Under the pieces are notes generated by a model. It was not told the DNA's origin. It ran no database searches and saw nothing but the letters and a program-made list of their open reading frames with translations. From contig JAHECV010000005.1 of assembly GCA_024641555.1 (NCBI GenBank), forward strand, positions 1 to 35,910: a stretch of DNA of 35,910 nt, written 5' to 3'. A program made the position numbers and the translations under genes. Below are positions 1 to 35,910 of this stretch, piece by piece (position 1 is the first letter of the stretch; each line of letters begins with the position of its first letter). This stretch comes from Candidatus Planktophila sp. (lineage in GTDB: Bacteria; Actinomycetota; Actinomycetes; Nanopelagicales; Nanopelagicaceae).

Positions 1-221
1 ACATAAGCCACGAGCAAAGCACCACTTGCTTGATCTCGCTGCAGATGTGATGCCAAAAGATCGTAGGCGCCTTCTGGAATATCAACTGGATAATCAATAC
101 GCATGGCCATACCGACGGAGTTATCTTTTATCGAAACGACTACAAGCGAATCTTCAGGGTGGTAGCCGATTAAGAATGGAATAGCGGCAATTAAGTCGTG
201 GGGTGATGTGAGTGTGGTCAT
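1..221 (-). CDS. DUF4192 family protein, N-terminal part (runs off the window)
   Basis: This is the first 73 codons of a gene that continues beyond base 1. The ATG at 221 gives MTTLTSPHDLIAAIPFLIGY, followed by HPEDSLVVVSIKDNSVGMAMRID. The pattern of Ser-Pro, Asp-Leu, Ala-Ala-Ile-Pro, then His-Pro-Glu-Asp-Ser-Leu-Val-Val is typical of the N-terminus of the actinobacterial DUF4192 family, whose function is unknown. The protein looks soluble and has no signal peptide. It begins 5 bases downstream of the stop of the secreted PKD protein on the same strand, so the two are probably co-transcribed. The family call rests on recognition of the N-terminal motif; the rest of the protein cannot be seen. 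Confidence 0.75.
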   Translation of the reverse strand, partial: MTTLTSPHDLIAAIPFLIGYHPEDSLVVVSIKDNSVGMAMRIDYPVDIPEGAYDLLASHLQRDQASGALLVAY

Positions 222-226
222 CTCTC

Positions 227-958
227 TCAATTCATAAAACGGGTTGGAGCTGCCACCACGGTGATAGTCAGCGCTGAAACTTTTTTAATTTCGCCAGTGA
301 TGGCGCGTTCTACGGCGTTGTGCGTAAAGCTGCCGTTCCAGGTAGTTGTTAAAAGCACGGGATAGGTACCGGGCTGCGAATAAATATGGGTGATCTTGCC
401 GTTGGGAAAAGGCCCGCCCGGATCGGTTGTCGCTAGAAAGGATCCGTCGCCAAATGACCACAGATATGAAGGGCGCAGAACAACGTCGATCGTTTCGCCA
501 ATTAAATTAACTTGGGTGCGAAATACCGAAGGTATGTCATTCCAGAAATAGACCGGGGTATGAATAAGCGGTTGGAAATTAGGCTGATAGGAAATTCCAC
601 CTGTTGGTAGCGCCTTGCTTAAGCGATCGCTAAGAGAGGTGGCAGCGACCGTTTTACTCGCAGCTTTCTTGGCCACTTTCTTTGGCGCTACCTTTTTAAC
701 TGGCGCTATTGTTTTGGGTTTAGCAACCACTTTCGGTTTTGTGATTGCCTTGGGTTTAGCCACAACTTTAGGTTTAGCCACAACCTTGGGCTTGGTAACT
801 TTTGCAGCGCTGGGCCCGCTTCCTTTTCTTGCCTCAATGACGATCTCGCCATTTTGCGTATAAACATCAACACAAGCGGTTGTGCAATCGGCAGCAAAAG
901 CCAGAGGAATCTGAAGAGAGATTATTAGTGCAGAGAATAAAATAATTGAGCGTTTCAT
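227..958 (-). CDS. Secreted PKD-domain protein with Lys/Pro/Ala repeat linker
   Basis: A 243-residue protein starting at the ATG at 958, chosen because it places a signal peptide (MKRSIILFSALIISLQIPLAFAA, likely cut after AFA) at the N-terminus; the open frame extends upstream to 1096 but that part has no signal-like or conserved character. After a short region with a Cys pair (DCTTACVDV) comes a low-complexity linker (about residues 55-105) built from repeats of KPKVVA, KPKAIT and KPKTIA. The C-terminal half (about 130-235) contains a PKD/immunoglobulin-like module: LWSFGDGS, then THIYSQPGTYPVLLTTTW, the classic PKD strand pattern. It is presumably exported and may bind a surface or polymer ligand; the basic linker could contact the cell wall. 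No enzyme motif is seen. No clear Shine-Dalgarno precedes the start. Confidence 0.75.
   Translation of the reverse strand: MKRSIILFSALIISLQIPLAFAADCTTACVDVYTQNGEIVIEARKGSGPSAAKVTKPKVVAKPKVVAKPKAITKPKVVAKPKTIAPVKKVAPKKVAKKAASKTVAATSLSDRLSKALPTGGISYQPNFQPLIHTPVYFWNDIPSVFRTQVNLIGETIDVVLRPSYLWSFGDGSFLATTDPGGPFPNGKITHIYSQPGTYPVLLTTTWNGSFTHNAVERAITGEIKKVSALTITVVAAPTRFMN
711..800 (-). repeat. Degenerate tandem repeat encoding KPKxxA units
   Basis: About five imperfect 18-base units within the PKD-protein gene encode Lys-Pro-Lys-(Val/Ala/Thr)-(Val/Ile)-(Ala/Thr). Neighbouring units are nearly identical at DNA level (the plus strand alternates GGTTTAGCCACAAC with close variants), so the copy number is likely to vary between strains by slippage. 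Confidence 0.7.
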
Positions 959-1047
959 CTGCGGGAAGATAGATTGCACAACTGATAATTTGCGTGGTCT
1001 AGCGCTTTCATGTGGATAGTTGTTAGTTGATATGGAATGGTAGGAAC

Positions 1048-1515
1048 ATGGCTGCGCGCGACGGAGATGGATGGGTTGAGTGCAACTGCGGCTCAAAACA
1101 TTGGGGTCTACATGGCGCGGCAGGACTACTTATCTATCGAGATGGAGCGATTCTTTTGCAGCATCGCGCACCTTGGGTTCATAACGGCGACACTTGGGGT
1201 ATTCCAGGCGGCGCGCGCGATTCGCACGAGAGCGTAATTGAAGGTGCGATCCGCGAAGCGGTGGAAGAGACTGGAATCGATCCACAGGAGCTAACTCCTC
1301 GCCAAACTCATACCGACAATCACGGTAACTGGAGTTACGACACCGTCATCGCAGAAGCTACAGAGGCGCTTGTGGCACATGAATTAAATGATGAATCGCA
1401 AGAGGTGCGCTGGGTTTTGATAGATGAGGTAAGTCGTCTTAATCTCCACCCCAGCTTTGCTAAATCATGGTGGAATTTAAGAATTAAGCTCGATCACTTG
1501 ATCACACCAACCTAA
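1048..1515 (+). CDS. NUDIX hydrolase
   Basis: A 155-residue NUDIX protein that would cleave a nucleoside diphosphate linked to another group. The Nudix box is complete: GGARDSHESVIEGAIREAVE followed by ETGID, fitting G-x5-E-x7-R-E-A-V-E-E-T-G-I. The N-terminal half carries HWGLHGAAGLLIYRDGAILLQHRA, as in actinobacterial proteins annotated as general NUDIX or MutT-like. The substrate cannot be told from sequence. The ATG at 1048 gives MAARDGDGWVEC, the usual beginning of this group; an in-frame TTG at 1027 would add seven unconserved residues. An AGGA lies only two bases before the ATG, so a leaderless or weakly led message is possible. The last 39 bases overlap, tail to tail, the end of the ABC ATPase gene on the other strand. 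Confidence 0.9.
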   Translation: MAARDGDGWVECNCGSKHWGLHGAAGLLIYRDGAILLQHRAPWVHNGDTWGIPGGARDSHESVIEGAIREAVEETGIDPQELTPRQTHTDNHGNWSYDTVIAEATEALVAHELNDESQEVRWVLIDEVSRLNLHPSFAKSWWNLRIKLDHLITPT

Positions 1516-2091
1516 AGAGTGCCGATCAACATGAGCAATAATTACAATCGTTTTACCTTCTGCCTTCAACCGCTGCAAAGCGGCGATAATCCGCTCTTTA
1601 CTCCGTGAATCCTGCGACGCTAAAGGTTCATCAAGCAGATAAATTTCGGAATCTCGAATTAGAGCGCGTGCGATTTCTACACGTTGCGCTTCTCCCCCGG
1701 AAAGTGTGGTCACGCTTTGATCTACATACTCGCCCATATTTAATTCATTAATAATCGATGGCATGCGTGAGCGAGCATCTTCACTCTGCCCCATTCCAAT
1801 GACATCTGCTGCGCTGTAGGAAAGCCAGTAATTCCGGTTTTGCATTACAACGCTGCGCAGGGCCGCCTGCTCTTGCAGTGAAATTGATTTTAGATTGCGG
1901 CCTTCCAAAAATATTTCCCCTTGCGCCAACGCAATATCTCCGGCCATAGCGCCAAGTAAAGAACTCTTACCGCAACCGTTTGGTCCGACGATAGCGGTTA
2001 TCGTTGCCTGTTCAATCTCAACTGAAAAATTTGAGATTACCGTGCGACCGCCACGAATAATTTTCAAATTAGAAAGTGAAATCATCGCCAT
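1477..2091 (-). CDS. hmuV: Heme-type ABC importer, ATP-binding subunit
   Basis: A 204-residue ABC ATPase of the FecE/HmuV/BtuD group, which powers type II importers of heme, siderophores or cobalamin. It has Walker A GPNGCGKSS (residues 36-44), a Q-loop Gln at 84, signature LSGGE (130-134), Walker B IYLLDEP (150-156) and the switch His at 187. It is shorter than typical HmuV (about 250), mainly because loops are trimmed; all catalytic motifs are present. The gene overlaps the permease gene: the permease stop TGA lies at 2084-2082, and the ATG at 2091 has a GGTGG six bases upstream; an ATG at 2085 would give a 4-base ATGA overlap and is an equally possible start. Heme as substrate is inferred from the partner binding protein. 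Last gene of the hmuT-hmuU-hmuV operon. Confidence 0.88.
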   Translation of the reverse strand: MAMISLSNLKIIRGGRTVISNFSVEIEQATITAIVGPNGCGKSSLLGAMAGDIALAQGEIFLEGRNLKSISLQEQAALRSVVMQNRNYWLSYSAADVIGMGQSEDARSRMPSIINELNMGEYVDQSVTTLSGGEAQRVEIARALIRDSEIYLLDEPLASQDSRSKERIIAALQRLKAEGKTIVIIAHVDRHSLGWCDQVIELNS

Positions 2092-3056
2092 ATATCGCCA
2101 CCGCGTTTTAAAGTCAGAATAAGTATTGGTGCACCTATTAGTGAAGTTAGTAGACCAATCGGAAGTTCATTCGGAGGTACCAAGGCGCGTGCTGCAGTAT
2201 CGGCAACTAAAAGAATCATGGCTCCTACTGCTGCGGCAAAGATGACCAGCTTTCTATTCTGTGGTCCAACTATGAAGCGCGCGATATGTGGCGCCGCCAA
2301 AGCTAAGAATGCGATTGATCCGACAGATGAAACTGTTACTGCAATCAGAGTAGAAAGCAGCACAAAGGAACGGAGCCGAATTTTCTGCGGGTCATATCCA
2401 ATATGCCGCACTGATTCATCGCCTAGCGAAAGCAGATCAACTGATGGTGCAATCTTCCATGCCAGAACTGCGCCGATGATTAATGCTGGCAGTAAAACAA
2501 TTAACATCGACGGCGTAACTAGAGCGAGTGAACCAAATGACCAAAATGAGACCGAGCGCGCATCAGGGCGAGAAATCATAGAAAGCGATAACCCAACAAT
2601 CGCCGTCAAAATCGCAGCGACACCAATTCCGATGGTGATGAGTTGGAGGGCAGAGCGCGCCAGCGAGAAGGTAAGAAGGGTGGCAAGGAGCGCGCCAATC
2701 GCTGCGAAAAGAACTGCACCTGCGCTTCCAATACTTACAGCGTTTAACAGTACGCCGATTACTACACCAAGGGATGCACCGGCCGAGGTTCCAAGAATTG
2801 CTGGATCGGCGAGCGGATTATTGGTAGATCCCTGTGCCAGCACACCTGCAATTCCTAAGCAAGAGCCGATCAATAGCGCAGCGGCTATTCGAGGTGCGCG
2901 AATTTCCCAAATTATTTGGTGTGACGAAGAATCTACTTGGTGAAATGGATTTATTACATAACTCCACACATGAGCTATCTCAGCAGTGCCAAGCGCTAAC
3001 GAACAAAGCGAGAAAGTTGCAAGAAGAAATAGCAGCAAAGCCAATTTCGTTCTCAT
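2082..3056 (-). CDS. hmuU: Heme-type ABC importer, FecCD-family permease
   Basis: A 324-residue integral membrane permease of the FecCD/BtuC family, normal in length and with around ten predicted hydrophobic segments. The family hallmark GVLAQGSTNNPLADPAILG followed by TSAGASLGVV is near residues 70-105, and APHIARFIVG (coupling helix region contacting the ATPase) is in the C-terminal third. It forms the channel of the importer with the ATPase encoded downstream and takes substrate from the lipoprotein encoded upstream. The start ATG at 3056 overlaps the stop of the binding-protein gene by four bases (ATGA), a sign of translational coupling. Cobalamin or siderophore import are alternatives on the permease alone. 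Confidence 0.9.
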   Translation of the reverse strand: MRTKLALLLFLLATFSLCSLALGTAEIAHVWSYVINPFHQVDSSSHQIIWEIRAPRIAAALLIGSCLGIAGVLAQGSTNNPLADPAILGTSAGASLGVVIGVLLNAVSIGSAGAVLFAAIGALLATLLTFSLARSALQLITIGIGVAAILTAIVGLSLSMISRPDARSVSFWSFGSLALVTPSMLIVLLPALIIGAVLAWKIAPSVDLLSLGDESVRHIGYDPQKIRLRSFVLLSTLIAVTVSSVGSIAFLALAAPHIARFIVGPQNRKLVIFAAAVGAMILLVADTAARALVPPNELPIGLLTSLIGAPILILTLKRGGDIWR

Positions 3057-3973
3057 CTCATTACCTTTGCTATTTGTGTCGCTAGTTGAGAAATCAGATC
3101 TGGAGTACGTGGACCAAAAGAGAGCAATAACGAATCATCGACTGCAACTACGCGCTTATTCTTTCCCGCGTTGGTTTGTGCGATTCCGGGTAATTTCACC
3201 AGGCCTTCGACTCCCCCAACCGATGCGAGTCCTTTGCTCATAACTAAAATTAGATCGGGATTTAGCGTAATCATTGATTCGCTGCTCATCGCAGTGAAAG
3301 GTTGCTTGAACTTTTCTGCGCCAACGTCGATAGCACCGACCGCCTGCATCAGTGAATCTGCTCCAGATCCTTGCCCACCAATTAAATAGATTGCGCTGCC
3401 CCCACGTAGATAGAGGAAGGCGACGCGCACCTTACTAAGCGGTGGCTTCTGTGTATTTTGTAAAACTTTGGCAAACTTTTTATTTAGCAAAGTTCCACTT
3501 TGCGCAACACCCATGCTTGCAGCAATTGCATCAACCTTCGCAGGAATATCACCAAGAGTCCAAGCCTCAGGAATCTGCGCAACTAAAATTCCGGCGCTCT
3601 GGAGTGCAGCGAGTGCGCTGATTGGGCCGGTTGATTTATCAACAATTACCAAATCTGGTTTAAGCGAAATAATCTTTTCGGCAACTACTTGGTGGCCAGA
3701 GGTCACTATGGGAATTGATTTTAAATCTGCATCTGTACTTGCGATATCACGCCCAATAAGGAGAGATTTTAAACCTAGGGCAGAGATTATTTCGGCCGAG
3801 CCATTAGCTAGCGCAATCACTCGTTTAGCGATTGGTTTCTCAGAAGATGTTATCTGCAAGCTCGCCGCAGCATCAATCTGTTCGATCTTAGCTGTGGTAG
3901 CGCCACAACCAGTCAGCGCAAGCAACGTGATTGTGGCAACAGATAGCGTCGCTAACTGCCTTAATTTACGCAT
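3053..3973 (-). CDS. hmuT: Heme-type ABC importer, substrate-binding lipoprotein
   Basis: A 306-residue periplasmic-binding-type (PF01497-like) protein. The start at 3973 is preceded by GAGAGG seven bases upstream and yields a lipoprotein signal MRKLRQLATLSVATITLLAL then TGC, with the lipid-modified Cys at 23. The region RVAFLYLRGGSAIYLIGGQ, GSGADSLMQAVGAIDVG, MSKGLASVGGVEGLVKLPG and the ending LSFGPRTPDL closely resemble HmuT hemin-binding proteins of corynebacteria and other actinobacteria as I recall them, more than BtuF or ferri-siderophore proteins. I could not place the heme axial ligands with certainty. It is first in an operon with the permease and ATPase and diverges from two secreted HtaA-associated proteins, which supports heme as substrate. 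The DNA upstream has an inverted repeat (4008-4039). Confidence 0.82.
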   Translation of the reverse strand: MRKLRQLATLSVATITLLALTGCGATTAKIEQIDAAASLQITSSEKPIAKRVIALANGSAEIISALGLKSLLIGRDIASTDADLKSIPIVTSGHQVVAEKIISLKPDLVIVDKSTGPISALAALQSAGILVAQIPEAWTLGDIPAKVDAIAASMGVAQSGTLLNKKFAKVLQNTQKPPLSKVRVAFLYLRGGSAIYLIGGQGSGADSLMQAVGAIDVGAEKFKQPFTAMSSESMITLNPDLILVMSKGLASVGGVEGLVKLPGIAQTNAGKNKRVVAVDDSLLLSFGPRTPDLISQLATQIAKVMR

Positions 3974-4007
3974 GGTCCATCCTCTCAAATTTCTTGCCGA
4001 CGGGTAC

Positions 4008-4039
4008 TTCATAACTGTCGGATAAAGAATTCTTATGAA
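4008..4039. promoter_or_regulatory. Divergent control region of heme genes with inverted TTCATAA/TTATGAA arms
   Basis: TTCATAA (4008-4014) and TTATGAA (4033-4039) form a 7-base inverted repeat 18 bases apart; AAGAATTCTT (palindrome) lies between. Each arm read outward gives TTATGAA(A)GT, so the arms could be the -10 regions of the two divergent promoters or half-sites of an iron or heme regulator. It does not match the DtxR/IdeR 19-bp consensus and only loosely resembles a Fur box. Confidence 0.3.
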
Positions 4040-4057
4040 AGTTCTAGGCTGGGCGAT

Positions 4058-4543
4058 ATGAGAAGACAAGTATTGGTTGCGCTTTTATCAGCCATTTTCT
4101 GCCAGCCTTTGAATTCTTTTGCCGCAACAACTGTCACAGGTGGCCAAGGTCAATCTATATCAATTCAAACTTCGCAATTTAAGAAAGAGATGAAAGTTAA
4201 CGTCACTGGTAAAGGTTTCGATGAAACTATCGGGATATATCTCGCCTACTGCGTATTGCCCAAGAAGGGCCTAGCTCCCACTCCATGCGGTGGAGGGGCA
4301 GATGTACAAGGTGTAAAAGACGCGTCTTACTGGATCTCCTCAAATCCACCTAGTTACGGCGAAGGGCTGGCGATCCCCTTTCAACCTGGTGGGCGATTTA
4401 CCAAGGAGGTTTCCGTAACCAAGAAAATTGGAAAATTTGATTGCACCAAAGTGCGCTGCGCGATCACCGTCAGATCAGACCACCTACACGCCGGAGATCG
4501 CACTCATGATCTATTCATTCCTGTCACATTTAAAAATAAGTAA
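4058..4543 (+). CDS. Secreted HtaA-associated (neocarzinostatin/Ig-like) domain protein
   Basis: A 161-residue exported protein with signal peptide MRRQVLVALLSAIFCQPLNS, cut near SFA-ATT. The mature part is a single all-beta module: VNVTGKGFDETIGIYLAYCV, a Cys-rich loop (CGGGAD), SNPPSYGEG, then FDCTKVRCAITVRSDHLHAG and DLFIPVTFK. In other actinobacteria the same pattern (GxG-Y-x-C, DCRxVxCxVxTRxDH, RxQDxxxPVxF) follows HtaA heme-binding domains or stands alone beside hmuTUV genes, as I recall. No HtaA domain proper is present here. Four Cys could form two disulfides. Divergent from the heme importer and 24 bases before a paralog, so a role in heme capture outside the membrane is inferred. 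Transpeptidase (sortase) motif absent. Confidence 0.65.
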   Translation: MRRQVLVALLSAIFCQPLNSFAATTVTGGQGQSISIQTSQFKKEMKVNVTGKGFDETIGIYLAYCVLPKKGLAPTPCGGGADVQGVKDASYWISSNPPSYGEGLAIPFQPGGRFTKEVSVTKKIGKFDCTKVRCAITVRSDHLHAGDRTHDLFIPVTFKNK

Positions 4544-4567
4544 CCGATCGTCTATCAAGGAGAACGA

Positions 4568-5539
4568 GTGAAACTCAAAAAAAGTATCCCTGCAGTCATG
4601 GCAGGCCTGCTGATTTCGCTGGCATCTAGTTATCCAGTGCAGGCTGAAACCTTTGCCTTCGCCAGTAGCCCACTCACCAACCTCGATCCAGCAGGTGCCA
4701 CAATCAACGGCGGTTTTACCAAATTTCCAACGACTTCAGGTATGTATATAACAGAATGCGTAGCTCCAGTGGGTAACGCACGTCCAACGACTTGCAGCGA
4801 TACTCAAACGCTTTGGATCACCGCAAATGCCGCACCAGGATCGATTAGTTCTACCGGTCCAGTTGCGCTGAAGGTTTTCGGTTCCATTACTGGAAAAGGA
4901 GTAGTTGTCGATTGCACCAAGGTGCAATGCGGACTTTTCTTTCGACTAGATCACAACGCATCGAATGATTTAAGTGAAGATCAATTTCTTCCCATCACCT
5001 TTAAGGCTGGCGTTGCAACTGCCGCTCTCCCAGCCGATGAAGTCACAGTTACTTTAAACGGAACACCTCTAGTGCGAAATGTGCCAAGCAATTTGGCTTA
5101 TCGCGCAGAGTCAAAGATTGTTGCAACCACCAAGTCAGGCCTGCCGGTCACATTTACCTCTCTTACTCCAGAATGTACTTACATCAACGGAGTATTCACC
5201 GCCCTTAAAGGTGCGGGCCAATGTGCGCTGGGATATGCAACTTCAGGAAATGCGACGACCGCTGCCGCCACAGGCAACTTCCCTTTCATCCTCACTCTTG
5301 GTACTCAGAAAATCGAAGGCGTGACAAAGAATATAAAGAAGGGCCAAATTAAGGCACTGCCTTTCGAAAGTAACTTTGGAAGTCAGATTTCCTACAAAGC
5401 GATGGGGAAAAATTGCTCGGTTGAGGGCAATATGGTCAAGGCTCTGAAAACTGGAAGTTGTTTGATCAGAGCAAATGTGGCCGGTAAGACCGAAACTTGG
5501 TCGCCGCTAACACAGACGCTAAAAATCCCTATTAAATAA
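4568..5539 (+). CDS. Secreted two-part protein: HtaA-associated-like domain plus C-terminal Ig-like repeats
   Basis: A 323-residue exported protein. GTG start at 4568 with a strong AAGGAG six bases upstream; signal peptide MKLKKSIPAVMAGLLISLAS then SYPVQAETF. Residues about 30-150 are a diverged copy of the preceding gene's module: GMYITECVAP with paired Cys, then VDCTKVQCGLFFRLDHNASN and DQFLPITFK. The C-terminal half (about 155-323) has two repeats resembling bacterial Ig-like domains: SNLAYRAESKIVATTKSGLP, PECTYINGVFTALKGAGQCA, and again ISYKAMGKNCSVEGNMVKAL followed by KTGSCLIRANV, each with a Cys pair. There is no sortase or membrane anchor. It is co-directional with the small paralog and probably in one transcript, opposite the heme importer. 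The final 8 bases overlap the TetR gene tail to tail. Confidence 0.65.
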   Translation: MKLKKSIPAVMAGLLISLASSYPVQAETFAFASSPLTNLDPAGATINGGFTKFPTTSGMYITECVAPVGNARPTTCSDTQTLWITANAAPGSISSTGPVALKVFGSITGKGVVVDCTKVQCGLFFRLDHNASNDLSEDQFLPITFKAGVATAALPADEVTVTLNGTPLVRNVPSNLAYRAESKIVATTKSGLPVTFTSLTPECTYINGVFTALKGAGQCALGYATSGNATTAAATGNFPFILTLGTQKIEGVTKNIKKGQIKALPFESNFGSQISYKAMGKNCSVEGNMVKALKTGSCLIRANVAGKTETWSPLTQTLKIPIK

Positions 5540-6113
5540 GGGCACGAATTCCTGCGATGCAGAATGCGGTGGTTGTAACAACCTCGCGTTCTGCATCGTT
5601 TCCGCTTTCAATGCGTTTGGTTGCCGCATCGGTTGCCGCTTGCAACAAAGCAAGCGCTTGTGAAATATCGGCGATGCCAATCGCCGCTAAGTTGCGAGTA
5701 AGCGGTGATAAAAGATTTCGGTGCGCGGCTGCGATAGCAGCGCCTCTTTCACGGGGAAGATCTGCTGCATTTAAAGTCTTGGCCAAAAGGTGGCGGCCGT
5801 CGACTACAAATTCTAATGACGTCGAAATCCAGGTAGCAATTGCTAGATAGGCATCATCTATGCCAGTTAGGGTTTCTTCGAGCATCGCGGCAAACTGATT
5901 CAGTTCATCAATGATTAAATCAGCCACTAAATCTGAGCTGCTGGCAAAGTATTCATAAACAGAGGTTCGTGATAGACCGGCACGCTGCGCAACGGCTGCG
6001 ACAGTAATTCCTTCGCCGCCTGATTCCAGCGCTATGGCAGCTGCTGCTTCAATCAGTTGATTGCGTCGCCATTGCCGGTGCGAAGCTAAATCTTGAGTCT
6101 GAATCCGGGGCAT
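5532..6113 (-). CDS. TetR-family transcriptional regulator
   Basis: A 193-residue TetR regulator. The N-terminal helix-turn-helix is clear: RRNQLIEAAAAIALESGGEG then ITVAAVAQRAGLSRTSVYEY, FASSSDLVADLI (about residues 16-65). The C-terminal ligand domain is alpha-helical, Ala-rich and of no recognisable subgroup. It follows the DinG helicase gene by only 7 bases on the same strand, so it is probably expressed with it; the convergent secreted-protein gene overlaps its 3' end by 8 bases. The regulated genes cannot be deduced, and the helicase itself is an unlikely direct target. No strong Shine-Dalgarno is visible before the ATG at 6113. Confidence 0.9.
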   Translation of the reverse strand: MPRIQTQDLASHRQWRRNQLIEAAAAIALESGGEGITVAAVAQRAGLSRTSVYEYFASSSDLVADLIIDELNQFAAMLEETLTGIDDAYLAIATWISTSLEFVVDGRHLLAKTLNAADLPRERGAAIAAAHRNLLSPLTRNLAAIGIADISQALALLQAATDAATKRIESGNDAEREVVTTTAFCIAGIRALI

Positions 6114-6120
6114 GCAGAAA

Positions 6121-8115
6121 TTATTTCATGCTTTGCGAAAGCCTGCGCAGTGAATCTATTACGACTGAACGATCGCTAGTGCGCCAAAGTGGCGGCATCG
6201 AGTTAAGTAGAACACTTCCGTAACGCTTGGTGATGATTCGCGAATCCAGAATTGCAACAACGCCGCGATCATCAACGCTGCGAATTAAACGACCTGTGCC
6301 TTGAGCCAATAACAACGCTGCTCGCGGCAAGGAAACCTGCATGAAGCCGCTACCACCTGCCGCATCAGCAAGTGAAGCCCGAGCCGACATAACGGGTTCA
6401 TCAGGACGCGGAAATGGAATTCGATCAATGGCAACCAAGATGCAAGATGAGCCCGGCACATCCACGCCCTGCCAAAGTGACATCGTGCCAAGCAAGATCG
6501 AGGTTTCATCTTTGGCAAAACGTTCAACTAGTGGACCTACCGCATCGCCGCGTTTCTGAGTAATGATGGCAATTGGTAACTCTTTTAGAACATCGCGCAG
6601 ATGCGCATCAGCGGCTTCTACTCCACGCCAAGAACTAAATAGCGCCAAGGTGCGACCACCCGCGGCATCTATTAACTCACCAAGTTCAGTTAAGACTTCA
6701 GCGCTTGGGCCATCGCGGCCTGGCTCTGGTAAATGCTTTGGCATATACAAAACACCTTGATTGGCGAAATCAAATGGTGAGCCAACATCGAGCATCTGCA
6801 CATTTGCCGGATCGATATCACCATCTTCGCCTTCTGTGTCAGCATCGGAACCAACTACAAAGCCAATACTGCGCGCCATCGCATCAAATCCATTGCCGAC
6901 AGTCAGCGTTGCCGATGTGGCAATTACCGGCGTCTTGGTTAGTAAATTAGCGCGCAGTACTTCAGAGACTGAAAGTGGCGCCAGATGCAGCGTAGAAAAA
7001 GTTGGTTCGTACCAGAGCACATGGGTATTGCCCATCTTTAATAATTTGCCACACGTTGTATTGATCTCGGAGACGGCGCCTTTTACGCGGGCGCGTTCGG
7101 CGATTGCATCCGAATCAATAATCTCGTCATCGGCGTTAATAATCTGAACAATTGCTGCGGCAGCTTCTTTCACTTTGCGGATCGGCGCCTCAAGGGAAGA
7201 AGGAATTTCTTCAAGGCGCCCCTGCGCGGCAAAATCTCCGCGAATTTGATCGCCGTAATCGGCCATTGCATCATGAAAGTTATCGGCCGCCTTGGTAAAA
7301 GCATCGGCTAACTTGCCTGGCATATGTTTGCGCGCCATGGCGGCGGCACGGATTACGCGCGCAGATGTTAGTTCTTCGGTAACCGCTTGAGTGGTGCGAT
7401 CCATAAATTCGTGGGCTTCATCCAAGATCACCGCATCGCGTTCGGGCAAGATTGGATGTGAATCAACGATCTCGATAGCAAGTAAAGTGTGGTTGGTGAC
7501 AACAACGTCGGCGGTCTGCGCCTTGGCTTTGGCAAGTGCGGCAAAACATTGCGAACCGTAATTACAGACATCGGCGCCAACGCATTCACGTCCCGAAAGT
7601 GAGTTGGCTGCCCAAACTCTGCGATCGACATCAGGTGCATCATCACGATCACCAGAAACACCTGGCGTCTTTGCCCAGGCATGTAAACGCTTGGCATCTT
7701 TTTCTAAGTAACTTACTTCTAATAAAACTTCACCATCAGGGTCAGGTTCATCGGTGTTCATCTTCTGCAGGCAAATGTAATTTCCGACGCCTTTATAAAT
7801 TCCGTAGGTAATTTCTCGACCCAGCTCTTTTTCTAGAGCAGGCACAACTGCAGGTAAATCTCTTTCAACTAATTGACGTTGCAGAGCAAGCGTTGCAGTT
7901 GCAATTAAAACTTTACGGCCGTGAACCAGTGCTGGAATTAAATAAGCCAAAGATTTTCCAGTGCCGGTGCCGGCTTGCACCATTAAGTGATGGCGATCAG
8001 TGAGCGCATTGGCGACAGCTTCGGCCATTTCGATCTGGCCCTCACGGGGTGCTCCCCCAATCGCGGCGACCGCAGCATCGAGAGCCGAACGCACCTTCGC
8101 TGAAAGTTCACTCAT
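6121..8115 (-). CDS. DinG-family ATP-dependent DNA helicase (XPD-like, Fe-S)
   Basis: A 664-residue superfamily 2 helicase expected to unwind DNA 5' to 3', in the DinG/YoaA group. Motif I is AGTGTGKS (residues 48-55), motif II DEAH (232-235), and the C-terminal helicase domain ends with motif VI, LLLAQGTGRLIRSVDDRGVV, around residue 620. Between motifs Ia and II are four cysteines, C115, C178, C184 and C190, in the arrangement that holds the 4Fe-4S cluster of XPD and DinG enzymes, so the cluster is likely present. Length matches actinobacterial DinG-like proteins. It probably acts in DNA repair or resolution of D-loops and R-loops. It is transcribed divergently from the lactate dehydrogenase gene and is followed by the TetR gene. 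No exonuclease domain is fused. Confidence 0.93.
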   Translation of the reverse strand: MSELSAKVRSALDAAVAAIGGAPREGQIEMAEAVANALTDRHHLMVQAGTGTGKSLAYLIPALVHGRKVLIATATLALQRQLVERDLPAVVPALEKELGREITYGIYKGVGNYICLQKMNTDEPDPDGEVLLEVSYLEKDAKRLHAWAKTPGVSGDRDDAPDVDRRVWAANSLSGRECVGADVCNYGSQCFAALAKAKAQTADVVVTNHTLLAIEIVDSHPILPERDAVILDEAHEFMDRTTQAVTEELTSARVIRAAAMARKHMPGKLADAFTKAADNFHDAMADYGDQIRGDFAAQGRLEEIPSSLEAPIRKVKEAAAAIVQIINADDEIIDSDAIAERARVKGAVSEINTTCGKLLKMGNTHVLWYEPTFSTLHLAPLSVSEVLRANLLTKTPVIATSATLTVGNGFDAMARSIGFVVGSDADTEGEDGDIDPANVQMLDVGSPFDFANQGVLYMPKHLPEPGRDGPSAEVLTELGELIDAAGGRTLALFSSWRGVEAADAHLRDVLKELPIAIITQKRGDAVGPLVERFAKDETSILLGTMSLWQGVDVPGSSCILVAIDRIPFPRPDEPVMSARASLADAAGGSGFMQVSLPRAALLLAQGTGRLIRSVDDRGVVAILDSRIITKRYGSVLLNSMPPLWRTSDRSVVIDSLRRLSQSMK

Positions 8116-8190
8116 ATCAGTAGCGCTTTCCCCATTGGGGCACAGTAGCGAAAATCAGTGACGCCACAGCAATAGTCACCGTGAAATAAA

Positions 8191-8203
8191 TCGTATAGGA
8201 TTT
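8191..8203 (+). promoter_or_regulatory. Putative -10 element TCGTATAGGATTT before the lactate dehydrogenase operon
   Basis: TAGGAT (8196-8201) fits the actinobacterial -10 pattern TANNNT and sits 27 bases before the TTG start at 8229, leaving room for a short leader with the ribosome site AAAGGTGG. The 13-base string differs by one base from TCGTATAGTATTT at 22621-22633 in the main divergent control region. No good -35 hexamer was found at the normal spacing. Confidence 0.45.
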
Positions 8204-8228
8204 GGCAATTACGAAAGGTGGACGGGTT

Positions 8229-9494
8229 TTGGCTAAGAAGAATGTGAAACGCCAGTTTCCGAAAGTAAGTGAACTCGCACCTTTACTAAAGTTCGCCCTC
8301 CCCTCTTTTCCTTCTCGCAAGAAACGCCTTGCCAAAGCGATCACGATCTGGGATCTGCGCACCATTGCCAAACGTCGTACACCTTCAGGCCCCTTTGATT
8401 ACACCGATGGTTCAGCAGAATCAGAACTCACTTTAGATCGGGCCCGTCGCGCATTCTTAGATTTGGAATTTCGGCCAAATATTTTGCAGGATGTTTCGCA
8501 AGCTTCACTGCAATGCGAAGTACTCGGCGAAAGTTTTGCCATGCCGGTCGGAATTGCGCCAACTGGCTTTACCCGGATGATGCATACCGAAGGTGAAATT
8601 GCTGGTGCGCGTGCTGCAGCAAAATTTGGTATTCCATTTTCGCTCTCCACTTTAGGTACAACAACTATCGAAGATGTCGTTGCGGCTGCTCCAGGCGGAA
8701 CTAATTGGTTCCAGTTGTACATGTGGAAAGACCGTGATGCCAGCATGGAGCTAGTTCGACGCGCCCAGGCCGCCGGTGTAAAGAATTTAATGCTAACCGT
8801 AGATGTTCCAGTTGCGGGAGCGCGCCTGCGCGATGTGCGTAATGGTCTAACTGTGCCACCGCGCCTAACTGGAAAGACGTTAATTGATGCCATGCCGCGT
8901 CCAGAATGGTGGATTAACTTTCTAACAACTCCTGCGATCACCTTTGCCACTATGAAGAATTGGAAAGGCACGGTTGCAGAACTTCTAGATTTCATGTTCG
9001 ACCCCACAATGACCTTCGAAGATCTCAAATGGATACGTAAGCAATGGGATGGGCAGCTAACGATTAAAGGTATTCAGACCGTGGAGGATGCTAAAAAAGC
9101 AGCGAAATACGGGGCTGATGCGATCATTTTATCTAACCACGGCGGCCGCCAATTAGATCGCGCACCAGTTCCACTACATCTCTTAGTAGATGTTAAGAAA
9201 GAATTGAAGAAAGATCTCGAAGTGCATCTTGATACCGGCATCATGCACGGCGCCGATATATTGGCTGCTATCGCGTTGGGCGCTGATTTCACTTATATCG
9301 GTCGCGCATATCTTTACGGTCTAATGGCCGGTGGCCAAGAAGGCGTAGAACGAGCGCTAACTATTTTGCGTGGTGAAATGGTTCGTAATATGAAGTTGCT
9401 TGGCGTTAACGCACTCGAAGAACTTGAACCAAAGCATGTTCGTCTCTTGCCAACCCATACGGGACTTGGCTCACTACCTGGAGGAAATAAATGA
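8229..9494 (+). CDS. lldD: FMN-dependent alpha-hydroxy-acid dehydrogenase (L-lactate dehydrogenase-like)
   Basis: A 421-residue enzyme of the glycolate oxidase/L-lactate dehydrogenase family, which oxidises L-2-hydroxy acids with FMN. TTG at 8229 is chosen since AAAGGTGG lies seven bases upstream; an in-frame TTG at 8202 overlaps the presumed -10. Residues seen: IAPTGFTRM (substrate loop), [27 protein letters not shown], the FMN Lys in TIKGIQ (about 280), SNHGGRQLD (302-310) with catalytic His 304, and the phosphate site near [12 protein letters not shown] and YIGRAYLYG. It overlaps the following FAH-family gene by ATGA. In oxidative L-fucose breakdown the last cleavage yields L-lactate, so this enzyme would convert it to pyruvate. 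Mandelate or glycolate oxidation are alternatives on family grounds. Confidence 0.88.
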
Positions 9495-10339
9495 AGATCG
9501 CACGTATCGGAGCTGTAGGTAGCGAAAAGCCAGTTGTTGTAGAAGGTGACCAAGCGATAGATGTGAGTTCGCTAGTTAGCGATTGGAACCGGACCGAGCT
9601 GGAAAATGGTGGCTTCGCCAAAGTCGCTCAGGCAGATCTCTCCTCACTTCCTCGCACTTCCTTAGCTGGTGTGCGCTACGGATCTCCCGTGGCGCGCCCC
9701 ACAAAAGTTATCTGTGTGGGGCTTAACTACATCGCCCATATCGCTGAAACTGGCGCTGATACTCCGCAAGAGCCGGTAATTTTCATGAAGGCGCCAGATT
9801 CAGTTATTGGTCCTAACGATGACATCGTGATTCCGCCAAATAGCAAAGCTACAGATTATGAAGTTGAACTCGCCATTGTTATAGGAAAACGAGCGCTTTA
9901 CTTAGATTCTCCGAAAGATTCAGCGGCTCACATCTTGGGATACACAATTTCGCAAGATGTTTCAGAGCGCCACTGGCAGATCGAACGCTCTGGCCAATGG
10001 GTTAAAGGAAAATCGTTTCCAACATTTAATCCAATTGGTCCGGTAATTGTTTCGGAAGATGCAATTGATGCTCACAACTTGCGCCTATGGTGTGAAGTAG
10101 ATGGCGTTATGAAACAAGATTCCAACACCAATGACTTGTTATTTGGTATCGACCATATCGTTTGGTACATCAGTCAGTTTATGGAGCTCTTTCCTGGAGA
10201 CGTAATCAATACAGGCACACCATTTGGTGTTGGTCTTGGATTTAAGCCACCGGTTTACTTACATGGTGGCCAGAAGATCCGCACTGGAATTGATGGTATT
10301 GGTGTGATCCAAAATAACTGCGTGGATTTCAAGAAGTAA
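9491..10339 (+). CDS. Fumarylacetoacetate hydrolase-family enzyme, likely 2,4-diketo-3-deoxy-L-fuconate hydrolase
   Basis: A 282-residue FAH-family protein. The conserved core is [18 protein letters not shown] (from residue 73), [16 protein letters not shown], then the metal-binding [12 protein letters not shown] with Glu 124 and Glu 126, Asp 156 in [10 protein letters not shown], and catalytic Lys 174 in KGKSFPTF. All metal ligands are intact. In the L-fucose and L-rhamnose oxidative routes an enzyme of this family hydrolyses the 2,4-diketo-3-deoxy acid to pyruvate and L-lactate, which fits the FucD and KDF-dehydrogenase genes in this cluster and the coupled lactate dehydrogenase gene just upstream. 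Strong ribosome site GGAGGAA. It ends 1 base from the end of the convergent SDR gene. A hydratase or decarboxylase role is possible but less supported. Confidence 0.85.
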
Positions 10340-10340
10340 A

Positions 10341-11132
10341 TTACTTTGGTAAATCAAAGATCGCGAGCGTGCTGGTAAAGCCGCCGTCGATCTGAATATC
10401 TGTACCAGTCACAAAATCCGACGCGCTAGATGCGAAGTATGTAGCAATTCCAGCGAAATCCGCCGGTGATCCCCATCGTCCTGCGGGCGTGCGCGATAAG
10501 ACGTGTTCTTGTAGACCTGGAACCGCGCGCGTCACCGAAGTCATATCGGTAACAATCCATCCCGGCAGGATGGTATTTACTTGAATATTATCTGCGCCCC
10601 ATGCTGCCGCCAGAGATTTTCCTAATTGAACAACGGCGCCTTTAGTTGCGGAGTAAACCGGTGCTACACCTAAACCTTGCACGCTAGTAAGCGAACCGAT
10701 CAAGATTATTTTTCCTCCCCCGCGCTTTTTCATTTCGGGATAAACCAACTGCGCACAATGGAAGACCGCTTTAAGGTTTACATCGATAATCTCATCAACG
10801 ATATCGTCGGTGTACTCCTCAGGGCGCATTCGAATATTCACCCCTGCATTGGCGATCAAGATATCTATTCCGCCGAAATCTGCAACAGTTGCCTTAGTCG
10901 CAGATTCCAAATCCGCCACAGATTTAACATCTACTTCATAAGATTTTGCAGTAACTCCCAAGGCAGAAAGTTCGGCGACTGCCGCAGCGCTCTTCTCATT
11001 GCTGCGCGCCCAAATTGCAATGCTCGCGCCAGCTGCTGCTAAACCTTTCGCACAACCCAATCCGATTCCACCATTGCCGCCGGTGATTACCGCGACCTTG
11101 CCGGTGAGATCAAAGAGTTGGCTAGAGTTCAA
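10341..11132 (-). CDS. SDR-family oxidoreductase (glucose/gluconate dehydrogenase-like)
   Basis: A 263-residue classical short-chain dehydrogenase. Cofactor motif TGGNGGIG (residues 17-24), NAG (95-97), catalytic Ser 147, Tyr 160 and Lys 164 (YSATK) are all present, with the closing PGWIVTDM and IDGGFT. Asp is absent after beta-2 (IAIWARSNE with Arg), hinting at NADP preference. The overall look is that of 2-deoxy-gluconate 3-dehydrogenase or glucose 1-dehydrogenase relatives, so it could oxidise a sugar or deoxy-sugar acid. It is the last gene of the long leftward operon and overlaps the Gfo/Idh gene by 11 bases. In this context it could serve as a second sugar dehydrogenase, or act on the product of one of the extra enolase-family dehydratases. 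Confidence 0.85.
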   Translation of the reverse strand: MNSSQLFDLTGKVAVITGGNGGIGLGCAKGLAAAGASIAIWARSNEKSAAAVAELSALGVTAKSYEVDVKSVADLESATKATVADFGGIDILIANAGVNIRMRPEEYTDDIVDEIIDVNLKAVFHCAQLVYPEMKKRGGGKIILIGSLTSVQGLGVAPVYSATKGAVVQLGKSLAAAWGADNIQVNTILPGWIVTDMTSVTRAVPGLQEHVLSRTPAGRWGSPADFAGIATYFASSASDFVTGTDIQIDGGFTSTLAIFDLPK

Positions 11133-12198
11133 CAGAAACCGCGGTATCCATTGATTTATAGAGAGCTTCTACCATTTTAAGTGTTCCGATATTGTCGGCA
11201 ACAGATGCGCGAAGTGGCGCGCCAGTAGAAATCGCATCCATAACCGATCCCATCGTTCCGATGAAAGCATCAGGGAACCAACGAGTTGTAACCGGATAAG
11301 GCATCCAACCATCGGTTGGAACCACTTGCGAATTAACTTCGAGAGTATCTACGCGACCGTTGGGATAGTCATAAAGCAGGCCTAAAGTGCCACGAATCGA
11401 ACCTTTATCGCCATCGATACGGTACTCGGCATAGTTATCACCACCGCGGTTAACATGGTTGGCATGAACCAGCGAGGTTACGCCGTTGCTATATAGAGCA
11501 GTTGAAATTGTACGCGTTTCGCCTTTTGGAAATTGTCCGGCGGTACGTCCGGCTGCGCAGAAAACAGTCTTGGCATCTCCCAAGAACCAACGAATCAAGT
11601 CGTGATAATGAATTGAGTGCAACATAACTTCTAAGCGCTCGAGATCCTTCGCCCATGGCCACAGTTCCCAAGGGGTAATGAGATTTACATTGATTGAGAA
11701 GTTGCTGACAGTTCCGATCCAACCGAGCTCAACCATCTTATGGGCGGCAGCGACACCTTCTTCAAATCGAAGTTGTTGATTTACGGCGGCGATGATGCCA
11801 GCATCTTTTGCTTGCTTGACCATCGCCTCACCGGCTGCAACTGTTGTGGCAAATGGTTTCTGCGCCAAGATATGTTTTTTTGCAGCAGCAACTTGCGCAA
11901 ATATTTCTGGTTGAGCGGCAGCTGGAACAGCGATATCTACGATCTCAACCTTTGGATCGGCTAATAACTCAGCGAGTGTTTTATAGACGATCGGGATACC
12001 GTGGCGCTTTGCAACATCCTGTGCCTTCGCGTTATCGGTATCAAAGATTGCAACTACTTCTAGACCCGCTTTCTTGTAAGCAGGAAGATGTGCGCCATCA
12101 ACGATACCGCCAGCGCCGCAAATACCTATTTTTCGCCTATTTTCTGGCTTAACTTCTAGTTTTACCGCATCAGCGATTTCGCGAAATTGATCGATCAT
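11122..12198 (-). CDS. Gfo/Idh/MocA-family NAD(P)-dependent oxidoreductase
   Basis: A 358-residue protein with an N-terminal Rossmann fold: [20 protein letters not shown] then [10 protein letters not shown] (about residues 21-52), the second signature AQKPFATTV in place of the more usual EKPxA, and a C-terminal alpha/beta substrate domain with [16 protein letters not shown] containing the usual His-Asp pair. Enzymes of this family oxidise or reduce sugars, inositols and their acids. The ribosome site AAGGAG precedes the ATG at 12198 by six bases, while its start overlaps the MaoC gene stop by four bases. Substrate unknown. Its place in the fucose operon suggests a deoxysugar or its derivative; it could replace the aldo/keto reductase as sugar dehydrogenase. 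Confidence 0.88.
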
Positions 12199-12728
12199 GG
12201 TTGCTCCTTACCTTCGGCCTTTAGGTTCTCGGCTTGAGATGTGCGATAGAGAACGGTCTGTAAATGTTCGGTGTATAGAACTAACTCTTCATTATCGGCA
12301 CGAAATATTTCGTAACTAACTTTAAAGAGCCCCATATTTTCGTATTTTGGCGTCTTCTCTAAAAGCGTGCGCATTCCGTAAATGGTGTCGCCAATAAAAG
12401 TTGGCTTGATGAAGCGCAACTTGTCATATCCGTAACTAAAAGTGTTGACATTGTTATGGGCAAATAAACCAAGTCCATAGCTAAATACCATTGCGCCTGG
12501 GACTAAACGCTTCTTGAAGAGCCCGTGCTCGCGCGCCCAGATATCATCACCAACATAGGGATGCATATCTAAAACGAGCGAATTAAAGAGCATCACCTCA
12601 CCTTCTGAGATGGTGCGGCGAAGCGAACGGTCAACTTCTCCTACTTGATAGTCCTCATAGAGTTTTACATCCTGATTCCAGATCGGAATTTCATAACGTG
12701 CTTGTGGGTCTGGATTTGGATTTTTCAT
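12195..12728 (-). CDS. MaoC-like hot-dog protein, catalytic His missing
   Basis: A 177-residue single hot-dog-fold protein of the MaoC group, whose active members hydrate enoyl-CoA thioesters. Conserved family features are [14 protein letters not shown], the central [14 protein letters not shown], and [20 protein letters not shown]. In the active-site segment the usual pattern G-D-x-x-P-x-H reads L-D54-M-H-P57-Y-V59: the Asp is kept but the His two residues after Pro is Val. His 56 could substitute, or the protein may be a non-catalytic partner of the second MaoC gene (15784-16224). Strong ribosome site GAGGAG. It is flanked by a CoA transferase gene and the Gfo/Idh gene in one operon, pointing to a CoA-ester step. 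Confidence 0.82.
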
Positions 12729-12739
12729 CTCTGCTCCTC

Positions 12740-13921
12740 TTATATCCCGAACTCTTTACGGATTTTTTCGGTATCTTCGCCAACGTGTGGTGCGCCTTTA
12801 GAATGCTTAACGGTGCGGCCATCGATTCGCATCGGTGAACGCGTGGTTGGAATCGTAATCTGGGATCCGTCTTTTCCAGTTCGCTCGGTCTTTTGCACCA
12901 TATCGATTGCGTCAAAACCTTCATGCGCGACTAGTTCGGGCAAGGTCAATACAGGAGCGCACCAGATATCTGCCGCATCTAAGATCGAAAGCCAGTGATC
13001 GGTATCTTGCGTTGCGATCTTCGCACTTAACGCCTTCATGATCGCTTCTTGATCGCTCCACCAAGATTTTGGATCTTCATACTTATCTAGATCTACGCCC
13101 AATAAATTTCCAAGTGCAGGAATCGGCGTCATTGCAATCGCTAAATAGCCGTTTTTAGTGGGATAAAGGCCATATGGCGCAGGTAGAAAAGCGTGTGCTG
13201 AATTTCCGGCGCCGCGATTAACAACAACGTTTGGATCGAAGAGATTTGCCGAAATTAATTCGAACTGTAGATCGAGCATAGATTCGAGCAGACTTGATTC
13301 AACCATCCCACCTTTACCGGTGCGTTCCCTGCGCAACAAAAGAGCCATTACACCAGAAGCTAGATGTGTTGATGTAAAGATATCGGCAACTGCCAATCCA
13401 ACTGGAATCGGTGGATCACCCGCGCGACCATTTAGCCATGGCAGACCAGAAATACTCTGCGCCAACAAATCTTGGCCGGGGCGATCTTTAAATGGGCCTT
13501 CTGCGCCATAACCAGTTGCACTTCCATAAATAATTTTTGGATTTACTTTCTTTACATCTTCATAGCCAAGTCCAAGACGCTCAATGACCCCCGGACGGAA
13601 GTTTTGAATAATTACATCTGCTTTTTTAACGAGCTCCCAAACTTGGGCAAGTCCTTCTGAGTTTTTTAAATCAGCCGCAAAACTTTCCTTATTGCGATTC
13701 ATAATATGGAAAGAGAGAGTGTCGCCATCTTTCTCCAAGCCTGCAAATGCCAAAGTGCGACCTATATCGCCGGTACCTGGTCTTTCAATCTTTATAACTC
13801 GAGCTCCCATATCGGCAAGGCGCATTGCTGCAACCGGACCGGCGAGAAACTGTGAGAAATCTAAAACCAGAATTCCATTTAAGGGAAGATCTGATTTATC
13901 CAATGGTTCTTTAATCGACAT
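12740..13921 (-). CDS. CaiB/BaiF-family (class III) CoA transferase
   Basis: A 393-residue class III CoA transferase, near the normal 400. The ATG at 13921 overlaps the mutarotase gene by 11 bases and begins [20 protein letters not shown] then [20 protein letters not shown], the usual N-terminal signature; the frame extends upstream to 13999 but that segment lies inside the mutarotase gene. Other landmarks: [51 protein letters not shown], and the catalytic Asp 151 in [10 protein letters not shown]. Such enzymes move CoA between carboxylic acids through an Asp-anhydride intermediate. Donor and acceptor are unknown. No fucose-pathway step needs CoA, so this gene, with two MaoC genes, implies an additional branch. 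Confidence 0.9.
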
Positions 13922-14234
13922 GGAAAACTTCCGGTATTGCCGCCCACCATTCGCCATCGGCGCGATCAGCAACTGGTGATTGCAAAGGCTTACAGACATC
14001 CCACCATTTCTGGGTCATTGGATCTGCCGCCATCTTTGCCATATCAGCATCGAAATCAGAACCAATGTATTCAAAGTAAGAGAAGAGAAGTTCGCCATAG
14101 CGATAAATTGAATAGTTGCGGATATTGCATTCGTAGATCTTGGCCAAGACATCTGGCCATACATCAGCGTGTAAACGCTCATATTCAGCGCGGTTTTCCG
14201 GTTTCATTCCGATTACTGAGGCATAACGTGTCAT
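13911..14234 (-). CDS. RhaM/YiiL-family 6-deoxysugar mutarotase
   Basis: A 107-residue protein of the L-rhamnose mutarotase family (PF05336), which interconverts alpha and beta anomers of deoxyhexoses. Tyr 18 and His 22 in EYERLHADVWPDVL match the catalytic Tyr and His of the E. coli enzyme, and the Trp pair 77-78 (KWWDV) is present, as is the YSIYRYGELLFSYFEY strand region. Full length for the family. Ribosome site AAGGAG. It stands between the lactonase and CoA transferase genes. Since the cluster contains an L-fuconate dehydratase, L-fucose or a near relative is the likelier substrate than L-rhamnose; the family is known in fucose loci too. Confidence 0.88.
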   Translation of the reverse strand: MTRYASVIGMKPENRAEYERLHADVWPDVLAKIYECNIRNYSIYRYGELLFSYFEYIGSDFDADMAKMAADPMTQKWWDVCKPLQSPVADRADGEWWAAIPEVFHVD

Positions 14235-14243
14235 GACTTCTCC

Positions 14244-15107
14244 TTAACCTAACTTGTAGAAAGCTTTAGCAGTTTTATGGCGCATCCAGGCTTGCTCTTC
14301 AGCGCTAAAGTGTGAGATCACTTCTACTTGCGCCTGCCAGATTTGCGCATAGTTATTGCCGAGAACAATCACTGGCCAGTCTCCACCCATCATTACCCGC
14401 TCTGCGCCGTAACTCTTAACTATGAAATCAACATATGGCTGCCAATCCGCAACGGTCCAATTGGCTAGATCTGAAGCGGTATTTAAGCCCGATAACTTGG
14501 CATAAACATTTGGAAAGGCTGCAATCTCGGCCATAGAAGATGCCCAAGGCTCCATCTCTTTGGCCGCAATTGGTGGTTTTGCAAAGTGATCTACCACGAT
14601 CTTCATATTTGGAAACTTCTTCGCCAAGGTAACCACGTTCTTGGTGTGCTCTGGTTTGATAGAAACATAATCAAAACTCAAACCGGCTTTTTCAACCATC
14701 GCCAAAGTTTCTAAAACTACCGGGCGAGTAATCCAGGCATCATCTGATTCGTACTTTGGATTTGAATAATCGTGGGTTAAGTTGCGTACGCCTTTGAAGT
14801 AAGGGTTCTTCTTAAAAGTTTCAATTGCCGCGCGCGCTTCATTTGGACGATCAAAGGGAATCCAACCCACTACGCCTTGCACAAAATCTGAGTTTGCTGC
14901 GACATCTAACATATAGAAAGTATCTTCATATGTGTCAGCTGCTTGGACTAAAACGGAACTAGTAACACCGGATGCGGGAATTTCGGGAGCAAGTCTTTCG
15001 GGCGTAAAATCATCATAGAGCGGACCATATTCTGGTGCGATCCAAGAATAAGCACGTTCGCTCATTACCCAGAGATGCTGATGAGTATCGATTAGTTCAT
15101 TAGACAT
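14244..15107 (-). CDS. COG3618 amidohydrolase, likely L-fucono-lactonase
   Basis: A 287-residue TIM-barrel metal hydrolase of the amidohydrolase 2 family, COG3618, whose characterised members open L-fucono-, L-rhamnono- and related sugar lactones. The metal site is visible: H9-x-H11 in IDTHQHLW, FKGVRNL after strand 3, H174 in VVDHFAKP, and D243 in GGDWPV. Start at 15107 is preceded by TAGGAG; a 35-base gap with two copies of ATAACTAG separates it from the RraA-type gene. In this cluster it would convert L-fucono-lactone to L-fuconate for the dehydratase. Activity on related lactones such as galactono- or rhamnono-lactone is possible. Confidence 0.88.
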   Translation of the reverse strand: MSNELIDTHQHLWVMSERAYSWIAPEYGPLYDDFTPERLAPEIPASGVTSSVLVQAADTYEDTFYMLDVAANSDFVQGVVGWIPFDRPNEARAAIETFKKNPYFKGVRNLTHDYSNPKYESDDAWITRPVVLETLAMVEKAGLSFDYVSIKPEHTKNVVTLAKKFPNMKIVVDHFAKPPIAAKEMEPWASSMAEIAAFPNVYAKLSGLNTASDLANWTVADWQPYVDFIVKSYGAERVMMGGDWPVIVLGNNYAQIWQAQVEVISHFSAEEQAWMRHKTAKAFYKLG

Positions 15108-15142
15108 ATTTATCTCCTAGTTATCTCTCTAGTTATTTCAAG

Positions 15143-15787
15143 TTACAGAACACCGTAGGCGTTCCATACCTCTCTTACGCTCTTACCAGCTAAAAGATCC
15201 TTTAAAACGCTCTTTTCAGTGGCTGCTCTAGCATTTGCTAATTCGGTTACCTTCGCTAAATGTTGCGCCGGAACTACAACAATTCCATCAGCATCGGCGA
15301 TTACGCCATCACCTGGATTTACTTCGACTCCCCCGCAGATAACTGCAGTGCCCATCGCTTTGACTCGCATTCGTCCTTTGTAATCGTAGGGACGAGTTCC
15401 GTATCCAAACGCCGGGAAATCCAAACCAACTATCTGTTCTGTATCGCGAAGCGGTCCGTCGGCAACTACGCCAGTACCGCCGCGACCTTTCGCCGCTGCA
15501 GAAAATAGTTCACCCCAGAAAGCGGAAAGCGCCTGTCCACCAGTAGCGACCACCGCAACTTCGCCAGGCTTTAAAGTATCGAGAAAATCAATTCCGTCGC
15601 CATAAGGATCTTTTTGATCATATTCGCTATCGGCAACGAACTGGACTGTGGCGGCTAATCCAACAGCGCGCATATTTGGGCGAAGCGCTCTTACCTCTAC
15701 CGACATTGCATTATTGCGAACTCCGATGACATCGAGTGAATCAGAAATCATGGCGCTACGAACTCGCGAATCAAGGTTCCAACTCAT
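15143..15787 (-). CDS. RraA-family aldolase/decarboxylase-like protein
   Basis: A 214-residue protein of the RraA/HMG-aldolase family. Family landmarks are [13 protein letters not shown] near the N-terminus, the [20 protein letters not shown] segment followed by GPLRD with Arg 114 and Asp 115 (pyruvate and metal binding), and [20 protein letters not shown] near the end. Members include 4-hydroxy-4-methyl-2-oxoglutarate and 4-carboxy-4-hydroxy-2-oxoadipate aldolases and oxaloacetate decarboxylases, as well as RNase E regulators. Catabolic context and intact RD motif favour an aldolase or decarboxylase that yields pyruvate. It overlaps the MaoC gene by ATGA, so the two probably act together. 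No such step is known in fucose breakdown. Confidence 0.85.
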
Positions 15788-16224
15788 TTCTTCTTCTCCA
15801 CCATATAGACATGGATAAAAGCAATCACCGTTTCTCCTCGTTGATTAGTAACGGTTACTTGTTCATCAACTAAACCAAAATCTGCGGCACGTTTAGCGTG
15901 TTCGCGTTTTGCCACAATTTCGGCCTTTGAAGTAATGGTGTCACCGATAAAGACTGGTGAGATAAAGCGCACTCGGTCGTAACCATAACTAAATGCCACT
16001 TCATTAATTTCTCCTGCCAGAGCGCCAACTGCGACGCTTAAAATTAAAGTTCCGTGTGCTACACGTTGGCCGAATTCTTGAGTCTTGCACCATTCTGCAT
16101 CCATATGGTGCGGATAAAAATCACCAGTTTGTCCAGCATGAGTGACGATATCTGCCTCAGTGATAGTGCGCCCCATACTTACTCTTGTTGAGTTGAGCAC
16201 ATAATCTTCGAAGTAAAGTTTCAT
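15784..16224 (-). CDS. MaoC-family hydratase, intact active site
   Basis: A 146-residue single hot-dog MaoC protein. The hydratase signature is complete: [12 protein letters not shown] with Asp 35 and His 40, then [16 protein letters not shown] and [20 protein letters not shown]. Expected to hydrate an enoyl-CoA ester or dehydrate a hydroxyacyl-CoA. It resembles the other MaoC gene (12195-12728), especially at FSYGYDxxRFIxPxFIGDTI, so the two are probably related by duplication and could form a heterodimer. Start preceded by AAAGGAAT. It lies between the cytoplasmic binding-protein-like gene (4 bases away) and the RraA-type gene (4-base overlap). Confidence 0.88.
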
Positions 16225-16228
16225 ATCG

Positions 16229-17353
16229 CTATTCCTTTACATATTTCTCACAAGTGGCGGCAATCTCTGCAACTACGCTGGCATTTACCTGCTTCGAAGT
16301 CAATGCGCGATGAATCACAAGTGAACTTTGATATTGAACATCCGGCCAACCAAGTACTCGTGGCCGTACCCAGGCGCGTTCTAAGGTGCGCAAAGTGTTG
16401 CGGAAGAAGTTAAGGGTGTGATCATTTAGCGCACCGTTCTTCCAGGCCGCTAAATTGCCAGGCTGTCCGCCTGCCAAACCATAAGTTGTCGCTTGAATCT
16501 CGGGCATGGAGAGCAGAATTGCTGCAGTTGCTGCGGCTTGCGGATTTTTAGACTTACTTGAGATGGCCACACCGGCCCCACCCAATTGAGATCCGCTAGC
16601 TTGGCCATCAATAGATGGAAGATCTTCATAAACCAGACGGTGCTTTCTAAATCCTTTATGTGAGTAATTGCTATACCCGTACATGCAGATGCCATAAGCG
16701 TATGCATCTTCGCCACTTAAGCGCTCAGCAATGTCGATCGGATTACTTGTTGCACAGAATTCTGGAACTAGCGCTGCTAGTTCAACCATAAATTCGATAA
16801 CTTCAAGTGCAACTTTCTGATTAATAAATTCCTTTGTCGCGGTAAGAGGTGCACCTTTTTGCGCCATTAAAGTTGCAAAAGTGCTAAAAGCATCTACCGG
16901 CTTATATGGCCAAAGCAGTTGGCCAGTTCGAGCTAGGTCAAAGACATCACTCCAAAAAATCGGCGAGCTATCTGCCTTATCGGGACGATAAGCGCTTACT
17001 TGTGCTGCGGTATCAATTGCTAGCGCCCAATGTTTTCCTTGATATTTGTATGATGCATGAGATTGACCAACGCTGGTCTGCGACAGTAGTTCGAGTTGTG
17101 CGGCAGTAGCCAAATCTTCTAGAGCAATTACTGCACCCGCATGGACGGCGTCAGGTACGTGCGGGTGATCAATAATCATTAGATCGTAATTTTCATAAAA
17201 CTCAGAGATATGTTGATCGCCAAATGCCAACAAGGAGCGCGCATCCCACTTGACCGAGATATCGCAGCGCTCTTGCAGCAAATTGTTGGAGTTAACAACT
17301 GAATCAAGACCGCGCGGGTGATCCCACGTCATACCAGTTAATTGTGTAGTCAT
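16229..17353 (-). CDS. Solute-binding-protein-like protein without export signal
   Basis: A 374-residue protein with the layout of a CUT1-type extracellular sugar-binding protein: [26 protein letters not shown] near residue 60-75, [20 protein letters not shown] around 105, [40 protein letters not shown] and a C-terminal [13 protein letters not shown]. Yet it starts [20 protein letters not shown] with no hydrophobic stretch or lipobox, and only 2 bases separate it from the preceding stop, so no longer start can add one. It should be cytoplasmic. A true transporter binding protein exists in the same operon (21230-22537). Possible roles are intracellular ligand sensing or carriage, or a repurposed enzyme; none is shown. 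No ribosome site is visible, so translation is probably coupled to the esterase gene. Confidence 0.7.
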
Positions 17354-17355
17354 CG

Positions 17356-18285
17356 CTAAGCGCCGAGTACCTTATTGATTTCTGCTGCTACCCATTTACG
17401 AATATTGATACCTTCATCAATGTATTTACCGTAGTTAAAGAAACCATGGATCATGCCTGGACAATCTTTATAAGCAACTGGAACTCCGGCGGACTTCAGT
17501 TTCTCAGAGTAGTCAATCCCATCTTGGCGTAGAACATCGTATTCGGCGGTAAACATAATTGCAGGTGCCAGTCCCGAATAATCGGTTGCGCTATGAGGAA
17601 CTGCGTAAGGATTATTGCGATCGGCGGTGCCATTTAAATATTGCTCCCAAAGCCATTTCATTCCGCGTTGCGTTAAGCCATAACCCTCAGCGTTAGGCAC
17701 ATCCGCAGAATCAACATATTGCGGACCATTGCAGGGATAAATTAATAACTGGTAAGCGAGTTTTATCCCACGATCTCGCGCTGCCAAGGCAACTGCCGAT
17801 GCTAGATTTCCGCCCGCGCTGTCGCCTCCCACGCCAATTTTTTCGCTGTTGATATTTAATTCGGCAGAATTAGCGACTACCCATTGGAGACCTTCATAGC
17901 AATCGTTAAAAGGAATTGGGAATTTATGCTCTGGCGCTTTTTGGTAATTAATTGAAACAACTACTGAATTAGTCATGGCAGCTAGCGCTGCACATTGGGC
18001 ATCATATTTTCCGACATAGTTAACGACCCAACCGCCTCCGTGAAAATAGACAAGTCCGTTAAACGGGCCACTTCCTGCAGGTGTGTAAACCTTTATATAA
18101 GTATCAGCGGTGGTAGAGGTGAAGAAGCGGTTATCAATACGCACTGTTGGATCTAGGGGTCCTGATAGATCCGGCTCTCCATGCGATCCGCTACGTGCAA
18201 CAAACGCACCAGCCTCCGAGATGTCAGGGGCGTTGAAAGAAGCCATGCGATCTAAGAAAGATTTTGCTTGTGGGTCTAGCGCCAT
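17356..18285 (-). CDS. Alpha/beta hydrolase, hormone-sensitive-lipase-type esterase
   Basis: A 309-residue cytoplasmic esterase of the HSL/acetyl-esterase group. The oxyanion motif HGGGW is at 82-86, the nucleophile elbow GDSAGG at 154-159 with Ser 156, the acid Asp in EYDVLRQDG (about 255) and His in MIHGFFNYG (about 285). Family length is normal. Such enzymes remove short acyl groups; in this operon a plausible job is deacetylating imported acylated deoxysugars, or opening a lactone. This is inference from context. Its stop is 2 bases before the start of the binding-protein-like gene and its start 15 bases after the aldo/keto reductase gene. Confidence 0.88.
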   Translation of the reverse strand: MALDPQAKSFLDRMASFNAPDISEAGAFVARSGSHGEPDLSGPLDPTVRIDNRFFTSTTADTYIKVYTPAGSGPFNGLVYFHGGGWVVNYVGKYDAQCAALAAMTNSVVVSINYQKAPEHKFPIPFNDCYEGLQWVVANSAELNINSEKIGVGGDSAGGNLASAVALAARDRGIKLAYQLLIYPCNGPQYVDSADVPNAEGYGLTQRGMKWLWEQYLNGTADRNNPYAVPHSATDYSGLAPAIMFTAEYDVLRQDGIDYSEKLKSAGVPVAYKDCPGMIHGFFNYGKYIDEGINIRKWVAAEINKVLGA

Positions 18286-18300
18286 TTTTTTCTCATTTCT

Positions 18301-19251
18301 CTACAAGACTGCTGCAATTTTTTGCCAAATATCTTCGGGCAGTTCCATATCTAAATTCCTGGCGTTACTCAAAATTTCTGCGCTACTGCGGCACCCGATA
18401 AGCACACATTTGACCGCAGGATGACGTAGCGGAAATTGCAAAGCGGCGGCGGTAAGTGGAATGTTTTCTGAATCAAGCACCGCTTTAATTCGCTGCGCCT
18501 TGGCAAGAATCTCATCTGAAGCTGGCGCGTAGTCAAAGGTGGCGCCTTTAACTGGGTTGGCTAAAATTCCAGAATTGAGCACTCCAGCAGCGACGATATC
18601 GACGCCCCGTTCGAGTGCAGCCGGCAGTAGATCAGCGAGTGCTCGTTGATCAAGTAGTGAGTATCTACCAGCGATTAAGACCAAGTCGATATCAGTCTCT
18701 TTAATCATGCGAGCAGGTGTGGCGGATTGATTCATTCCTACGCCAATTGCCTTGATTATTCCTTTATCGCGCATCTTTAAAAGTGCCGGAAAAGATTCGC
18801 GAATAGCTGCATCAGCGTTGTCATCAGGATCATGGATCATCAAGATCTCAATGCTCTCTAACTCCATACGCTCTAGACTTGAGCGAAAAGATTTTTCTAC
18901 TCCACTTTCGGAGAAATCAAAGAGCCTAGTTACTGAAGTATCGGTATCTGCAAATTCTGGCTCTGCTTCATATTCGGTAGGAACGAGTAAACGTCCAATC
19001 TTTGTGGATATTTCAAAAGATGAACGTGGTCGCCCCTTTAGCGATTTTGCCAAACGCCGCTCCGCAGTTCCTTTTCCGTAATGAGGTGCGGTATCAATGT
19101 AGGTAATTCCGTTGCCCAGGGCGCATTCGATTGCGGCATCGCATTCCGATTGCGTCATAGATGTATAGAGACCGCCAAAGGTAGCGGTCCCCAAACCCAT
19201 TTGCGAGATTTCGAGTCCGGTTCTTAACTGAACTCGATCGTTGTGAGCCAT
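18301..19251 (-). CDS. Aldo/keto reductase, candidate L-fucose (aldose) 1-dehydrogenase
   Basis: A 316-residue aldo/keto reductase with the full catalytic tetrad: Asp 53 and Tyr 58 in YIDTAPHYGKG, Lys 84 in STKIGR, and His 140 in LMIHDPDD. The sequence resembles the L-fucose dehydrogenase/D-threo-aldose 1-dehydrogenase and pyridoxal 4-dehydrogenase subgroup (for example the long loop EPEFADTDTSVTRLFDFSES before GVEKSFRSSLERM, and SLLDQRALADLLPAALERGV). It would oxidise the beta-pyranose at C1 to the lactone using NAD(P). It lies directly after the ABC permease genes, next to transport, as expected for the first step of catabolism. Start preceded by weak GAGAAC. Other candidates for this step in the window are the SDR at 10341 and the Gfo/Idh protein. 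Confidence 0.85.
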   Translation of the reverse strand: MAHNDRVQLRTGLEISQMGLGTATFGGLYTSMTQSECDAAIECALGNGITYIDTAPHYGKGTAERRLAKSLKGRPRSSFEISTKIGRLLVPTEYEAEPEFADTDTSVTRLFDFSESGVEKSFRSSLERMELESIEILMIHDPDDNADAAIRESFPALLKMRDKGIIKAIGVGMNQSATPARMIKETDIDLVLIAGRYSLLDQRALADLLPAALERGVDIVAAGVLNSGILANPVKGATFDYAPASDEILAKAQRIKAVLDSENIPLTAAALQFPLRHPAVKCVLIGCRSSAEILSNARNLDMELPEDIWQKIAAVL

Positions 19252-19276
19252 CTTTATTGTTCTCGACTAAAGAGAA

Positions 19277-20191
19277 CTACTCCTTAATTGAGCCAGAGAG
19301 CATGCCTCGGACTAAACGCTTCTGGGAGAAGAGGAAGACGATCATGATTGGCAAGGCAATCAATACACCGGCCAGGGCGATCTCTGGTTTACCAACAGGA
19401 ACAGAGGTGGCTCCAACAGCTGGGTTAATTGCCGGAGTTGAGTAGAACAAGAAGCCCATACCGATCGGCAAAGTGTAGTTCTCACTCGATGGCAACAAGA
19501 TATAAGGCAAGAAGTAGTTCGCCCAGTTGCCGATAAATGCAAAGAAGGCGAGAAGTGAGATCAGCGGACCAGAAAGTGGCAAGCAGATCTTTAAGTACAA
19601 CTGGAAGTCATTGCAACCATCTATACGGGCTGATTCATATAACTCTTTGGGAATCGTTGTTGAGTAATAGATGTAAGACAAAAAGGCACCGAATGGATAC
19701 AAAGATGAGACCAAAATTACCGAAATTGGCTTATCCATTAGCGAGAGCTTGTCCATCAATACGAATACCGGAACAACCAGCGCCATAGGCGGCACCAACA
19801 TAGTAATCAAAGTTGAAATCAAGAATGTGCGCTTAAATTTGATATTTGAAGCCGTTAATACGAACCCGGCGAGCGATGCGGTAATTGTTGCAATTACAAC
19901 GATTGATCCGGTGTACCAGATTGAGTTCCATGCCCACTTAGCAATAACTCCATCATCGAAGTACTGCAGATTCTTCCAGGCCTTTAAATACCCCCCAAGA
20001 TTTCCAAACATCAATGGATTCTTGTTAGATAAGTCAGCATCAGACTTTGTTGGTGCAAGCAGTAGCCAAATCATTGGCACCAAACTGACAACGGCAAAGA
20101 AAATTAAGAATGCATTTACAAAGAATGATGCGACTGGGTTTTCCTGACGCAAACGGTATGCGCGGCGGTTGATCTTAAGAAGTGATGCCAT
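19277..20191 (-). CDS. Carbohydrate ABC importer permease, MalG type
   Basis: A 304-residue inner membrane permease of the CUT1 family with about six hydrophobic segments. The EAA loop that docks the ATPase is ELYESARIDGCNDFQLYLKI CLPLSGPL (about residues 190-215). The C-terminus LFSQKRLVRGMLSGSIKE is typical of MalG-like subunits. It pairs with the MalF-type protein encoded 3 bases upstream. Specificity cannot be read from it, but the neighbours suggest L-fucose or a similar deoxyhexose. Confidence 0.92.
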   Translation of the reverse strand: MASLLKINRRAYRLRQENPVASFFVNAFLIFFAVVSLVPMIWLLLAPTKSDADLSNKNPLMFGNLGGYLKAWKNLQYFDDGVIAKWAWNSIWYTGSIVVIATITASLAGFVLTASNIKFKRTFLISTLITMLVPPMALVVPVFVLMDKLSLMDKPISVILVSSLYPFGAFLSYIYYSTTIPKELYESARIDGCNDFQLYLKICLPLSGPLISLLAFFAFIGNWANYFLPYILLPSSENYTLPIGMGFLFYSTPAINPAVGATSVPVGKPEIALAGVLIALPIMIVFLFSQKRLVRGMLSGSIKE

Positions 20192-20194
20192 GGG

Positions 20195-21100
20195 TTATTC
20201 CGCCTTTCGCTTTCCTGAGACTTCAGCTTCTTCAAACATATCTGTCTTGAAGATAACTATGAGCGCTCCAAGTAGGCTTGGTATTAGAAGCATGAGAGAT
20301 AGCGCGGATGCACCACCAAAATCACCGCTGGTGAAAGCTAATTCAAATGAGAGTTGGTCGAGTGACCAGGCTTCGGCGATACCTGCGTATACACCGGTAT
20401 TGAGTAACTGCGGTTCTACGAACAGCTGTAATCCACCTGCAAAGATAAGTACACCCATGTAAATGATGTACTTCTTAATAAGTGGAAGTTTGATGCGCCA
20501 GCCAAGTTGAAAGGCCGAGCACCCATCCATACGTGCGGCTTCGATAATTTCCTGGGAAAGCGATTGCAGAGATCCGTACTGGATCAAGATCCAGTTACCG
20601 GCCACAACGAAAAAGGCCATAATTGCAAAGAGCCAAGTTAGATTCTTGGTCTGCCAGATTTCTTCAGACTTTTCGATTCCCATCGCATTTAGTACTGATT
20701 TTACCGGGCTTAAAGTTGGGGCAAAAATTACATACCAAACGAGAACTGCCACTGCTCCAGATATAGAGGCCGGCACGATGTAGGAAAGGCGAAGCCATTT
20801 CTTCCACTTGCTTGGATTCATATCAAGCATAAGAGCTACGGCGATAACAAAAATAGTTGTAAGCGGCACATAAATAGCCATAAAACCGAGCACGTGTTTT
20901 AGCGCGGGAAAGAATCTAAAGTCTTGTAAAACAATTTTAAAGGCATCCCAGCCGCCATCTTGATTAACGCGAGAAGGTGACGGAACTTCGCGGATCGCCA
21001 TAATGATGGGGACAATGCCGAAGACGATTAGTAGCGCCATATAGGGTGCCAACATCGCATACATCGCAACGCTGCTACCGAGTTTCTTCTTTCTTGCCAT
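20195..21100 (-). CDS. Carbohydrate ABC importer permease, MalF type
   Basis: A 301-residue CUT1 permease with about six membrane segments, starting MARKKKLGSSVAMYAMLAPY. The EAA loop is IIEAARMDGCSAFQLGWRIK LPLI (about 185-210). A good GGGGGA ribosome site lies four bases before the ATG. A 129-base gap with a strong hairpin separates it from the upstream binding-protein gene, so it is likely expressed at a lower level. No ATP-binding subunit is encoded anywhere in the island; a shared MsmK/UgpC-type ATPase elsewhere in the genome must serve it. Confidence 0.92.
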   Translation of the reverse strand: MARKKKLGSSVAMYAMLAPYMALLIVFGIVPIIMAIREVPSPSRVNQDGGWDAFKIVLQDFRFFPALKHVLGFMAIYVPLTTIFVIAVALMLDMNPSKWKKWLRLSYIVPASISGAVAVLVWYVIFAPTLSPVKSVLNAMGIEKSEEIWQTKNLTWLFAIMAFFVVAGNWILIQYGSLQSLSQEIIEAARMDGCSAFQLGWRIKLPLIKKYIIYMGVLIFAGGLQLFVEPQLLNTGVYAGIAEAWSLDQLSFELAFTSGDFGGASALSLMLLIPSLLGALIVIFKTDMFEEAEVSGKRKAE

Positions 21101-21150
21101 CTTATCCCCCGAATAATTTCTTAGGTTTTATCTTTCACTTCTAAGTTGGT

Positions 21151-21190
21151 AAGAACCAGGTTGGCCACCGAAGCGACCAACCTGGTTCTT
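21151..21190 (-). terminator. 14-bp hairpin between binding-protein and permease genes (attenuator or mRNA stabiliser)
   Basis: AAGAACCAGGTTGG (21151-21164) pairs perfectly with CCAACCTGGTTCTT (21177-21190) across a 12-base loop. On the transcribed strand it is followed by ACCAAC and not by a run of U, so full intrinsic termination is unlikely. Stems at this place in sugar ABC operons commonly protect the binding-protein message or stop part of transcription, giving an excess of binding protein over permease. Confidence 0.7.
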
Positions 21191-21229
21191 TATCCCTCTT
21201 GAGGTATTACTGATAGAGCTTTACTTCAA

Positions 21230-22537
21230 TCAGCTTGTGAGAACCTTGTAACCGAGTTGCTTAGCAAGATTTGAAGCGTAAGTTGCAAAGGCATCAAGTG
21301 CCGCCTGAGCATTCTTAGTCTTCTTCAACTCGTTAGACATTGTTCCTTCTTGAGCGCCGTTGGTGTCGTAAGAAACTGGCTTCTCACCTGAGAAGATCTT
21401 CTTTGACTGTTCCAACATTGCTGGATATGGATCTGCTGCGTAGTACTTATCAGATGAGATCTTTGCCTTCCAAAGTGCATTTCCCTTTTGTGAAGCTGGG
21501 AATGTTGGAGCACCCTTTGAGCCATCTGGATTCTTAACATCAACGACGTTGCGCTTGTCTTGAACCATGAAGACTGCAAATGCAAGTGCTTCCTTTGGAT
21601 ACTTAGAGTGAGGAGAAACGGTGTAAATTCCGCCGCCCCATTCGCCTGAGTAGTTAACCTTCTCGCCGGCCCACATTGGCATTGGTGCAGCAGTGATCTG
21701 ACCTGCTGGAACTGCCCATGATGATGCTGGACGGATTACGAATTCACCGAACCATGAAGGTCCGATAGTCATGACAACTTTGCCAGCCTGTCCGTAATCC
21801 TTGATGTAGTCAGCATCCCACGGAGCTGAAGTTGAAAGAACGCCAGAATCAATCATTGGTTGCACAAGCGCTGCTGCGCGTGTGCACTTAGGTGATTTTG
21901 GAGCAATCTTTACAACCGTTGAAGAAGTTGCCTGGTTAACCGGACACTGTGATGGCCATAGGTATCCTGAATAGAAACCTTGTGATCCAAGTGCACCAAG
22001 TGAATAACCTGGGTGGTTCTTAGCAATATCTGCACCGATCTTTGCAAAATCATCCATTGTCTTAGGAACGGTGTAACCCAATTCCTTCATCAACTTGGTA
22101 TTTACCCAAAGCACATCTTGTGCAAGGTCGTTCTTAACGCAGTACCAACCACCGTCAGAACCCTTACACCATTGGTTTCCATCTTTCATATCATCCCAGA
22201 AACCAGCTGGAGCATACTTATCAAGGCGCAAAACGTTATTTGCATCTGCTAGAACTGATACGTCATTTGGTGGACCGAATACAACATCTGGCCAACCTTT
22301 TTTAACGCGGTTAAATAATGAAACTTTCTGTACAAGATCTGCCTGTGCGTGAAGTTCAACCTTCACATCAACTGTTGGCTTCATGATTTGTGCGTACAAC
22401 TTTGCTCCCGGTAGACGCGGTGCATCTACCCAGATTGTGATTGAAGGCTTCGCTGCTTGCGCAGGCATTGCCATCACTGTTGTACCTGCAATTGCAAACG
22501 CACCAGCGATTGCAATTAGTGAGTACTTCTTCTTCAA
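21230..22537 (-). CDS. Sugar ABC importer, extracellular substrate-binding protein
   Basis: A 435-residue CUT1-type binding protein. TTG start at 22537 with AGGGGGAT five bases upstream; the signal peptide MKKKYSLIAIAGAFAIAGTT VMAMPAQA is followed by AKPSITIWVD, a typical mature beginning. There is no lipobox Cys, so it would be cut by signal peptidase I rather than lipid-anchored, which is unusual for a single-membrane bacterium. Binding-lobe features include VKKGWPDVVFGPPNDVSVLA, YSGYLWPSQCPV, PWDADYIKDYGQAGKVVMTI and GEWGGGIYTVSPHSKYPKEA. First gene of the leftward operon and divergent from the fuconate dehydratase operon, so fucose or a fucose derivative is the likely ligand. Confidence 0.9.
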   Translation of the reverse strand: MKKKYSLIAIAGAFAIAGTTVMAMPAQAAKPSITIWVDAPRLPGAKLYAQIMKPTVDVKVELHAQADLVQKVSLFNRVKKGWPDVVFGPPNDVSVLADANNVLRLDKYAPAGFWDDMKDGNQWCKGSDGGWYCVKNDLAQDVLWVNTKLMKELGYTVPKTMDDFAKIGADIAKNHPGYSLGALGSQGFYSGYLWPSQCPVNQATSSTVVKIAPKSPKCTRAAALVQPMIDSGVLSTSAPWDADYIKDYGQAGKVVMTIGPSWFGEFVIRPASSWAVPAGQITAAPMPMWAGEKVNYSGEWGGGIYTVSPHSKYPKEALAFAVFMVQDKRNVVDVKNPDGSKGAPTFPASQKGNALWKAKISSDKYYAADPYPAMLEQSKKIFSGEKPVSYDTNGAQEGTMSNELKKTKNAQAALDAFATYASNLAKQLGYKVLTS

Positions 22538-22595
22538 GGTATCCCCCTTTTTGAGTCTGGCGCCAGCTCCTAGTTGCCGATCTGACCAGTTGCAG

Positions 22596-22633
22596 AAATA
22601 CTAGGGGGGCAAATACTATTTCGTATAGTATTT
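22596..22633. promoter_or_regulatory. Three AAATACTA half-sites in the main divergent promoter region
   Basis: AAATACTA occurs at 22596-22603 and again at 22611-22618; the second copy forms a perfect 9-bp inverted repeat, AAATACTAT (22611-22619) and ATAGTATTT (22625-22633), separated by TTCGT. The site lies between the binding-protein start (22537, minus) and the enolase-family start (22685, plus). Each arm also supplies a TAGTAT that fits a -10 element in the outward direction. Candidate operator for the GntR regulator at 25857, or overlapping divergent promoters. Confidence 0.55.
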
Positions 22634-22637
22634 CGAA

Positions 22638-22659
22638 GATATCTTTTTGATATCTTTTT
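22638..22659. repeat. Tandem 11-bp repeat GATATCTTTTT x2
   Basis: Two exact adjacent copies of GATATCTTTTT (22638-22648, 22649-22659) lie just downstream of the inverted repeat and 25 bases before the GTG start at 22685. The 11-base period places both GATATC cores on the same face of the helix. They would fall in the 5' leader of the rightward transcript if TAGTAT at 22626 is the -10. Confidence 0.6.
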
Positions 22660-22684
22660 GCCAAGGCTCGAGGAGAGGCCCAGC

Positions 22685-23770
22685 GTGAAAATCACCAACG
22701 TTGAAGTGATTTTGGAAGAACGTCCCGGATTCACCCCCGCCTTTGTCTGGCGCGATCGAATTCCAGGTTCGGAAGGTGCAACGCTTGGCGCATGGCTTGT
22801 CATCGAAACCGATGCTGGAATTACTGGTTTTGCCTCATCTAACCGTGGCGTAATTCTTCAAGATTATGTAAATCGTCGCTTTCGCCCCGAGTTAATCGGA
22901 CAAGATCCTTTGCAACGCGAACATTTATGGGAGCGCGTGTGGGAGTTAGATCGCATTGAAAGATTTGCTCCCAATTTAACCCACTTAGTTGATGTAGCTC
23001 TTTGGGATATCGGTGGAAAACAAGCCGGACTTCCTGTGCATCAACTATTAGGCGGTTATCGCACTTCGCTTCCCGCGTATGCATCAACGGTTACGTACTC
23101 ATCCATTGCAGAATTTCTCGATATCGCAGACCAAGCACTTGCACTTGGTTATCCGATGATTAAGTTACATGCCTTTGGTGACGCTAAGAAAGATGCACAA
23201 CTCTGTTTGGCCCTGCGCGATCACGTTGGCCCTGATATTGAATTAATGTATGACGGATCTGCCGCGTTTGATTTACAAGATGCAGTTTATCTCGGCCACG
23301 CGTTAGATGAAGCAAACTATCTTTGGTATGAAGAACCAATGCGCGAATTTAGCGTCACTGCTTACAAATGGTTAGGTGAGCGAGTTCGAGTGCCGCTTTT
23401 GCTTGGTGAGGTAACTGACGGTTCGCATATGAACGCGGGAGATTTTGTCGCTACAGGCGTTGCGACCAGCTTGCGCACTAGCACTTTCTTGAAGGGTGGA
23501 TTTACCGGTGCGATGCGGATCGCCCACCTTGCTGATGCATATCACCTGCGCGCAGAAGTGCACGGAATGGGCTTAGAAAGCGCACATTTATGTATGGCAA
23601 TTAAGAATACAACCGCCTACGAATCACTTGTTTGGGGCAATCCAATTAAGCGAGAAGCGCTTGTTCATGCCGATGGACTTGTACATGCTCCTACCGCCCC
23701 TGGCGTTGGATATGAAACTCTCTGGAAAGAGAATGGAATTCCTAAAGGCCTAGAGAAGTACGTGAAGTAA
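22685..23770 (+). CDS. Enolase-superfamily (mandelate racemase-like) protein, KxH type with altered dyad
   Basis: A 361-residue member of the mandelate racemase/muconate lactonising subgroup. GTG at 22685 is chosen for its GAGGAG ribosome site and the usual start KITNVEVIL. Magnesium ligands are in place: Asp 190 (LMYDGSA), Glu 216 (WYEEPM) and Glu 242 (LLGEVTDG). The strand-2 base motif is Lys 160-x-His 162 instead of KxK. In the strand-6/7 Asp-His dyad, His 293 (EVHGMG) is kept but the aligned Asp is Ser 266 (SLRTSTFLKG), compared with RTDVSW in the paralog at 26709. This may mark a dehydratase or epimerase with another mechanism. Its stop overlaps the fuconate dehydratase start by one base. 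The substrate is unknown; an acid sugar from the same route is likely. Confidence 0.85.
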   Translation: MKITNVEVILEERPGFTPAFVWRDRIPGSEGATLGAWLVIETDAGITGFASSNRGVILQDYVNRRFRPELIGQDPLQREHLWERVWELDRIERFAPNLTHLVDVALWDIGGKQAGLPVHQLLGGYRTSLPAYASTVTYSSIAEFLDIADQALALGYPMIKLHAFGDAKKDAQLCLALRDHVGPDIELMYDGSAAFDLQDAVYLGHALDEANYLWYEEPMREFSVTAYKWLGERVRVPLLLGEVTDGSHMNAGDFVATGVATSLRTSTFLKGGFTGAMRIAHLADAYHLRAEVHGMGLESAHLCMAIKNTTAYESLVWGNPIKREALVHADGLVHAPTAPGVGYETLWKENGIPKGLEKYVK

Positions 23771-25068
23771 TGCCAAAAATAACTGGGGTCGAGACATTCG
23801 ACATTCGCTTTCCAACTTCTAAATCTTTAGATGGCTCCGATGCCATGAACCAAGATCCTGATTACTCAGGTGCTTATCTGCGGATCAATACCGATGCTGG
23901 AGTTCATGGTGACTCACTTGTATTCACAATCGGGCGCGGTAATGAAGTTCAATTGCAGGCTATCGAAATATTGGCTGAGAAAATCGTTGGTCTAAATACT
24001 TCGGATGCTTTAGAAAATATTGGTGGCATCGCTCGTGAATTATCGGGTGATTCGCAACTTCGTTGGCTCGGCCCTGATTACGGCGTCTTCCACATGGGAG
24101 CTGGTGGCGTCTTAAATGCGCTCTGGGACCTCTTTGCTAAGGAACGCAAGGTTCCACTTTGGAAATTACTCTCTGATCTTTCACCGCAAGAGATCGTTAA
24201 CGCGATTGATTTTAGATATATAACCGATGCCTTATCCAAGTCAGAAGCGCTCGATATTTTAAATCGCCAAGTCGATTACAAGGCTGACAACGAAGCAAAG
24301 TTGCGTGCCCAAGGAGTTCCGGCTTACACCACCTCCCCCGGTTGGCTCGGCTATACCGACGAAAAGATGCTTAAGCTAACGCAAGAGGCGATGGACCAAG
24401 GTTTTAAACTTCTTAAATATAAGTGCGGTAAATCTCTAGAAGATGATCAACGTCGTCTAAAGAAGGTACGCGAACTAGTCGGGCCAGATTTTGCAATCGC
24501 TATCGATGCTAACCAAGTCTGGGATGTCGATGATGCGATCACCTGGATCAATCAGCTCAAAGAGTTCAAGCTCACTTGGGTAGAAGAGCCAACTTCTCCA
24601 ACCGATGTCGTTGGCCACGCCAAGATTGCCGCTGGAATAGCGCCGACTCGTGTAGCAACCGGTGAAATGGCGGGTTCCCGCATCATATTTAAGCAACTGC
24701 TGCAAAGTAAGGGCTTTTCAGTAATGCAGATCGATGCCACTCGCGTTGCGGGAGTAAATGAAAATATTGCAAATATTTTGATGGCTGCAAAATTTGGAGT
24801 TCCGGTCTGCCCACATGCGGGAGGAGTTGGGTTGTGCGAAATGGTGCAGCATCTGGCGATGTTCGACGCGGTTGCGGTAACTGGCCATCATCCAGGTCGA
24901 GTTGTGGAATTCGTCGATCATTTGCATGAACATTTTCTTGTTCCAACCGATATACAGAACGGCAATTACATGGCACCGTTATCACCTGGAGCGGGCGCTG
25001 AAATACATCAAGCAAGTATCGATGAGTTCAAATTCCCATCCGGGACTTACTGGAAGAATGGAGCATAA
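23770..25068 (+). CDS. fucD: L-fuconate dehydratase
   Basis: A 432-residue enolase-superfamily dehydratase that converts L-fuconate to 2-keto-3-deoxy-L-fuconate. It lines up over its whole length with Xanthomonas FucD and human ENOSF1 as I recall them: VRFPTS-like start FDIRFPTSKSLDGSDAMNQD, LRWLGPDYGVFHMGAGGVLN, IDFRYITDAL, QGVPAYTTSPGWLGY, and CPHAGGVGLCEMVQHL. Active-site residues are Lys 216 and Lys 218 (LKYKCGK), Asp 246 and Asn 248 (IDANQVWD), Glu 272 (WVEEPTSP), Glu 299 (ATGEMAG), Asp 322 and His 349. This is the most specific functional call in the island and fixes the pathway as L-fucose (or L-galactonate-like acid) oxidation. Middle gene of an enolase-fucD-SDR-gntR transcript. Confidence 0.95.
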   Translation: MPKITGVETFDIRFPTSKSLDGSDAMNQDPDYSGAYLRINTDAGVHGDSLVFTIGRGNEVQLQAIEILAEKIVGLNTSDALENIGGIARELSGDSQLRWLGPDYGVFHMGAGGVLNALWDLFAKERKVPLWKLLSDLSPQEIVNAIDFRYITDALSKSEALDILNRQVDYKADNEAKLRAQGVPAYTTSPGWLGYTDEKMLKLTQEAMDQGFKLLKYKCGKSLEDDQRRLKKVRELVGPDFAIAIDANQVWDVDDAITWINQLKEFKLTWVEEPTSPTDVVGHAKIAAGIAPTRVATGEMAGSRIIFKQLLQSKGFSVMQIDATRVAGVNENIANILMAAKFGVPVCPHAGGVGLCEMVQHLAMFDAVAVTGHHPGRVVEFVDHLHEHFLVPTDIQNGNYMAPLSPGAGAEIHQASIDEFKFPSGTYWKNGA

Positions 25069-25070
25069 GC

Positions 25071-25820
25071 ATGAGCGCTGAATTTAAAGGTCTCACTGCC
25101 GTAGTCACGGGAGCTGGTTCAGGTATAGGCCTGTCGGTGGCGCGAATGCTCTCGGAATCCGGAGCGAAGGTCTTTGGTTTAGATCTCAACGCCGGTGATA
25201 TGGGTTCGCATGCCACATTTATTCCATGCGATGTTTCAGATCCTTCCAAAGTTGCTGCTGCATTTAGCGAGATCGCAAAAGCAACTGATGTCATTGACAT
25301 CTTGGCAAATAACGCTGGCGTTGGCGCAATCGGATCAATTACCGATGCTAAAGAAGAAGAATGGGCGAAAGTCTTTGGTGTAAACGTCTTCGGGATGGGC
25401 CGTGTTAGCGCCGCGGCAATGCCATTTTTAAAGAAGAGCAAGGTTGCATCAATTGTTAACACTTGCTCTATTGCTGCCACTGCAGGGCTGCCACAACGTG
25501 CGGTTTATTCTGCAAGTAAAGGCGCGGTGCTCTCACTTACTTTGGCCATGGCGGCAGATGGAATTCCAGATAAGGTCCGCGTAAATTGCGTGGCGCCTGG
25601 AACTGCAGATACTCCTTGGGTATCTCGCTTGCTATCGCAGGCGGCAGATCCTGTGGCCGAACGCGCCGCCCTTGAAGCGCGCCAGCCGATGGGGCGTTTA
25701 GTCAGCGCAGATGAAGTTGCCAGCGCAATTCTCTACCTGGCCAGCCCACGTCAGGCGTCGACGACCGGAACAGTTCTCAACGTTGACGGTGGTATGCAAG
25801 GATTACGCCTTCGCAAATAA
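25071..25820 (+). CDS. 2-keto-3-deoxy-L-fuconate dehydrogenase (SDR family)
   Basis: A 249-residue classical SDR with TGAGSGIG (13-20), NNAG (80-83), Ser 133, Tyr 146 and Lys 150. The C-terminal stretch GTADTPWVSRLLSQAADPVA then ERAALEARQPMGRLVSADEV and STTGTVLNVDGGMQGLRLRK is the characteristic signature of 2-keto-3-deoxy-L-fuconate (and L-rhamnonate) 4-dehydrogenases, which make the 2,4-diketo acid with NAD+. Asp 38 after beta-2 (GLDLN) fits NAD preference. It starts 2 bases after the fucD stop with GGAG seven bases upstream. Product would go to the FAH-family hydrolase at 9491. Confidence 0.92.
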   Translation: MSAEFKGLTAVVTGAGSGIGLSVARMLSESGAKVFGLDLNAGDMGSHATFIPCDVSDPSKVAAAFSEIAKATDVIDILANNAGVGAIGSITDAKEEEWAKVFGVNVFGMGRVSAAAMPFLKKSKVASIVNTCSIAATAGLPQRAVYSASKGAVLSLTLAMAADGIPDKVRVNCVAPGTADTPWVSRLLSQAADPVAERAALEARQPMGRLVSADEVASAILYLASPRQASTTGTVLNVDGGMQGLRLRK

Positions 25821-25838
25821 GCGATTTATCTAAATCGC
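25821..25838. promoter_or_regulatory. 18-bp palindrome before the GntR gene
   Basis: GCGATTTA (25821-25828) and TAAATCGC (25831-25838) form a perfect inverted repeat around TC, directly after the dehydrogenase stop and 19 bases before the GntR start. The tight centre disfavours a hairpin and there is no U-run, so an operator for autoregulation is a reasonable guess. Confidence 0.4.
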
Positions 25839-25856
25839 ATCTGATTGAGGTGAGTA

Positions 25857-26639
25857 ATGCCGACTAAGAAGAGCGCAGCACCTCGCCCTGTAAAGCGCGC
25901 ACCTCGCCGTTCCGTTCTATCGGATGAGATTTACGAGATGATCAAAGCGATGATCTTTGATCATGAGATCGCACCTGGATCGCGGGTAAATATTGATGCT
26001 CTTGCGGTTCAGTTAGATGTATCGCAGACCCCAGTGCGCGAGGCGCTAGCTCGCCTCGAATCCGATGGTTTGATTGCTAAGGAACCCCTCAAAGGTTACA
26101 AAGCAACTGACTTACTTTCCTTAAAAGAATTTAATGATCTCTTTCAATTTCGTTTATTAATCGAACCCTGGGCCGCGGAGCAAGCCGCCAAGTTAGTTGA
26201 TAACACCGGCAAGACTGCGCTGAAGGCGGAGATGCAGAGCGCCAAGACGGCTCTAAAGTTATCTGGGTACGATCAATTTCAGGCGCTTACCGAACATGAT
26301 GCGCGTTTTCATTCTCTAATCGCTAGCATCTCAGGAAATCAATCTGTGGCAGATTCTTTTGAACGAACTCACTGCCATCTCCATTTATTTAGACTATTCA
26401 TGGCTAATAAATTACATTTAATTGAGGGTGAGACTCGTGGCAAATTTGTGCAAGACCTCTTTGAAGAGTATTACCAAGGCGGATCTGGACAATTAGCAAT
26501 CAAAGAACACGATGTAATCGCCAAGGCGATTTCTGAGCAAAACTCAAAAGCTGCAAGAAGTGCGATGCACGCCCACATCGAGTCATCACTCAAGCGCTTC
26601 TCTCCCGCAGCGCAAGCGATCAATAAAAATAATCTCTAA
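25857..26639 (+). CDS. GntR-family regulator, FCD (FadR) subgroup
   Basis: A 260-residue regulator with a basic N-terminal tail (MPTKKSAAPRPVKRAPRRS), a winged helix (SDEIYEMIKAMIFDHEIAPG, VNIDALAVQLDVSQTPVREA, LARLESDGLIAKEPLKGYKA; about residues 20-85) and a helical FCD ligand domain with FRLLIEPWAAEQAA, TEHDARFHSLIASISGN, and EHDVIAKAISEQNSKAARSA followed by MHAHIE, holding the Asp and His residues that usually bind a metal and an organic acid. Regulators of this type commonly respond to sugar acids such as fuconate, or to lactate. It is the only regulator in the island and most likely controls it. Start preceded by GAGGTGA. Candidate sites are the repeats at 22596-22633, 25821-25838, 26676-26685 and 31862-31871. 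Confidence 0.92.
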   Translation: MPTKKSAAPRPVKRAPRRSVLSDEIYEMIKAMIFDHEIAPGSRVNIDALAVQLDVSQTPVREALARLESDGLIAKEPLKGYKATDLLSLKEFNDLFQFRLLIEPWAAEQAAKLVDNTGKTALKAEMQSAKTALKLSGYDQFQALTEHDARFHSLIASISGNQSVADSFERTHCHLHLFRLFMANKLHLIEGETRGKFVQDLFEEYYQGGSGQLAIKEHDVIAKAISEQNSKAARSAMHAHIESSLKRFSPAAQAINKNNL

Positions 26640-26645
26640 AGATCC

Positions 26646-26688
26646 TTGACCCGCGCCAGATAGCGCACTAAGTTTTCCTATAGGATTT
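26646..26688 (+). promoter_or_regulatory. Promoter and TCCTATAGGA palindrome before the second enolase-family gene
   Basis: A perfect 10-bp palindrome TCCTATAGGA (26676-26685) lies 23 bases before the GTG start at 26709. It overlaps TATAGGATTT, which may be a -10. Alternatively, TTGACC (26646-26651), a 17-base spacer and TAAGTT (26669-26674) form a promoter whose start point would fall within the palindrome, the usual place for a repressor site. The same palindrome occurs at 31862-31871. Confidence 0.5.
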
Positions 26689-26708
26689 TTTAAGGGATAG
26701 GAATTCAC

Positions 26709-27830
26709 GTGGGCTTATCAATCATTAAAGATATTGAAATTCGCGCTTGCCGTGGATCAGATGCACCAGAATCAAAGGATGCAGTTGCGGCTGTAAAGCT
26801 TCCTGGTGGTTCACGCCCGGATTTCACCGTCATCACTATTACTACTGAAGATGGCGTTAAAGGAACTTCTTTCGGCTTTGGCGCCCAAGATGCCAAGGCT
26901 GCTGCCGCAACTATGTCGCAGGTAAAGCCATACTTCATCGGTCGCAGCGCCCACGATTCTGCAAAGAATATAAAGGAGTTCGAACTCTTTGATCGTCGCT
27001 GGAACCATGTTCCTATTTACTCGTATGCCCCATTCGATAACGCGTGCTGGGATATCGTCGGCAAGATGGCGCATTTGCCAGTTTATAAAATTCTCGGAGC
27101 AGCGCGCGAAAAGGTGCCGCTATATGTTTCATCAATGTTCTTGCCTGGTCCAGAGGATTATGCAAAGCAAGCACTTGAAGTTAAAGCCAAGGGTTATAAA
27201 GGCTACAAACTCCACCCACCGGGAGGCCTTGATCTAGATATCGCTTGCTATCGCGCAGTGCGCAAAGCGGTCGGCGATGATTTCACCTTAATGGCTGACC
27301 CAGTGATTATGTATTCATATGAAGAAGCGCTTAAAGCTGGACGTGAATTAGAAAAACTTGGATACAAATGGTTTGAAGAGCCACTTCTTGATGTCGATCT
27401 AAATGGCCTTAAAAAACTCCGTGAGAAGTTAGATATTCCAATTTGCGGCACTGAAGTAATTGCTGGAAATAACTACTCAGTTGCCAGCTGCATTAAGGAA
27501 GGCATCGTAGATATCGTCCGTACCGACGTATCTTGGCGCGCTGGAATTACCGCAGTCATGAAGACTGCTCACTTGGCGGAATCTTTCGGAGTTAAATGCG
27601 AACTTCACACCACGATTTATCATGGCCTTGAGCAAGTGCAGTTGCACCCATCGCTTGCCATCAGCAACTGTGAATTCTTTGAAACCCTCTATCCATTTGA
27701 AGATTTCCAGTTTGGCACCAAGAGCCAGCTAAATATTGTCGATGGTTATGTGATGGCTCCCCAAGGTGAAGGCCTCTGCATTGATTACGATTGGGATTTC
27801 ATCGACAAGCACACTGTCGCAATCCTTTAG
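26709..27830 (+). CDS. Enolase-superfamily (mandelate racemase-like) dehydratase, KxH type
   Basis: A 373-residue enzyme with a GTG start preceded by AGGGATAGGA. The magnesium ligands Asp 197 (LMADPVIM), Glu 223 (WFEEPL) and Glu 249 (ICGTEV), and the Asp 273/His 300 dyad (RTDVSW, CELHTT) are all present, so it should be an active acid-sugar dehydratase or epimerase. The strand-2 motif is Lys 167-x-His 169 (YKLHPPGG), unlike the KxK of fuconate dehydratase. The substrate is not assignable by eye. It follows the GntR gene but has its own promoter region, and its palindrome is shared with the MFS operon, suggesting that it works with the 649-residue protein and the 2-hydroxyacid dehydrogenase. 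Confidence 0.87.
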   Translation: MGLSIIKDIEIRACRGSDAPESKDAVAAVKLPGGSRPDFTVITITTEDGVKGTSFGFGAQDAKAAAATMSQVKPYFIGRSAHDSAKNIKEFELFDRRWNHVPIYSYAPFDNACWDIVGKMAHLPVYKILGAAREKVPLYVSSMFLPGPEDYAKQALEVKAKGYKGYKLHPPGGLDLDIACYRAVRKAVGDDFTLMADPVIMYSYEEALKAGRELEKLGYKWFEEPLLDVDLNGLKKLREKLDIPICGTEVIAGNNYSVASCIKEGIVDIVRTDVSWRAGITAVMKTAHLAESFGVKCELHTTIYHGLEQVQLHPSLAISNCEFFETLYPFEDFQFGTKSQLNIVDGYVMAPQGEGLCIDYDWDFIDKHTVAIL

Positions 27831-27840
27831 CCCCTAAGAA

Positions 27841-28731
27841 CTAACCTTGCGCAACCACGTTTGCCAAAGGTTGACCGGCCGCAAAACGCGCTAACTGTGC
27901 TTCAACTAGCGCGCGCCCACGTGGTTCAAAGGCCTTTGAATCTCCCCCGACATGCGGAGTGATTAGCGTATTTGGCGCACTCCATAACGGATGGCCGGCG
28001 GGAAGTGGCTCGGGATCGGTTACATCTAGGGCAGCAAAGATCCGCTTTGAATTTAACTCTGCAAGTAGCGCTGCAGTATCTATGACGGCACCACGTGCAA
28101 CATTTATGAGCGCCGCGCCATCTTTCATTTTTGCCAGGCGCTTGGCGTTCATTAAATGACGAGTTTGGTCATTTAGCGGAACTATCAAGATGATTACATC
28201 GAATGATGCAATCAGTTCATCAAATTGATCCATGGTAAGTGCGCCATCGCTGCCAGATTTAGAGAAAGAATTTATCTGCACTTCAAAGCCGCCCAGCATT
28301 CGCGCAATTGTCTTGCCGATATTTCCATGGCCCACAATGGCAACTCGCGAATCAGTTAGCGCTGCATTGCTGGTGTGCGACCAGATTCCTTTACTCTGAT
28401 TCTGCGCAAATTCAGCAAAGCCGCGACGTGCCGCAATTGCCAAACCAACTGCCAATTCTGCAGTTGATGCATCGTGCACACCTGCTGCATTGCAGAGCGT
28501 GACCCCCTTTGGGCGAAGCGGAATAACATCATCGACGCCGGCATTTGGAGATTGAATTACTTGCAGCGAACTCATCTGGGCAATTGGAGTTAGCGCAGCA
28601 GCGCCATACATATATGCCGGAACGTAAAAGGTGATCTTTTCTAGATCTTGCGCTCGTGGAGTTAGGCCATCAGTTGGCAGGTGTTCCAAACCAGTTGGAA
28701 TCTTGAGATCACTCCACTGCGTCCAAATCAC
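27841..28731 (-). CDS. D-isomer-specific 2-hydroxyacid dehydrogenase
   Basis: A 296-residue NAD-dependent dehydrogenase of the D-2-hydroxyacid family (glyoxylate/hydroxypyruvate reductase-like). Rossmann motif GHGNIGKTIARMLGGFEV, then NVARGAVIDTAAL with the substrate-binding Arg, ALDVTDPEPLPAGHPLW with the catalytic Glu, and ITPHVGG with the catalytic His. GTG at 28731 is chosen because it overlaps the previous stop as GTGA; the frame is open to 28779 but that part lies inside the preceding gene. It is slightly shorter at the N-terminus than average. Likely reduces or oxidises a 2-keto acid produced by this operon. Its stop is 10 bases from the convergent enolase-family stop, with no terminator seen between. 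Confidence 0.88.
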   Translation of the reverse strand: MIWTQWSDLKIPTGLEHLPTDGLTPRAQDLEKITFYVPAYMYGAAALTPIAQMSSLQVIQSPNAGVDDVIPLRPKGVTLCNAAGVHDASTAELAVGLAIAARRGFAEFAQNQSKGIWSHTSNAALTDSRVAIVGHGNIGKTIARMLGGFEVQINSFSKSGSDGALTMDQFDELIASFDVIILIVPLNDQTRHLMNAKRLAKMKDGAALINVARGAVIDTAALLAELNSKRIFAALDVTDPEPLPAGHPLWSAPNTLITPHVGGDSKAFEPRGRALVEAQLARFAAGQPLANVVAQG

Positions 28732-30677
28732 AGATTGCGCCCCGTAATGATTGGATCCCAATCTTGGCGACCTGACCAAGGTGTTTCATAACTTGGATCA
28801 TTTACGTAGCGGCTGATCTTGAATTTAAGTGAGGCGACCGCTCCCCCAACTAGATCAAGGGCAAACCACTTATCACCGATATTTACATCCTGTACAGAGC
28901 CATCGGCTCCAGTGATCACAACGGAATCAAAGCGATGTTCGCCAAAAGTTCCAGCTTCGATAACTAACTGGCGATCTTCGCTATCGATATTGGCAACTTG
29001 CATCGAAATAGAAGAATCACTTATCGCATCAACGATAACTGCCGCGCCAGAAGGCAGACCTGGGCGTTGTTTCTGGCCATCAAAAAAGCGCACTTTGCCG
29101 TGCTGCAATCCACCATGTGAAATATGCATCGGCCCGCCAAAGACCATCTGCCCCAGCCCTTCAAAGTAGACCGGATTAAATTCTTGCCAGGCATGGATGT
29201 TGTAACCGGGTACGCGCAGATCAAGACCTACTACTTCATCGGCGGTTGCGGGATCATAACTATCCCAGTTTCGCGGATTTCCGGTGTTAGAGCGCATCTT
29301 GCGTAATTGAATCTTGATTAATTCGATATTGGCTTTCAAAATATCTACCGGATAATTTGGCAAGTGGCCCTGCACAAATTGGAACCAAGGCAAGGTATTT
29401 GCGATGTAATGCTTGGTATCACGACCGGTTGCCTTATCTCCACCAGATACTCCAGGAATGTAAATTGCATCCCAATCGTTATCGCGCGGAAGCGCAAGAA
29501 TTCGATCTAAATCTTCCTGCGCCATCGATGATGTCCAGATATAGATCATGTGGCGCGCCGAAGGTAAACGGTAATCTGCCCAGCCAGCATCGAAGTGGCG
29601 ATGTGGAACTTTGGTAACGCCATCTACCTCTTTACGAAGCGACCAGATTAAATCGAACTGCGAACGCGGAAGATCTAAATACTTGTAATCACCAGTTAAT
29701 AAAACTGCATTCATCGCCGCGTTGGTGATTGGCTCCATAATGGTCATAAAGCCATGTGGCCAACGCCAACCGTAATAACCGCCCCACCACTTGCCGTCAT
29801 TGAATTCACCAATTGCACCAGATGTACCGATGTTATCGGGCATGATTCCGCCGTTTTCATCTTTGCGCTTAGTCCAAGCGCCTAGATATTCCAACATGGT
29901 CTGCTTCAGATCTTGATCGCCTGAATACATATAGGCATGAGTTAAAAGCGATGTGGAGTTGAGGTTAAGGGGTACATCACCGCGATTCATGCGCGCGTTC
30001 ATCTTATTAATTAAGTCGTCATAAACTTCTGGATCTGACCAGTGGCAACGCATCGATGAGAAATCAGTTTTCACAATATCTTCATATGGCGCTAGATAAT
30101 CATCTAAAACGGTGCGGTGGGTCTCCCAATCTTCGTGAGTAACAACCTGGCGCGGTCCACGGCTGCCGGTAAGCGGTGACTGCATAGCTTTCTTGGCGCG
30201 GTCATAGTTTGGCGCGAGTGGATCTTTCCCCGTGTACATCGCCGCAAAGCGCGCTGCGCGTTGGCGATCGATTAGCGAATCAGGTTTAGTTAATCCGAAG
30301 AAGTAATGGAATAGGTAGCCTTCACCGTGATGCATCCAGTCGTAGTAGCCATCGAATTCGCGGTGAATCTGACCGTACTCGGTCCACTGCAAGGTAATCG
30401 CATCCCACATTTTGCGAGCTAATTGATAAACCTCTTCACTTCCGCCAATTGTGTAGAAGAGTGCAAGGTACATAAAAGCTTCATATGGATCATCAGATCC
30501 ATCCATGCTGGGCCATTGATCGCGCCAGATAAGCGAGCCATCACTGCGGGTGTAGCGCGCCACAAATTCGGGGGCCACTTCGTTTAGCGTTGTAATTATC
30601 TCGCGTTCTAGTTTGGCCCACTCTGGCGCAATCGCCTGCGATGTAACTTTTGCGCTCTTCATTGAGTGGTTAGCCAT
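28728..30677 (-). CDS. Large protein of unrecognised family, possibly an alpha/alpha-barrel carbohydrate enzyme
   Basis: A 649-residue protein with no signal peptide. I do not recognise the family. The N-terminal 450 residues are rich in Trp, Tyr, His and paired helices: SLIWRDQWPSMDGSDDPYEA, YYDWMHHGEGYLFHYFFGL, GGIMPDNIGTSGAIGEFNDG, KWWGGYYGWRWPHGFM and HRHFDAGWADYRLPSARHMI. Such a pattern suggests an (alpha/alpha)6 toroid with an acidic, aromatic cleft, as in many glycoside hydrolases and polysaccharide lyases; the last 130 residues look all-beta (VIVDAISDSSISMQVANIDS, VITGADGSVQDVNIGDKWFA). Cytoplasmic location implies a small imported substrate. It sits between an MFS transporter gene (2-base gap) and a 2-hydroxyacid dehydrogenase gene (4-base overlap). 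Hydrolase is inference only. Confidence 0.75.
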   Translation of the reverse strand: MANHSMKSAKVTSQAIAPEWAKLEREIITTLNEVAPEFVARYTRSDGSLIWRDQWPSMDGSDDPYEAFMYLALFYTIGGSEEVYQLARKMWDAITLQWTEYGQIHREFDGYYDWMHHGEGYLFHYFFGLTKPDSLIDRQRAARFAAMYTGKDPLAPNYDRAKKAMQSPLTGSRGPRQVVTHEDWETHRTVLDDYLAPYEDIVKTDFSSMRCHWSDPEVYDDLINKMNARMNRGDVPLNLNSTSLLTHAYMYSGDQDLKQTMLEYLGAWTKRKDENGGIMPDNIGTSGAIGEFNDGKWWGGYYGWRWPHGFMTIMEPITNAAMNAVLLTGDYKYLDLPRSQFDLIWSLRKEVDGVTKVPHRHFDAGWADYRLPSARHMIYIWTSSMAQEDLDRILALPRDNDWDAIYIPGVSGGDKATGRDTKHYIANTLPWFQFVQGHLPNYPVDILKANIELIKIQLRKMRSNTGNPRNWDSYDPATADEVVGLDLRVPGYNIHAWQEFNPVYFEGLGQMVFGGPMHISHGGLQHGKVRFFDGQKQRPGLPSGAAVIVDAISDSSISMQVANIDSEDRQLVIEAGTFGEHRFDSVVITGADGSVQDVNIGDKWFALDLVGGAVASLKFKISRYVNDPSYETPWSGRQDWDPIITGRNL

Positions 30678-30679
30678 TT

Positions 30680-31834
30680 TTAGATCCTATTCGTCGTATC
30701 TGGTTGAGGCAATGAATTTTTTAAAACCCAAATAAAGGTAATTGTGGTCAAAATCAAGGTTATGAAAATAACTGTATAGGCGGCACGGAAACCATAGTTT
30801 TCGCTGACAAATCCCATGATCCAAGGAGAGGTTCCGTTTGAGATACCCATCCCGATCACAAAAGCGGCGATGCCTTTATCAGATCCTTGTTCGCTACCGC
30901 TAGCCATGGCGATAGCGATAGATGCGCACGGGCCTATTCCGGCCGCGGCGATAATTAAGCCAAGCAAAGTCAAAGTTGGCGAAGATGTAAAGACGATGAT
31001 TGCGATTCCGGTTGATACTGTGGCAACGCAATAACTCCAAATCTTCTTCAAATTATATTCATTGCGTGTTGAGAGAAAGATGCGTGATAAGGCCACAAAG
31101 TAGGGAGCGATGGTTGCAAATAGCACCGCCGTTTTAATGGCAGTTCCGCGCTCTGCAAGTAGATCCACCGCCCAGGATGAAAGTGAAACTTCCATGGTTA
31201 TCGAAAGAAATGCGAATAAAACCAAGGCGATGATGCGCTTATCCCAATTTATCTTTAATTGATCATGCTCTGGCGATGGACGAGCAGCTAGCTCTGGAAT
31301 CAATAACTGCGCGAGCAAGCCGACCACTATCGCAGATAGCGCCACAGTCCAGCGCCAGGCGATATCTACTTGTGTCGTTAAACCAATGACGGTTGGAGAT
31401 ACCGATCCCATAAATAATCCGAAGCCAGTCGAGCGAAACATATTCTTTAAAGCAGTCTTGGAATGAGAACCCAAAATCGCCGTTGCGGTATTGCCGGTGA
31501 TTACCGACCCACCTGCGGCTAGCGCGATCGCCGGCACTGAAAAGTAAACGCTCGGACTTAGGCAATAGATCAAAGTTCCGCCGACAACGACAAACCAACC
31601 AATTCGCATTGTGTGATGTGCCGGGCGGCGATGGCCGTGGCTAAGTAAGAGCAGTGAAATAAAAACTAGTGCACCAGCCCAACCGATATTGTGCCAAGCG
31701 GCATGGACTCTAGTAAGTGAGAAGTCGCGTTTTATAAGTTGAATGGAAAAACCGAGAGAGCCCATCAGATAAGACAGCATCGCGTTTAATAAAATTAAGC
31801 GATAAACCAGCTTGCGCGGTAGAGCTTGCGGCAC
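30680..31834 (-). CDS. MFS transporter
   Basis: A 384-residue permease with about twelve hydrophobic segments. GTG at 31834 is chosen since GAGGGAG lies six bases upstream and the protein then begins just before the first helix (LVYRLILLNAMLSYLMGSLG); the frame is open to 31939, but the extra residues would cross the promoter. Features include RVHAAWHNIGWAGALVFISL, the cytoplasmic loop SHGHRRPAHHTMRIG between helices 2 and 3, and GMGISNGTSPWIMGFVSENY near the end. It probably imports the substrate for the enzymes encoded downstream; its sugar or acid is unknown. Its promoter region carries TCCTATAGGA (31862-31871). Confidence 0.88.
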   Translation of the reverse strand: MPQALPRKLVYRLILLNAMLSYLMGSLGFSIQLIKRDFSLTRVHAAWHNIGWAGALVFISLLLLSHGHRRPAHHTMRIGWFVVVGGTLIYCLSPSVYFSVPAIALAAGGSVITGNTATAILGSHSKTALKNMFRSTGFGLFMGSVSPTVIGLTTQVDIAWRWTVALSAIVVGLLAQLLIPELAARPSPEHDQLKINWDKRIIALVLFAFLSITMEVSLSSWAVDLLAERGTAIKTAVLFATIAPYFVALSRIFLSTRNEYNLKKIWSYCVATVSTGIAIIVFTSSPTLTLLGLIIAAAGIGPCASIAIAMASGSEQGSDKGIAAFVIGMGISNGTSPWIMGFVSENYGFRAAYTVIFITLILTTITFIWVLKNSLPQPDTTNRI

Positions 31835-31858
31835 CAAAAACTCCCTCAAATAGATTTT

Positions 31859-31871
31859 AAATCCTATAGGA
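31859..31871 (-). promoter_or_regulatory. TCCTATAGGA palindrome and -10 before the MFS operon
   Basis: The palindrome at 31862-31871 is identical to the one at 26676-26685, and on the minus strand both read TTCCTATAGGATTT. TAGGAT (31866-31861) would serve as a -10 with transcription starting near 31854, just upstream of the GAGGGAG ribosome site. No convincing -35 is present, which would fit either an activator or a weak promoter. Confidence 0.5.
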
Positions 31872-31920
31872 ACTTGCGGTGCGAAAGCGAGCATTTGCAG
31901 CCACTTTGAACTGTTTAATT

Positions 31921-31946
31921 CAAGTAGTTGAAAGTTCAACTACTTG
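31921..31946. promoter_or_regulatory. 26-bp inverted repeat, MarR-like operator
   Basis: CAAGTAGTTGAA (31921-31932) and TTCAACTACTTG (31935-31946) form a perfect 12-bp inverted repeat around AG. The right side overlaps the spacer and the left arm overlaps the -35 of the rightward promoter (31928-31956), so a bound protein would block transcription. The compact near-continuous palindrome with TTGAA/TTCAA core is of the kind bound by MarR-family regulators; no such gene is in the window. Confidence 0.7.
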
Positions 31947-31956
31947 GGTATAGCAT
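31928..31956 (+). promoter_or_regulatory. Promoter of a leaderless dioxygenase-like gene
   Basis: TTGAAA (31928-31933), a 17-base spacer, and TAGCAT (31951-31956) form a well-spaced promoter. The expected start point, about seven bases on, coincides with the ATG at 31963, and there is no ribosome-binding sequence, so the message is probably leaderless. Confidence 0.6.
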
Positions 31957-31962
31957 TTGAAT

Positions 31963-32736
31963 ATGTCGAAAGCCCCTGCCTTATATATCGGCCATGGCGC
32001 ACCGATGTTGCTCGATGATCAACTCTGGACATCGCAGCTAAAAGATATTGCCGGCAAAATCGAGCGACCTAGCGCAATTCTGATCGTTTCAGCGCATTGG
32101 GAATCCGCGCCCATCACCCTTAGTAACCCCGCCGCTAATACTCCCCTGGTTTATGACTTCAGCGGCTTTGATCGCAAGTTTTACGAGATGACTTATAACT
32201 CACCTGATGCATCAGCCCTTGCCGCCAAAGTCGCAGCGCTGATGCCAAAAAATGAAAGCATCGCGCAAAGTAACCGCGGATTAGATCATGGCGCTTGGGT
32301 GCCACTTCGCGTCATGTATCCAGATGCTGATATCCCGGTCTTGCAGATGTCCATGCCAACTTCTGATCCTGGAAAACTGATGGAGATCGGAAAGCGTTTG
32401 CAACCGCTACGTGATGAAGGCGTATTAATTATCGGCTCTGGCTTTATGACACATGGCTTGCCATATATTCGCGATTGGCGCCCCGATGCGAGCGCTCCTA
32501 CTTGGTCTAGCGAATTTGATACCTGGGCTGCAGAAAATATCGCGCGCGGTGATATCGATGCCCTTGCCTCTTACAAAGATATCGCCCCTGGCGTGCGCTT
32601 TGCCCACCCAACTGTCGAACATTTCACGCCGCTATTTATAACTTTGGGCGCTGCCACAGATAACAACGTTGCACCTGAGACCTTAATCGATGGTTACTTT
32701 ATGGGGCTTTCTAAGCGATCAATTCTCGTTGCATAA
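31963..32736 (+). CDS. Class III extradiol dioxygenase-like protein (DODA/YgiD family)
   Basis: A 257-residue protein of the LigB/DODA family. Metal ligands His 11 (GHGAPM), His 45 (SAHWES) and His 220 (VEHFTPL) are present, with His 109 (LDHGAWVPL) and His 164 (MTHGLPY) completing the active site as in YgiD-type 4,5-DOPA dioxygenases. These open catechol rings; the physiological substrate in bacteria is mostly unclear. ATG at 31963 is favoured over an in-frame TTG at 31957, which would lie next to the -10. It diverges from the MFS operon and is under a 26-bp inverted repeat, suggesting repression relieved by an aromatic or quinone inducer. It has no evident link to fucose catabolism. Confidence 0.9.
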   Translation: MSKAPALYIGHGAPMLLDDQLWTSQLKDIAGKIERPSAILIVSAHWESAPITLSNPAANTPLVYDFSGFDRKFYEMTYNSPDASALAAKVAALMPKNESIAQSNRGLDHGAWVPLRVMYPDADIPVLQMSMPTSDPGKLMEIGKRLQPLRDEGVLIIGSGFMTHGLPYIRDWRPDASAPTWSSEFDTWAAENIARGDIDALASYKDIAPGVRFAHPTVEHFTPLFITLGAATDNNVAPETLIDGYFMGLSKRSILVA

Positions 32737-32758
32737 ATACTTTTAAATTTAAGGAAAT

Positions 32759-32792
32759 AAAAAACCCGCCACAGTTACGTGGCGGGTTTTTT
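32759..32792. terminator. Bidirectional intrinsic terminator
   Basis: AAAAAACCCGCCAC (32759-32772) and GTGGCGGGTTTTTT (32779-32792) pair perfectly across a 6-base loop. The GC-rich stem with a run of T on both strands serves both the dioxygenase-like gene (ends 32736) and nrdJ (ends 32812). Confidence 0.95.
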
Positions 32793-32811
32793 AACGGGGT
32801 TGGTTAAAGGC

Positions 32812-35640
32812 TTATGAGCAACCTGATGTGTTGCCGCAACCTTCGCAGACATAACATGCACCAGACATACGCATCTTGACGCCACATGTCATACAGAGCG
32901 GTGCATCTGATTTGATTCCCATTGATTCAAGGAGATCAGAAGATGATCCGATTGTTGGAGCAAGTGGTGCTGGTTCGATCTTTACCTCAACTGCTTTTGG
33001 TGCTGCTGCAGCCACAGGAGCCGCCGCAGGAGCAGCTGCGGCCGGTGCTTTTGGGGCTTCAACCGCTGCATCCTGTGTGTACTCGCCTGTTTCTAGCGCA
33101 CGTGCACGCTCTGAGGCTGTGAAGAGCCCCATCGCAGAACGTTGATCGAATGGTAAGTAATCAAGTGCTAGACGACGGAAGATGTAATCCATCATGGACT
33201 GTGCCATGCGGATATCTGAATCATCTGTCATACCTGCTGGCTCAAAGCGCAAGTTTGTGAACTTCTCAACGAAAGTTTCTAGTGGAACGCCGTACTGGAG
33301 TCCGATTGAAACTGCGATTGAGAAGGCATCCATTACACCGGCAAGAGTTGAACCCTGCTTACCTAGCTTTAGGAATACTTCACCAAGTGCGCCATCAGCG
33401 TATGCACCTGCGGTCATGTAACCCTCGGCGCCACCAACAGAGAATGATGTTGTAGTAGATGGTCGTGACTTTGGAAGGCGCTTGCGCACTGGAGTTGCTG
33501 TTTCAACTTCTTCAACAACATCTTTCTTCTTAGCCTTGCCATCAGAGAGAGGTTGTCCGACCTTGCAGTTATCGCGGTAAACAGCGAGCGCCTTAAGACC
33601 GAGCTTCCAACCTTCGTAGTAAACCTCTTCAACTTCTTCAACAGTTGCATCTTCAGGAAGGTTAACTGTCTTTGAAATTGCGCCAGATAGGAATGGTTGG
33701 CAAGCAGCCATCATGCGGACGTGGCCCATAGGTGCGATAGAGCGTGCACCAAGTGCGCAGTCGAATACGTCGTAGTGCTCTGGCTTTAACCCTGGAGCAT
33801 CGATGACGTGGCCATTTGCAGCGATAAATTCCACGATCGCTTCGATGGTCTCTTCGGTGTATCCGAGCTTACGAAGCGCTGCTGGAACTGTCTGGTTAAC
33901 GATCTGCATAGATCCGCCACCGACAAGCTTCTTGAACTTAACCAATGAGAAGTCAGGTTCGATACCAGTTGTATCGCAATCCATCATCAAGCCGATTGTT
34001 CCGGTTGGGGCAAGCACAGAGATCTGTGCGTTACGCCAGCCGTTTTTGTCGCCAGTTGATAGACATGCATCCCATGCCTTATTTGCTTCGGTCCAGACAT
34101 CGATATCAAGTGTTGTCGCTGACTTCGCTGATGATGATGCTGCGGCGTGCTTGCGCATAACGCGTGCGTGAGCAGATGCGTTACGTGCAAAGCCATCGTA
34201 TGGACCAACAATGCCAGCGAGTTCTGCGGAACGCTTGTAGGTGATACCTGACATCAAAGATGTGATCGCACCGGCTAGAGCGCGGCCACCTTCTGAATCG
34301 TAGGCAAGGCCTGATGCCATAAGAAGTGCACCAAGGTTTGCATATCCGATTCCGAGCTGACGGTAAGCCTGTGTTGTCTCACCGATTGCTTGGGTTGGGA
34401 AATCTGCGAAACAGATTGAGATATCCATTGCAGTGATGATCATTTCGGCTGCGCGACCAAATGTCTTAGCATCGAATGAACCATCGGCCTTTAGGAACTT
34501 CATCAAGTTAAGTGAAGCCAAGTTACATGATGAGTTGTCGAGTGACATGTACTCAGAGCAAGGGTTTGACGCGTTGATGCGACCTGTCTCTGGGTTGGTG
34601 TGCCAATCGTTAATTGTGTCGTCGTACTGGATTCCAGGATCAGCACATGCCCATGCAGCTTCTGCCATCTTGCGGAAGAGTTTGCGAGCATCTGTCTTTT
34701 CAATAACTTCACCAGTTGAGCGAGCCTTCAAACCAAATTCTTCGCCGCTTTCGTAAGCGCGCATAAATTCGTCTGAAACGCGAACTGAGTTATTTGCATT
34801 CTGGTACTGGACAGAGATGATGTCTTTTCCACCAAGGTCCATATCAAAACCAGCATCGCGAAGCGCGCGGATCTTCTGCTCTTCGGAAACCTTGGTCTCG
34901 ATAAATTCTTCGATATCTGGGTGATCAACATCTAGAACAACCATCTTGGCTGCGCGACGGGTTGCGCCACCAGATTTAATTGTTCCTGCAGATGCATCTG
35001 CACCACGCATAAATGAAACTGGGCCAGAGGCTGTTCCACCGGACTTTAGAAGTTCTTTTGATGAACGGATACGTGACAAGTTAAGTCCGGCACCTGATCC
35101 ACCTTTGAAGATCATTCCTTCTTCGCGGTACCAGTTAAGGATGCTATCCATCGTGTCATCAACCGACAAGATAAAGCATGCGCTTACTTGTTGTGGCGCC
35201 GCTGTTCCGACGTTAAACCAAACTGGTGAGTTAAATGAGAAGATCTGGTGCAAGAGCATATGTGTTAGCTCGTGCTCGAAGATTTCAGCATCTTTATCTG
35301 TTGCAAAGTAACCAAATTCTTTTCCGGCCTTTGTATATGTAAGAACTACGCGATCGATAACTTGCTTAAGTGACCACTCGCGATTTTCTGCTCCTACTGC
35401 GCCACGGAAGTATTTGGTAGTAACGATTGTTGAAGCGTTTACTGACCAGAAATCTGGATATTCAACTCCGCGTTGTTCAAAGACGGTCTCGCCTGTCTTC
35501 CAGTTTGATTGGACTACATCGCGACGTTCCCACTTGACTTCGTCGTAAGGGTGGATCCCTTCATTTGTGTAAATGCGTTCCATTGACAAACCTTTGCCGG
35601 TCTTGCCTTTGGCTGGTCGATTGATGACCGTATCTGACAT
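32812..35640 (-). CDS. nrdJ: Vitamin B12-dependent (class II) ribonucleoside-diphosphate reductase
   Basis: A 942-residue class II ribonucleotide reductase that makes deoxyribonucleotides with adenosylcobalamin and does not depend on oxygen. The redox pair Cys 155 (QVSACFILS) and Cys 372 (NSSCNLASLN), the thiyl radical Cys 361 with Asn 359 and Glu 363 (NPCSEY), and the phosphate site APTGTIGLMMDCDTTGIEPD are present. A Ala/Pro linker (about 855-890) leads to a C-terminal Cys cluster, Cys 916, 919, 929, 932, 935 and 941 (CMTC-x9-CYVCEGC), which re-reduces the active site. ATG at 35640 gives MSDTVINRPAKGKTGKGLSM. It lies 24 bases after nrdR, the usual actinobacterial order. The cell must import or make cobalamin; no cobalamin riboswitch lies between nrdR and nrdJ. 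Confidence 0.97.
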   Translation of the reverse strand: MSDTVINRPAKGKTGKGLSMERIYTNEGIHPYDEVKWERRDVVQSNWKTGETVFEQRGVEYPDFWSVNASTIVTTKYFRGAVGAENREWSLKQVIDRVVLTYTKAGKEFGYFATDKDAEIFEHELTHMLLHQIFSFNSPVWFNVGTAAPQQVSACFILSVDDTMDSILNWYREEGMIFKGGSGAGLNLSRIRSSKELLKSGGTASGPVSFMRGADASAGTIKSGGATRRAAKMVVLDVDHPDIEEFIETKVSEEQKIRALRDAGFDMDLGGKDIISVQYQNANNSVRVSDEFMRAYESGEEFGLKARSTGEVIEKTDARKLFRKMAEAAWACADPGIQYDDTINDWHTNPETGRINASNPCSEYMSLDNSSCNLASLNLMKFLKADGSFDAKTFGRAAEMIITAMDISICFADFPTQAIGETTQAYRQLGIGYANLGALLMASGLAYDSEGGRALAGAITSLMSGITYKRSAELAGIVGPYDGFARNASAHARVMRKHAAASSSAKSATTLDIDVWTEANKAWDACLSTGDKNGWRNAQISVLAPTGTIGLMMDCDTTGIEPDFSLVKFKKLVGGGSMQIVNQTVPAALRKLGYTEETIEAIVEFIAANGHVIDAPGLKPEHYDVFDCALGARSIAPMGHVRMMAACQPFLSGAISKTVNLPEDATVEEVEEVYYEGWKLGLKALAVYRDNCKVGQPLSDGKAKKKDVVEEVETATPVRKRLPKSRPSTTTSFSVGGAEGYMTAGAYADGALGEVFLKLGKQGSTLAGVMDAFSIAVSIGLQYGVPLETFVEKFTNLRFEPAGMTDDSDIRMAQSMMDYIFRRLALDYLPFDQRSAMGLFTASERARALETGEYTQDAAVEAPKAPAAAAPAAAPVAAAAPKAVEVKIEPAPLAPTIGSSSDLLESMGIKSDAPLCMTCGVKMRMSGACYVCEGCGNTSGCS

Positions 35641-35664
35641 CTTTTATTTTTCCCGTCTTCTAAT

Positions 35665-35910
35665 TTATTTTTGATTTACTGATTGTTTTACTGATTGTTC
35701 AACTGCATTTGCGCTAGTTGGTTTTGCTCCAACTGCGTTTGCGCCGTGGGAATTAGCGCTCGAAGGCACTGCTCGCAGTAACGCGATCTCGCCTTCGAAA
35801 TCTTCAAGGGAGGCAAAGTTACGGTATACCGAGGCATATCGCAGGTAGGCCACCTCATCGAGTTCGCGAAGTGGCGCAAGGATTGCCAAGCCCACTTCTT
35901 GAGCTTCGAT
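35665..35910 (-). CDS. nrdR: NrdR transcriptional repressor, C-terminal part (cut by window edge)
   Basis: The last 81 codons of nrdR; the zinc ribbon and start lie beyond the edge. [20 protein letters not shown] then [20 protein letters not shown] is the conserved end of the ATP-cone domain, which senses ATP and dATP and represses ribonucleotide reductase operons. It is followed by a tail of about 35 low-complexity residues ([20 protein letters not shown] then [12 protein letters not shown]), encoded partly by a repeat (ACTGATTGTTTT and ACTGATTGTTC). The tail is not part of the core family. It precedes nrdJ in what looks like one operon. Confidence 0.93.

What the first reader, a model, noticed from the sequence alone, without database searches (positions are those of the whole stretch)
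12195..17353. CoA-thioester branch embedded in a fucose operon
Seen: a CaiB-type CoA transferase, two MaoC hot-dog proteins, an RraA-family aldolase/decarboxylase and a cytoplasmic binding-protein-like protein lie interleaved with the mutarotase and lactonase in one tightly packed operon. Known: oxidative L-fucose breakdown ends in pyruvate and L-lactate with no CoA step. Inference: the operon handles a second acid (for example a branched or dicarboxylic acid from a modified deoxysugar) by CoA activation, hydration and aldol cleavage, loosely parallel to mesaconate/citramalate chemistry but lacking a CitE-type lyase. This looks like an undescribed module.
Basis: partly seen in the sequence, partly recalled or inferred. 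Interest (0 to 1): 0.8.

Follow-up and report, generated by a model that had tools for sequence, protein, structure and literature searches.

The report
CoA module attached to fucose breakdown
A set of genes for breaking down the sugar L-fucose carries an extra, widely shared set of genes that seems to attach coenzyme A to a fucose-like acid, together with a sugar-binding protein that stays inside the cell, so these bacteria can probably eat a modified fucose that the normal pathway cannot handle.

Summary
One packed minus-strand operon (22537-10341) contains a class III CoA transferase (CaiB), two MaoC proteins, an RraA protein and a signal-less solute-binding-type protein (SBPc) among L-fucose genes. 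In two genome samples CaiB orthologs occur almost only in genomes with L-fuconate dehydratase (14 of 14; 14 of 15), yet 75 of 103 FucD genomes lack them. So this is an accessory module. Its constant parts are CaiB, SBPc, MaoC and a Gfo/Idh oxidoreductase (each 0 of 20 in FucD-only loci, CaiB by choice); the lactonase is nearly constant too, an importer is usual in Actinobacteria, RraA is optional.

Most likely: a modified L-fucose is oxidised to its acid, CaiB makes the CoA thioester, MaoC catalyses C2-H/C3-O elimination, and the product joins the fucose pathway, like CaiB/CaiD in carnitine metabolism. Sister modules use a crotonase. All reactions are inferred; the substrate is unknown. My searches found no paper describing it.

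The parts
21230..22537 (-). SBPe: exported solute-binding protein of the operon's importer (usual companion of the module in Actinobacteria)
   Evidence: signal peptide-like N-terminus; no Pfam match; ortholog in 34 of 52 module loci, 0 of 20 FucD-only loci, 0 of 9 plasmid loci at the same score
20195..21100 (-). ABCf: importer permease
   Evidence: BPD_transp_1; 34 of 52, 0 of 20, 0 of 9
19277..20191 (-). ABCg: importer permease
   Evidence: BPD_transp_1
18301..19251 (-). AKR: probable L-fucose 1-dehydrogenase (fucose core)
   Evidence: Aldo_ket_red; 35 of 52 module loci and 17 of 20 FucD-only loci; function inferred
17356..18285 (-). ABhyd: HSL-type esterase, optional
   Evidence: Abhydrolase_3; 8 of 52 module loci and 2 of 20 FucD-only loci
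16229..17353 (-). SBPc: cytoplasmic sugar-binding-fold protein, partner of CaiB (module core)
   Evidence: PF13416; AlphaFold model pLDDT 95.9, pTM 0.93; PDB folds LpqY and SmoF; no signal peptide
15784..16224 (-). MaoC1: hot-dog hydratase with Asp35/His40 kept (module core)
   Evidence: MaoC; both at 93% or more of 80 rows; best PDB 4ffu 1.1e-48
15143..15787 (-). RraA-like protein, optional
   Evidence: RraA-like; 25 of 52 module loci, 1 of 20 FucD-only loci
14244..15107 (-). L-fuconolactonase-like amidohydrolase (shared by fucose core and module)
   Evidence: 48 of 52 and 13 of 20
13911..14234 (-). RhaM-family mutarotase (fucose core)
   Evidence: 20 of 52 and 9 of 20
12740..13921 (-). CaiB: class III CoA transferase, Asp177 (numbered from 13999) kept (module core)
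   Evidence: CoA_transf_3; Asp at 93% or more of 81 rows; PDB matches to succinate-HMG and formyl-CoA transferases
12195..12728 (-). MaoC2: hot-dog protein with Val59 where MaoC1 has the catalytic His; probable partner of MaoC1
   Evidence: MaoC; D54/V59 at 93% or more of 27 rows; 17 of 52 module loci
11122..12198 (-). Gfo/Idh/MocA oxidoreductase (module core)
   Evidence: 40 of 52 vs 0 of 20
10341..11132 (-). SDR1 dehydrogenase, optional
   Evidence: 2 of 52 module loci
8202..9494 (+). FMN-dependent L-lactate dehydrogenase-like
   Evidence: FMN_dh; PRK11197 315 bits, cut-off 376
9491..10339 (+). FAH: 2,4-diketo-3-deoxy-fuconate/rhamnonate hydrolase-like
22658..23770 (+). MR_A: enolase-superfamily protein of unknown substrate
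23770..25068 (+). FucD: L-fuconate dehydratase
   Evidence: 2hne 7e-165
25071..25820 (+). SDR2: probable 2-keto-3-deoxy-L-fuconate dehydrogenase
   Evidence: 17 of 20 FucD-only loci; function inferred
25857..26639 (+). GntR/FCD regulator
26709..27830 (+). MR_B: enolase-superfamily protein

Best explanation
An accessory, CoA-dependent sugar-acid module feeds the L-fucose pathway. An importer brings in an L-fucose derivative. Gfo/Idh (or the AKR) oxidises C1 to a lactone and the lactonase opens it to an aldonic acid. CaiB, working with the cytoplasmic sugar-binding protein SBPc that holds the sugar acid, moves CoA onto the carboxylate. MaoC1 (with MaoC2 where present) uses the thioester-acidified C2 proton to eliminate the C3 substituent, giving a 2-keto-3-deoxy-type product. 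CaiB hands the CoA to the next substrate, so CoA is only catalytic, and the freed acid enters the fucose pathway at or near 2-keto-3-deoxy-L-fuconate. The route is needed when FucD cannot act, for example if the 2-OH that it chelates (recalled) is blocked. Shown: gene content, conservation, nesting in FucD genomes, module membership, active-site residues, cytoplasmic sugar-binding fold of SBPc (predicted). Inferred: every reaction, their order, the CaiB-SBPc complex and the substrate.
For: CaiB orthologs nest in FucD genomes: 14 of 14 and 14 of 15, against 43 of 136 and 32 of 136 without them; CaiB paralogs do not (10 of 20; 2 of 12). Of the 28 CaiB-FucD pairs, 20 share a contig and 19 of these lie within 15 kb. 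MaoC 51 of 52 and Gfo/Idh 40 of 52 in module loci, each 0 of 20 in FucD-only loci. Nine module stretches with no other fucose enzyme still hold Gfo/Idh, the lactonase, CaiB and SBPc, eight of them with MaoC (L038-L040, L064, L065, L067, L068, L070, L078), which fits the proposed chain. CaiB adjoins SBPc in 41 of 80 genome-contig loci and 14 of 15 plasmid loci, with a gap of 0-12 bases in 50 of these 55; 36 of the 39 non-adjacent genome loci are L001-L036, the window's nearest relatives by SBPc, where the operon is mostly rearranged. In the sampled family 11 of the 15 CaiB paralog loci returned (41% identity or less) also adjoin an SBPc homolog. Sister modules carry a crotonase instead of MaoC, in pentose-type oxidative clusters with a 2-keto-3-deoxypentonate dehydratase homolog and an aldehyde dehydrogenase (MaoC 0 of 11). 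CaiB Asp177 and MaoC1 Asp35/His40 conserved. SBPc models as a CUT1 sugar-binding protein. A related operon carries a PPDK (L003), fitting pyruvate as product. Alpha-L-fucosidase-type domains lie beside modules that lack FucD in the stretch (L065, L067).
Against: No biochemical or expression data. FucD is present beside 33 of 52 modules, so FucD replacement is not forced. Enolase-superfamily hits accompany 8 of 11 sister loci; the three without (L166, L167, L176) are not clean, because in one genome such a gene lies about 4 kb outside. 19 of 52 module stretches have no FucD, and L045, L057 and L075 hold only core genes. RhaM is in 20 of 52. Alphaproteobacterial loci have importers that do not score as orthologs of the window's (0 of 9), so the importer is not constant. 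SBPc occurs without CaiB in the stretch in L043 and L098. The identity-matrix comparison did not single out CaiB-SBPc. In the order sample 0 of 14 CaiB paralog loci had SBPc within 1.5 kb. In a phylum sample SBPc is rare (3 of 396, the centre genome included).
Confidence: 0.5

Rival explanations
1. A CoA dehydration route for an unmodified but different aldonate (another stereoisomer, such as a 6-deoxyhexonate that FucD and MR_A/MR_B do not accept).
For: Same anatomy; sister modules sit in pentose-type clusters; related loci carry alternative dehydratases such as the UxaA type (L046, L059) or an ILVD-type gene (L024).
Against: Enolase and ILVD enzymes normally cover stereoisomers without CoA (recalled); nesting in FucD genomes points to fucose.
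Confidence: 0.2
2. Disposal of an acyl group: the esterase ABhyd removes an acyl ester from acylated fucose and CaiB/MaoC metabolise the released acid.
For: ABhyd adjoins SBPc in the window and its close relatives.
Against: ABhyd is in 8 of 52 module loci and also in 2 of 20 module-less loci; no acyl-CoA dehydrogenase or thiolase among the 36 window proteins scanned; SBPc is a sugar-binding fold.
Confidence: 0.12
3. One reading: CoA activation, hydration and aldol cleavage of a branched or dicarboxylic acid, mesaconate/citramalate-like, with RraA as aldolase.
For: CaiB and MaoC occur together in mesaconate metabolism (PMC5592240, listing); MaoC1 weakly matches mesaconyl-CoA hydratase (8.5e-5); RraA is enriched in module loci (25 of 52 vs 1 of 20).
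Against: RraA absent from 27 of 52 module loci; best CaiB family score far below its cut-off (206 against 750); SBPc and its setting are of sugar type.
Confidence: 0.08
4. SBPc is a cytoplasmic sensor or regulator, or a relic of an importer, and CaiB/MaoC are an unrelated CoA pathway that hitch-hikes.
For: SBP folds are used as sensors in other systems (recalled); SBPc occurs without CaiB in the stretch in L043 and L098.
Against: CaiB-SBPc adjacency in two subfamilies and two phyla; 47 invariant columns in 47 rows.
Confidence: 0.1

Closest known systems
Carnitine CaiB/CaiD (CoA transferase plus crotonase dehydratase; recalled)
   Same: Class III CoA transferase paired with an enoyl-CoA hydratase-type enzyme, with CoA recycled between acids; sister modules here even use a crotonase
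   Different: Substrate is probably sugar-like, the hydratase in the window is MaoC, and a cytoplasmic sugar-binding protein is the usual partner; no CaiA-like reductase seen among the window proteins scanned
Succinyl-CoA:mesaconate CoA transferase plus mesaconyl-CoA hydratase (PMC5592240, search listing only)
   Same: CaiB-family transferase with a MaoC hydratase
   Different: No lyase seen, no dicarboxylate context; NCBIfam score 187 against a cut-off of 700
Oxidative (non-phosphorylative) L-fucose pathway to pyruvate and lactate (PMC6336799, passages)
   Same: FucD, lactonase, AKR, SDR and FAH candidates all present
   Different: That paper's text has no occurrence of the term CoA; the module is additional
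CUT1 solute-binding proteins such as LpqY and SmoF
   Different: No signal peptide; often encoded directly beside a CoA transferase

Membership tests
Class III (CaiB) CoA transferase | Pfam CoA_transf_3 over the full length | tested here: met
   1.2e-97, profile 1-366 of 366
Class III (CaiB) CoA transferase | catalytic Asp in the PG(Q/Y)DL motif (motif recalled) | tested here: met
   D177 at 93% or more of 81 rows
Class III (CaiB) CoA transferase | CoA transfer activity | not testable with these tools
   needs assay
MaoC (R)-specific hydratase | catalytic Asp and His of the hydratase motif (motif recalled) | tested here: met
   MaoC1 D35/H40 at 93% or more of 80 rows; MaoC2 lacks the His (V59 in 93% or more of 27 rows)
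Mesaconate CoA transferase/hydratase pathway | scores over curated cut-offs of the specific models | tested here: not met
   CaiB 187 of 700; MaoC1 23.7 of 560 bits for the 2-methylfumaryl-CoA hydratase model
Mesaconate CoA transferase/hydratase pathway | CitE-type lyase encoded nearby | tested here: not met
   none among the 36 window proteins scanned
Oxidative L-fucose pathway | L-fuconate dehydratase | tested here: met
   7e-165 to solved L-fuconate dehydratase
Oxidative L-fucose pathway | lactonase and diketo-deoxy-acid hydrolase | tested here: inconclusive
   best family matches are the right kind but below curated cut-offs
ABC importer solute-binding protein (SBPc) | SBP fold | tested here: met
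   predicted model
ABC importer solute-binding protein (SBPc) | export signal | tested here: not met
   no hydrophobic N-terminus; in relatives the CaiB stop lies at the SBPc start
RraA aldolase as part of the module | constant co-occurrence with CaiB/SBPc/MaoC | tested here: not met
   25 of 52 module loci, though only 1 of 20 FucD-only loci, so an optional link remains possible

The most novel reading that the evidence does not exclude
A CoA-dependent lyase route for sugars: the substituent on C3 (or a blocked C2) of an oxidised sugar, such as O-methyl or even a second sugar, is removed inside the cell by thioester-driven beta-elimination. A cytoplasmic sugar-binding protein would be the substrate-holding subunit of the CoA transferase. 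This would replace a glycoside hydrolase, demethylase or classical sugar-acid dehydratase, and exist in parallel versions for different parent sugars (MaoC for fucose, crotonase for pentoses).
Probability: 0.2. Interest if true: 0.85.

Novelty: new variant of a known kind. Interest (0 to 1): 0.62.

Why it matters
CoA thioester chemistry is not part of the oxidative sugar-acid pathways known to me. A module conserved from freshwater-type Actinobacteria to Sinorhizobium and nested in fucose-degrading genomes points to a common but unrecognised fucose derivative in natural organic matter and to a new job for solute-binding proteins inside the cell. The genes carry generic names in the public records that I saw (extracellular solute-binding protein, CoA transferase), so a single assay would re-annotate many loci.

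Tried and rejected
Considered and rejected or left weak: mesaconate/citramalate chemistry (below cut-offs, no lyase seen); RraA as constant module member (it is enriched, though); acyl disposal through ABhyd. The idea that the module simply replaces a missing dehydratase was not established: MR-family hits are present in 8 of 11 sister loci, and an MR gene lies about 4 kb beyond one of the three exceptions. Co-evolution of identity matrices did not discriminate. Literature: searches gave 0 papers; searches gave none describing the module in the listings or the passages read; one search looked for PDB codes only. Only open-licence PMC papers are searched. Passages read: PMC11378808, PMC9007349, PMC10444878, PMC3454389, PMC4207669, PMC7535918, PMC6336799, PMC12911387, PMC12263773. 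Fitness data for S. meliloti on L-fucose exist as far as I recall; I did not see them. The fold searches list SBP folds (and MBP fusions) in the rows shown; absence of an enzyme fold there proves nothing.

Limits: L001-L080 were chosen by SBPc similarity, so SBPc presence in them is by construction. L166-L177 were chosen because CaiB and SBPc adjoin. The 20 FucD-only loci were picked by hand from 75 genomes without a CaiB ortholog. Genomes are related, so Fisher p-values (4e-7 and 1e-7) are nominal; the genome lists were transcribed by hand. Gene calls in fetched loci are my own six-frame ORFs with HMMs built from loci of the same set; high-GC overlaps can hide genes. Score cut-offs were set by me.


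Full report
What is there. The window is from an Actinobacterium closely related to isolate IMCC26103, whose genome holds the same gene order from MR_B to the helicase gene at 87-98% protein identity (L002). Genes SBPe, ABCf, ABCg, AKR, ABhyd, SBPc, MaoC1, RraA, lactonase, RhaM, CaiB, MaoC2, Gfo/Idh and SDR1 run on the minus strand from 22537 to 10341, with overlaps or gaps of at most 35 bases except 129 bases after SBPe. Beside them on the plus strand are MR_A, FucD, SDR2, GntR and MR_B, and LldD and FAH. FucD is a clear L-fuconate dehydratase. Together AKR, lactonase, FucD, SDR2, FAH and LldD make a plausible oxidative L-fucose route to pyruvate and lactate (assignments by family; pathway from PMC6336799, passages).

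Does the set recur? An SBPc profile found 98 relatives in genome contigs, of which 80 were returned: MAGs of freshwater-type Actinobacteria, Microbacteriaceae, Kribbella, Nocardioides, Microlunatus, Acidimicrobiaceae and one Phycisphaeraceae MAG. Gene strings show CaiB, SBPc, MaoC and Gfo/Idh together with fucose genes. On plasmids, 145 records have SBPc, 90 of them Sinorhizobium. Eight annotated examples (Shinella, Martelella, Pararhizobium, Roseibium, Roseateles sp. XES5, Nitratireductor, Thalassospira, Ponticoccus) show CaiB next to SBPc, an importer, a mutarotase and Gfo/Idh, seven of the eight with MaoC in the stretch. L-fuconate dehydratase is annotated further along in all three that I extended. 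Their importers do not score as orthologs of the window's.

Is it linked to fucose breakdown by more than selection? I searched two genome samples (the family of marine actinobacterium PHSC20C1 and the order of IMCC26103) with CaiB and with FucD. Full-length hits to CaiB are bimodal: orthologs at 63-68% (family) or 73-95% (order), paralogs at 41% or less, with one genome at 48-51% between. Orthologs: 14 of 150 and 15 of 151 genomes; FucD: 57 and 46. Overlap 14 of 14 and 14 of 15, the miss being a genome where CaiB itself is cut off by a contig end. CaiB paralogs show no such overlap (10 of 20 and 2 of 12). But 75 of 103 FucD genomes have no CaiB ortholog. So the module depends on the fucose pathway and not the reverse. 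Against this: 19 of 52 module stretches lack FucD, and three hold only core genes (L045, L057, L075); I did not search those genomes for FucD elsewhere.

Which genes belong to it? I compared 52 module loci of at least 15 kb with 20 stretches of 18 kb around FucD from genomes without a CaiB ortholog (20 of 75 available). MaoC 51 of 52 vs 0 of 20, Gfo/Idh 40 vs 0, SBPe 34 vs 0, ABCf 34 vs 0 (best FucD-only ABCf score 94, cut-off 200). Lactonase 48 vs 13, AKR 35 vs 17, RhaM 20 vs 9 and FAH 20 vs 8 occur in both. RraA 25 vs 1 is enriched but not constant, ABhyd 8 vs 2 is optional. L255 has RraA, ABhyd, lactonase and RhaM with no CaiB, SBPc, MaoC or Gfo/Idh. In nine plasmid loci SBPc and Gfo/Idh are in 9, CaiB over the cut-off in 8 (the ninth just below), a MaoC in 8. 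Nine stretches with no other fucose enzyme hold Gfo/Idh, lactonase, CaiB and SBPc (L038-L040, L064, L065, L067, L068, L070, L078), eight of them with MaoC, which by itself reads as a chain: oxidise, open the lactone, activate, eliminate.

The CaiB-SBPc pair. CaiB is adjacent on the same strand in 41 of 80 genome-contig loci and 14 of 15 plasmid loci; in 50 of these 55 the gap is 0 to 12 bases. Of the 39 non-adjacent genome loci, 36 are L001-L036, the window's nearest relatives by SBPc, in which CaiB and SBPc usually lie apart in one operon (some contigs are short, and L030/L031 differ). In the family sample, 10 of 14 CaiB orthologs have SBPc within 1.5 kb; two of the other four were fetched at greater length and do hold SBPc (L183, L184). 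There 11 of the 15 paralog loci returned also sit beside an SBPc homolog; in the order sample 0 of 14 do. The pair therefore seems older and broader than the fucose version.

Sister modules. Eleven loci around such paralogs, chosen for CaiB-SBPc adjacency, hold a crotonase family (called in 6 of 11), an FAH-family protein (9 of 11) and an aldehyde dehydrogenase (9 of 11); one member of each was identified by Pfam. None has a MaoC over my cut-off. The FAH member matches 9kkt (2.9e-125) and 2-keto-3-deoxy-D-arabinonate dehydratase (4e-20), so the setting looks like oxidative pentose breakdown to alpha-ketoglutarate. L030 and Sinorhizobium sp. C101 likewise combine SBPc, CaiB and a crotonase with sugar importers and SMP-30 lactonases. 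Replacement of MaoC by the unrelated crotonase fold argues that the shared reaction is hydration or elimination at the CoA-thioester level.

Enzymes. CaiB keeps its Asp, and MaoC1 keeps Asp/His (catalytic roles recalled). MaoC2 has Val in place of the His, so a pair with one working site is likely where both exist; 17 of 52 module loci have MaoC2. The nearest solved structure to MaoC1 is 4ffu, named only oxidase.

How it would work. The logic closest to the data is the carnitine cycle (recalled): a transferase that passes CoA between acids plus an enzyme that eliminates at C3. Enolase-type dehydratases such as FucD bind the 2-hydroxyl to a metal (recalled); a sugar acid whose 2-position is blocked would need another way to acidify C2-H, which a thioester provides. 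A C3-alkoxy or C3-glycosyl group could leave by the same chemistry. That fits a module with no glycoside hydrolase among the 14 operon proteins and with dependence on downstream fucose enzymes. None of these reactions has been shown.

Verdict. I rate interest 0.62.

Noticed in passing
L003:5374-8079; same slot in L010, L013, L014, L017, L022, L024, L025, L029: A pyruvate phosphate dikinase is inserted between importer and AKR in L003 (scanned); the others have an unassigned frame of about 880-916 aa there, not scanned.
   Followed up: partly
L088 (S. meliloti 1021 pSymB) 9295-10457: In the held record of strain 1021 the CaiB reading frame appears as two overlapping pieces, whereas strain ml47 (L089) has it annotated in one piece.
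   Followed up: no
L182 (and L120) and L095: Two CaiB genes in a row (L182), or two on opposite strands (L095), beside SBPc, as if a heteromeric transferase had formed.
   Followed up: no
L179, L180, L181: Small-genome relatives carry the 40% CaiB paralog with SDR genes, in L180 a galactonate-dehydratase-like gene and in L179 a GH88-like gene, and no SBPc within the fetched stretch.
   Followed up: partly
L065:15440-17584, L067:15329-17944, L043:3839-6112: Fucosidase-type glycoside hydrolases (GHL6/Alpha_L_fucos, GH95) beside SBPc loci that lack FucD in the stretch.
   Followed up: partly
window 22658-23770 and 26709-27830: Two enolase-superfamily proteins nearest to 1rvk/4hcd/4mmw, which are named only isomerase/lactonizing enzyme in PDB; MR_A is in 11 of 52 module loci and its substrate is unknown.
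   Followed up: partly
window 31957-32736 and 30680-31939: A LigB-type extradiol dioxygenase and a partial MFS match close to the fucose region, apparently unrelated.
   Followed up: no
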